From Clytia hemisphaerica (taxonomy: Eukaryota > Cnidaria > Hydrozoa > Leptothecata > Clytiidae): a stretch of 64,000 nt of DNA. Of the stretch, positions 1 through 64,000 are shown in pieces. A program made the translations under genes and the position numbers. Position 1 is the first letter of the stretch. Each line of letters starts with the position of its first letter. The stretch spans positions 1 to 64,000 of the forward strand of contig CACVBU010001230.1 in the NCBI GenBank assembly GCA_902728285.1, given 5' to 3'. The notes beneath the pieces are model-generated. The model saw only the letters and a program-made list of their open reading frames with translations. It made no database searches and was not told the origin of the DNA.

Positions 1-178
1 GCACTGCAGTCAATCAATTAAGAAGATAAGAAAAGTCAGGTGTGAATGCATTTATATACATTCATCCCTCGCTATTTTGTTTGATCCCTGCACACAACCC
101 AGTCAAAAAGAGGAGTAAGAGCAAGGTCAGTAATTTGAAAAAAGGCGAGTCTGCATATATTGTAGACAATTCTGACTT

Positions 179-290
179 GGACCCTGAAGCCTGAACCCTG
201 GCCCTGAAACCTGGCCCTGAAACCTGAACCCTGGCCCTGATACCTGAACCCTGGCACCTGGCCCTGAAACCTGTAACCTGTAACCTGCAT
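179..290. repeat. Short-period minisatellite (CCTGAAACCTGG type)
   Basis: Tandem, slightly variable units of the form CCTGAACCCTGGCCCTGAAA follow each other for about 110 bp. Open frames over it in several phases are a consequence of the repeat, not evidence of coding. Confidence 0.7.
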
Positions 291-693
291 TTTGTATCCC
301 AGCCGAAAAAGAAGGGCCGTTTGAAATGCAGCAACCTCATTGGTATAAATTTGATAAACAATTGGGAAGGAGCGCTGGGAAGCAATCAGTAGAAGAGACC
401 ATTTTCGTTTTTGTTGCAAATTTCTATAAAAGCTTCTCTCAGGCATTACTTGTCAATGTAAAAACAAATTAGAAGCAAATTTAATCTTTTTTCTACAAGA
501 TTACACTTACTTTAATATAATGCCAATCATGCATGTGAGTTTTATATTAATACTTTCTTTTTGCATATGTTTTGCATACTTTCTAAGGGAATTTCACCAC
601 AGCAATTCATAATTTTTGCATACAATTCAATACACCGTTTAGGAGTGTCTACTGCGCACGCGTCAATCCAATTTTCCATTGTTTTGATTTTAA

Positions 694-724
694 TGACCCT
701 GCCTATGCCCCGGACAGTCCGGGG
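694..724. repeat. GC-rich block with palindrome CCCCGGACAGTCCGGGG
   Basis: The block GACCCTGCCTATGCCCC continues into a perfect palindrome with 8-bp arms around a single A. The same roughly 30-bp block occurs in inverted orientation at 24576-24605. It is followed by a run of seven T. It could be the terminus of a transposon; no target duplication is visible. Confidence 0.6.
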
Positions 725-791
725 TTTTTTTGATGCGTGCCCGGGGTCCGTATTATTTGTTTTTGAGAGACTACCCCGGATGCCCCAGACA

Positions 792-833
792 GCCCGCGCG
801 GTCGCTTTTTATAGAATCGCTGACCGCGCGGGC
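792..833. repeat. 12-bp GC-rich inverted repeat (hairpin) followed by T run
   Basis: The arms GCCCGCGCGGTC (792-803) and GACCGCGCGGGC (822-833) are perfectly complementary, with an 18-nt AT-rich spacer, and are followed by six T. It resembles a bacterial terminator in shape, but the context is a eukaryotic repeat, so I read it as repeat-terminus structure. Confidence 0.6.
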
Positions 834-1039
834 TTTTTTCTAATTCATTGAAATATTCTTCCGTGGACAAACGCCGTCTTCCAAAAGATCTTGTAATGTC
901 CTGATTTTGGCGTTTCGTGTGTGAGGCCTGTATTTGAACCTTAAATCTCAAGCGTGGTTTGTTCAGCAATCAAATTCTAAAATCTAACCGAAAGCTGAAA
1001 AATGGATCCTGATCAGACAGAGAAAGGTAAGTAAGGTAA

Positions 1040-1115
1040 GATTTACCGTCATCCTCAGCTGGTCAGGATCTAGTCAAATTAGAACCTTACCGTCTCCGTT
1101 GCTGAAAAACACACA
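1040..1115. repeat. Dispersed repeat, copy 1 (partner at 39157-39225)
   Basis: The segment containing TTGGTCAGGATCTAGTCAA-like sequence, then TTAGAACCTT and CCGT-TCCGT, is shared with the intron before ANKFY1 exon 9, with scattered substitutions. Family unknown. Confidence 0.6.
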
Positions 1116-1795
1116 TACAAAATCTCGGAATTTGGGCGTGAGGGGGTGAGTTTTAGACCTGGATAAAATGTCTGGGGGTTTAAAGATAACACAGATAAAA
1201 AAATTCACTCCATTAAGAATTAGTGAATAAGAGCAACAGAAAAAACATAAACATAAACAAAAGTCAAGAAGAAAACGAATACCGGGTAGAGGCTGCTGAT
1301 CCCGGGGCCTAGGCCAAAGGCCAAAGGTAGGTAGGCCAAAGGTAGCCCAACCCACCTGAGTTGTTTTATACTCAGAAGTGGCCGATCAAGCGGAACTTGT
1401 TTGGCTTGTGCTGGCTATCAAGTATCAACCTGGACAAAAGACCAAAGACCAAAGACCGCATAGCTTAAACACACCAGGTTAGCCCTGGATTATTGAGGTA
1501 TTACTTTACTTTTTGCTTCTTTCCGTCCAACGCTTCATTCAATCTCACGTCTCAATACAAGGGTCCTGTGGCTGGTCACCCAGGCATTTCGCCAAATCCT
1601 GAGGAGCAGCTGCACATGACAGTGAATGGTTTCCCATGTGCAGCTGATCAGGTATCTCTTATCCTGAATTATCTGCTTTTTTTTGTTCGTCCAACTAATT
1701 CGTTCAACTAGTTCTCCTGTTGGCAATGTAATTTTACTGAATCACTGAGTTAAGTACCTACCCAGTCTCTGGTTTGGTGCTGTTTGTTTGCAGCC

Positions 1796-2842
1796 ATGCC
1801 AACTCAACAAAACTCTCAAAACACCATGAGGAATGTTGTGTCGGTTGAACTCATCAATAGTTGGAAGCAAGTTCTTGCTGAACTAGCGGAAGAGGCCAGC
1901 AACGAAACAATTAGAAATTGCATCAGACTCTACGATCCAGAAAAGCCAACTAAAGATAACGTAAAAACGCTGAAATCGTGTCGAAAGGATCCTATTATGG
2001 AAACATTGAACTTCCTGTCAAAAAAGACTAACTCTATGAACAAAGATGAAGCCATTGAAAAATTATGTGTGGTTATACAAAGCTATTTTCCAGATATATG
2101 CCAAATATGCAACCAGTCATACAGAATAAAAATACATGACAGTTCACTCCTAAAATGCGGCTCCTGTGGGCAAGAAGTCCATCGACCGTGTTACCTAAAT
2201 CTGTTAAAGAACATGAATTTTATTGATCAAGATGAGGAATTGAGAGACTTGGTATACCAAATTCCTGGTATGTTTTATCTTTGCCAACATTGCCAGGAAA
2301 ACACAATCAACTTTCCACACAATACATATAAAGCTGCCAATGCTAATGTCAACAATGTCAACATTAACTCTACCCAAACACCTACACAAATAACCACAAC
2401 AACTAACACTACTATCCTTACTGACTCTCCTGAACAAACACCTACACCCTCACCTGCCAAAAGTAACACTGATCTCTCATCAGACACCTCAATACCCCCT
2501 CTACAAAGACGATCAAGAACTCTTCCACCAATCCCACTTACACCAAATGTTATTCTAGACAATAAAAATGAAGAAGCAAACAAAAACCTTGATGATGTTA
2601 ATCATCTAGGGAGAACAGATTTCATGAAGAAAAGATTTCTTAGAGAGATTGAGAACAACACAAAGCTCACATCTGCAACCTCCCAACCCTCTGAAGAATC
2701 AAAAGATCTCAACAAGACCAACAACAATACACCTCCAACCTGTCGATTCTATATGAAAGGAAAATGTAAGCATGGTATTCGCGGTAAAAACTGCCAGTAC
2801 ACCCATCCTAAAGCCTGTCCAAAACTCATGAAATACGGAAAC
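1796..2842 (+). pseudogene. CR1 LINE ORF1, 5' part (PHD-like and CCCH zinc fingers)
   Basis: This encodes about 350 residues of a LINE ORF1 protein, which in this class binds RNA or chaperones nucleic acid. The preferred start is the ATG at 1796 (context GCCATG); an upstream in-frame ATG at 1784 is possible. A C4HC3, PHD-like cysteine/histidine cluster is encoded at about 2099-2290 (CQIC, CGSCG, HRPC, CQHC). A Thr/Pro-rich linker follows, then CCCH fingers from about 2740 (CRFYMKGKC, CQYTH). The frame is cut after 'KYGN' by the BEL insertion; the remaining CCCH fingers continue at 21067. The in-frame stop at 2924 belongs to LTR sequence. Confidence 0.8.
2838..2842. repeat. Target site duplication GAAAC, left copy (BEL element 1)
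   Basis: GAAAC sits immediately before the LTR start and again at 21062-21066 after the LTR end. The uninterrupted site exists in the second CR1 copy at 25042-25046, which confirms the boundaries. Confidence 0.95.
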
Positions 2843-3178
2843 TGTTACATTTTATATTTCCCCGCGGAACTTTTAGCTAAAGATGTCCATTGTGTCGCTC
2901 TTACGATCATTATCTATCAATTGTAGCAATTATCTCGTTTTATATTCTCAAAGTAATTATCTTTTATACGTATCCCTAGACGTTTGTATTTCCTTTGTAG
3001 TATAGTCACTAGCTCATTGTTTCTAGTTTTTTTCTAATGCCAGAATTTTCACTATATATTTTTTGATCGCTCTGTATGAAGTTAGTTCAACAGTGCGAGT
3101 TATGACAAGAAGACAGAATGAACGAGATGAATATTTTTGTCTGAAGTCAATGGCTCACTTTGAATTCAATACTTTACA
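2843..3178 (+). repeat. 5' LTR of BEL element 1 (336 bp)
   Basis: Begins TGTTACATTTTATATTTCCC and ends AATACTTTACA. It matches the reverse complement at 11576-11909 and 20410-20743 and the direct copy at 20744-21061. Confidence 0.95.
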
Positions 3179-3260
3179 ATAACTCGCATGAACCACCACT
3201 TATACCAAGAAGAAATTTGTTTATTAGTGGAAGTAAAGTCTTCGTACAAAAGACTTTACC

Positions 3261-3840
3261 AATTTGAGAAGGGGCACTCGTGGAGTCCACATTCCTGATT
3301 TCTCTCACGACATTGGAGAGCGGGTGTTCGTCAATTGGCATCCGAGGTGATTGCTGGTCAATTTGAGAAGGGGCGCTCGTGGAGTCCATATTCCTGATTT
3401 CTCTCACGACATTGGAGAGCGGGGTGTTCGTCAATTGGCATCCGAGGTGATTGCTGGTCAATTTGAGAAGGGGCACTCGTGGAGTCCATATTCCTGATTT
3501 CTCTCACGACATTGGAGAGCGGGTGTTCGTCAATTGGCATCCGAGGTGATTGCTGGTCAATTTGAGAAGGGGCACTCGTGGAGTCCATATTCCTGATTTC
3601 TCTCACGACATTGGAGAGCGGGTGTTCGTCAATTGGCATCCGAGGTGATTACTGGTCAATTTGAGAAGGGGCGCTCGTGGAGTCCATATTCCTGATTTCT
3701 CTCACGACATTGGAGAGCGGGTGTTCGTCAATTGGCATCCGAGGTGATTGCTGGTCAATTTGAGAAGGGGCACTCGTGGAGTCCATATTCCTGATTTCTC
3801 TCACGACATTGGAGAGCGGGTGTTTGTCAATTGGCATCCG
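3261..3840 (+). repeat. 99-bp tandem repeat array in BEL element 1 leader
   Basis: About six units of 99 bp (one of 100 bp), each starting near AATTTGAGAAGGGG. Unit starts fall at 3261, 3360, 3460, 3559, 3658 and 3757. Element 2 has about five units (19845-20335). Because 99 is a multiple of three, the strand antisense to the element is open and reads a 33-residue repeat; see findings. Confidence 0.95.
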
Positions 3841-4159
3841 AGATTTACCGCATTTTTAGAAGGGACATCTGGGTCCAATTCCCTGAGGTGATTGCTGAGA
3901 ACAACCTGAGAAGAGACGCTCGTGGAGTCAAAATCCCTGACAGATTCCAAGATTGGTTACATCACAAAGTTACTTGGTTGGTGAGGTATACCATTTATTT
4001 GTTTGTTCATCGTTTGGAATCACATTTGACCACTTGACTTACAACTGTACCCTCGGACGATCGCCTGTATCGTTATCAGAGTACGATTCCAATCGATATA
4101 TTGAAACTCATATCGATTTCAATCCTACCAACCTTCGTCCTTGTCAATCAATATAGCTC

Positions 4160-4980
4160 ATATAGCTTGGGTACCGATCTCTCTCAAAACACATCTATAT
4201 AGCTTGGATATCGATCTCTCTCAAAATCCATCTATCGCTCATATAGCTTGGATACCGATCTCTCTCAAAATCCAACTATTGCTCAACGATAGCTTGGATA
4301 CCGATCTCCCTCAAATCCAACTATCGTTCAAATAGCTTGGATACCGATCACTCTCAATCCAACTATCGTCCAAATAGCTTGGATACCGTTCTCTCTCAAA
4401 TCCAACTATCACTCAAATAGCTTGGATACCGATCACTCTCAATCCAACTATCGTTCAAATAGTTTGGATACCGATCACTCTCAATCCAACTATCACTCAA
4501 ATAGCTCGGATACCGATCTCTCTCAAAATCCAACTATCGTTCAAATAGTTTGGATACCGATCACTCTCAATCCAACTATCACTCAAATAGCTCGGATACC
4601 GATCTCTCTCAAAATCCAACTATCGTTCAAATAGCTTGGATACCGATCTCTGTCATATTGCTCAAATAGCTTAGATACCGATTTCAACTCAATCCAATAT
4701 CGCCAAATAGCTTGGATACTGATCACAATTCAATCCAACTATCATCATATAGCTTGGATACTGATCACAATTCAATCCAACTATCATCACATAGCTTGGA
4801 TACCGATCTCAACTCAATCCAACTATCATTACATAGCTTGGATACCGATCTTAATTCAATCCAACTATCATCACATAGCTTGGATACCGATCTCAATTCA
4901 ATCCAACTATCATCACATAGCTTGGATACCGATCTCAATTCAATCCAACTATCATCACATAGCTTGGATACCTACCTTAT
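4160..4980 (+). repeat. 42-bp tandem repeat array in BEL element 1 leader
   Basis: About 19 variable units built on ATAGCTTGGATACCGATCTC followed by CAATCCAACTATC. The distal units (4712-4975) are a regular 42 bp; proximal ones vary in length. Downstream to 5328 the leader continues with degenerate GGATACCGAT-like remnants. A longer version of the array is in element 2 (about 18500-19530). Confidence 0.95.
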
Positions 4981-5328
4981 TTCTTGAATACGATTGCTCA
5001 GTTCAAGTTTTAGAGCAGATTGAACACCGATCACTCAATCCACGTCACAAGCAAGACTGGATACCGATTGCTCAATTCACACTCTGCTCCCAGAGACCTG
5101 GATACCAATCGCACAACTCAAGTACACAAATCATAGATCACACCGATCACCACATTCAATCTAGACGAACAAAGTCTAGACATCAAGTCAAGTACCACTA
5201 TATCTTGACTCCAATAAGCAGCTGGCTAACAAAATTCAGTAACTGCCTTCCATCAATTTAGTCTTGAAGAGACTAGCTTCAAGCCAACACTCAACTTCTT
5301 CTCTTCTCCACCCATCTGTCTCGACATA

Positions 5329-8300
5329 ATGCCGGAGTCAAGAGAGATTTCTCAAGCAAAGAGAAAAAGGAACAGCAAGAAGTACATGATCACTAAAACC
5401 ATAGAGGAGATCAGTTCACTCATCTTAACCAGAGGTAGTCGAACTAAGGTAAAATACCTTCGAACTGCTCTCGATGACATGCATCATCAAGCTGTTATAC
5501 TACACGAAGACCTGATGCTACTCCTGGAAAACGATAACCCTGATTACAATGACATCTGGATCGATGACCTCTCCCTGAGAATCAACTCTTGTTGTGGTGA
5601 CGTTACAACATACCTGAAGGAACGTGAGAACGACACGTTATCCTCGTCTTCATCGGAAAAAGTTAAAGAAAGAGTCCAAATGTGGAGAGAAGAAACCGCA
5701 ACCCAAATCCAAGAAGAGGAGAAATCCCTGACAGATGACAAACCTCAATCACTGCCTGACGATATTACCGCAGCCTTCTCACAGCTTCATGTCACTGAGA
5801 ACCTTACTGAAACTACAAACAGACGACACTATGCTGATGTAAAGAAATCATCTGATGTAAAGCACATAGGAAGGAAAAGCAGCAGCCTTTCAGACTTACC
5901 ACATCTTGCAAATTCACAAGAAACAGCCCCCTTTCTCGACAACTATCCTAAACTGCAAAGGGGAAACCAACCAAACTCAAGTTTACCCAGTCCTCTCCGA
6001 AGACCAAATGTTTACGAAGACGGACTAGACCCAACTTCAGAATCAAGACTCTACCTTCAAGAACCAATCCAAACAACAAGAGATCAACTCAAATCTCGAT
6101 TATCAAGTGGTGAGTTTACCAACCAGGACTTGTACCAAAGTTACGGAAACAGTCGAACACAAAGGCAAGTTACGTTCCAAGAAAATCTGCGAACCGATGC
6201 ACCACTGAATAGTCCAATCATTGAAGGTGATCCTCTCCACAGTACCTACATCATTCAAGACAAACGTCAGCCAAGTGTCAAAATAAAGTCCACAAGGGAG
6301 AGAGATAAAGAAACCGAAAGGGTATCGCCGGAAGACAAAGATGAATCTTCCTCCACACAAGCTGTAGATGCTTGGATAGACGACCTCAATCGATCCACTA
6401 TTAACATCATCCCAGATGGTAGGATCCATGACGTTCAAATGCAGATGCTCATTCAGCAAAGACTGCCACCCCAAAGACTTCCTACCTTTGATGGGGCCGC
6501 CGATAAATGGGTCTTGTTTATCTCAAATTTCTTCGATATGGTCCACAATCAACCATACTTGGACATCTTTCAAAAAAGAACCTACTTAAACCAACACCTC
6601 GTGGGCGAACCAAAGAAGGCAATAGAAGGCTTCGCAAGTGACACCGATGGCTACATCGCTTCACTCAAACGACTTAAATACATGTTTGGTAATCCTTCAC
6701 TGGTTGCCCAAGCAACAATACGAAAGGTTGTCACTGGTAACCAAATACCTGAACATGATTCAAGGTCTCTAACCCAATTCTACTACGCCCTGTCTACTTG
6801 CATTAATACATTAGTGAAAATGAAGTATACGGCTGACATCCACAGCACTGATGTTCTGAGACAAATACTAAAGAGACTTCCCAACCACCTCCTGAGAAAA
6901 TGGTCTGAGTACTCCTTGATCCTCAGGCAAAAGGCAGAACCAAACCTGATCCATTTGGAGCAGTGGCTACAAGCAAGAGTTATGGCTTCAAAGGACCCAA
7001 ACCTGCCAACTGATCGAAGTAATCGAAATGGTCCACGTGTTCACAAGTTTGGTCCAACAGACAATACAAGGCACTGTCCATGCTGCAACGGTGATCACTA
7101 CCTATTCAAGTGTGAAGGCTTCAAAGCAAAACCAGATGACGAAAAACTAAACTTTGTCAAGTCAAAGCGTCTATGTTTCAACTGTCTTGGTCAAGGACAC
7201 GGTGTCAGTACCTGCAGCTCAAAAAAGACTTGTTTTGCAAAGGGGTGTAAGAAGCATCACCATACTACAATCCACCAGGCAATAGTAAATTTAGAGTCCA
7301 AGGCCAAACCCGAATTTTCTAAAGACAAAGATAGAAAGGACGGGCCAAAGTTACCAAGCATCAACATGACCAGAAACGATTACAACGTCTTCCTGAAAGT
7401 CGTCCCAGTAACAGTCACAAACCAAGCTGGTCATTCAGTCAATACTTACGCCCTCCTCGATAGTGGGAGCCAGTGTACACTCATAACAAAGAGCCTTTGT
7501 CAATCACTCAAGTTGCCAGGAAAGGTAAAGAAAGTTTCCTTTGGTACCATCAAAGACGAGGAGGAAATGCAGGCCAAGATCGTCAACTTAAAGTTATCCT
7601 CCACAGATGGCAGCTTCGTCTCTCAAGTGAAGAATGTCTACTCTCTACATGAAGACAATTTCAAGGTCCCAGGACAGACAGTTCCAGTAACAGATGACCC
7701 TAAATGGGATTATATTCGAGACATTGATCTTCCTCAAGTAGAATCGAGACAAGTTCAAGTCCTCATTGGTGCCGACGTGCCAGCAGCTCTACTTACCAAA
7801 GAAGTTCGAAAGGGAGCGTCTGGTCTACCCTATGCAACCAAGACACCTTTAGGATGGACCCTGTTCGGTTTATACGAAGGAGGTGCGTCAGGATCAATAT
7901 GGATCAAACACATCAGACCAAGGGTTCACAAAGAGGAGAACAGACTGGACGATCTCGTCAAACAATTCTGGGACACTGAATCCTTTGGAACAGAATTCGA
8001 CATGCAGGAACCAATGTCAGTGACGGATAAGAAGTTTCTAAAAGTGCTAGAAGATGAAACTACCTTCGAAGACGGCCATTACGTCGTACCCATGTTATGG
8101 AAGTCTGATAAGAAACTTCCAGACAGCTCACCAATGGCATCCAGGAGACTATCTTACCTCACCAAACGCTTCCAAAGGGACCAAGATTACTTTACCAAGT
8201 ACAAAGAAAATGTAGATGGGTACCTTAACCACAACTATGCCCGGAAATTGACAAAGGAAGAATCCAAAGAAAAATTAACCAAATCATGGTACCTTCCCCA

Positions 8301-11300
8301 CCACGGAGTGATAAACGAGAATAAGCCAGGGAAGGTGAGAATGGTCTTCGATGCAGCTTCAAAGACCAAGAATCAAAGCTTGAACTCCAGTCTTAGTACC
8401 GGTCCAGACTTGCTGAACAGTCTACTTGGGGTATTATTACGGTTCAGGAAACACAAAATAGCCATCGTCGCCGACATAGAGAAGATGTTCTATCAGGTTC
8501 GACTTAAACCTGAGGATACCGACTCATTGAGGTTCCTCTGGCACGATGATCCACATTCAAAGGAAGAGCCAGATCAATACAAGATGCTCGTCCATATCCT
8601 TGGAGCCACATGTTCGCCGTGCTGTGCTTCATACGCCCTTAGAAGAGCAATAACTGATCAGAAAGGCAACTTCCCCTCAGATGTCATCAACACACTCTTG
8701 AGGAACTTCTACGTTGACGATCTCCTCTCATCAGTAACCAACGAAGACAAGGGGAAGGAGCTCATCAAATCATCTGACATACTGATGGGAAATCGAGGAT
8801 TCAACCTGACGAAATACAACAGCAATTCAAAGGAAGTCCTTCAAGCCGCTCCAGAACACAAACGCGCTTCGAATACCTCAATTGAATTTGAAAACACGAT
8901 CACTCGAGCTCTAGGTGTCAAGTGGGATTTAAAGGAAGATTGCTTTCTCTACAACGTCAACGTCGATCCGATCCCTACTACCCTCACAAAGAGACTGATC
9001 TTGAAAAAAGCATCGACAGTATTTGACCCTCTGGGCTTCCTAGCACCATTCACACTCAAAGCTAAACTGATTCTTCAAGATTTATGGCGTTTGAAAGTCA
9101 ATTGGGATGAACCACTAGATGTCAAGACGAACGAAGTTTGGTCACAATGGCTAAAGGAGTTGTCACAACTATCAAAATCAATCCGCATTCCCAGAAGTCT
9201 GGATCTAATCCTTGAATCATCTCAACTTGTTCAGCTACATGTCTTCTGCGATGCTTCAGAAAGAGCCTTTGCTGCAGCTGCCTACATACGAGTCGAAGAA
9301 TGCGGCGCTGTTCGTGTTCACATCATTATGGCAAAGACCAGAGTTGCACCAATAAAACAAATATCTTTACCACGCCTCGAACTGCAAGGAGCAGTGATGG
9401 CGGTGCGAATCAAAGAAACGATCAACAAAGAATTCGACCACGACTTCGAGCAGACCATCTTCTGGACTGACTCGACGCTGAACCTGCAATGCATCAACAA
9501 TGAGGAGAGAAGGTTCAGAACATTTGTGGCCAACCGTATTTCTGAAATACGAGAGCATTCCGAAGTATCCCAATGGAAGTTTGTTCCCGGAAAGACAAAC
9601 CCATCAGACTTAGCTACAAGAGAGGAAGGGTTGAAAGCAGTAGAAGACGATGTATGGCTCAACGGTCCAGCGTACCTTAGGCTACCTGAATCGGAATGGC
9701 CATCAATCCCGAAGATTCCCCTAGACGAAAACTACATTGAACTTCGAAGGGTAAACGTCACGCAAATGAACGTAACCAAACCTCTTCTACAATACGAGAG
9801 ATTCTCCTCTTGGCGAAAGATCGTCCGTGTCATTGCATGGATACACATCTTTTTCAAGAATTTCAAGGCAAGTCGAAAATCATCGAGCAAATCCAAGCAA
9901 CTGACATCCACGCAAAGACTAGAAATCATCTCATCAAGTCCAACTTATCAACCAACTCTACAACAAGAAGAGTCAAGTGAGCACCAGCTTGTCAAACTCA
10001 TCCAAAACGAATCCTTCCCAGATGTAATGAAGCAAATCCAAGAAGGACGTCAACTGAAAGGTTCTCTAAAGAAACTTGATGTGTTCCTAGATGATCAAGG
10101 AGTTATGCGTGTTGGTGGTAGACTAAAGTATGGAGACTTTCCCTATGCATCCAAACATCAAATCGTCCTACCAGCCAAACAACCTGCCGTCATCTTACTG
10201 GGCAGAAAGTTTCACAACCAATTCCACCATGTCGGAAAAGAGCACATGTTGTCACTCCTTCGGCAGCGTTACTGGATTATCGGTGGAAGAGCCATGTGTA
10301 GACAGATCATACAATCATGCATCACATGTCAAAAGCTAAACGCCAAACCATCATTTACAAAGATGGCGAACTTACCAGAAGACCGAATAACCGTATCAAC
10401 GCCTACGTTCTATCACACGGGTGTTGATTATTTTGGTCCAATACTCGTCAAGGTACTGCGAAGCCGTGTAAAGCGTTGGGGATGCATATTCACCTGCCTC
10501 ACAACACGAGCAATTCACTTAGAAGTTGCACCATCCTTAGAATCAGACGACTTCATCAACGTATTGGAACGCTTCATTTGTAGGAGAGGAAGCCCAAAGC
10601 TAATTCGTTCCGACTGTGGGACAAACTTTAAAGGAGCAAACAATGAACTCAAGAAGGAACTAGAACGTATGGACTCTGCCAAGATCGACCAAAGTTTGAG
10701 ACGTCAAAGCATTGAATGGGATTTCAACCCTCCAGAATCCCCACACATGGGTGGGGTATGGGAACGGATGGTTCGAAGTGTAAAGACGTCACTCAATGCG
10801 GTCATCATGGCCGAATACGTCGTGTTAAACGATTTTACTCTCCTGACAGTCCTCACTGAAGTAGAAGCACTTGTCAATAGCAGACCACTAACGTCAGTCA
10901 GTGATGACACGTCTGACCTGGACGCGCTAACCCCAAACCACTTTATCATTGGAAGAGCTTCTACTCTACTTCCAACATGCATCACTTACAATGACAACGT
11001 GACTCCAAGAAAGCGCTGGAAACAAGTCCAGTCAACCACTCAACAATTCTGGGATAGATGGAGAAGGGAATACCTCCCAACTCTAACCGCTCGAAACAAG
11101 TGGACTCGAGCTTCAAAAAACGTCCAGGTTGGTGACCTGGTCCTGGTACATGACACCCAATCACTCAGCCGCGGCAAATGGCTGCTCGGCCGCATCAATC
11201 AAGTGTTTCCTGGTCGGGACAATCGTGTCCGAAAAGTCGAAGTCATCACTCATTCTGGTCGTTACACACGGCCAATCACAATGATTTCACCACTCGAATT

Positions 11301-11310
11301 GAGCAACTAG
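5329..11310 (+). CDS. BEL/Pao gag-pol polyprotein, 1993 aa, apparently intact
   Basis: A single open frame encodes all retrotransposon functions for self-copying. The N-terminal 350 residues are poorly conserved. A gag-like region (about 380-560) precedes zinc fingers, including the knuckle C616-C619-H624-C629. Aspartic protease: LLDSGS with catalytic D711. Reverse transcriptase: D1049 in VADIEKMF and YVDD at 1128-1131. An A17/Pao-type region follows, then RNase H (D1308, E1351, D1381). Integrase: H2C2 finger (H1629, H1633/4, C1664, C1667) and the DDE triad D1700, D1762, E1812. A C-terminal DUF5641-like domain ends in SPLELSN. The start ATG follows the leader repeats. All catalytic residues I checked are present, so this copy could be competent. 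Confidence 0.95.
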   Translation: MPESREISQAKRKRNSKKYMITKTIEEISSLILTRGSRTKVKYLRTALDDMHHQAVILHEDLMLLLENDNPDYNDIWIDDLSLRINSCCGDVTTYLKERENDTLSSSSSEKVKERVQMWREETATQIQEEEKSLTDDKPQSLPDDITAAFSQLHVTENLTETTNRRHYADVKKSSDVKHIGRKSSSLSDLPHLANSQETAPFLDNYPKLQRGNQPNSSLPSPLRRPNVYEDGLDPTSESRLYLQEPIQTTRDQLKSRLSSGEFTNQDLYQSYGNSRTQRQVTFQENLRTDAPLNSPIIEGDPLHSTYIIQDKRQPSVKIKSTRERDKETERVSPEDKDESSSTQAVDAWIDDLNRSTINIIPDGRIHDVQMQMLIQQRLPPQRLPTFDGAADKWVLFISNFFDMVHNQPYLDIFQKRTYLNQHLVGEPKKAIEGFASDTDGYIASLKRLKYMFGNPSLVAQATIRKVVTGNQIPEHDSRSLTQFYYALSTCINTLVKMKYTADIHSTDVLRQILKRLPNHLLRKWSEYSLILRQKAEPNLIHLEQWLQARVMASKDPNLPTDRSNRNGPRVHKFGPTDNTRHCPCCNGDHYLFKCEGFKAKPDDEKLNFVKSKRLCFNCLGQGHGVSTCSSKKTCFAKGCKKHHHTTIHQAIVNLESKAKPEFSKDKDRKDGPKLPSINMTRNDYNVFLKVVPVTVTNQAGHSVNTYALLDSGSQCTLITKSLCQSLKLPGKVKKVSFGTIKDEEEMQAKIVNLKLSSTDGSFVSQVKNVYSLHEDNFKVPGQTVPVTDDPKWDYIRDIDLPQVESRQVQVLIGADVPAALLTKEVRKGASGLPYATKTPLGWTLFGLYEGGASGSIWIKHIRPRVHKEENRLDDLVKQFWDTESFGTEFDMQEPMSVTDKKFLKVLEDETTFEDGHYVVPMLWKSDKKLPDSSPMASRRLSYLTKRFQRDQDYFTKYKENVDGYLNHNYARKLTKEESKEKLTKSWYLPHHGVINENKPGKVRMVFDAASKTKNQSLNSSLSTGPDLLNSLLGVLLRFRKHKIAIVADIEKMFYQVRLKPEDTDSLRFLWHDDPHSKEEPDQYKMLVHILGATCSPCCASYALRRAITDQKGNFPSDVINTLLRNFYVDDLLSSVTNEDKGKELIKSSDILMGNRGFNLTKYNSNSKEVLQAAPEHKRASNTSIEFENTITRALGVKWDLKEDCFLYNVNVDPIPTTLTKRLILKKASTVFDPLGFLAPFTLKAKLILQDLWRLKVNWDEPLDVKTNEVWSQWLKELSQLSKSIRIPRSLDLILESSQLVQLHVFCDASERAFAAAAYIRVEECGAVRVHIIMAKTRVAPIKQISLPRLELQGAVMAVRIKETINKEFDHDFEQTIFWTDSTLNLQCINNEERRFRTFVANRISEIREHSEVSQWKFVPGKTNPSDLATREEGLKAVEDDVWLNGPAYLRLPESEWPSIPKIPLDENYIELRRVNVTQMNVTKPLLQYERFSSWRKIVRVIAWIHIFFKNFKASRKSSSKSKQLTSTQRLEIISSSPTYQPTLQQEESSEHQLVKLIQNESFPDVMKQIQEGRQLKGSLKKLDVFLDDQGVMRVGGRLKYGDFPYASKHQIVLPAKQPAVILLGRKFHNQFHHVGKEHMLSLLRQRYWIIGGRAMCRQIIQSCITCQKLNAKPSFTKMANLPEDRITVSTPTFYHTGVDYFGPILVKVLRSRVKRWGCIFTCLTTRAIHLEVAPSLESDDFINVLERFICRRGSPKLIRSDCGTNFKGANNELKKELERMDSAKIDQSLRRQSIEWDFNPPESPHMGGVWERMVRSVKTSLNAVIMAEYVVLNDFTLLTVLTEVEALVNSRPLTSVSDDTSDLDALTPNHFIIGRASTLLPTCITYNDNVTPRKRWKQVQSTTQQFWDRWRREYLPTLTARNKWTRASKNVQVGDLVLVHDTQSLSRGKWLLGRINQVFPGRDNRVRKVEVITHSGRYTRPITMISPLELSN

Positions 11311-11541
11311 GATTGCAGTCCACCAGGAGAACCAGCATCCGTATCAATCTGGTAGTCAACACCTTCATTGGTTGGTTGACAATTATATCCAATTTGTTGG
11401 TCGTTATCCACTGATTCGATTAGTATTCGTATCCAGCTGTGGTGCTGGTTGGTTCGATTGACGTTCGTTGTGTTAATTGGTAATGATCAATGGGCGTGGC
11501 ATGTTGGTGTTGGTTGTAAACTTCATTTGAGAGGTTTTCTC

Positions 11542-11552
11542 AAGGACGGGGG
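11542..11552 (+). promoter_or_regulatory. Polypurine tract of BEL element 1
   Basis: AAGGACGGGGG lies directly before the 3' LTR start TGTTACA, the expected position for the plus-strand primer. The same tract occurs in reverse next to the left LTR of element 2 (11910-11920). Confidence 0.85.
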
Positions 11553-11575
11553 TGTTACATTTTATATTTCCCCGC
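11553..11575 (+). repeat. First 23 bp of the 3' LTR of BEL element 1, cut by element 2
   Basis: The LTR sequence stops after CCCGC (11571-11575). The rest of the LTR resumes at 20744 with CCCGC repeated, so the 5 bp are the target duplication of element 2. Confidence 0.95.
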
Positions 11576-11909
11576 TGTAAAGTATTGAATTCAAGAGTGA
11601 GCCATGGACTTCAGACAAAAATATTCATCTCGTTCATTCTGTCTTCTTGTCATAACTCGCACTGTTGAACTAACTTCATACAGAGCGATCAAAAAATATA
11701 TAGTGAAAATTCTGACATTAGAAAAAACTAGAAACAATGAGCTAGTGACTATACTACAAAAGGAATACAAACGTCTAGGGATTCGTATAAAGGATAATTA
11801 CTTTGAGAATATAAAACGAGATAATTGCTACAATTGATAGATAATGATCGTGAGCGACACAAAGGACATCTTTAGCTAAAAGTTCCGTGGGGAAATATAA
11901 AATGTAACA
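11576..11909 (-). repeat. 3' LTR of BEL element 2 (reverse orientation)
   Basis: Reads TGTAAAGTATTGAATTC to AAAATGTAACA on the plus strand. It is the reverse complement of the 5' LTR of element 1 apart from small differences. Confidence 0.95.
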
Positions 11910-12151
11910 CCCCCGTCCTTGAGAAAACCTCTCAAATGAAGTTTACAACCAACACCAACATGCCACGCCCATTGATCATTACCAATTAACACAACGAACG
12001 TCAATCGAACCAACCAGCACCACAGCTGGATACGAATACTAATCGAATCAGTGGATAACGACCAACAAATTGGATATAATTGTCAACCAACCAATGAAGG
12101 TGTTGACTACCAGATTGATACGGATGCTGGTTCTCCTGGTGGGGTGCAATC

Positions 12152-15100
12152 CTAGTTGCTCAATTCGAGTGGTGAAATCATTGTGATTGGCCGTGTGTAA
12201 CGACCGGAATGAGTGATGACTTCGACCTTTCGGACACGATTGTCCCGACCAGGAAACACTTGATTGATGCGGCCGAGCAGCCATTTGCCGCGGCTGAGTG
12301 ATTGGGTGTCATGTACCAGGACCAGGTCACCAACCTGGACGTTTTTTGAAGCTCGAGTCCACTTGTTTCGAGCGGTTAGAGTTGGAAGGTATTCCCTTCT
12401 CCATCTATCCCAGAATTGTTGAGTGATTGACTGGGCTTGTTTCCAGCGCTTTCTTGGAGTCACGTTGGCATTGTAAGTGATGCATGTTGGAAGTAGAGTA
12501 GAAGCTCTTCCAATGATAAAGTGGTTTGGAGTTAGCGCGTCCAGGTCAGACGTGTCATCACTGACTGACGTTAGTGGTCTGCTGTTGACAAGTGCTTCTA
12601 CTTCAGTGAGGACTGTCAGGAGAGTAAAATCGTTTAACACGACGTATTCGGCCATGATGATCGCATTGAGTGACGTCTTTACACTTCGAACCATCCGTTC
12701 CATACCCCACCCATGTGTGGGGATTCTGGAGGGGTTGAAATCCCATTCAATGCTTTGACGTCTCAAACTTTGGTCGATCTTGGCAGAGTCCATACGTTCT
12801 AGTTCCTTCTTGAGTTCATTGTTTGCTCCTTTAAAGTTTGTCCCACAGTCGGAACGAATTAGCTTTGGGCTTCCTCTCCTACAAATGAAGCGTTCCAATA
12901 CGTTGATGAAGTCGTCTGATTCTAAGGATGGTGCAACTTCTAAGTGAATTGCTCGTGTTGTGAGGCAGGTGAATATGCATCCCCAACGCTTTACACGGCT
13001 TCGCAGTACCTTGACGAGTATTGGACCAAAATAATCAACACCCGTGTGATAGAACGTAGGCGTTGATACGGTTATTCGGTCTTCTGGTAAGTTCGCCATC
13101 TTTGTAAATGATGGTTGGCGTTTAGCTTTTGACATGTGATGCATGATTGTATAATCTGTCTACACATGGCTCTTCCACCGATAATCCAGTAACGCTGCCG
13201 AAGGAGTGACAACATGTGCTCTTTTCCGACATGGTGGAATTGGTTGTGAAACTTTCTGCCCAGTAAGATGACGGCAGGTTGTTTGGCTGGTAGGACGATT
13301 TGATGTTTGGATGCATAGGGAAAGTCTCCATACTTTAGTCTACCACCAACACGCATAACTCCTTGATCATCTAGGAACACATCAAGTTTCTTTAGAGAAC
13401 CTTTCAGTTGACGTCCTTCTTGGATTTGCTTCATTACATCTGGGAAGGATTCGTTTTGGATGAGTTGACAAGCTGGTGCTCACTTGACTCTTCTTGTTGT
13501 AGAGTTGGTTGATAAGTTGGACTTGATGAGATGATTTCTAGTCTTTGCGTGGATGTCAGTTGCTTGGATTTGCTCGATGATTTTCGACTTGCCTTGAAAT
13601 TCTTGAAAAAGATGTGTATCCATGCAATGACACGGACGATCTTTCGCCAAGAGGAGAATCTCTTGTATTGTAGAAGAGGTTTGGTTACACTCATTTGCGT
13701 GACGTTTACCCTTCGAAGTTCAATGTAGTTTTCGTCTAGGGGAATCTTCGGGATTGATGGCCATTCCGATTCAGGTAGCCTAAGGTACGCTGGACCGTTG
13801 AGCCATACATCGTCTTCTACTGCTTTCAACCCTTCCTCTCTTGTAGCTAAGTCTGATGGGTTTGTCTTTCCGGGAACAAACTTCCATTGGGATACTTCGG
13901 AATGCTCTCGTATTTCAGAAATACGGTTGGCCACAAATGTTCTGAACCTTCTCTCCTCATTGTTGATGCATTGCAGGTTCAGCGTCGAGTCAGTCCAGAA
14001 GATGGTCTGCTCGAAGTCGTGGTCGAATTCTTTGTTGATCGTTTCTTTGATTCGCACCGCCATCACTGCTCCTTGCAGTTCGAGGCGTGGTAAAGATATT
14101 TGTTTTATTGGTGCAACTCTGGTCTTTGCCATAATGATGTGAACACGAACAGCGCCGCATTCTTCGACTCGTATGTAGGCAGTTGCAGCGAAGGCTCTTT
14201 CTGAAGCATCGCAGAAGACATGTAGCTGAACAAGTTGAGATGATTCAGGGATTAGATCCAGACTTCTGGGGATGCGGATTGATTTTGATAGTTGTGACAA
14301 CTCCTTTAGCCATTGTGACCAAACTTCGTTCGTCTTGACATCTAGTGGTTCATCCCAATTGACTTTCAAACGCCATAAATCTTGAAGAATCAGTTTAGCT
14401 TTGAGTGTGAATGGTGCTAGGAAGCCCAGAGGGTCAAATACTGTTGATGCTTTTTTCAAGATCAGTCTCTTTGTGAGGGTAGTAGGGATCGGATCGACGT
14501 TGACGTTGTAGAGAAAGCAATCTTCCTTTAAATCCCACTTGACACCTAGAGCTCGAGTGATCGTGTTTTCAAATTCAATTGAGGTATTCGAAGTGCGTTT
14601 GTGTTCTGGAGCGGCTTGAAGGACTTCCTTTGAATTGCTGTTGTATTTCGTCAGATTGAATCCTCGATTTCCCATCAGTATGTCGGATGATTTGATCAGC
14701 TCCTTCCCCTTGTCTTTGTTGGTTACTGATGAGAGGAGATCGTCAACGTAGAAGTTCCTCAGGAGTGTGTTGATGACATCTGAGGGAAAGTTGCCTTTCT
14801 GATCAGTTATTGCTCTTCTAAGGGCGTATGAAGCACAGCACGGTGAACATGTGGCTCCAAGGATATGAACGAGCATCTTGTATTGATCTGGCTCTTCCTT
14901 TGAATGTGGATCATCGTGCCAGAGGAACCTCAATGAGTCGGTATCCTCAGGTTTAAGTCGAACCTGATAGAACATCTTCTCTATGTCGGCGACGATGGCT
15001 ATTTTGTGTTTCCTGAACCGTAATAATACCCCAAGTAGACTGTTCAGCAAGTCTGGACCGGTACTAAGACTGGAGTTCAGGCTTTGATTCTTGGTCTTTG

Positions 15101-18100
15101 AAGCTGCATCGAAGACCATTCTCACCTTCCCTGGCTTATTCTCGTTTATCACTCCGTGGTGGGGAAGGTACCATGATTTGGTTAATTTTTCTTTGGATTC
15201 TGCCTTTGTCAATTTCCGGGCAAAGTTGTGGTTAAGGTACCCATCTACATTTTCTTTGTACTTGATAAAGTAATCTTGGTCCCTCTGGAAGCGTTTGGTG
15301 AGGTAAGATAGTCTCCTGAATGCCATTGGTGAGCTGTCAGGAAGTTTCTCATCAGACTTCCATAACATGGGTACGACGTAATGGCCGTCTACGAAGGTAG
15401 TTTCGTCTTCTAGCACTTTTAGAAACTTCTTATCCGTCACTGACATTGGTTCCTGCATGTCGAATTCTGTTCCAAAGGATTCAGTGTCCCAGAATTGTTT
15501 GACGAGATCGTCCAGTCTGTTCTCCTCTTTGTGAACCCTTGGTCTGATGTGTTTGATCCATATTGATCCTGACGCACCTCCTTCGTATAACCCGAACAGG
15601 GTCCATCCTAAAGGTGTCTTGGTTGCATAGGGTAGACCAGACGCTCCCTTTCGAACTTCTTTGGTAAGTAGAGCTGCTGGCACGTCGGCACCAATGAGGA
15701 CTTGAACTTGTCTCGATTCTACTTGAGGAAGATCGATGTCTCGAATATAATCCCATTTAGGGTCATCTGTTACTGGAACTGTCTGTCCTGGAACCTTGAA
15801 ATTGTCTTCATGTAGAGAGTAGACATTCTTCACTTGAGAGACGAAGCTTCCATCTGTGGAGGATAACTTTAAGTTGACAATCTTGGCCTGCATTTCCTCC
15901 TCGTCTTTGATGGTACCAAAGGAAACTTTCTTTACCTTTCCTGGCAACTTGAGTGATTGACAAAGGCTCTTTGTTATGAGTGTACACTGGCTCCCACTAT
16001 CGAGGAGGGCGTAAGTATTGACTGAATGACCAGCTTGGTTTGTAACTGTTACTGGGACGACTTTCAGGAAGACGTTGTAATCGTTTCTGGTCATGTTGAT
16101 GCTTGGTAACTTTGGCCCGTCCTTTCTATCTTTGTCTTTAGAAAATTCGGGTTTGGCCTTGGACTCCAAATTTACTATTGCCTGGTGGATTGTAGTATGG
16201 TGATGCTTCTTACACCCCTTTGCAAAACAAGTCTTTTTTGAGCTGCAGGTACTGACACCGTGTCCTTGACCAAGACAGTTAAAACATAGACGCTTTGACT
16301 TGACAAAGTTGAGTTTTTCGTCATCTGGTTTTGCTTTGAAGCCTTCACACTTGAATAGGTAGTGATCACCGTTGCAGCATGGACAGTGCCTTGTATTGTC
16401 TGTTGGACCAAACTTGTGAACACGTGGACCATTTCGATTACTTCGATCAGTTGGCAGGTTTGGGTCCTTTGAAGCCATAACTCTTGCTTGTAGCCACTGC
16501 TCCAAATGGATCAGGTTTGGTTCTGCCTTTCGCCTGAGGATCAAAGGAGTACTCAGACCATTTTCTCAGGAGGTGGTTGGGAAGTCTCTTTAGTATTTGT
16601 CTCAGAACATCAGTGCTGTGGATGTCAGCCGTATACTTCATTTTCACTAATGTATTAATGCAAGTAGACAGGGCGTAGTAGTAGAATTGGGTTAGAGACC
16701 TTGAATCATGTTCGGGTATTTGGTTACCAGTGACAACCTTTCGTATTGTTGCTTGGGCAACCAGTGAAGGATTACCAAACATGTATTTAAGTCGTTTGAG
16801 TGAAGCGATGTAGCCATCGGTGTCACTTGCGAAGCCTTCTATTGCCTTCTTTGGTTCGCCCACGAGGTGTTGGTTTAAGTAGGTTCTTTTTTGAAAGATG
16901 TCCAAGTACGGTTGATTGTGGACCATATCGAAGAAATTTGAGATAAACAAGACCCATTTATCGGCGGCCCCATCAAAGGTAGGAAGTCTTTGGGGGTGGC
17001 AGTCTTTGCTGAATGAGCATCTGCATTTGAACGTCATGGATCCTACCATCTGGGATGATGTTAATAGTGGATCGATTGAGGTCGTCTATCCAAGCATCTA
17101 CAGCTTGTGTGGAGGAAGATTCATCTTTGTCTTCCGGTGATACCCTTTCGGTTTCTTTATCTCTCTCCCTTGTGGACTTTATTTTGACACTTGGCTGACG
17201 TTTGTCTTGAATGATGTAGGTACTGTGGAGAGGATCACCTTCAATGATTGGACTATTCAGTGGTGCATCGGTTCGCAGATTTTCTTGGAACGTAACTTGC
17301 CTTTGTGTTCGACTGTTTCCGTAACTTTGGTACAGGTCCTGGTTGGTAAACTCACCACTTGATAATCGAGATTTGAGTTGATCTCTTGTTGTTTGGATTG
17401 GTTCTTGAAGGTAGAGTCTTGATTCTGAAGTTGGGTCTAGTCCGTCTTCGTAAACATCTGGTCTTCGGAGAGGACTGGGTAAACTTGAGTTTGGTTGGTT
17501 TCCCCTTTGCAGGTTTAGGATAGTTGTCGAGAAAGGGGGCTGTTTCTTGTGAATTTGCAAGATGTGGTAAGTCTGAAAGGCTGCTGCTTTTCCTTCCTAT
17601 GTGCTTTACATCAGATGATTTCTTTACATCAGCATTGTGTCGTCTGTTTGTAGTTTCAGTAAGGTTCTCCGTGACATGAAGCTGTGAGAAGGCTGCGGTA
17701 ATATCGTCAGGCAGTGATGTGCAGTGATTGAGGTCTGTCATCTGTCAGGGATTTCTCCTCTTCTGGATTTGGGTTGCGGTTTCTTCTCTCCACATTTGGA
17801 CTCTTTCTTTAACTTTTTCCGATGAAGACGAGGATAACGTGTCGTTCTCACGTTCCTTCAGGTATGTTGTAACGTCACCACAACAAGAGTTGATTCTCAA
17901 GGAGAGGTCATCGATCCAGATGTCATTGTAATCAGGGTTATCGTTTTCCAGGAGTAGCATCAGGTCTTCGTGTAGTATAACAGCTTGATGATGCATGTCA
18001 TCGAGAGCAGTTCGAAGGTATTTTACCTTAGTTCGACTACCTCTGGTTAAGATTAGTGAACTGATCTCCTCTATGGTTTTAGTGATCATGTACTTCTTGC

Positions 18101-18146
18101 TGTTCCTTTTTCTCTTTGCTTGAGAAATCTCTCTTGCCTCCGGCAT
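12152..18146 (-). pseudogene. BEL/Pao gag-pol of element 2, frameshifted
   Basis: Same product as the 1993-aa frame of element 1 but broken into segments: 18146-17745, 17741-17352, 17560-16973, 17049-16447, 16544-13434, 13434-13072 and 13144-12152. The largest segment (1036 aa) carries the zinc knuckle, protease, reverse transcriptase and RNase H; the last carries the integrase core and C-terminal domain. Most breaks are single-base length differences in short homopolymers relative to element 1 (for example near 16545, 16995, 17515, 13110, 12735). One is a 10-bp insertion near 17720, and one in-frame codon is added near 16680. These may be real mutations or consensus errors. Confidence 0.9.
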
Positions 18147-18499
18147 TATGTCGAGACAGATGGGTGGAGAAGAGAAGAAGTTGAGTGTTGGCTTGAAGCT
18201 AGTCTCTTCAAGACTAAATTGATGGAAGGCAGTTACTGATTTTTGTTAGCCAGCTGCTTATTGGAGTCAAGATATAGTGGTACTTGACTTGATGTCTAGA
18301 CTTTGTTCGTCTAGATTGAATGTGGTGATCGGTGTGATCTATGATTTGTGTACTTGAGTTGTGCGATTGGTATCCAGGTCTCTGGGAGCAGAGTGTGAAT
18401 TGAGCAATCGGTATCCAGTCTTGCTTGTGACGTGGATTGAGCGATCGGTGTTCAATCTGCTCTAAAACTTGAACTGAGCAATCGTATTCAAGAAATAAG

Positions 18500-19530
18500 G
18501 TAGGTATCCAAGCTATGTGATTATAGTTGGATTGAATTGAGATCGGTATCCAAGCTATGTGATGATAGTTGGATTGAATTGAGATCGGTATCCAAGCTAT
18601 GTGATGATAGTTGGATTGAATTAAGATCGGTATCCAAGCTATGTAATGATAGTTGGATTGAATTGAGATCGGTATCCAAGCTATGTGATGATAGTTGGAT
18701 TGAATTGTGATCAGTATCCAAGCTATGTGATGATAGTTGGATTGAATTAAGATCGGTATCCAAGCTATGTAATGATAGTTGGATTGAATTGAGATCGGTA
18801 TCCAAGCTATGTGATGATAGTTGGATTGAATTGTGATCAGTATCCAAGCTATTTGGCGATATTGGATTGAGTTGAATCGGTATCTAAGCTATTTGAGCAA
18901 TATGATAGAGATCGGTATCCAAGCTATTTGAACGATAGTTGGATTTGAGAGAGATCGGTATCCGAGCTATTTGAGTGATAGTTGGATTGAGAGTGATCGG
19001 TATCCAAACTATTTGAACGATAGTTGGATTTTGAGAGAGATCGGTATCCGAGCTATTTGAGTGATAGTTGGATTGAGAGTGATCGGTATCCAAACTATTT
19101 GAACGATAGTTTGATTTGAGAGAGATCGGTATCCGAGCTATTTGAGTGATAGTTGGATTGAGAGTGATCGGTATCCAAACTATTTGAACGATAGTTGGAT
19201 TGAGAGTGATCGGTATCCAATCTATTTGAGTGATAATTGGATTTGAGAGAGATCGGTATCCAAGCTATTTGGACGATAGTTGGATTGAGAGTGATCGGTA
19301 TCCAAGCTATTTGAACGATAGTTGGATTTGAGGGAGATCGGTATCCAAGCTATCGTTGAGCAATAGTTGGATTTTGAGAGAGATCGGTATCCAAGCTATA
19401 TGAGCGATAGATGGATTTTGAGAGAGATCGGTATCCAAGCTATATGAGCGATAGATGGATTTTGAGAGAGATCGATATCCAAGCTATATAGATGTGTTTT
19501 GAGAGAGATCGGTACCCAAGCTATATGAGC
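18500..19530 (-). repeat. 42-bp tandem repeat array in BEL element 2 leader
   Basis: Reverse-strand version of the array in element 1, with roughly 24 units, so it is a few units longer. Units read GATCGGTATCCAAGCTAT on the plus strand. Confidence 0.9.
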
Positions 19531-19844
19531 TATATTGATTGACAAAGACGAGGTTGGTAGGATTGAAATCGATATGAGTTTCAATATATCGATTGGAATC
19601 GTACTCTGATAACGATACAAGCGATCGTCCGAGGGTACAGTTGTAAGTCAAGTGGTCAAATGTGATTCCAAACGATGAACAAACAAATAAATGGTATACC
19701 TCACCAACCAAGTAACTTTGTGATGTAACCAATCTTGGAATCTGTCAGGGATTTTGACTCCACGAGCGTCTCTTCTCAGGTTGTTCTCAGCAATCACCTC
19801 AGGGAATTGGACCAAGATGTCCCTTCTGATGCGGTAAATCTCGG

Positions 19845-20335
19845 ATGCCAATTGACAAACACCCGCTCTCCAATGTCGTGAGAGAAATCAGGAATATCAG
19901 GACTGGACTCACGAGTGCCCCTTCTCAAATTGACCAGCAATCACCTCGGATGCCAATTGACGAACACCCGCTCTCCAATGTCGTGAGAGAAATCAGGAAT
20001 ATGGACTCCACGAGCGCCCCTTCTCAAATTGACCAGCAATCACCTCGGATGCCAATTGACGAACACCCGCTCTCCAATGTCGTGAGAGAAATCAGGAATA
20101 TGGACTCCACGAGTGCCCCTTCTCAAATTGACCAGCAATCACCTCGGATGCCAATTGACGAACACCCGCTCTCCAATGTCGTGAGAGAAATCAGGAATAT
20201 GGGCTCCACGAGTGCCCCTTCTCAAATTGACCAGCAATCACCTCGGATGCCAATTGACGAACACCCGCTCTCCAATGTCGTGAGAGAAATCAGGAATATG
20301 GACTCCACGAGTGCCCCTTCTCAAATTGGTAAAGT
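19845..20335 (-). repeat. 99-bp tandem repeat array in BEL element 2 leader
   Basis: About five units of the same 99-bp repeat as in element 1. The first unit carries a small indel (ATATCAGGACTGGACTCACG). The plus strand (antisense to the element) is open from 19845 to 20414. Confidence 0.95.
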
Positions 20336-20409
20336 CTTTTGTACGAAGACTTCACTTCCACTAATAAACAAATTTCTTCTTGGTATAAGTGGTGGTTCTT
20401 GCGAGTTAT

Positions 20410-20743
20410 TGTAAAGTATTGAATTCAAGAGTGAGCCATGGACTTCAGACAAAAATATTCATCTCGTTCATTCTGTCTTCTTGTCATAACTCGCACTGTT
20501 GAACTAACTTCATACAGAGCGATCAAAAAATATATAGTGAAAATTCTGACATTAGAAAAAACTAGAAACAATGAGCTAGTGACTATACTACAAAAGGAAT
20601 ACAAACGTCTAGGGATTCGTATAAAGGATAATTACTTTGAGAATATAAAACGAGATAATTGCTACAATTGATAGATAATGATCGTGAGCGACACAAAGGA
20701 CATCTTTAGCTAAAAGTTCCGTGGGGAAATATAAAATGTAACA
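20410..20743 (-). repeat. 5' LTR of BEL element 2 (reverse orientation)
   Basis: Appears identical to 11576-11909, as expected for a recent insertion. Confidence 0.95.
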
Positions 20744-21061
20744 CCCGCGGAACTTTTAGCTAAAGATGTCCATTGTGTCGCTCTTACGATCATTATCTAT
20801 CAATTGTAGCAATTATCTCGTTTTACATTCTCAAAGTAATTATCTTTTATACGTATCCCTAGACGTTTGTATTTCCTTTGTAGTATAGTCACTAGCTCAT
20901 TGTTTCTAGTTTTTTTCTAATGCCAGAATTTTCACTATATATTTTTTGATCGCTCTGTATGAAGTTAGTTCAACAGTGCGAGTTATGACAAGAAGACAGA
21001 ATGAACGAGATGAATATTTTTGTCTGAAGTCAATGGCTCACTTTGAATTCAATACTTTACA
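20744..21061 (+). repeat. Remainder of the 3' LTR of BEL element 1
   Basis: Starts with the duplicated CCCGC (20744-20748), continues GGAACTTTTAGC and ends AATACTTTACA. It is followed by the GAAAC target duplication (21062-21066). Confidence 0.95.
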
Positions 21062-21481
21062 GAAACAAAGGTCCAAGAGGATGTAATGCTGGAACTAACT
21101 GTGCACAGTTTCACCCCAGAATGTGCTCTTCCTCAATTAAAAGTGGTACATGCTTCAATACCCACTGCACTTTTGCACATGTCAAAGGGACCAGATCCAT
21201 GTCAAAGAAATCAGATCTTCCAACAAAGAACCACAGAGAAACTAACGATTCATTGGATTTTCTCAAAATACTGGACAACTTTCGCCTGCAATGATCTCAT
21301 TCATCAACGAAAGTCTCAAACTGCCACCACAAACTCACCCTACTCAAGAAGTGTCCAAGCTGGTAAATCAACAACGATACCAAACCCAAGCCACAATTCC
21401 ACCACCACTTCACTTGGGGAATCTGAACTTCAACAATCAAACCAACTATCCAATCCAAACTTCAAGATGATGCAACATTGA
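21062..21481 (+). pseudogene. CR1 LINE ORF1, 3' part (CCCH zinc fingers)
   Basis: Continues ORF1 after the insertion with CCCH-type fingers (CNAGTNCAQFH and CFNTHCTFAH). One reading frame stops at 21294 and an overlapping frame runs to 21481, so there is at least one frameshift. Together with 1796-2842 this forms a disrupted ORF1 with about three CCCH fingers. Confidence 0.75.
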
Positions 21482-24475
21482 GAAACTTCATGTTTTTAAA
21501 CATCCAAGGTCTTTGCCCTCAGACCAAACACTCCTCAGTACCATATCTGAGGGAAATTTTGAAGTCAGAGAATCACATTTTTCTAGGACTGACAGAAACA
21601 TGGCTATCCAAAGGTCATAACGAGGCGGAGCTAGAAATTGACGTAAAGACAGAAATAGAAAGAAATCTAGATATGGCAGATACAGCGGCGGAGTGGCTAT
21701 TTACAGGATGATATTGCTCCTCTTTTCGAACCACTATTGGAATTCTCCAATGGGGTAAACGAAGCTCTCCTTCTATACTCTAAGCAACTTAATGTTATTC
21801 TTGGAATACTTTACAGACAACCGACCAACAAAATTCACAAATCAGATGGTCCTGAGTTCATTCAAATACTCGCTTCAATAACTTCAAAGATTGATACCAT
21901 TAGCGACTGCACCCCAGACATTTATATTTGTGGAGACTTCAATATTCCACACACATTGATCAACGATACATACACACAAACAAAAAGCTGTGATAATCAG
22001 CTTATATATATTTTAACAGATTTTATGATGCACCTAAACTTAAATCAGACAATTCTAAACCAACACATAAAGACGGAAATATTTTAGACTTTTACTAACA
22101 ACAATCCAGATATGGTTTTCGACTACCAAGTCACTCCTACCATTCATTCAGATCACCATATGGTCCAAGTTGCAACCCATATGACTTTCGACAAAAATTG
22201 TAAAAATTTTACCAAGAAAACCTCACACAACAAATTTGACAATTTTAATTTTCACAGCCACAAAATTAATTGGGAAAATATTAAAAAAGATTTACTAAAT
22301 ATTGACTGGCATGCTATTTTAAACCCATTTCAGACCAAGACGAACAATATGATACTTTTCTTGATAAGTGCATAAACGTTATCACTGAAAAATCAAGTCC
22401 CTTCAAGAATGTCAAAGAAATCAACAAAAACCATTATACCCAGAGATAGAAGAGTGCTGATGCGAAAACGCCTAAAGCTAAGAAAAGGAAGGAAATCAAC
22501 TCAAAAGATTCACCAAAAACTTATCGATATTGAACTTAAACTTCAAGAATCATACTCCAATGAAAGAAAGAAGAACCAAGAAACAAATGCTACTTCGAAA
22601 ATAAAATACAATCCAAAATATTTTTATTCGTACGCAAAACGCTTTTCAAAACACAACCGAAGGTTGGACCATTGAAGGATCCAAAAACCAATCAACTGAC
22701 AAATGACAGTCAAAAAATGGCAAACATTCTACAAGATCAATATACCTCTGTTTTTATGGAGCCACTACCCAACTATAACTTGCCAGAAATCACCGAAAAT
22801 CAACCAAATCTAAGTGATATCGACTTCTCAGAACAAAATATTATAGAGGAGATCGACACTTTATCCTCCAATGCTGCAGCAGGACCTGACGGCTTCCCTG
22901 CAATTTTCTTAAAACAAGTCAAGTCACAGATTGCGGCCCCTCTCTCTCTAATCTGGAGAAATATACTTGACAAAGGCTACACACCTCAACTTTTGAAAAC
23001 CAGTTTCATCACACCCATCTTTAAAAAAGGCAACCAAGGCCTACCTGAAAACTATCGACCTGTCGCATTAACTTCGCATGCATCGCTGTAACCAAGTCTT
23101 CGAGAAGATTGTCAGAAAACGGCGGCTACAAAATCATCTAGAAGAAAAAACGACCCTCTTTAACGATAATCAACATGGATTCAGGTCTGGAAGATCATGT
23201 CTTAGCCAACTTCTATCGCACACAGAACGACTCATTCATCACATTGAAAAAGGACGTAACGTTGACGTTATTTACCTTGATTTCAGCAAGGCATTTGACC
23301 GTGTAGATCATACAATCCTACTCCATAAAATCGAGAGAAATGGTATAACTGGCAAATTACTGCAATGGATCAGATCCTTCCTTACCGGTAGGACCCAACA
23401 AGTATCTGTTGACTACATCCTCTCCAAAAAAGCAGAAGTCATTTCTGGCGTCCCCCAAGGATCAGTTCTTGGTCCACTTCTCTTCCTGATAATGATCCAA
23501 GATATTGACACTAACATCCTACATTCATTTCTATCTTCATTTGCCGACGATACACGTTTAATGAAGGAGATCTCTAATAACACTGATGTTCAATTTCTAC
23601 AAAACGACCTTGATGTGGTGTATCAATGGACATCATTAAACAACATGCAGCTCAATGGCTTGAAGTTTGAACATCTTAAATACGGAAAAAAATGAAGAAC
23701 TGAAAGAACACTCAAGTTACCTCTCAGACACTGGCTCTCCTATCGAACCAAGATGGACGTGAAGGATTTAGGAGTCACTCTGGATGTTAACATGACATAC
23801 AGCAAACACATTACAAACCAGATCGAGAAAGTCCAAAGTATCATTGCTTGGATCAATCGAACGTTCAAAACAAGAGATTGTCAAGTAATGCTAACTCTTT
23901 GGAAGTCACTGGTACTACCACACATTGACTATTGCTCCCAGCTGTGGTCACCTTCAAAAAGATATCTGATCCAACAACTGGAATCACTTCAAAATCTTAC
24001 CTGAATAGAATCCCTACACTTCAACATCTCAACTATTGGGAGAAGCTCAAAGAACTTAAACTATACAGCCTGGAGCGGCGCAGAGAAAGATACAGGATTA
24101 TCTACACCTGGAGCATCCTAGAACAGCTTGTACCAAATTTAAACTATGCTGAAAACAAAGGTGCATCTTCAGTTACGATAACCAGAGACTGGGTAGAAAA
24201 TGTTATCTAAAAGAGGTGAACATAAGGCAAAAAAACATATGGAGAGACTCCCTGTCAGAAGAAGGTCCCAGACTATTTAATGCCCTCCCACAATCCATCC
24301 GTAACCTCAAAAAACTGCTCCAAAACTAGTTTTAAACATCAATTGGACCATTTTCTCAATTCACTACCGGACGAGCCACTGCTGCCGAATTACTTCCCTC
24401 TTAGGAGAGCTGATTCAAATAGCATCAAAGTCATGGTCCATCATCGGATTTCTCAAATTGGATGATTGTTGAGAC
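21478..24475 (+). pseudogene. CR1 LINE ORF2: endonuclease and reverse transcriptase, frameshifted
   Basis: The order is AP-type endonuclease then reverse transcriptase. The endonuclease begins near 21490 with FLNIQGLCPQT and contains LTETWLS and CGDFNIPH (about 21930-21955). The reverse transcriptase contains AAAGPDG (about 22873), a TPIFKKG/NYRPVA block (about 23005-23070), YLDFSKAFDRVDH (about 23270), GVPQGSVLGPLLF and the catalytic FADD (23540-23551). The C-terminal domain ends in HHRISQIG (about 24465). Several frame breaks (for example near 21710, 22085, 22375, 22675, 23090, 23690 and 24003) interrupt it. The motifs fit the CR1/Jockey group. Confidence 0.85.
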
Positions 24476-24575
24476 GAACAAAGAAGCCTTCAAAAAGTAT
24501 CAAAAAAGTAAGTAAAGTGTGCTCGGCGATATACGTCCGGGGAAAAAGTTATTTTTTTCAGACCCCAGACATTTG

Positions 24576-24605
24576 CCCCGGACTGTCCGGGGCATAGGCA
24601 GGGTC
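24576..24605. repeat. Inverted partner of the GC-rich palindromic block at 694-724
   Basis: Reads CCCCGGACTGTCCGGGG followed by CATAGGCAGGGTC, the reverse complement of 694-724 over about 30 bp. It lies just past the 3' end of the CR1 copy. No matching target duplications were found. Confidence 0.65.
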
Positions 24606-24642
24606 GTTGATTTTAGCGACCACGGAAAATTCACTCTCCTCC

Positions 24643-24737
24643 CATAGTTCGCACCCCCCCCTTTATGAAGGGGGGGGGTAGCGATGTTCAGAAAATCTCA
24701 GAAAGGGGGGGGTAAGAGAATTTTTTCTAGAAAGGGG
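24643..24737. repeat. C/G-run repeat element, truncated by the assembly gap
   Basis: Starts CATAGTTCGCACCCCCCCC and matches the start of the element at 45693-46029. It runs straight into the N gap, so its 3' part is missing. Confidence 0.75.
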
Positions 24738-24747
24738 NNNNNNNNNN
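24738..24747. other. Assembly gap (10 N)
   Basis: Ten N bases follow a G run within a G-homopolymer repeat. On the right the sequence starts in the middle of a second CR1 ORF1, so an unknown length is missing. Confidence 1.
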
Positions 24748-27700
24748 ACTTACACCAAATGTTTTTCTAGACAATAAAATGAAGAAGCAAACAAAAACCT
24801 TGGATGATGTTAATCATCTAGGGAGAAACGATTTCATGAAGAAAAGATTTCTTATAGAGATTGAGAACAACACAAAGCTCCATCTGCAACCTCCCAACCC
24901 TCTGAAGAATCAAAAGATCTCAACAAGACCAACAACATACACCTCCAACCTGTCGATTCTATATGAAAGGAAATGTAAGCATGGATTCGCGGTAAAACTG
25001 CCAGTACACCCATCCTAAGCCTGCCAAAACTCATGAATACGGAAACAAAGGTCCAAGAGGATTAATGCTGGAACTAACTGTGCACAGTTTCACCCAGAAT
25101 GTGCTTTCCTCAATTAAAAGTGGTACATGCTTCAATACCACTGCACCTTTTGCACACGTCAAAGGGACCAGATCCATGTCAAAGAATCAGATTTCCAACA
25201 AAGACCACAGAGAAACTAACGATTCATTGGATTTCTCAAAATACTGGACAACTTTCGCCTGCAATGATTCATTCATCAACGAAAGTCTCAAATGCCACCA
25301 CAAACTCACCTACTCAAGAAGTGTCCAAGCTGGTAAATCAACAACGATACCAAACCCAAGCCACATTCCACCACCACTTCACTTGGAATCTGAACTTCAA
25401 CCAATCAAACCAACTATCCAATCCAAACTTCAAGATGATGCAACTTGAGAAACTTCATGTTTTTAACATCCAAGGTCTTTGCCCTCAGACCAAACACTCT
25501 CAGTACCATATCTGAGGGAAATTTTGAAGTCAGAGAATCAATTTTCTAGGACTGACAGAATGGCTATCCAAAGTCATAACGAGGCGGAGCTAGAAATTGA
25601 CGGATATAAGCTATTTCGAAAAGAACAGAAATAGAAAGAAATCTAGATATGGCAGATACAGCGGCGGAGTGGCTTTCTATTACAGGATGATATTGCTCCT
25701 CTTTTCGACCACTATTGGAATTCTCCATGGGGTAAACGAAGCTCTCCTTTTATACTCTAAGCAACTTAATGTTATTCTTGGAAACTTTACAGACAACCGA
25801 CCAACAAAATTACAAATCAGATGGTCCTGAGTTCATTCAAATGCTCGCTTCAATAACTTCAAAGATTGATACCATTAGCGACTGCACCCCATCCATTTAT
25901 ATTGTGGAGACTTCAATATTCCACCACATTGATCAAACGATACATAACACAACAAAAAAGCTGTGATAATCAGCTTATATATATTTAAACAATTTATGAT
26001 GCACCTAAACTTAAATCAGACAATCATAAACCAACACTAAAGACGGAAATATTTTAGACTTTTTACTAAAACAATCCAGATATGGTTTTCGACTACCAAG
26101 TCACTCCTACCATTCATTCAGATCACATATGTCCAAGTTGCAACCCATATGACTTTCGAGAAAACTTGTAAAAATTTTACCAAGAAAACCTCACACAACA
26201 AATTTGACAATTTTAATTTTCACAGCCACAAAATTAATTGGGAAAATATTAAAAAAGATTTTACTAAATATTGACTGGCATGCTTTTTAAACCCCATTTC
26301 AGACCAAGACGAACAATATGATACTTTCCTTGATAAATGCATAAACGTTATCACTGAAAATCAGTCCCTTCAAGAATGTCAAAGAAATCAACAAAAACCA
26401 TTATACCCAGAGATAGAAGAGTGCTGATGCGAAAACGCCCTAAAGCTAAAGAAACGGAAATCAACTCAAAAGATTCACCAAAAACTTATCGATATTGAAC
26501 TTAAACTTCAAGAATCATACTCCAATGAAAGAAAGAACCAAGAAACAAATGCTACTTCGAAAATAAAATCCAATCCAAAATATTTTTATTCGTACGCAAA
26601 CGCTTTTCAAAACACAAACCGAAGGTTGGACCATTGAAGGATCCAAAAACCAATCAACTGACAAATGACAGTCAAAAAAATGGCAAACATTCTACAAGAT
26701 CAATATACCTCTGTTTTATGGAGCCACTACCCAACTATAACTTGCCAGAAGAATCACCGAAAATCAACCAAATCTAAGTGATATCGACTTCTCAGAACAA
26801 AATATTATAGAGGAGATCGACACTTTATCCTCCAATGCTGCAGCAGGACCTGACGGCTTCCTGCAATTTTCTTAAACAAGTCAAGTCACAGATTGCGGCC
26901 CCTCTCTCTCTAATTGGAGAAATATACTTGACAAAGGCTACACACCTCAACTTTTGAAAACCAGTTTCATCACACCCATCTTTAAAAAAGGCAACCAAGG
27001 CCTACCTGAAAACTATCGACCTGTAGCATTACTTCGCATGTAACCAAGATCTTGAGAAATTGTCAGAAAACGGCTACAAAATCCATCTAGAAGAAAACGA
27101 CCTCTTTAAACAATAATCACATGGATTCAGGTCTGGAAGATCATGTCTTAGCCAACTTCTCTTCGCACACAGAACGACTCATTCATCACATTGAAAAAGG
27201 ACGTAACGTTGACGTTATTTACCTTGATTTCAGCAAGGCATTTGACCGTTAGATCATACAATCCTACTCCATTAAAATCGAGAGAAATGGTATAACTGGC
27301 AAATTACTGCAATGGATCAGATCCTTCCTTACCGGTAGGACCCAACAAGTATCTGTTGACTACATCCTCTCCAAAAAAGCAGAAGTCATTTCTGGCGTCC
27401 CCAAGGATCAGTTCTTGGTCCACTTCTCTTCCTGATAATGATCCAAGATATTGACACTAACATCCTACATTCATTTCTATCTTCATTTGCCGACGATACA
27501 CGTTTAATGAAGGAGATCTCTAATAACACTGATGCTCAATTTCTACAAAACGACCTTGATGTGGTGTATCAATGGACATCATTAAACAACATGCAGCTCA
27601 ATGGCTTGAAGTTTGAACATCTTAAATACGGAAAAAATGAAGAACTGAAAGAACACTCAAGTTACCTCTCAGACACTGGCTCTCCTATCGAAACCAAGAT

Positions 27701-28460
27701 GGACGTGAAGGATTTAGGAGTCACTCTGGATGTTAACATGACATACAGCAAACACATTACAAACCAGATCGAGAAAGTCAAAAGTATCATTGCTTGGATC
27801 CATCGAACGTTCAAAAACAAGAGATTGTCAAGTAATGCTAACTCTTTGGAAGTCACTGGTACTACCACACATTGACTATTGCTCCCAGCTGTGGTCCACC
27901 TTCAAAAAGATATCTGATCCAACAACTGGAATCACTTCAAAAAGCTTACCTGAATAGAATCCCTACACTTCAACATCTCAACTATTGGGAGAAGCTCAAA
28001 GAACTTAAACTATACAGCCTGGAGCGGCGCAGAGAAAGATACAGGATTATCTACACCTGGAGCATCCTAGAACAGCTTGTACCAAATTTTAACTATGCTG
28101 AAAACAAAGGTGGCATCTTCAGTTACGATAACCAGAGACTGGGTAGAAAATGTTATCTAAAAGAGGTGAACATAAGGCAAAAAAACATATGGAGAGACTC
28201 CCTGTCAGAAGAAGGTCCCAGACTATTTAATGCCCTCCCACAATCCATCCGTAACCTCAAAAACTGCTCCAAAACTAGTTTTAAACATCAATTGGACCAT
28301 TTTCTCAATTCACTACCGGACGAGCCACTGCTGCCGAATTACTTTCCTCTTAGGAGAGCTGATTCAAATAGCATCAAAGTCATGGTCCATCATCGGATTT
28401 CTCAAATTGGATGATTGTTGAGACGAACAAAGAAGCCTTCAAAAAGTATCAAAAAGTAAG
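24748..28460 (+). mobile_element. CR1-like LINE copy 2, 5' end lost in the gap, no BEL insertion
   Basis: Co-linear with copy 1 from the middle of ORF1 (corresponding to about 2540) to the 3' end AAGTATCAAAAAGTAAG. It carries the empty BEL target GGAAACAAAGG at 25041-25051. From 24748 to about 27430 it differs from copy 1 by many 1-2 base indels, after which the two are nearly identical. ORF1 and ORF2 remnants are present; the FADD motif is near 27490 and the C-terminal domain is open at 27872-28414. No frame is intact. Confidence 0.85.
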
Positions 28461-29645
28461 TCTACTAAAACAATCCGGGGGTAAGTGGCTTTTCTAGGGC
28501 TTCGTTTATCGTGCAATTTTTGCGTCACAAAAACTTTCTTGGGCGCTCGTAATAATGCTGGTGTTTTGATGCGCTTCTGTGCGATCAAAATATCGCTGTT
28601 TGTGACACACTGTTCATTCAAAATAACCGGACGTCCTATGTTTTGTTGGGTAGTCCCAAGTTAGAGCAGTTGAGGGTATTCCTTGGTTGCAATTACTTTA
28701 GCTAAAAAATCCAGCTTTTCAATGACTTGCATTAGCAATATTAATTTTAAAATTAAAAGGCTGCCCGGTACCATGAAACGCCCGCTAGAAAAGTGCACCG
28801 GACAGTCCAGTGTAGTCCGGTGCGCTTTTGAAAATAACTTAAAAAATCATCGAACACGGGGAAAATTACACCGGAATGGTTTTGATAAGTATTTTGTAAA
28901 TTTGTTGCAGAAATTCCAGACTTTCTTGAAAGCAATTTGCTACAGAAATTCCATGTCGTCCATTGGGGGGTATCAGATAAAAACTGGAATGGTCCAATCT
29001 TTTTTAATAACTGAATAACCTTTTTTAACCTACTCATTATTATGATATAAATATAGACACTGGTATTCTGGTATAGGACAATTGTGTAGTGATCACAGCA
29101 TAAGGATTGGGTCTAACAGAACAAACTTTGAAATCAATAGCCGTGGTGGCAGTCAATTTTAGACCGATTTTTGAAAACACAAGTCAAAATAGTCATTTGG
29201 GAGAATTTGATGGCCTATAGAATAACAAATTACTCCAGCCCAGACTGTACTAATCAATAAATTCGATTATCAAGTGATCGATAATGATCTGATCAAAGTA
29301 ATCGAACTCGACTACATATCGATTAACAATTGAATTTCGAGTGAGTATTCAATCACTTTCTTAACAACCCTTCGAAGACTCGATAATCATTCAAGTACTT
29401 TGATTGTTATTGATTACTTGCGATAACTTTGATAACCAATTGATAACTTCGATAACCAATTGATTACTTCCATAAGCATAACCAATTGATTACTTCCATA
29501 ACCAATTAATTACTTCGATAGTCCAATTGATTACTTCGATAAACAATTACTATCATATATATTTAAGAAAAACGCCATTTTGTGTGCCTTCGCCCTGGGT
29601 TTCCTCAAGTAATTCATATCGTGCATTCTGGTTGGTCGGAGGAAA
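28461..29645. other. Non-coding spacer with a hairpin and an AT-rich tandem region
   Basis: No gene seen. At about 28796-28824 is a palindrome with 9-bp arms GCACCGGAC/GTCCGGTGC, related to the palindromes at 711 and 24576. From about 29260 to 29550 there is AT-rich, ATCGAT-rich sequence that becomes a degenerate tandem repeat of about 21 bp (CGATAACCAATTGATTACTT). Confidence 0.55.
29400..29550. repeat. AT-rich minisatellite, unit about 21 bp
   Basis: Several consecutive imperfect units of TTCGATAACCAATTGATTAC-like sequence. Confidence 0.65.
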
Positions 29646-30690
29646 CTTACTTACTTACTTACTGCACGGTTTAACGTCCGTTGTTCCCAGCAGCTGGGGT
29701 TGGACGCCTTCCTCTCTTGATGGCCGTACGCCATGCAATGCGATCGTTTGTCAGGTCGATGTTGACATTGAGGGACTTTATGTCCGCATTGATATTGTCC
29801 GACCATCTCTTTTTTGGTCTGCCAACATATTTCCCTTGCACTTCATGAGTGAGCATCTTTTTTTGCCAACAGTCGTCGTGCATACGCTGCACATGACCGA
29901 ACCAACGAAGTCTACCTTGGGAAACTAAGTCTTCAATACATGGAATACCAAGTCTTTCTCTAAGCTGGGTCATCGAAATCCTATCAGCCAGACGAGTTGA
30001 ACAGATCCAACGAACCATCGCGTTGTCATTTCGAACAAGCCTGCTACAGTCATCAACCGTGACTGCCCAGGTCGGGCTTCCATGAAGCAAAACACCCCTT
30101 ACAGCTGAAGTAAAGACACGACCACGACATTGCAATGGGATGCTCTTATTAGTCAAAATTGGCAACAACTGTCTAAATTTATTCCACGCAGACTTCACCC
30201 TTGAGGTAATTGCATCAAAACAGCCTCCATTGTCCCCAATCATATCACCTAGGTAACAGAATGTGGGTACTACCTCAAGATCTGAACCGTCTATAGAAAA
30301 CACAGGGGAGGGAGGTACAACAAAAGGATTTAGACAAGCAGGACAAACATAGTTAAAATTTTCCCTTAAACGCCCTTTTATGCCCGAGCATCGTTTGTGA
30401 ATGTAGTTTTTACATTGGCGGCATAAAATAGAGTTGCTCCCTACTCCTTTGTAGCAGACACCACAAGGCCATTTACTTGTCTTTTGCCTTTCCCTCAGAC
30501 CATGTTTGCAATGCATTACTTTGGTCTTCCGAGTGTTCACACGTAAACCCTTTGACTCAATGGCCTGTTTCCACTGGGTTAGCTTGAACAAAAGCTCCTC
30601 TTTAGATTCTGCAATAATAACCAAATCATCTGCGTATAGTAATTCCCAAGGACAACCGGTACGAAATGACCGAGAGAGAGCTTCCATGAC
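29646..30690 (-). mobile_element. 5'-truncated LINE with (GTAA)n tail
   Basis: On the minus strand the open frame 30687-29671 is followed by a (GTAA)n tail at about 29646-29663. Homology starts at 'EALSRSFRTG', just before the YADD motif, so most of the reverse transcriptase is missing. That is the usual result of incomplete target-primed reverse transcription. Confidence 0.85.
29671..30687 (-). pseudogene. LINE reverse transcriptase C-terminal fragment with PHD-like finger, 338 aa
   Basis: Begins just before the catalytic YADD (residues about 19-22, LLYADDLVIIAES). A C4HC3 cluster follows (CGVC, CRQC, H, CSG, CPAC at about 74-116), then the C-terminal region with GRLRWFGHVQRM (about 265) and GRPKKRW (about 292), typical of LINE polymerases in marine invertebrates. 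The frame is open throughout but lacks the endonuclease and the fingers/palm motifs, so it is a dead fragment. Confidence 0.85.
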
Positions 30691-32744
30691 AATTATAAAT
30701 AGTAAACGTAAAGTGTAAATAAGTAAACGAAAGTGGTTTTAGCACGTGAATTGCGTGTTTTATTAATTGGTGAGATAAACTCCATTTCAAATTATTTTGA
30801 CGCGCTGCTACAGGAATCATATTTTACAAAATCGAAGGTATTTGATACAATCGAGTATTGCTATAATCAAAACAGTTGATTGAATAATAATAGTCAGGTC
30901 TGCTTCCTTGGTCTTTTTTTCCTGATCAACACAAACAAACTTTCTGTCTTGCGTTTACTCTTTCTTTCCCAACAAATTTGCTTTTGGTTGCAAGTAATGA
31001 ACCTCTTGTACAGGGTGTCTACGAGACCTTGAAAACCTTGAAAATCCCCCAAAAAAATCCATAGACACCCTGTTGTAGCTTTATCTAAATAAATCTTGTT
31101 GAAACCTTCTGTCAGATTTCATTCTTGTGGCGTTACAGGAAATGACGCTGTTCGTAACTATCTTTGATTGATATTTTTGTTGTTGATGTGTGTGTTCAAA
31201 CTGTAGAAATAAATAACAAAGGTCTATGAGTATTGTGTTTATAAAAAATAAGTCTAAGTTCAAAAATGAAAATGTCTGAATTCAATGAAAAAGTATAAGT
31301 CTGATTGAAAAATGAAAAAGTATAAGTCTGATTGAAAAAGTTCTTAAATGAAAATAAAGGCTTGAATGAAATACTGAACCTATGAATCATGTCAAGGCAA
31401 GGCCCTAATGTATCAGTGTGAACTGAAAGAACAAAACAAAATGGCTGCCTGAAAGCAAAAACAAGATGGCTGCCAAAGAACAAGAACAAAAAATGAAACC
31501 TACCAGGTAGCCAATATAAAAATGCTGTGAATGAATTGACTATTGATTGACTTGAGTTGAAGTTGAACATTGACACATTGAATTGTAAATTACTTTAAGG
31601 TTAGAGCCTTATGAATTATGATGCCATTATGGTCAGTCAGCATGACATGACACAAAATGGTAGCTCTGAGGTGTGACTGAAGTGAGGCCTTAAATAGACT
31701 GAGTTCACACTGTGACATGATACTGAAAATGAGGCCATGGAAACCAGGTGTGCCTAACATACTAAAATAAAATAAATGAATAAATATAGCCTAGTCTAGC
31801 TAGCCTAGCCTAATGGCACACAAATGAGATAAGTTACAGTAAGTATATGATAAATAAACACTATTTCCAAGATGCAACAAATTTTTGTTTCATGATTTAT
31901 AAATTAAATTTTGTACTTTTTATTTTTGTTTTTGAAATATATTTTGATAAAAGTCATTTTACAATTCTGTACGTTTTTTATCCACATGGTGAACTGGTTT
32001 CCCCGATTTCCTGATAATTAAAAATTTGAACTTTCCTGTGGATGCGACAAAATATTTTTCATGAAAATTTACCGTATTTTAACACTATATAATCTAGATA
32101 TCAAATATCAAATTTGATTCTCTTTTGCTCGTATTTCTAAATTTCAAGATAAAGGGAACTATTTACAAATTATTTGAGTAAAAAATGAACGACGGTAAAA
32201 CCTTTGTCATTCATCTCAATCCAGACTCAAAATAATGCATTTTTCCGATACTGTAGACCTTTTCACCTTTAACCAACTATATATATTGAATTACATTCAA
32301 CAACAGTCATGCTTATTCTAAACTGCCCATAGGACTGAAATGATTATAAATTGCCCTAACTAAAACCTTGTGGGACTATCCAATACAAATGATTTGACTG
32401 GTTTCAGTCCTGCTGATGGGAGCAGAGCTGTCAAATGTTCAATAAAATAGGCTTAATTTTTCCTAAAATGCTTTTTTCATAATCATAATAGCTGTTGATA
32501 TACTTCAAAAGGCCCTAATTGGTATATTACATTACAGTACGATTCATTAAAATCTCTATACTGGAGATTTTTATTACAAAAAAGTAAACCAAGGGTTTAA
32601 TATACCGAACTTGTGTTTTCAAGGAAAAGCCTACCTTGTAAGTTTTTATAACTTTATGTACGTTGAGTTTAAGACCCTAGTTGTAACCTTTTTGGAATGT
32701 TATAGAAAACTGCTGACCTACCTGTTTTTTATTTCTTATTTTAG
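30691..32744. other. Non-coding region upstream of ANKFY1
   Basis: AT-rich, with no gene recognised. At 31010-31073 a 12-bp inverted repeat ACAGGGTGTCTA / TAGACACCCTGT encloses a CCTTGAAAA-rich 40-bp spacer, a short foldback repeat. Around 31270-31345 there is a duplicated AAAAAGTATAAGTCTGATTG segment. The ANKFY1 promoter probably lies here or further upstream, because the start-codon exon appears to have an acceptor at about 32744. Confidence 0.5.
31010..31073. repeat. Short foldback repeat (12-bp terminal inverted repeats)
   Basis: ACAGGGTGTCTA and TAGACACCCTGT flank CGAGACCTTGAAAACC-type sequence. Small non-autonomous element; family not assigned. Confidence 0.65.
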
Positions 32745-32777
32745 GTTCCAATAACCCAGAATTAATTCCAATACATA

Positions 32778-35700
32778 ATGGGTATGTATGCTGTGCTTTT
32801 CATTGTTAAATATTTACTTCACATTTACTACTATACTAATTTTAAGAGAACCTTTGGTTTGTTTTTGAGCCCAGTGTTATTAGCAAATTGTGTTACATTG
32901 GATCTTTTCAAATTCCAGAGAACGAATTTTGAAGCCTTTTCCCCTTTTTATGGTAGATAAATTAGTTTAATAGTCTTTATTGTTCAACAGGTACATAGAA
33001 CAACAAACAAACCTAGTTTTTACCTCATTCTCTATTTATTACAGGTGACAGTGAAGCTGCCAAACTACAGAAACATCTCAATTTATTACGCCAAGAATAT
33101 GTTAAATTACAAAATAAAACGCTTGATCTGGAACAAAAATTAGCAGCGGTGTCAGCTACTTCTGGAAATGTCTCTGAGGACACCTATGCATCACAGCTGT
33201 TGAAAACATCAAACGATTTACACGATAAAGAAACCTTCACGTAAATATTCAATTTAGTAGGGTTCCCCCTTAGCTTCCCGCTACATCTTAGGACTAGACC
33301 AAACTGATTTGATTCAAAAGTACAATGTATTTAAAACAAGGAGGACCCAAATAAGGCTGGTGAAAATTTTCTTGACAATTTGAGGTTTATAGGCAAAACT
33401 GTACGATAAGACAAGGACTAGAAAACAGCTTGAAAATCTGCCCTTATTTTCCCTTACAGTCACTATTAGGTAAAATACATTGTTCAATATTCTTTACTGA
33501 TTATTAGCATATGTTTTGACTGTCCTTTGCCAATTATGTGTTTGATCCAGTTGTGAGCTTTGCCTATAATGACTCTCCCTTTACAATTTTAAGTCTGTGC
33601 AATTTAATCTCTTGAGGGTTATAAAAGAAATCATTTCTAACCTTTCAGAATCAACTCAAACCAATGTAATAAAAAAATATAATAAAATGATGAATGCTCC
33701 ATCTGGCTCCATGGCTGCCCAAATTTCGGTGCCATTCAAGTTGTACAAACTGGAAAAAATTGTTTGCTCATTCTGCTTTGTTTCTACGTCTGCTTTTATA
33801 AGATCAAATAAAATCTTTAAACTTTATTTTTTTATCAATATTTGTAGGGACATTACAGTTTCTTTTTCTGGAAAGAAAGTCAGGGCACATAGAGTGATTC
33901 TGGCAGCAAGAAGTAAAAAATGGTGCACTGGAGATTTAGCTGACCAAAATGAAATTGAGCTGGAAGGTATCACTGACCTTTATATAACCCTGGACCAAGC
34001 AATATCTGCCATCTTTGATTGGAGTTTTTTTAGAATTGGTACCCAAAGAGAAGCCATTGCAATGCTGAAAATTAACGTCTAACGCCGCTACATCACCAAA
34101 AGAATTTGAGGGAAAGTAGACCTAACGCTCTCGATGCATTTACACCGCTATCGAGTAGTGCCGACATTAGGGTACCAATTTTCAAAAAACTCCGATCAAA
34201 GATTTTGCTTGGCTGGGATTGAGAAGCTTTGTCCAGGGTATATAAAGGTCAGTGGAAGGTATCCATCATATATCGTTCATATTTGAAATTCATTTGTTTA
34301 TAGCATACTACCACAAATTTTGCTATGAGGCAGTTATTTAATCTTGCAGTGTTGCCATTTGTAGATAAAAGCTCTGAATTTATACCTCGGAATCCCTAGT
34401 TAATAAAGTGTAATGAGGTGGTAGGGTAAAATTCACGTGCAAGAGAAATATCCATACGCAGACAAGTGTTTCATCCTTCCAAGGACTCATCAGTGAAGCC
34501 CCAGTAAACCAGCATAGAATGCTGCTGTCACCAGAGTGCTCAAAATACTGGGTGTTGAGCTTTGCATAATCGTTTGTGATGAGAGATATAAGCATGAGCA
34601 TGAGCCAGAATTATTATCTTAGTGTATCTTGGGCCAATTCCCAAGCTGAAGTTACATGTATGTCCATTTTTGCTGTTGACATAACTTCTTTTTATTACAT
34701 AGTCCATTCAATTATGGACATAAGATGAATTTATCTCAAGAGCAAAAATTTATGGACTGGGGAGCCAAAAAACAAAAAAATAAAAAATTCCAAAAATTGG
34801 ACATAGCTCCTTTTTATTCTACAGCAACGAAATGAGACCTCTAATTTATCATTATTGAATTTTATTTTTAATTAGAAAAGTGACGAGTCTCAAATAACTT
34901 TGAATATTTAAGTAGTACAGTTGCTTTTGAATTTCGAAAAGTAATCTCACTCATTCTGTCTCACTCCTAGAAGCCAGTGTAGAAGTGGGTACAGCGCTCA
35001 TGAAATGGGTGTACACTGACAAAGCAGATATAAGGACAGATGAGTCGTTCATCATGGATCTGGTGCGCGTGGCAAATAGATACTCTCTCGGTGGACTAAG
35101 GAACAGGTATTTATTATATAAATTGTCCTAATAATTTCTATAAATATTATCTCTTACAATCTTATATCGGACGGAGGATCGAGACAAAAATACCATTAGA
35201 TGCTAGAAATTTCCTCCCTTACAATCTTTATATATATCTGTTCTTCCTAGGCGTGAGGGGATCCAAAAATAATTTAAGTCTCTTGTTACACTGTGTACAC
35301 TTTCTCAGGGTGATCATACTGAAATTTTTACCACCATGAATACCATTTCTTTTAAAACCGTCATGCCTCTATTGTTTTCAGGTTTAAGAAGATCATAATT
35401 TTAGCCTAAGAACTTTTGCCTAACTGACGTACCTTAAGGGAAGAAATTTTCGCGAGAAGAAATTTTCGCGGAAGAAATTTTCGCGGAAGAAATTTTCGCG
35501 GAATTTAATTTCGCGAATTGGGGCGTAATTCGCGAAATTAAATTCCGCGAAACACACCAAAATTGTTAAATCGCGAAATTAAATTCCGCGAATTTCGATT
35601 TTTTTTCTTTTTCTTTTATTTTGTTGTTTTTGACCAGGTGTTACCAAAAAAGATCGACACAATTGATTTAAGCATTATAACGTATATCTTTTATCAAATA

Positions 35701-38700
35701 TAAACAAATATAAACAAGTCCGTGATGCTTAAAAGTTAATCTAAGTTGATAACTTCTTCTAAATCGCGAAATTAAATTCCGTGAAACTTTTGAAATCGGC
35801 TCATTCGCGAAATTAAATTCCGCGAAGTTTGCCATTTTCAAACTTTGATCCGCGAAATTAAATTCCGCGAAAATTTCTTCTCGCGAAAATTTCTTCCCTT
35901 AAGGTAGTCTACAAAACATTTTTCATACCCCTATTTTTTCCAGGTGTGAGAGAATCATAATTTTAGCCTCAGAACTGGCGTATTATTAACAACAGGCTCC
36001 ATGCAAAACATTCTAATTCTTCATATTGTTTCCAGGTGTGAGAGGATCTTAATGTCATCAGTATCTGTATCAAATTGTATACGTTACTATCAAACGGCTG
36101 AAGATATTGGAGCTACAGAATTGAAAAAATATTGTGCAGAGATCATCACAAATCATTGGGATGACTTGGAGACTAAAGACTTTGTCGGGATGAGTGCACC
36201 ACTTTTATACGATATGTTTAAATCGAAATCAAATTTTCCGCTTCACTTTGCTGTACGACATCATAGAGAAGATATTGTGTTTCTATACCTTATTGAATTT
36301 AATCTGCAGGTATAATAATTTTGTGTCTTTCTTTCTATTTACAATCTTCTACAAAATATCACCCTTGCAAATCAACTAAAATGTTCCCTCCCCCTTAAAC
36401 AACTTTGTTTTGGAAAACCTCCTAGGGTTGCCCGCTCACCTTCAATCTTTCTCTAATTGCTTAACACTTTGAAGCAAGAGAGGCATCAATTACCAGTCAA
36501 GGGTTGAACCCACGATCCTCATAGCATCAGCCCCCCCCCCCCTTATTTTTTTTTGGGGGGGGGGTAAGAAAAATTTTGGCCTTTAAAGAGCCTGGGGGCT
36601 AAAATTACCAAAATATTTGGGGGGGGCCTAGATTGTTGGGGGGACCTAGATGATCTGACTGAGACTCAGGGGGCTGTTCAGCTAATTTCAAAAGATCTCT
36701 TATCTCACTGTTAAATCAAATATAAAAAGCAAAAGATTTGTAAACGTAAATGTTAATACAAGTAAAATTGAGTTTTCATTTATCAGTACTGTACTCGCAT
36801 ATATTTTTTATTGACTTCTCTACAGGGGCGGGAGAACAATGTTTTTGTTTTTTCCCCAAGTGTTTAAGGGGACCTAGCACAAGGCAATTTTTTGGGGGGG
36901 GAGCTAAATTATTGGGGGGACCTTACTTTGTTGGGGGGACCTAAAACCTGGCTGAAGCTATGATCCTTCAGACTGTAGTGGAATCATCTACATATATATT
37001 ACAGTGCGCTTATCTATCTTAGTTAAATACTTTTAACCTCGCCTATCTTCATTCGACAGATACCAGGAAAACTGAACGAAGTAGAGCCTGAAACTGGTCT
37101 TACTCCTTTACAAATCGCACTAAACGAGCGTCAAGAGAGCATAGCAAACACACTGGTACAACACAACTGTGATATCAATTCGCCAAACTCTGAGGGGAAG
37201 ACACTATTGCACAGGTATGACACCACTCGTTTGCCTGGATACCAGTAGCGTGGTGGCAGGGGGAGGCAGAATTTTCGGAAATTGCCTCCCCAGTTTGCCC
37301 GACTTTTTTTCGACCCACCACGCTACTGCTGGACACCTCTATTTATTACCCTTAAACCTTTTCTTTGTTTGCTGAACAGAGAGATTTGTAAAAGGATCTT
37401 GGACACTGAAAAAGCCTTCGGCTCAAAAAATCTCTTTCTATCATAAATCCATATCAAAACGCTTAATCCTTCTCATAAAGCTTCATAAATTACAGTGGCG
37501 AATATCAAATTTTCCAATTTCCAAAATACCGTTTTTATCACATACTAATTTCCCTAAGGACATAAAAAATGTGATGTCATAATACAAAAGCCTCGTAATG
37601 AAGATAATAACTACTTCCAAGTTGATGATGATGATGATGATTTAACTAAGAATCTTTTACAGTAGTTTTCAATCTTTGGTATGAGTCGGCTTACTGCCTC
37701 AGGAAATGGAAACCTGTAAGTAAATTTACTAACTTTATTTGCTTCAAACTTCACAGGTCGATAGAGGATGGAGATAGCTATGCTGCCAACTTCTTGATCA
37801 AACAAGGAGCAGACGTGAAGGCAATCACTAGCGACAAGAACGAAACAACACTACACTTAGCTGCTTCCTTTCAGTACGGTTTGAATTTTTTACTTGATTA
37901 GGTGACTGAAGAGAGCATTGAAGACCTAATATACACTGGCTCATTGAGACAGGGGTGTATTTAGTATTACCTAGTATTACCTAGTATTACCACTTTAGAA
38001 AAGGGAAGTTGGGATAGGTAACCTATTATACACCCAACCTGCTTATCCTTAGTTAGGGATCGCTTATGGTATTGTGTAACCAGCACTCTTCATTAGTACA
38101 CCCCTGTATCAGTCCTTCATAAGTACACCCACTTTTTGAGATCTCAAATCGAACCCGAGAAAATTTTACTTTTTCATAGTCAACCCGGTGGATTTTAAGA
38201 CTTCACTGACTCATTGAGACAGGGGTGTTTTAGTATTACATACCTATTTCTATTCTAAAGTGAGGCGTATAGGAAAGAACTATTAGTATTACATACCTTA
38301 AAATGAGGCATTAGCAAAAAAGAAAGGAAAAGGTTTTTAAAAGAGAGGGATAAAAGGAATTATAAAAGAAATTTGCAACAATTTGAATTTTAAGAGTTTT
38401 TTTTCGTTTAAAAGTCTAATTGACCAGTAAACTTTCTGCAAGACTTGTTTGAGCTTCTGAAAGACGATTATTGGAATTAGGGTTTCTATGAAACTGATGC
38501 AACGAAAAGTGGGTTATAATAATGTAATCTTAATGGACCATGATTCTTAATGATTCTTTTTGTTTTATCCCCAGACCGATTTCAGGGCGTGCAGGTTCAG
38601 GCAAAATAGCCAGTGGAGAAGATATGGCTGGCGTTTGTCGATTGTTACTTGATTACGGTGTCAATATCAACAGCGTGGATGTCAGTGGAAAGTAAGTGTG

Positions 38701-39335
38701 CTTTTATTTACAACAGAACTATATCATGCTCCACTGGAACTGTTTTATCTCTTTTTCAAAAAGCAACAAAATGAGCAATATTATTTCGGCAATATGACGC
38801 CCCAGGACGATTTACTGGTCAGTTTTTTTGCGTTTGAATTTGTGGCGTTAGGCTGCAGCGAAATGTCTTTTAATAGCTTTTCTTAATAGCCTCATTTACA
38901 AAGGCTGGGATAAATTTCATTGGTAAAGTGAAGCTAAACACTTCACTTTGTATGTCAAACTTTCCCTTCTCAGTCAACTCTGCAAAGCATTTGACCCATG
39001 TCCATAATCGCCAGTGAAATCACTACTAACTTACTGCCGCGCTTGTATACTATACTCAGCAATTTCATGTATTTGCAGTTAATTGAGGACGCAAGATTAA
39101 CTGAAGCGATTTGGAATTACCTGCAGTTCTGAGACGCAAAACCGAGAACGGTAAAAGTGCTAATTTACCGTCGTCCTCAGTTGGTCAGGATCTAGTCAAT
39201 TAGAACCTTGCCGTGTCCGTCCCAGAAAGACACACATACATATTAACTCGGTCTTATCTTTTGTAGAACGGCCATACATAGATCGATCGAATCAAAAACG
39301 GAGGATGTGTTTTCCGTTCTTTTGGCTGACAAAGA
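32778..39335 (+). CDS. ANKFY1: ANKFY1 (Rabankyrin-5) orthologue, exons 1-9
   Basis: Rabankyrin-5 is a PI3P- and Rab5-associated endosomal protein that acts in macropinocytosis and endosome sorting. Coding exons: 32778-32781 (ATGG), 33045-33240, 33848-33966, 34971-35106, 36036-36309, 37060-37214, 37757-37873, 38575-38691, 39267-39335. All have GT/AG borders and all phases fit. The N-terminus (MGDSEAAKLQKHL) is a coiled coil. The BTB domain spans about residues 68-152 (DITVSFSGKK, AHRVILAARS, ALMKWVYTD). A BACK-like segment follows (CIRYYQTAEDIGA, CAEII..HWDDL), and ankyrin repeats start at about 217 (FPLHFAVRHHREDIVFLYLIE, PGKLNEVE). The order of blocks follows vertebrate ANKFY1 as I know it. 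The start is chosen because ATGG joined to exon 2 gives the conserved N-terminus; an upstream 5'UTR exon is likely. Confidence 0.93.
33963..34262. mobile_element. hAT-like MITE (33971-34254) inserted on the exon 3 splice donor
   Basis: Terminal inverted repeats begin CACTGACCTTTATATA and end TATATAAAGGTCAGTG (16 bp perfect, about 28 bp with mismatches). They are flanked by the 8-bp duplication GAAGGTAT at 33963-33970 and 34255-34262; an 8-bp duplication is typical of hAT elements. The element is 284 bp with no transposase. The duplicated bases contain the exon end and donor of ANKFY1 exon 3 (GAAG|GTAT). A related element is at 49434-58887. Confidence 0.92.
35430..35906. mobile_element. MITE with CCTTAAGGG termini and TTTCGCG internal repeats
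   Basis: Terminal inverted repeats of about 40 bp start ACCTTAAGGGAAGAAATT and end with the reverse complement, probably with a TA target. The interior is made of repeated TTTCGCGGAAG and GCGAAATTAAATTCC modules in both orientations. It lies in ANKFY1 intron 4, between two partial duplicates of the exon 5 acceptor. Confidence 0.8.
36520..36962. mobile_element. MITE-like element with C/G runs (CATAGC...GCTATG)
   Basis: The left end CATAGCATCAGCC followed by a run of C mirrors the right end GGCTGAAGCTATG. Inside are several GGGGGGACCTA modules. It sits in ANKFY1 intron 5. Relationship to the 45693 element (CATAG plus C run) is possible but unproven. Confidence 0.6.
37242..37331. repeat. Foldback element just after ANKFY1 exon 6
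   Basis: AGTAGCGTGGTGG (37244-37256) is the exact reverse complement of CCACCACGCTACT (37315-37327), with a second inverted pair GGGAGGCA/TGCCTCCC inside. It starts 28 bp after the exon 6 donor. Confidence 0.7.
39157..39225. repeat. Dispersed repeat, copy 2 (partner at 1040-1115)
   Basis: Shares TTGGTCAGGATCTAGTCAA and the following TTAGAACCTTGCCG segment with the copy near the start of the window. It lies in intron 8, shortly before exon 9. Confidence 0.6.
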
Positions 39336-39590
39336 GTAAGTACTATATCTTTTCACCTCCGTTTACCTTTAGGTATGTATTAATTCTTTTTATATTTGAA
39401 ATTCTTAGATCAAAAATGATGATGGGTGGATTAAAATCTTTTCTCTGCTTTGTCTTTTTGCCCGTTTTAAGGGGTAGATTAAAGTATATAAAGTCGGTGT
39501 AAAAGGATTTTAGACAATGGCAATTTTAGTCAAAAACTTTTTTTGGTTATTGCAATCGGGTTCAAATTTATCACTGATCAAATGCATAGA

Positions 39591-39816
39591 TTTATAAAGC
39601 CGAATGGGCTAGATATCGTGCTTTTGCTGAAAAGTGTGCCGGGGTTAGGTGGGAAATCCTACTTAAGTCACGTGACATTACAATATAATTTCAGCGCTTG
39701 ACCAATCAGAACCTTCGCGGGTTTTCGAAAACAATATCAGCAATATTTTTTGCAATATTCACTTTTTTGCTTAGAAGAGCTTAAAGCACGACATCTAGCC
39801 CTTCGGGCTTTATAAA
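39591..39816. mobile_element. MITE with TTTATAAAGCCC termini
   Basis: Imperfect terminal inverted repeats of about 40 bp: TTTATAAAGCCGAATGGGCT on the left and AGCCCTTCGGGCTTTATAAA on the right, extending to matching GTGCTTT segments inside. Located in ANKFY1 intron 9. Confidence 0.75.
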
Positions 39817-39867
39817 TATATGGTCAAATGATGTTGAAATATCACTTATCTGTGTGTGTCAATTCAA

Positions 39868-40290
39868 TAGGGACCTTTAGCATCTAGGACGGCGACTTGA
39901 ATGAGGACGTAAAGTAAATCTTAAAATCAAATGGCAAATTTTATCCGATTTTACATAGATTTAATATCGCATGGAAAAATTTGAGTTTAGGAAAGTTTTT
40001 ATAAACAATGACGTTATAATTCTCGAGGGATTCATACAATTTAAAACTATTGTGCTTTTCTTTTACCGCCTTCGTCCCAAAGACTACATCAAAAAAGAAT
40101 TTTCAAGTCGTCTTGAGATTTGAAAACGTCTATTAATTACCCTATTAAAATTCACTATTCTCATGAGAAAATTGATATGAAAAGAATAGAACCTAGCTGC
40201 AATCTTTATATTAATCCCCTAGGGGCTTTCTTTTTATTCAATCCTGCCGTACATTTTTAAAGTCGCCGTCCTCAATGCTAAAGGTCCCTA
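39868..40290. mobile_element. MITE with TAGGGACCTTTAGCAT termini
   Basis: The left end TAGGGACCTTTAGCAT and the right end ATGCTAAAGGTCCCTA are perfectly complementary, and similarity extends through AGGACGGCGACTT. It is about 423 bp with no coding capacity, in ANKFY1 intron 9, and probably has a TA target. Confidence 0.85.
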
Positions 40291-42046
40291 ATGGCCCCGC
40301 ACAGCGGACGTTATATGACTAGAGCCTATAATCCCTAGTTTGATTCGCAAACCTCTATATATATATCTCCTATATAGGTTTGCTTAATAGTGTACGGCTT
40401 GCCTTCCCGCTATGGTGGCTCTATGGTGGCCGATTTTACTTTTTTTGGCGAGTTACGGAAAGGGACGAGTTTTATATGGCGAGTCAGAAAATAATAAAGA
40501 TAAAAAAGAGACAAAGTCACAAAAATATGTTCTGTCTTCACTTTGACTTATTTTATAACAGTAAGAGAGTCTGGATAAAAAAAATTATGAAAAAGTGTAA
40601 AACAGTGTATTTTATAAAAAAACCTAGTTCTTTGAGTTCTATAAACATCAGCTTTCTGACTTCAATCTCACATTGTACAGGAAGTCAGAGAAAAGATCAA
40701 AACAAAGAATCCATAAAAAAGAAAGCACTCTGTTCTAAAAATACAACTCCTCTTGCATCAATCTCAACAATCCTCTCGCATCCCTATAATAGTATTGAAT
40801 AAGGTTTTTTTCTCTTGTTGAGGTAAAGAAACTATACAAAAAAATTGAAAGAAGAAACCATTGTAAAATGGGTTTTGAGATCAGAGAAAATTTGTACCTT
40901 GAAACCGTTAAGAATGTAGAAAATATTAGATGTATCACCAAGACATCTAAGAACTACCAACTAAAATCATCTCCTCTAATATTTGAGTCTGACTGAGTCT
41001 TTCGGGTCTGCGAAAAGTCAAAACAAAAACTCAATCTCTCCAAAATTCTCGAAACCGACAAAAATATGAGAAATATTTAATCACAGCTGCACGGTTCATG
41101 CTTTTCGGAATGATATACCAAGAAGGCCAAACTAGAGGTATGAACCCTTGTCCAGAGTCAGTTTTTGATGGCTAAAACTTGAGAAAAAACTTACAAAAAA
41201 TTGACTTTAAAACTCTTTTAAAGTAGCTTTGAAAACTTAAGAAATCTTCCAGAAAACCAAAGAATCTTGCTCTCTAACAAAGAACAAAGTAAATTTGACA
41301 TACCTGTTGCTTTGTTCAAGATCTTGTAACCAAAACAATCCAAAACATCAGCCAAAATCAAAACAAACATATAATCTTAATTTGAATCATTATTTCATGC
41401 AACTGAGACACAACTTTCCCTTGATGCATTCCATAGATACAACTGAACATAAATTTACACATACAAAGCTTTTAACTCTAAAATTATAACTTCCAAAAAC
41501 CAAAATAAACTCCAAAAAAGAGAAAATCTCTACTTCGCTTCGGCAGCCATGTTGAATTCAAAATGTGAACAATCAAGCAAGCCTGTATCAAACTAGCACG
41601 TACATTTTTAATATCGCTATCAATAATGAAAATATTTGTTATTAGTTTGTTACAGACTATGAAAAATCTAAATCGTAACGGGGAGAGTTTCTTCACAAAT
41701 TCATCATCATAAGCACTCGCCAGCTAAAAAGGGTTGTTCGCCGAAATTCGGCGAGAAGCGGCATATTCTGGGAAAGAGGATCTACCATGTTTTAAGCAGC
41801 CTCTATAAGAAACTTTTTTCGCTAGAAGATGAGCATCCATGCAAATTATCACATGATTTGGTACAGGCTAGCAGTAGATCCATGTTTCGTTGGTCTTCGA
41901 AATTATCACATGGTTTGGTACAGGCTAGATAGATCCATGTTTCGTTGGTCTTCAAGAACAAGCGTTAAAACGATAAATTAGATCGATGCTGGACTAAATA
42001 CCCCTTAAAATACGAAGAGAAACCGAAAATAGGTTAGAAAAATAAG
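40291..42046. other. Intron 9 sequence without a recognised gene
   Basis: AT-rich non-coding sequence. Around 41865-41955 an imperfect direct repeat (ATTATCACATG-TTTGGTACAGGCTAG, then ATCCATGTTTCGTTGGTCTTC) occurs twice. The open frame at 40380-40802 has no recognisable features and low-complexity Lys/Ser content, so I do not call it. Confidence 0.5.
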
Positions 42047-42083
42047 TTTATTGAGAATAATTTTAGATTTTTATAAATTTATT
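42047..42083 (-). promoter_or_regulatory. Candidate polyadenylation signals of the antisense repeat gene
   Basis: On the minus strand AATAAA occurs at 42052-42047 and again at 42083-42078, about 480-510 bases after the stop codon of the minus-strand gene at 42560. Confidence 0.5.
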
Positions 42084-42559
42084 CAAAGAAAATAATAGTA
42101 GTGGATATGACAAGAAAAATTATATACAATATACACAGCAATCGTATCAATATGCAAAGAAACAAACAAAGAAACTTTGTTTCGACATTCTAAACTCACT
42201 GAGGTACCATCAAAAGACAAAGCCACTAGCAGGGATCAGGCAATATTCATACAATTTGAATCTCATGCTCTTAATATTGGAGGCTACTTAAATATACCAA
42301 CAGCAAGGTGGCCAAAACTTTTTTGAGGCGGATATAAGATGTTGATGGTTTCATAAGTCCTTTCCACCTTTTGCCGATGAGATATTTAATTAGTCGAGCA
42401 ATGATATAAGCATAAGGTCCAAAGGGCATGAATAGTTCTGTTTCCCTGCTAGTCTCTTTTACTTAATTGATGATCTTCAGAGAGAATAGAATATAGATAC
42501 AAAATTTTTTTCGTTCCTTTCTTCACATTTCGATACAATTGCTTTTGAAAACTTTAATT

Positions 42560-45500
42560 TTAGTAGAATCTTTCAAAAAAGTCGTTCAATAAGGTATACC
42601 ACATGGTACGGCGTGGTTTCTGATTTTGCCGTGCAGATTCGACGGTATCTTTGTTGGATGATGATGACCCAGACTCGGCATTATGGTCATTAGAGGGAGT
42701 ATCATTCAAATGGTCAGGTTGGGCCTGGTTAACATCACAAGCTGATGCTACGTGCTCCATGTGGGCAGATTTTGTTTGCTCCACATCACAGACTGGTACT
42801 ACGTCCTCCATGTGGGCAGATTTGGTCTGCTGGACATTGCTAACTGATGATACGTCCTCCATGTGGGCAGATTTGGTCTGCTGGACATCGCTAACTGATG
42901 ATACGTCCTCCATGTGGGCAGATTTGGTCTGCTGGACATTACAGACTGGTGCTACGTCCTCCTTTTGGGCAGATTTGGTTTGCTCCACATCACAGACTGG
43001 TACTACGTGCTCCATGTGGGCAGATTTGGTCTGCTGGACATTGCTAACTGATGATACGTGCTCCATGTGGGCAGATTTGGTCTGCTGGACATTGCTAACT
43101 GATGATACGTGCTCCATGTGGGCGGATATGGTTTGCTCCACATCACAGACTGGTGCTACGTCCTCCATGTGGGCAGATTGGGTCTGCTGGACATTGCTAA
43201 CTGATGATACGTGCTCCATGTGGGCAGATTTGGTTTCTTCCATATCGCAGACTGGTGCTACGTCCTCCATGTGGGCCGATTTGGTCTGCTGGACATTGCT
43301 AACTGATGGTACGTCCTCCATGTGGGCAGATTTGGTTTCTTCCACATCGCAGACTGGTGCTACGTCCTCCATGTGGGCAGATTTGGTATGCTGAACATTG
43401 CTAACTGATGGTACGTCCTCCATGTGGGCAGATTTGGTCTGCTGGACATTGCTAACTGATGATACGTGCTCCATGTGGGCAGATTTGGTTTCTTCCACAT
43501 CGCAGACTGGTGCTACGTCCTCCATTTGGGCAGATTTGGTCTGCTGGATATTGCTAACTGATGGTACGTCCTCCATGTGGGCAGATTTGGTCTGCTGGAC
43601 ATTGCTAACTGATGATACGTGCTCCATGTGGGCAGATTTGGTTTCTTCCACATCGCAGACTGGTGCTACGTCCTCCATGTGGGCAGATTTTGTTTCTTCC
43701 ACATTGCTAACTGATGGTACGTCCTCCATGTGGGCAGATTTGGTTTGCTCCACATCACAGACTGGTGCTACGTGCTCCATTTGGGCAGATTTGGTCTGCT
43801 GGACATTGCTAGCTGATGATACGTCCTCCATGTGGGCAGATTTGGTCTGCTGGACATTGCTAACTGATGATACGTCCTCCATGTGGGCAGATTTGGTCTG
43901 CTGGACATTGCTAACTGATGATACGTGCTCCATGTGGGCAGATTTGGTTTGCTCCACATCACAGACTGGTGCTACGTCCTCCATGTGGGCAGATTTGGTT
44001 TGCTCCACATCACTAACTGATGATACGTCCTCCATGTGGGCAGATTTGGTTTGCTCCACATCACAGACTGGTGCTACGTGCTCCATGTGGACAGATTCGG
44101 TTTGCTCCACATCACAGACTGATGATACGTCCTCCATGTGGGCAGATTTGGTTTGCTCCACATCACAGACTGGTGCTACGTGCTCCATGTGGGCAGATTT
44201 GGTCTGCTGGACATTGCTAACTGAAGATACGTCCTCCATGTGGGCAGATTTGGTCTGCTGGACATTGCTAACTAATGATACGTCCTCCATATGGGCAGAT
44301 TTGGTCTGCTGGACATTGCTAACTGATGATACGTGCTCCATGTGGGCAGATTTGGTCTGCTGGACATTGCTAACTGATGATACGTGTTCAACGTGTTCAG
44401 GTTGTGTCTGTTGACTAGCGGAGGATGGAAAAGTTACAGACATCTTGCTACAAAGGAAAAGATAACGAATCTTGTCATTTAAAACAAAAGATAAACCCAC
44501 TACTCTACCGGGGAAAAACGTTTGGGTTCTAATTAGTCAGGGAGCAGATGTAGCAAAAACAAGTGCGAGAAGATTAGAAAATTTTTTTGAAAAAGTGAAA
44601 ATACATTGAGTAAAAAAACATTCCTCAAGCAAAGAGACTTACTCTTTCGACTGTTTTTATGTTTATGATAAATAGAACGTTTTCTATCTTATAATTAAAA
44701 ATTTAAAATTTTCTCGAAATCAAATTTGCTATTTTTTCGTTTACAAAAGCACTGTGAGGTTTGCAGGATATCGCTTCATAAGAAAGTAGTTTTAAATTTA
44801 TCTGACTTAGCATGAAGACACTGCCTAAAATATGGTCCTTTTATTCCCGTATGAAACCTTTAATCCTAATTTTGTCGCTTTTCCCAGACCAAAATGTTAA
44901 ACTCGTCACAATTCGAAAATTTACAATTTAGTCACTCAACCGGACTAAACTCTACAACAAAAATATTTCACTATCCCGAAAATAAATCTTCTAATTCGAT
45001 TTTTAAAATCATTACACTGCTGTTTAATCTAATTTTGAAACTCAACTGAATAGATGCATTTCACAGTCGAAATGAATTGGCAATCAGGACTGGTTACGCT
45101 CTAGTAACTACTTACGGTTAGCTTGACGCAAAAATCTTCAAAATATTTTAAAATTTTGGGCCAATAGAAAATCGTCATTAACGCGCAGTGGTCTTGATTA
45201 CCCATTACAGTTTGCGATTGTGAAATAACCTTTTGAAAGGTTGTTTATGTTCGACAACAATTAATCGAGTCAAGTCATAATGGTAGACTTAGATGTGAAC
45301 GAGTTCAAAAAAGAATCACATACCTTTTGACAAGCGCTCTTTCTCTTAATTGGTGTTTAGCTTCCTCCAATAAGAAAATCAATTTCGAGCATTCCGTGCT
45401 CAACTTATCAATGTGTTGTGATTGTGAGGCGATAGTTAGATTCCTCGCTTCTATCTCAGCCGTAAAGACATTAGACATTGTTGTCTTAAGGCTTATCACT

Positions 45501-48367
45501 TCGCCAGCCAATAATGCCTTTTCATCCTTGAGTTTCTCGATGTGACATCGATATTCGTCGAACTATAAAAGAATGTAACATAATGCACCTATCAGACCTT
45601 AGCGGAGTGGTCGGCTTTTTAGGACTGGTAATGAACTTACGAGGAACATTTATTTTCGGCGCGGTTTTCGTCTAACAGGCTAGGCACAGTTACATAGTTC
45701 GCACCCCCCCCTTTATAAAGGGGGGGGGGGGGGTAGCGATGTTCAGAAAATCTCAGAAAGGGGGGGGGGGGTAAGAAGAGAATTTTTTCTAGAAGGGGGG
45801 AAGTTTTCAGAAAGGGGGGGTTCATCTAGAAAGGGGGGGGTAAGATGTCAGTGGTATGTTTTTTTTGTGTTTTCCCAAATTAGAAGTTTTATTTTTAATT
45901 TACAATGCAACGTCTTCTTTATTAATTGTTTAGTATGTTTGAATCAAATTTTAAAAGGGGGAAGAACCCAGGGTAGGGGGGTAGCTCTAGGGTAGGGGGG
46001 GGGGGGTAGTGACCCCCTTCCGAACTATGCTTAGGCTGCAGTTAAAATCAAACCAAGCAAATTCCCCCCAAAACTCTAGAGGCATTTTCCCGAGTCTTTG
46101 CGTTAGAGTGCAAACTATTTTTAGCATTCGTATAGCTTAACTGTCGAGGTTACTTTATCGCTTCAATGCAAGGGTATCTTAAATTTTCACAAGAGCACTC
46201 CTACACTTGTGTTTCATCTTTCCGCAGACACGTGTTTATCCTTCCTAGAACACATCAGGCCGCGGTAAGCGAGCGTGTTGCCACTAGAGTGCTCGAAGTT
46301 AAAAAATATTTCGGGTGCACCAAAAAAAAACAACAGGTATGTCGAGATATTGTGAGCCTCAGGATTTAATTTTTTTGTTCATTCTTTTTTAATCGTTTAG
46401 AGGATGCTCTAACTTGAATTTTGAGCTATCATACATTAGGTTTGAAAAAAGTAGTTCGAATAATATTTCAAATGAACTGACTTTGATTTAATGTTGATAA
46501 TGCCTGATTGGCTAGAGAAGTGCAATGCAATTTTCCTACTAAGGAAGTCAAGTTATTAAACAATATTCCTGATTTTGAGAAAAAAACTATAGATTTAAAA
46601 AAAGTTAAAGCTACTCTTGTCTCCTGAATGGACGCCCCCCAGCTAATTGTTAAGAGAAAAAAATCCACCCCCCCCCCCTCCGCTCTTTATTAAGACCCCT
46701 TCCGGTAATTAAATTCGAATAATTTGATATTTTATCACAGTGTAGATAGACCTAAAGCTTGTTCAAACTTTTGCCTTTTTCGTGTTCATTTGTTAAAGTT
46801 TCTTTTTTGTTGTTGAAAATGATATCAGTTTAAAAAAATTTTGTCTCCCCCCCACTTATTAGAATTTAGAAAATTTTCCTACCCCCTGCTTATTCGGACC
46901 CCCCTTCGTCTATTCGAGAGACAAGAGTACTTTTAAATATCTAGTAAAACTAGATTGCACGAGTCAGGCCATTCGCGAAATTTTTTATATTTCGTGGAAT
47001 CAACAATATTCATTTTTTTCACGACCATTTGATTTCGCGAATTTTAACAAATTTAATCAAACAAACAGGTTTTATAATGTGGAATTGATCATGACAGGTT
47101 ACTTGAGTTTCTGTTTGCCAAATTTCCTATCACAAACATGGGTTGAAGTTACTTTCACTTGCCAAGTGAGCACAACCCACTCGAGTGAGAACCCCGGACA
47201 ACAATCTAGTTTTATATCTACATACACTACTGCGCCATGTATACATTTACACTAATCTACAGGACTGAGAAATAACGAAAACTATTTCTATTTCTATTTC
47301 TATTCGGTTGAGCAGGCTTTCGGCAGGAGGCTTTAGAGGCCTATTCTCGCAACGATAGAAGCTTACTTATGAGCGTCCCGTCAGCACTTTGAACTGACTA
47401 CCCAATTCCCCTCACAAAGGAACGTTCACTTGCCACGTAAACTGCCGTGAGTGGGAATCGAACCCTGGCCTCCTGTACAAAAGCCAAGGTCGACTACCAC
47501 TTTACCACGGCAAGCCTTAACAAAAGACTTCCTTGTTCTATCAATGTATTTTGATTTAAGTTGTGCGCTGAGTACATGAATAACACAGAAACTGAAAACC
47601 ACTTCTAAGCTTCAAGATCTTCTTTGGGTAACGAAGGCTCATTGTGCTACAAGTGAGGGGACACTTCAAATATAATTATAAGTTGCCAGCTTCTAAAGCA
47701 CTAGTAAAGTGATAGAATCCCGAAAAGAATAATTATTGTAATTCTCGATGTGATCTTATTGAAAATTTAAGGAATAAAAAAATCTTACCATGGTATCAGC
47801 ATGTTGTTTTATACGTTGGATTTGTTCGTCTTTTTCAGACACCACCCTTTCGTGTTCTTCAAAGGGAACGCCATTGGGCGCCGAGGGCGGTTCAGCACCG
47901 GATGATTTGTTCCCCTCCATCACCACAACGCATAAATGTTTCAAGATGGTGTGCGTGCTATCGACTGAGCGTTTTAAAGAATCGATGTCTTTCCTCATAG
48001 CAGGAATGTCAGATCTCTCACCCTGAAGAACTGACAACGACTGTAGAAGCTGGGCGGTTGAAGAATTGTCGTAGGTGGATTTTGTTAAATCTTGAGCTAA
48101 GCGCTCGATTGATGTCTGTCGGCTGCTGAGTGATCCACATGATGTGATGTGTGGATTTTGAATGTTCCCTTGGGAGCTCTTCTCGAGTTTCTCCAGATGG
48201 CGTAATATGATTTCGTGTTGGTTTGGACTGATGCCAGAGTCCATGTTGATGACACTGCGGGAAGCATCAATCATTTTTTGTTTGTTGGTCTTCAGACCTT
48301 GCGGGTGTTGTTCAGTGTTCTCATATTTTCCCGTTGAGCTGGTTTTGTGAGTGGAGGAAGCAGACAT
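42560..48367 (-). CDS. Uncharacterised three-exon gene nested antisense in ANKFY1 intron 9, 901-aa repeat protein
   Basis: I do not recognise this gene. Exons on the minus strand: 48367-47789, 45562-45324 and 44447-42560. The borders are GTAAGATT, GTATGTGATT donors and TTTTATAG, CTTTGTAG acceptors. The three exons total 2706 nt in one frame. Exon 1 (193 aa, MSASSTHKTS) is Ser/Thr-rich and polar with helical stretches (LEKLEKSSQ, DSLKRSVDS). Exon 2 adds a coiled-coil-like segment (HIEKLKDEKALL, LTIASQSQHIDKL, LLEEAKHQL). Exon 3 carries 33 tandem 17-residue repeats and a polar tail ending TLLNDFFERFY. No signal peptide or membrane segment is visible. The coherent splicing and a repeat register kept in a single frame support a real gene; function is unknown. 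The start is the first in-frame ATG of exon 1. Confidence 0.78.
42710..44392 (-). repeat. 51-bp coding minisatellite: 33 tandem 17-residue repeats
   Basis: Thirty-three 51-bp units fill exon 3 of the antisense gene. Two main types alternate: MEHVSSVSNVQQTKSAH (no Cys) and MEDVAPVCDVEQTKSAH (one Cys). The set SSVSNVQQ, PSVSNVQQ, APVCDVEE recurs as a three-unit, 153-bp higher-order block (units 16-18 and 19-21). The plus strand is also open across the array in at least one frame, with a break at 43395-43397. Confidence 0.95.
44448..45323. other. Intron 2 of the antisense gene
   Basis: AT-rich sequence between exon 3 and exon 2 of the minus-strand gene. I see no repeats or coding segments with support. 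Confidence 0.6.
45693..46029. mobile_element. MITE-like element with CATAGTTCG termini and long C/G runs
   Basis: The left end CATAGTTCG (45693-45701) is complementary to the right end CGAACTATG (46021-46029). Inside are several runs of 7-13 G or C separated by AGAAAATCTCAG, TTTTTTCTAGAA and similar modules. The truncated copy at 24643 shares the left half. G runs of this kind could form quadruplexes. Confidence 0.75.
46612..46929. mobile_element. MITE with TACTCTTGTCTC termini, C-rich
   Basis: The left end TACTCTTGTCTC and right end GAGACAAGAGTA are complementary, and similarity extends to GAATGGACG / CGTCTATTC. Internal C runs are joined by short AT-rich linkers. It is probably flanked by a TA target and lies in intron 1 of the antisense gene. 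Confidence 0.75.
47283..47516 (-). mobile_element. tRNA-derived SINE (Lys-like head), (ATAGAA)n tail
   Basis: Read on the minus strand, the head starts GGCTTGCCGTGG. It has an A-box-like TGGTAAAGTGG (47508-47498) and a B box GGTTCGATTCC (47464-47454), with acceptor arms TGCCGTG/CACGGCA. The anticodon loop reads CTTTTGT. A tRNA-unrelated body and a tail of (AGAAAT)n follow. Similar flanks TAACGAAAAC and TTAACAAAAGAC suggest an imperfect target duplication. The T stem pairs poorly, so it is not a functional tRNA gene. Confidence 0.75.
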
Positions 48368-48499
48368 TTTGTTGTGTTGTAATGTTAAAAAAGCGGTCTT
48401 ATGGTTCGTGCCTCGTTGTTTAAAATGTGTTATATTGAACGCTGGAATTCTTCGATGAAGTTTGAGCGTTTACTTCGAATGAAAATGTTGCGTTAAGAC

Positions 48500-48620
48500 T
48501 GACGTCTTGTTTCGTTGAGTTGTTTGTAGAAAAGGAAGTTTTCAAAGCTGTTGTACGAATTTCAAAAGTTTTTTGACGTCAAAGTAGATAAAACTAGTTC
48601 AAAGTAGTAAATTGACGTCA
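48500..48620 (-). promoter_or_regulatory. CRE-like palindromes upstream of the antisense gene
   Basis: TGACGTCA occurs at 48574-48581 and 48613-48620, and the near match TGACGTCT at 48500-48507, about 130-250 bp upstream of the ATG at 48367. TGACGTCA is the classic CREB/ATF site. A functional role is inference. Confidence 0.45.
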
Positions 48621-48639
48621 AATATACAATGTAACTAAT

Positions 48640-49433
48640 AAGCCGTCAAAAGCTTGTCTTGTTGCTATGATACGTCAAATATATTTATCTAACAAAGATA
48701 TCATGACTACTGGGCGGTTCAAGGGTGCCAAATCACACCCTTCCGCCTACACTGTTCAATCATTTTCCACTGCTAGATTCTCAACCTTATCCGCATTTTT
48801 TTTTTTCAATTTTCTTTTTCTTTTTTAATTTGAGATGAACGGCTGCCATTTAACCAAACAATCCTATTATTACAAACAGAATGAACTGATTCCAAAAATG
48901 GTTTTTTTGTTTTAGAAAATTATTTTCCGATGTTCTTTTAGACTTAAATCTTTTCTTAGTCGAACAAAAGAGGAAACGGATTTCGCCACCTCTTGAGCAT
49001 TTGTCTATGCACAGACCCATTACAGCTAATTTCCAAATTTATTGCCATAGAGGGTCTCCTGTTGTTATTGTCTTTTCTCATTTGAGATTTTTCAAATCGA
49101 CCGCTGCGATGGAGTGTTTGTGAGAGAGGGGAGACGACGAGAAAAGTGTTGCTATTTATAAATCATACTTCATCGCAGAGGTCTCCGTGCAGGAATTTTT
49201 TTATCAAACAGACAATGCACACAGAGTGTACTACGAAGTGATAAACGTAAGATACACTCTGGTACAGAGTACTGGAGCATACATTTGATAAACTTATTGT
49301 GTCATTTCTGCTTTGTCAGCATATGAAACGATACGTCTCTTTTATATATCATCAAAACACACAATGGTATGTGTGTAAATGTACCATATTTATTCTTTCA
49401 GCATCGGTCTAGAGATACGCTCCCACTGACCTT
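48640..49433. other. Intron 9 spacer between the antisense gene and the TE nest
   Basis: No gene seen. At about 48713-48750 an imperfect hairpin GGCGGTTCAAGGGTG / CACCCTTCCGCC is present. The segment 49278-49330 (GGAGCATACATTTGATAAAC to GCTTTGTCAGCATA) recurs directly at 58897-58950 on the other side of the nest, with a few differences. Confidence 0.5.
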
Positions 49434-49701
49434 TATATATCCCTGGACCAAACTATATCCGCCATCTTTAATCGGAGTTTTTTTTTGGAATTGGTACCCG
49501 TGATGAAGCCATTGCAATGTTAGAAATTAACGTTAAACGGCGCTACATCATCAAAAGTATTTGAGGGAAAGTAGACCTAGCGCTCTCGATGCGGTTACAC
49601 CGCTATTGAGTAGTGCGGCCATTAGGGTACCACTGTTCAAAAAACTCCTTTTTGCTTGATTTTTGGACCTACCCCGGTGGAGGTCCTATAAATTAACCTC
49701 T

Positions 49702-49729
49702 GTTCGTTCGTTCGTTCGTTCGTTCGTTA
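49702..49729. repeat. (GTTC)n microsatellite
   Basis: Seven tandem GTTC tetranucleotides. Confidence 0.9.
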
Positions 49730-49734
49730 CTAGC

Positions 49735-51120
49735 TTTTCTCGGGATTAGCTCATTAGTTTTTCCTAATTTTTGGCACAAAGATGCAAATTGGTAATGCCC
49801 AAAATGTGACGGAGCCCGATTTTCGAAAAAAATTCATTTCCGGCCGAAAAAGCCGGAAATATGCCGGAAAAACCGGTTTTTTGGCATTTTCTCGAGATTT
49901 CATCATTAGTTTTTTCTGATTTTTTGCACAAAGATGCGTATTAGCAATGCCTAAAACATGGATTAGTCCGATTTTTGAGAAAAATTCTATTCCGGCTGAA
50001 AATGCCGGAAATATCCCGGAAATCGCCGTTTTTGCAGATTTTCATTGGACTTTTTCCTTATATTTCGTTGTTTTTCACACAAAAACATTATTTGTAGCAA
50101 TGCCCACCATCAAGCATGGTTTAATTGTCAATAAAAGTGATTTTTGAAGCCGGAACTTTCTAAAAATCGCCGGAACAGCCTATTTTTCTTTTTCGCCGGA
50201 AAAACGGTATTTCTTGAATTTCTCGAGCTGTACTTTATATTTTTTCATGAAATTTTGCACACTGATGCAAAATGGCAATACCTAAAATATGACAGAGCCT
50301 GATTTTCAATTAACGTACTTTTCCGGCCGAAAATGCCAGAAATATGCTGGAAAAACTGTTTTTTTGGCATTTTCTCGAGATTTCATCAATAGTTTTCTCT
50401 GATTTTTTGCACAAAGATGCGTATTAGCAATCGCCAAAACATGGCCGAGTCCGATTTGTGAGAAAAATTCATTTCCGGCCGAAAATGCCGGAAATATGCC
50501 GGAAATCGCCGTTTTTGCAGATTTTCATTTGACTTTTTCCTTATATTTCGTTGTTTTTTCACACAAAAACATTATTTGTAGCAATGCCCACCATCAAGCA
50601 TGGTTTAATTGCCAATAAAAGTGATTTTTGAAGCCGGAACTTTCTAAAAATCGCCGGAACAGCCTATTTTCGCCGGAAAAACGGTATTTCTTGAATTTCT
50701 CGAGCTGTACTTTATAAATTTTCATGAAATTTTGCACACTGATGCAAAATGACAATACCTAAAATGTGACGGAGCCCGATTTTCGAAAAATATCTTTTCC
50801 CGGCCGAAAATGCCAGAAATATGCCGGAAAACCGTTTTTTTTTACATTTTCTCGAATTTTCATCTTTAGCTTTTTCTGATTTTTTGCAGAAAGATGCGTA
50901 TTTGCAATGCTCAAAACATGGCCGAGTTCGATTTTTGAGAAAAATTTTTTTCCGGTTGAAAATGCCGGAAATCGCCGTCTTTGCAGATTTTCATTATATG
51001 TTTTCCTTGTATTTCTATGTTCTTCACACAAAAACATTATTGATAACAATGCTCACCATCAAGCATGATTCAATTGTCAATAAAACTGATTTTTGCGACC
51101 AGAACTTTCTATTAATTTTT
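49735..51120. repeat. Satellite-like block, about 480-bp unit, three copies
   Basis: The landmark TTTTGGCACAAAGATG/TTTTGCACACTGATGC appears at about 49770, 50255 and 50732, giving periods near 484 and 477 bp. Each unit contains shorter related modules with GCCGGAAATATGCCGG and GCACAAAGATGCGTAT. Open frames here are short and inconsistent. Confidence 0.8.
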
Positions 51121-51884
51121 CCCTACAACCCTTCCTTCTCCCCCCATCAACAATCAATGATGAATTTATTGCGTTATGCATTTTCGCTAAACGATATATT
51201 TTCTGACTGATTTTTTTCTCCTCGCATTGCTATCTAAAGTCTGTCCAGATATAATTGGCAGTGGAAACAAGAATGCCTGTAACTTTTGATAGTCAAATAT
51301 AATTATGGAAATTTTTTTTGCTTGTTTTAGAGAGTCAAAGGTGCTGTATTTGAATGTATTTTTGGTTGAAAAATTCGCGATTTTTAGCGGTTAAATTTGC
51401 GATTGCAAAAATTGAGCTTTTTTTCTACTTATGCTATAACGTTCATTTTTACACCAGTGGTAGTTCAACCTTAGGTTAAGAAGTTTGTTAAATTTCAAGG
51501 CAAACAAAAAAGTCCTTCAGAAGATGTGGGACCCGAAATACCCCTTGGTAGCACTTTTCTGTGAAATATCAAATTTCCAACTTATTACTAAAAACGGGGG
51601 TTATGTTATCTTTTTTGAACAGTGCAATTAAAAGTTGGAAAATGTTAAGTGTTGGTGCATTGGTATTATTGCTATTGGTATCATTTATTATTTCGAAACG
51701 AAGTGAAATCACAGTATAATTGTTAATTTCGCTTAGCGAAAGTATTACGATAGCCTTTCTGCGGCGGCGGTGTCATCGGAAAAAAAATTAGAAAACGAAA
51801 GTGCTTGATACGGTGGACGAACTCACTAAATTTAATTTACAAATTACACGCTCGTATAACCACGGACGATTTTCGCGGGTTTTC

Positions 51885-52127
51885 TTTGGATTACGTCATA
51901 TATCTTTGTGTCTTTAGCTCCACAGTTTTGATTTTTTCTTTATTTTCTTATAAGCATATACTTTATAAGAATCAAATCAATAACTCTTGATAGACTATAA
52001 TATACCTTTCGGTAATTAGTTCCTACGAAGTAAACAAGGGATGGCGCACAATATGAGCTTACTTATTTTTCTTATAAGCATATACTTTATAAGAATCAAA
52101 TCAATAACTGTTAATAGACGGTGATAT
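51885..52127. repeat. 124-bp tandem array, left part (two units, cut by Copia)
   Basis: Units contain TTCTTATAAGCATATACT followed by TTATAAGAA. They match those at 57297-58065. The Copia element lies between the two parts. Confidence 0.85.
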
Positions 52128-52402
52128 TGATACTTTTACCTTTAGACTATCAATAAACTAACTAAATAATAGCTGTGGAGGAGCTTGGAATTATACAAGT
52201 GAAATTGTACATTGTTTGTTTTATGGTTTCATTGTTGGAGTTATTTATATTGAAGTCGTGTTATATTGTTTTATGGTTAAACGTTACTCGTGTTGTGGAG
52301 TTAATAATCGTTAATTGTTTTATTGGAGAAATATTGCTTATTGTTTTGTTGGAGATATTGTTTTATGGTTACCAACAACAAGGTAACTTACTTCAATTTT
52401 CA
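52128..52402 (+). repeat. 5' LTR of the Copia element
   Basis: Starts TGATACT and ends ATTTTCA immediately before the primer binding site. The open frame inside it is fortuitous. Confidence 0.95.
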
Positions 52403-52417
52403 TGGTAGCAGAGAAAA

Positions 52418-55400
52418 ATGGCAACATCAGCGTCATATAATAAAGCTCCTCCTCTGCTATCCCAAAGTAAGAACTATGAGGATTGGAAGAAATTAATTGG
52501 AATTTGGACGGAGCTTACAACATTAGACAAAAAGAAGCAAGGACCGTCCCTTGTACTCACTCTTGACGGGAAATCACAAGAAGCTGCATTGGAACTTTCG
52601 AGAGAGCAGATATCTTCTGAAAATGGAGTTCAAAACATCATCAATAGGCTTGATAAGATCTATGCAAAGGATAAGTTGACAGAAAAGTTTGATGCCATTG
52701 AGAAATTTGAGACTTATAGACGAACAAAAGAGAAGAAGATACGAGATTTTCTAACAGAATTTGACAAAAGATATTATAAGATAAAGAACTATATTAACTA
52801 CCCAGATGATCTGCTAGCATATCGGCTTCTGAAAGCTGCCAATCTCGACAATTCTCATGAAAGACTCATAAAAGCAACAATAACGGATTTAGTTTACGAA
52901 GATGTGAGACAAAAGCTAATAAAAGTTTTTGCAGAAGAGTCTATCGAAGGAGATTTAGAAAGCAGTATGTCTTCTGTAAAAATCAAGTCAGAGCCTGCCT
53001 TTTATACAAATGAGGCCCACCCAGACGATTACCAACCAACATCATCAGATCAGATGAAGAAGGTGTGTATTATGTTAAAGTGTAAACGTAATTACAACCA
53101 AAGATTTTCCTCATCAAAATTCAATAAAAAAGGAAATAATTGGCGCCAGGAGAAACCTGCTGTTCGAACTAAGGCAGATTATTCGAGAAAACCTGGCAAA
53201 AATCCACTTGACAAGAATGGCCGTGTTTCTAGATGTGTGATATGTGAAAGCGTATACCATTGGCAACAAGACTGCCCAGAGAAACAAAATGATACGTACA
53301 TGGTACATGAAATCGTCCTTCATAATGAAAGCAACAAACCAGGTCAACTTAAACATCTAGTATCAGAAACTTGGAATTGTGGCTTGCTCGATTGTGGTGC
53401 CAGTAAGACGGTTTGTGGAGATGTTTGGCTTGAACAATATGTCAACTCTTTATCTGATGAAGAAAAGAGAGAGGTAAAGCATCATCACAGTAAAAGCCTA
53501 TATCGCTTCGGAGACGGAGAACAAGTCCAGGCTTGTGGAAGAGTCTCAATCCCTGCTATTATCGGCAACACAAAGGTCAAGATAAACACAGACGTCATAC
53601 CAAAGGACTTACCCTTGTTACTATCAAAATCATTCATGAAAAGAGCTGACATGATCCTGGATTTTCAGAATGACAGTGCAAATGCATTGGGGGAAACTGT
53701 TCACCTAGCAACAACTTCAAGTGGACATTATACCATTCCTCTGACCAAACCACGTCAAATAATTGCTTCAATAGACAAGCCTTTTGAATGCAATTTTGTT
53801 TTCATTTCGAAAGAGGACAAAAACATGTCCTCAATTGCTGAAAAACTTCACCGGCAGTTTGCTCACCCATCTCTCAACCAAATCTTGTCTCTTATCAATA
53901 AAGCAGGGGCACCATGGAGTAACAACAAGGAGTTGATATCAGAAATCAAAAGAGTAGACAAGGAATGTACAACATGCCAAATCTACAGAAGATCACCACC
54001 TCGTCCTGTTGTTGGATTACCCATGGCATCAAAATTTCTTGAAACAGTTGCCATGGACTTGAAATTCTACGATAAGAAAATAATTCTCCATCTTATCGAT
54101 ATGTGTACTCGCTTGTCAGCTGCAACGACTATAAAGGATAAAAATCCGACCACAGTCATTGAGGCAATACTAAAAACGTGGATATCCGTCTATGGCTCAT
54201 GTGAGAAGTTCCTCGTGGATAATGGAGGTGAGTTTGCAAATGAGGAATTAATCAATCTAGCAGAACAGTTTGGAATCACGATAAAGACTACTGCGGCTGA
54301 ATCTCCCTGGTCAAATGGCATTGTAGAAAGACATAATCAAACACTTTCCAACATGCTTGATAAAGTACTAAACGATACAAAGTGCAGCATTAACACTGCC
54401 CTTTATTGGTGTGTAAATGCAAAGAATTCACTGCATAACGCACATGGATTTACCCCATACCAATTATCCATTGGAACGAATCCACAGTTGCCTTCACTAA
54501 TAGATGATAAACCACCAGCTTTATCAGGGAAACCAGCGACACAAATGATGAAAGAAAATCTTGAAGTACTTCACAAAGCAAGAGAAGCCTTTATTGCAAG
54601 CGAACACTCAGAGAGAATACGTCGCGCTTTAGCCCACAACATTAGGACTTCAGGAGAAATCAAGTACCTTACAGGAGATCGTGTATACTACAAGAGAAAT
54701 GATAGCAACGAATGGAAGGGTCCTGGAACTGTGCTTGGTCAGGACGGTCAGCAAATTCTAGTCAAACATGGGAGTTACTATGTTTGTGTTCATCCTTGTC
54801 GTGCTAAATTGGTACATGAAAACGACAAACCTATTCATTCAGAGGAGAAAACGGAAACAGAAACGGAAACGACGACCAGTACCACTGAAGAAAGACTCCC
54901 AAGATTAAACATTCCAAACGTGAGCCATCAATCATCAGAAGAATCAGAATCAGACGTAGAAGATTCTCTAACACCCATCAGTAATGATCCACCAACTGCA
55001 CCTACCCAGCAATTACAAACTCAATCCACTTCAGTTGAGACACACAACCCTCCTCAAAAGGAACAACTTAAACTGAAACCGAATCTTTGTCTCAAGTATA
55101 AAGACAACGATGGAGAGTGGCAAAAGGCCCGAATCCTTTCAAGGGCAGGAAAAGTTGGAGGAAAGCATGAAGGCTGGTTTAATGTAGAGACAGAAACTGG
55201 GATGAAGAGATCAATAAACTTTGCAAAGATCAAAGACATTGAAATTGATGAAAGTCCCGAAGAAGTTACTCTGATTGCCAACAATGATGAAATAGTCAGA
55301 GCAAAATCAAAGGAGCTGCAATCATGGATTGACAACTCAGTATACACTGAAGTACCTGATCAAGGTCAGAAAACCATCAGCCTGAGATGGGTGGTAACAC

Positions 55401-56759
55401 CAAAATTAATTGATGGACAACCTTCAGTCAAGGCAAGGCTTGTGGCCCGTGGATTCGAAGAAATACAAAACTTCAAGACAGATAGTCCTACCTGTTCAAA
55501 GGAAGGATTACGATTAGCATTGACGATTATTGCATCAAACAATTGGACACTCAACTCCCTAGATGTCAAAACTGCCTTCCTTCAAGGGAAGGAAATTGAT
55601 CGAGAAGTGTTTGTTCAACCACCAAAGGAAGCCAACACCAAGTACCTTTGGAGACTTTCCAAAACCGTATACGGCCTTGCTGACGCAAGCCGTAGCTGGT
55701 ATTTAAAATTAAGAAGTGAGCTTATCAAACTTGGTGGAAAGCCCATCGATTTAGATCAAGGGATTTTCATCTGGTCATCTAATGCATCATTAATTGGAAT
55801 ATTAGTGTGCTTGTGTTGATGATGTGATTTGGGCAGGAAGCACTACCTTCACAAATACTATATCAAAGCTAAAGGGCATCTTCAGGACCAGCAGCGAACA
55901 CGTGCAACACTTCAAATACATTGGCATTAATCTCAACCAACACGAGGATGGAACTATTACCATCAGTCAAAATGATTACGTCACAGAATTGGAACCAATC
56001 ACTCTAGAATCAGAGAGAATGAAGTGCGTAAACGATGATCCAATCAATGAAATTGAAAGGACTAAATTGAGGCAAACACTTGGTAAGCTCAATTGGTTGG
56101 CATGTATGTCAAGACCAGAAATCAGCTTCACGGTAAGCGATTTGTCATCAAGAACAAGAACAGCCACAATATCTGACATCAAACTTGTTAACAAGACAAT
56201 AAAGTTCGTAAAAGCTCACACCTGTCACATGACGGTGCCAAAACTGAATTTGAATAGCTTGAGCATCAAGGTATTCACTGACGCCAGCTTTAACAACATT
56301 GAAGGTGGTCAAAGTCAAGGTGGCTACATTGTCTTCTTAACTGATGGCTCAGGAAAATCATCACCGATTTCCTGGAGCTCAAACAAGGTTCGTCGAGTAG
56401 TCCGATCAACTCTTGCAGCCGAGACACTAGCTTCTGTAGATGGTGCAGACGCAGCGTTTTTCTTGGCAAAAATGATTAAAGAATTCTTGTCCAAGACACC
56501 AGAAGTTGTCTGCCTAACTGATAGCAGATCACTCTTTGAATGTGCCGGTTCAACAAAGGCTGTGACTGACAGACGACTCCGTGTAGAGATAAATGCTCTA
56601 CGTCAAATGATCAATACTGACGAAATCATCCTGCAATGGATTAGCGGAAGTCATCAACTGGCCAACGTTCTGACAAAGAAAGGCGCATCCCCCTTTTCCC
56701 TAATGGAAGTACTTGAATCAGGGGATTCGACATCGGTCGTAATTAATGGTGAACAATAA
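52418..56759 (+). pseudogene. Copia gag-pol polyprotein with a single frameshift in reverse transcriptase
   Basis: The first frame (52418-55819) encodes 1133 residues. Gag comes first (NYEDWKKLIGIW), then a zinc knuckle C273-C276-H281-C286. The aspartic protease has LDCGAS with D325. The integrase has an HHCC finger (HRQFAHP, CTTC) and catalytic D547, D601 and E637 with D35E spacing. The reverse transcriptase starts around WVVTPKL and has LDVKTAFLQG with D1049. The frame shifts by one base around 55809-55814, immediately before the catalytic VDD. The second frame runs to 56759 with the RNase H (FTDASF, LAAETLA, LTDSRS) and ends near the LTKKGAS region. Otherwise it is full length for this superfamily. 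Confidence 0.9.
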
Positions 56760-57021
56760 CCACATCACCATTGTTCGTGTTAAAACAAAAACAAAAAACA
56801 AAAAAAAAACAACGGGTAGAAGTTATCACGCTATAAGTGTTAGACATTTGATACGATAGACATTTGAGATTGAAGAGCCATCCGAGATTGAAGAGACATT
56901 CACTTTCAGGAAACAGCAAACCGTGAGACTGTGGCCTGATATTTTGTGAATGTAATTGACATGGTTCAAGAATTACTATCGGTTCAAGGACAATCAAAGA
57001 AAAGAAGAAAAGAAAGCAGAT

Positions 57022-57296
57022 TGATACTTTTACCTTTAGACTATCAATAAACTAACTAAATAATAGCTGTGGAGGAGCTTGGAATTATACAAGTGAAATT
57101 GTACATTGTTTGTTTTATGGTTTCATTGTTGGAGTTATTTATATTGAAGTCGTGTTATATTGTTTTATGGTTAAACGTTACTCGTGTTGTGGAGTTAATA
57201 ATCGTTAATTGTTTTATTGGAGAAATATTGCTTATTGTTTTGTTGGAGATATTGTTTTATGGTTACCAACAACAAGGTAACTTACTTCGATTTTCA
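57022..57296 (+). repeat. 3' LTR of the Copia element
   Basis: Nearly identical to the 5' LTR and followed by the GATAT target duplication at 57297-57301. Confidence 0.95.
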
Positions 57297-58065
57297 GATA
57301 TACCTTTCGGTAATTAGTTCTTACAAAGTAAACAAAGGATGGCGCACAATATGAGCATATTTATTTTTCTTATAAGCATATACTTTATAAGAATCAAATC
57401 AATAACTCTTGATAGACGGTGATATACATTTCGGTAATTAGTTCTTACAAAGTAAACAAAGTATGGCGCACATTATGAGCATATTCATTTTTCTTATAAG
57501 CATTTACTTTATAAGAATCAAATCAGTAACTCTTGATAGACGGTGATATAGCTTTCGGTAATTAGTTCTTACAAAGTAAACAAGGGATGGCGCACAATAT
57601 GAGCTTACTTATTTTTCTTATAAGCATATACTTTATAAGAATCAAATCAATAGCTCTTGATAGACGGTGATATACCTTTCGGTAACTAGTTCTTACAAAG
57701 TAAACAAGGGATGGCGCACAATATGAGCATATTTATTTTTCTTATAAGCATTTACTTTATAAGAATCAAATCAATAACTCTTTATAGACGGTAATATACC
57801 TTTCGGTAATTAGTTCTTACAAAGTAAACAAGGGATGGCGCACAATATGAGCTTACTTATTTTTCTTATAAGCATATACTTTATAAGAATCAAATCAATA
57901 ACTCTTGTTAGACGGTGATATACTTTTCGGTAATTAGTTCTTATAAAGTATACAAGGGACGGTGCATAATATGAGATTATTTATTTTTCTTATAAGCATT
58001 TACTTTATAAGAATCAAATCAATAACTTTTGATAGACGGTGATATTACCTTTGTTTATTAGTTCT
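57297..58065. repeat. 124-bp tandem array, right part (about six units)
   Basis: Unit starts (GATATACCTTTCGG-like) at 57297, 57421, 57545, 57669, about 57793, 57917 and a degenerate one at 58041 give a strict 124-bp period. Every unit carries the 9-bp inverted repeat TTCTTATAA / TTATAAGAA and ATGGCGCACAATATGAG. Confidence 0.93.
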
Positions 58066-58978
58066 TAAAAATTAAACAACAGTTGTTCTTCAATTGGTCT
58101 CTTTTTTTTAGCGATTTTAAGCCTCGTTGTTATTTAAAAAATTGTTTCATCAAGGCTCGATGTAAAGTAGATTTCAAATTGGCTTCAATCTCTACTTCTT
58201 GTTTTTCCTATGTAGTTTAAATTCTAGGCGAAATTTTCGACTTTAAGTCGTCTTGTTTTTATTGAAAAGATAAGCATGAACTTATATTGCCTTTTTTTTA
58301 TTTTTAAGTCTAAAGAACTTTGCTAATTCCCAAAACACTAAACACAGTTTGGCTATAAGGTCATTAAAGAGATCGTAAAATGTGTTATGATCGAAAAACT
58401 GTTTTATCAATCATATCACTACCCCCGTTTTAAGTAATAAGTTGGAGATTTGATCTTTCACAGAAAAGTGCTACCAAGGGGTATTTCGGGTCCCATATCT
58501 TCAGAAGGACTTTTCTGTCTGCCTTGAAATTTAACAAACTTCTTAACCTAAGGTTGAACTACCACTGGTGTAAAAATGATCGTTATAGCATAAGTAGAAA
58601 AAAAGCTCAATTTTTGCAATCGCAAATTTAATCGCTTAAAATCGCGAATTTTTCAACCAAAAATACATTCAAATATAGCGCTTTTGATTCTCTAAAACAG
58701 GCAAAAAAAAATTCCATAATTATATTTGACTATCAAAACTTACAGGCATTCTTGTTTCCACTGCCAATTATATCTGGACAGACTTTAACTTTCATCATCA
58801 GGTAGGTCCATTCAGCATCTAGCTTGTTTCATTTTACTTGGCCGGGATTGAGAAACTTGGTCCAGGATATATAAAGGTCAGTGTACGCTCCACGGGAGCA
58901 TAAATTTGATAAAATTATTGTGTCTAATCTGCTTTGTCAGCATAATATGCGTTCCTGCTTTCTTTCATAAAAAACGAT

Positions 58979-59192
58979 GTAAGTAAGTAAGTCTATCCAT
59001 CGGGTGACTGTCGGCGGAGCAGGGAGAGAGGGAGAGCGCCACACCTACTCCACAGCTCACAATAGCTTGGATGCTCGAATCAGATCAGCCAATATAAGCT
59101 ACTCATTCAATGAGTTGGCAGTGACTGGGGATCGAACCCACAATCTTTGTATTATAAGCCGAATGCTCTACCGACTGAGCCACCCGGTCACT
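58979..59192 (-). mobile_element. tRNA-derived SINE next to ANKFY1 exon 10
   Basis: Read on the minus strand it has a tRNA head with A box TGGCTCAGTCGG (59182-59171) and B box GGTTCGATCCC (59138-59128). The acceptor arms AGTGAC/GTCACT are paired, and the anticodon loop reads CTTATAA. A body of about 130 bp follows, then a (CTTA)n tail at 58979-58992. The head ends 47 bp before the exon 10 acceptor. Confidence 0.85.
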
Positions 59193-59239
59193 AAAAACAA
59201 TCTACCTGAGTGTAAATGTCCCAACTTTTCTTCGTTCAG

Positions 59240-62200
59240 TATTGACCTTGAAATACGCGACAACAATGGGCACGTTCCTTTATGGATGGCTATTCTTGCC
59301 AGCGGAAACAAAATCGAAGAAGAAGCCTCTGAGAAAACAGGATTCGCTTCAAGGCTAGTCGACCGTGGAAGTAGCGCTGATGCAATCAATCACTTAACAG
59401 GTGAATTCCCTTTTTATTAGCCCCTTTCTACACATCGGTTTTTATTGCTATCGAGAGGTGTTAAGTTGATTTAAATCCTGTTCCAAAAATATTGATAGTC
59501 CGCACATTGTAAAACATTACCGAGTTTATGTATCGGAGGATATCTAGGGCGACGGTAAGTGAAATCCTTACAAAACAAAGTCGATAGTTTATGTACGGCT
59601 CTATATCGCCTTGACTCACCTAAACAGACGACGGTATTTTGGTGTTTTTACCGTCATCGAGCAAAGTGGACGGCGATTTCGGCCCCATGTCAACTTTGCT
59701 TTATGCCGTCTCCTTCTATTTTTCTCGAATACATAAACTCGCTATTGCTCTTGAAGGAGAGAAGATGTAATTAAAAGTAATGCCGCCTTGAAAAGATCAT
59801 CTTAAGCGGAAAATTTTGAACCTTCCAAACCTTTCAAACGTTTTGAAAATGAAGATGAAAAATGAATATGAAAAAACGAAGATTTTTTCTCCACCAAAAA
59901 TTTTGAATTTACACTTTTCTGAAATCTTTAGCATCAAGAACCATTTTCATGTCTTTGGTAAGACTCGACCGAGGATTGAACCCAGGACGCTCACCGTAGC
60001 CTTTATGTTACGACTGTCATCAATAAACAAAAATAACCACCAAATCATCTTTCATCTTTCATGTTTTAGGGGATTCCTTGCTCCATCAAGCAGCAAATCA
60101 TCTTTCTATATCTTTCATGTTTTAGATGATTCCTTGCTCCATCAAGCAGCAAATCATCTTTCTACATCTTTCATGTTTTAGGTGATTCCTTGCTCCATCA
60201 AGCAGCAGCGTCAAACAACCAATCAGCTGGCTTGTTTTTGATCGAACACGGTGCTTCAGTAAATCACGTCAATAAAGCAGGGGAATCACCTCTTCATTCG
60301 GCCGCTAGAAATGGTCTTGTTGAACTGGTCGATAAACTTCTCAAAAGGTACATAGAATTTGACCTTATGGCGGACATGATTATGAAGAGATGTTTTTGCT
60401 TCTGTTTGTAGATTTTATAACTCGTCTATCAAATAGCTATCGATTGAAATCGTTAGGCTTACGACATTCTAGAAAGGCTATCCCAGATAAAGAATTTTAC
60501 CCAATGTCGAGGGAGCCAACAAGGTCTTCAAAAAACCTAGGAAATCTAGCGGGTTAGTGAAAAGGGATCCAACAGGTTTTTTGAAATTAACTAAAAGACC
60601 AGGGGAGTAACCTGAAATAGAGACGAAAATTCAATGGGGCTCCTCAGAAATTTCCCAAAAATCCAGGATGAATATGTAAGTCTGAATAATATGAAATACC
60701 CAGTGAATATAACCTTCCTGAAATGATCTCGACGTTTTGGGTGAATTGTTTTTTCTGAAATACTCCAATATTTTATATTTCATCCCTTTGCCAAATTAAA
60801 TAACTTTCCTCTTGATTATAATTTCAATCAATGTCTGTTTGAAACAATTTGCTGTCACTTTTATCAGCTGCAACTTTGTGTCCAAAGTTAGAATGGCTGT
60901 ACTATAAACCTTACCCATCTTATCTTGCAGCGGTTGTAATCCTAATATTCAGACCATTGAAAGTGAAGTCCTCAAAACACAATCGTCCGCTCGCAAAATG
61001 GAATTCCAAGAGAAATGCAAAGAGGCGCGTCACAGGATTATTATGCTCGAAAAATCGAAAGCTATGAAACGCGTAAAAGAATTACGAGAATTACGCGAGA
61101 AAGAAGAATCGGCTAACAACGAAAAAAAGCAACAAAGAACTCAACAACAGACACAACCCGAAACTTCCAATCCATTTGAAGATGAAGGTAACCCGTTTTT
61201 GGAAACCGGGGAATCGGGATTGAATCCGTTTGATGAGGATGATGATGGTGTTGATGGTGACGGGGATAACGGGATGAATCCGTTTCTACAGGAAGACGAT
61301 AGTAAGTTATCTTCTATTCGTGTCTTTGTATTACATTTTGTCTCTTCTGGTTTATATAATACCCGATAGCGCACTTTCGGCAAACTACGCCATTCTATAG
61401 AGGTTTCTCATCTCTTGTTAAGTTACGTAACTTCCGCCATTATTGAAGCAAATGTTCGAATATGTGGAGGAGATCCATTACGCAAAGCCCCCTCTTTTGA
61501 AAAATAAAAAACCTCTTAGCTTTACAGAATGATGCTTATTTCTCATTGCAGAGAAATGGTAGTCGCCGTTTGATGCGCCGACATGAACGTAAACCCGTAA
61601 TCTCTTAAACGTTGAAATATTGACGATATGAACGATTTATTGCGATGGGTCAAAGGATTCTAAAAGATAACCTTGACTTATTTTTTTTAATTTCGCAGGT
61701 TCTTCGTCTTTCTACAATGACATGCAAGCAGCTTCTTCCGCTGCAATGGCGCTCACTTCAGGCGCTGTTTTCAACTCGACCACATTAACTACACCAGGTA
61801 TGTGACCAATATTTCCTTTTTTTATAATTCATTCTATAATTCGTAAAAGTTAATTTTGAGCTTATGCATTTCTTCAGGATTCACAGATGGCCATTATCTC
61901 TAATAGATCATCTATTCTGCACACGCCACGCTCTGCTCTAAAGGGAGGGATATGGCGAATGTGGGGATCTGACCTGGTTGTTCAGCCAAAACATTCAAAA
62001 CCGCCTTACCTTTTGTTTGAAAATGAATGCGAAGGTTCTAATGTTTATGATTGACGGTTGTTTTCGGTGCGATTGTTTTTAAAAGCTAAATTTAAATTCA
62101 TTCCAAATCTGGATGGAAAAGATCAAAGCAGTGCGCCGACCTGGACAGATTTTCATAAAGAGCCGTGACCCTTTAGAGTGAAGACGTGTTATGCGTTGAA

Positions 62201-63202
62201 TAATGAGAAAATGTTTGGAGGTTAAGATAAACGTCAACCGCGATCGAAGACCATGGTCCTAAGGATCGCTACCCTGTCATTCTATTGATCCACTAGAGCC
62301 GTTTCGTTGTACTCTGTCCAAGAAGGGCGTAACGTTAAAAAGTCACTAACTAGGCAGTTTTAGGTCACTATATTTCGTCTTAATTCTCCATAAAAGCACT
62401 AGCCTATCTCTATCCCAAAACGCGATTTTTTATCACTCTGTTACTACATTTACATCCGTGGTCGTCTGGTACAGGCAATAAAAGCACTTTGTTCTCTTGA
62501 TTTACAGACGCTAGATCGAATCGTCTTGCCAGTAGTAAAAGCAACCAGAACGCACATATTACCACCTTCGACGGCCGTATTGACGTCAAAGCTATCCATT
62601 CGCCCTCACAAGTAGATGCTTTCGATTTCGACAACATGTATATCAGCTGTCTGGATATCGAGGATGGCTTACAACCAGGTATATTTTCTCAAAACAATGA
62701 CAAGCAAAAGAGGAAAAAAATTATTCATTAGCACGGCTACAAAGGAGCTTAGTAGTTAGTTATTAGAAGCAAAAATAACCTTCAACAAATGGGAAATAGT
62801 CCGTACCCTCTATGTTGAAGAAGTGTGACGTCCAGGGTGGCCTGGAAATTAAAAAAATCCAGAGGGTGTTATTTTTCGAGTGTAATAATCCCGGGTAGTC
62901 AGTATAACGAGGTCGAAAATCCAGGGTGGTTTAAAAAATGAGAAAAAAAATCCAGGGGGTTACTGTTCCCAAAGAAATACCTCCTCGACATACCGAGTAC
63001 ATGCTCATTTTCCTGGTGTATATTAGTTACACGGTCGTCTCGACGTGGGATACGGGATATACATGGATCAGAACCTGTATCTTATAATTATCATGATATT
63101 TTTAATCAGGCGTCATCACGGATTGTTGGGGACGCACGGCACTTCACGTTGCGATCACGCACAAGCAGAGAGATACCATCCGGTGTTTCGTAGATCATGC
63201 AG
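59240..63202 (+). CDS. ANKFY1: ANKFY1 (Rabankyrin-5) orthologue, exons 10-15, continuing beyond the window
   Basis: Exons: 59240-59400, 60182-60347, 60931-61301, 61699-61797, 62508-62678 and 63110-63202, all GT/AG and in phase with exon 9. Exon 10 encodes IDLEIRDNNGHVPLWMAI and SRLVDRGSSADA. Exon 11 encodes an ankyrin repeat (LLHQAAASNNQSAGLFLIEHG, PLHSAARNG). Exon 12 continues LLKSGCNPNIQT, then leaves the ankyrin pattern for a basic/acidic helical stretch (residues about 528-575) and an acidic linker with NPF motifs at 585-587, 592-594, 603-605 and 621-623. Exons 13-14 are Ser/Ala-rich linker, and ankyrin sequence resumes in exon 15 (GRTALHVAITHKQRDTI). The last donor is at 63203 with phase 1. 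The missing C-terminus should include more ankyrin repeats and the FYVE finger. Confidence 0.92.
60070..60208 (+). repeat. Tandem triplication of the exon 11 splice acceptor
   Basis: Three 56-bp-spaced copies of CATGTTTTAG followed by GATTCCTTGCTCCATCAAGC. The AG dinucleotides end at 60069, 60125 and 60181. Only the third leads into the full exon 11. The two upstream copies run into TAG (the next acceptor) in the reading frame. Confidence 0.93.
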
Positions 63203-64000
63203 GTATGCAATTAGTATTGCTTTATAAATAAATATACCTTATCGGCCAAAACTTAGTCGGCCCTAAGTGACTAAATTTTGGCTTGGTGACTAAAATTAGG
63301 GCCGACTGAAAAGTTTATAATTAAGCTTTCCTTATTTTCCAGTATTTTAAGCTTTCTCCTATTTTCCATCTGCTTGTAAATTTAGAAATGGCCCAAATTT
63401 TTAGTCGGTCTTAATTATTAGTCGGCCCTTAGTGACTAAATTTTGACGAGGTGACTAAAATTAAGGCCGACTAAGTTTTGGCGGAAAAGGTAGTCGATAT
63501 TTTGCGTGGATAAATCTAGAACTTTTAAGGTTTATTCTTAAATAAGAGTGATATCGTTTGCTTACTCGTCAATTTTAATTCACAGGTTTTTTCACATTGT
63601 ATTGACACATATGTGGAGCAAGATTGGTCAGAAAGGGGAAAAATAAACATTTTTTGCTTATATCAGCATAATATAACAATAGGCAGACACTGTCCTGATA
63701 TGATATGTGTCTGATATCAAACGGGAACACTTATGTAAAAATAAAACCTGTAAGGTAGTATTTTGATTGTTTTCACTGAACTGAACATCGAAGAGGCGGG
63801 GCTTCGAACCGGGAATTCCTGGTTTCAGGCGTTGACGCCTTGACCGTTCCGCCAAGAACCTTCCCAAAATCATTCAGCTACATGTTTTTTTATAAGAACA
63901 TTCAGAATTGTTGAAGGCTTCGAATGTTCTTAACTTTTTGAGCTTTATGCCTAAAAATATTCTTCAGATGTTCTTGATTTCACCATTTATTTGGAATTTC
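63203..64000. other. ANKFY1 intron 15 (partial) with inverted and tRNA-like repeats
   Basis: No further exon recognised. Between about 63238 and 63490 a block with TTAGTCGGCCCTAAGTGACTAAATTTTG and AAAATTAGGGCCGACT-like segments repeats in both orientations, a foldback element. A tRNA-like segment is at 63783-63858. Confidence 0.55.
63783..63858 (-). repeat. tRNA-like segment (SINE or tRNA pseudogene)
   Basis: On the minus strand it reads TTGGCGGAACGGTCAAGGCG, then a B box GGTTCGAAGCC and closing CCGCC. The anticodon arm does not fold normally, so it is probably a SINE head or pseudogene. Confidence 0.5.

Follow-up and report, generated by a model that had tools for sequence, protein, structure and literature searches.

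The window, by which is meant the whole 64,000-nucleotide stretch of Clytia hemisphaerica DNA that was analysed, contains an ANKFY1-like gene on the plus strand and, within one of its introns, a repeat-protein gene on the minus strand. The ANKFY1-like exons occur on both sides of the repeat-protein gene and are collinear with human ANKFY1. The left of the two exons concerned has its last base at 39335, followed by GTAAGT, and the right one starts at 59240, after TTCGTTCAG; the match to the human protein runs across the 19.9-kb intron between them without a missing piece. Taken alone against the human protein, the left flanking exon matches weakly (E 0.49) and the right one with an E of 7e-05. 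Since the ANKFY1-like exons end at 39335 and resume at 59240 with the protein continuous, the nested gene (42560-48367) lies wholly inside the intron. A sequence-only reading of this DNA had likewise placed it wholly inside an ANKFY1 intron on the other strand; the host is ANKFY1-like. The ANKFY1-like exons, together with the retrotransposons in the window, point to animal DNA.

The exons of the nested gene, three in number, join at GT-AG borders. These borders are canonical at both introns (ATG/GTAAGA and TTATAG/TTCG at the first, AAAAG/GTATGT and TTTGTAG/CAAGAT at the second), and the joined frame of 579+239+1888 = 2706 nt specifies 901 residues and a stop. The open frame of exon 2 starts at the acceptor and ends 6 codons past codon 79. 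The three-exon structure and its coordinates, as given in the sequence-only reading, proved exact to the base, and the Ser/Thr-rich N-terminus (residues 1-193) and polar C-terminus (the end of exon 3) that it described are both present.

Table 1. Positions in the window of the nested gene, its putative signals and the intron that holds it
Feature	Position	Strand	Remarks
Exon 1	47789..48367	-	codons 1-193; Ser/Thr 22%; donor GTAAGA
Intron 1	45563..47788	-	2226 bp
Exon 2	45324..45562	-	79 full codons + 2 nt; Leu/Glu/Lys-rich, without proline; possible coiled coil
Exon 2 splice signals	45324..45562	-	acceptor TTATAG, donor GTATGT
Intron 2	44448..45323	-	876 bp
Exon 3	42560..44447	-	linker, 33 repeats of 17 residues, polar C-terminus, stop; acceptor CTTTGTAG
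51-bp tandem array	42742..44385	-	mosaic; the unit lineages are (i) SSVSNVQQ and (ii) APVCDVEQ or VEE
Two perfect TGACGTCA sites	48574-48581, 48613-48620	.	207 and 246 bp upstream of ATG; possible promoter elements
Two AATAAA signals	starting 42083 and 42052 (42047..42083)	-	~480 and ~510 bp after stop
ANKFY1-like intron holding the entire nested gene	39336..59239	+	borders AAAGA/GTAAGT and TTCGTTCAG/TATTGAC; 19.9 kb

Other features of the window

Mobile elements and tandem arrays are present elsewhere in the window. One is a large inverted duplication (2843-11573 and 11889-20743) in which a BEL/Pao-type retrotransposon and tandem arrays of 99 bp and 42 bp are found in opposite orientation, the arms being separated by about 0.3 kb. 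The longest piece that the inverted copies share, 7464 bp, is 97.6% identical between them, and in the second BEL/Pao copy the frame is broken into pieces. A LINE-type element is present as two direct copies (21058-24513 and 25038-28461) with 95.9% identity over 3.5 kb. By eye, the zinc-finger-like peptide NCQYTHPK is common to the frame 1754-2926 and to the frame starting at 24996. On the minus strand, a reverse-transcriptase frame at 29674-30738 also matches the PHD finger, at 24.2 bits against the Pfam cut-off of 24.

Also within the 19.9-kb ANKFY1 intron is a copia-type element (52409-56759, plus strand) that encodes integrase and reverse transcriptase. The peptides at 52166-52405 and 57060-57314 are almost identical, which suggests that long terminal repeats are paired around it. 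Two tRNA-like stretches, both on the minus strand, were also seen: 59116-59189, which is over the Rfam gathering score, and 47443-47511, which is under it, lies in intron 1 of the nested gene and is perhaps a SINE head. ARAGORN called neither as a tRNA; both may be heads of tRNA-derived SINEs. Further along the host gene, three tandem 56-bp units (60041-60207, plus strand) span an acceptor-like TTTTAG and the first codons of the ANKFY1-like exon 60181-60348. With the acceptor-like TTTTAG spanned by the unit, several tandem acceptors may therefore exist there.

Coding signal against chance

The stop-to-stop frame that holds exon 1 extends for 237 codons. None of 300 simulations (order-1 Markov sequences of 20 kb each) equalled it, the longest frame among them being 212. 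A finder of two-exon chains, using simple donor and acceptor rules, returned 818 nt on the real strand, which is exons 1 and 2, and 100 Markov sequences length-matched to the region reached at most 385 nt. On the opposite strand of the same region the finder gave 508 nt. Twelve other real searches, covering both strands of 6 stretches of which two overlap, gave 0 in ten instances, 198 nt in one and 550 nt in another, the last coming from 28600-33000 minus, a stretch with a reverse-transcriptase frame.

Codon usage was compared with counts from the host, which comprise 613 codons from ANKFY1-like exons whose edges are approximate. On these counts the gene's own frame scores 0.183 in exon 1 (against -0.05 and -0.04 in the other sense frames), 0.107 in exon 2 (against -0.09 and -0.05) and 0.273 in the repeats (against -0.23 and 0.02). 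Base shuffles reached the score of exon 1 in 0 of 2000 trials and that of exon 2 in 42 of 2000; for exon 2, none of 540 overlapping intron windows did so. None of 230 such windows reached the exon 1 score either, though this comparison partly measures composition because exon 1 has 46% G+C and the intron 36%, and because the wrong sense frames of exon 1 likewise beat all 230 windows. What little of exon 3 lies outside the repeats does not reach a coding score in its own frame on the ANKFY1 counts (-0.06), and an antisense frame there has 0.128. Counts taken from transposon codons did not distinguish the sense frames of exon 1 (0.108, 0.115 and 0.096, with 304 of 2000 shuffles reaching the score). 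With them, another frame beats the gene's own in exon 2 (0.135 against 0.028) and in the repeats (0.367 against 0.311), and intron windows match or exceed exon 2 in 8 of 540 cases.

The repeat array

Tandem Repeats Finder reports the array as 32.2 copies of 51 bp with 85% matches and 0% indels. The 33 repeats of 17 residues counted in the sequence-only reading correspond to 32 clean units, all precisely 51 bp long and 23 of them distinct, and a degenerate 33rd. There is no regular super-unit: at none of the lags from 1 to 12 units did the real order stand out from shuffled order. The unit length is a multiple of three, the frame is kept and the sense frame of the array has 0 stops. However, a stop-free 51-bp unit stays open when repeated, and on the antisense side too there is a frame through the array with just one stop, so that the long open frame of exon 3 counts for little on its own.

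Of 33 inferred changes between units, 13 are synonymous where 7.8 are expected (p 0.033) and none is nonsense where 1.6 are expected (p 0.19), the joint probability being 0.009. Pairwise pN/pS among distinct units is 0.43 in the gene's sense frame, the lowest of the six frames; it is 0.73 and 4.0 in the other sense frames and 0.49, 0.68 and 4.5 in the antisense frames, the antisense value of 0.49 being near that of the sense frame. Support for purifying selection on the repeat units is modest.

These features bear on the possibility that the gene is decayed or non-functional, with a minisatellite that is open by chance and exons 1 and 2 as relics no longer under selection. Even in the absence of selection, a stop-free 51-bp unit would leave both strands with long open frames; 20 of the 33 inferred changes between units are nonsynonymous, and the part of exon 3 outside the repeats fails to score as coding with ANKFY1 codons. 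Such decay is nevertheless unlikely. Exons 1 and 2, which are outside the repeats, are intact with canonical borders and have their own frame scored as coding with ANKFY1 codons, and the units themselves show synonymous enrichment with nonsense changes absent.

It is quite improbable that the array is coding only in some other model. Exon 3 begins SKMSV, with an ATG just inside (44443-44441) at which a separate transcript could start its coding, and plus-strand frames of 339 and 256 codons are present. Yet the borders that link exons 1 and 2 to exon 3 are good and the frame is kept across them, and the plus frame is broken by a stop, has a pN/pS of 0.68 and scores 0.094 with ANKFY1 codons against 0.273 for the gene's frame. 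Judged on its sequence, the three-exon gene is probably real.

Searches for relatives

Nothing in Pfam or NCBIfam exceeded its curated cut-off with residues 1-292, 205 residues from exon 3 or the C-terminal 65 residues, for which there were 10, 13 and 0 weak matches, respectively. The sequence-only reading had found the repeat unfamiliar and had proposed a profile search with exons 1 and 2; within these collections the outcome agrees with it. The best Pfam match, TRAPPC9-Trs120, was rejected at 18.8 bits against a curated cut-off of 24.7 and is confined to residues 166-245. What several coiled-coil families (TRAPPC9-Trs120, the Sas-6 C-terminal coiled coil, HIP1 and others) have in common with the protein is a Leu/Glu/Lys-rich stretch near exon 2, but all of these matches are below their curated cut-offs, and we think that composition explains them. 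Hemolysin BL L1, the lone PDB hit of residues 1-292 (E 0.42), and the related Bacillus_HBL family in Pfam (14 bits where the cut-off is 29.1; E 0.047) were taken as chance helical matches.

Nine repeat units had no match in PDB. The unit EDVSSVSNVQQTKSAHM and its variants were likewise unmatched over cut-off in Pfam and NCBIfam. In IMG/VR there were 11 pattern matches to residues 1-292, none confirmed, and none to the repeats and C-terminus; GTDB genomes gave 21 pattern matches, again with none confirmed, and phage and plasmid collections gave no match at E up to 1. All the collections searched are bacterial or viral, or consist of curated families and solved structures, and are no test of the novelty of an animal gene. 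In the library of papers searched, three fragments of the 17-residue unit had no occurrence, and a search for 17-residue or 51-bp repeats gave none that was relevant as far as titles and the opening parts of abstracts tell.

Lineage-restricted tandem-repeat proteins encoded by minisatellites constitute a general class. The nested gene is like them in its in-frame units of exact length, its mosaic of unit types, its polar acidic composition and its degenerate end unit. The kinds to which it probably belongs, nested gene and lineage-restricted repeat protein, are known ones.

BEL/Pao, copia and LINE-type elements are plentiful in the window, and the gene could itself stem from a transposable element, either as its cargo or by descent. 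That origin is very improbable. No transposon domain scored above cut-off and no transposon family is among the 10, 13 and 0 weak matches, and within the window residues 1-292 and the C-terminal 48 residues each occur just once. The flanks of the gene (39336-42559 and 48368-52400) share only short matches (longest 26 bp, best E 0.098) and no long repeat, which speaks against long terminal repeats; short ones may be present.

The predicted protein

A coiled coil had also been proposed. In its favour are the Leu/Glu/Lys-rich composition and the sub-threshold matches to coiled-coil families; the heptad score is not significant, as at best 0.88 of a/d positions in residues 161-275 are hydrophobic, a value reached by 14% of 300 shuffles (p 0.14). 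A coiled coil around exon 2 is thus only suggested. The repeat arm, with 561 residues, a net charge of about -59, 14 cysteines and 44 histidines, is probably disordered and polyanionic, to judge from its composition. The C-terminal tail is basic and then aromatic (KPRRTMWYTLLNDFFERFY). By eye there is no signal peptide, and hence the protein is probably intracellular.

The simplest reading, we infer, is an oligomer with multivalent arms that serves as a scaffold or spacer. The gene would be transcribed from its own minus-strand promoter inside the ANKFY1 intron and the transcript spliced from three exons. The protein would oligomerise via its helical segment, at approximately residues 165-272, and the oligomer, displaying the acidic, probably disordered arm of 17-residue units, would work as a scaffold or spacer of multivalent kind. 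The array would gain or lose units when in-frame 51-bp units are exchanged unequally. Given that the gene is real, this mechanism is put forward tentatively.

Transcription signals and the host gene

Perfect TGACGTCA sites, which we take to be CREB/ATF-type, number 3 in the window against 0.67 expected, a count reached in 2 of 100 shuffles, and two of the 3 are just upstream of the gene, the pair being a post-hoc lead. With a looser pattern there are 7 in the window against 3.3 expected (reached by 6 of the shuffles). On sequence grounds the pair and the downstream AATAAA would fit an independent transcription unit. An RFX X-box candidate at 48661, with 2 mismatches, was dropped: at up to 3 mismatches there are 24 in the window and 24.2 expected. 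About 1.4 kb upstream of the ATG of the nested gene there is a tandem array of 2.8 copies of a 483-bp unit (49770-51111).

In Drosophila melanogaster about 6% of genes are intronic, and about 85% of these are protein-coding, according to PMC3786989. The 2mit gene, within timeless2 in the same account, is likewise protein-coding, inside a host intron and in opposite orientation. Both host and nested gene differ from those here, and the Clytia gene is known from sequence. In human, the effects that a nested gene can have on its host include intron retention, exonization and cryptic polyadenylation, as described in PMC3192792. By analogy, interference of the nested gene with ANKFY1 is possible. 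That the transcript is chiefly an antisense RNA tuning ANKFY1 splicing or polyadenylation, its protein being incidental, would suit the human cases and a gene wholly within an intron on the other strand, but has only a slight chance of being right given the coding signals in exons 1 and 2 and in the repeats. It would be a long shot to propose a CREB/ATF-driven, lineage-specific scaffold family with a unique 17-residue unit, the induction of which shuts or re-splices endosomal ANKFY1 to give one locus with two products.

A nested repeat gene that is genuine, protein-coding and probably lineage-restricted, with a multivalent scaffold role, is as a whole the best explanation, and is held with moderate confidence. 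If expressed, it would be an orphan repeat-protein gene whose transcription could affect the conserved ANKFY1, and its unit number could mark in-frame repeat turnover. Otherwise, it would add to the lineage-restricted repeat genes that annotation can easily miss.
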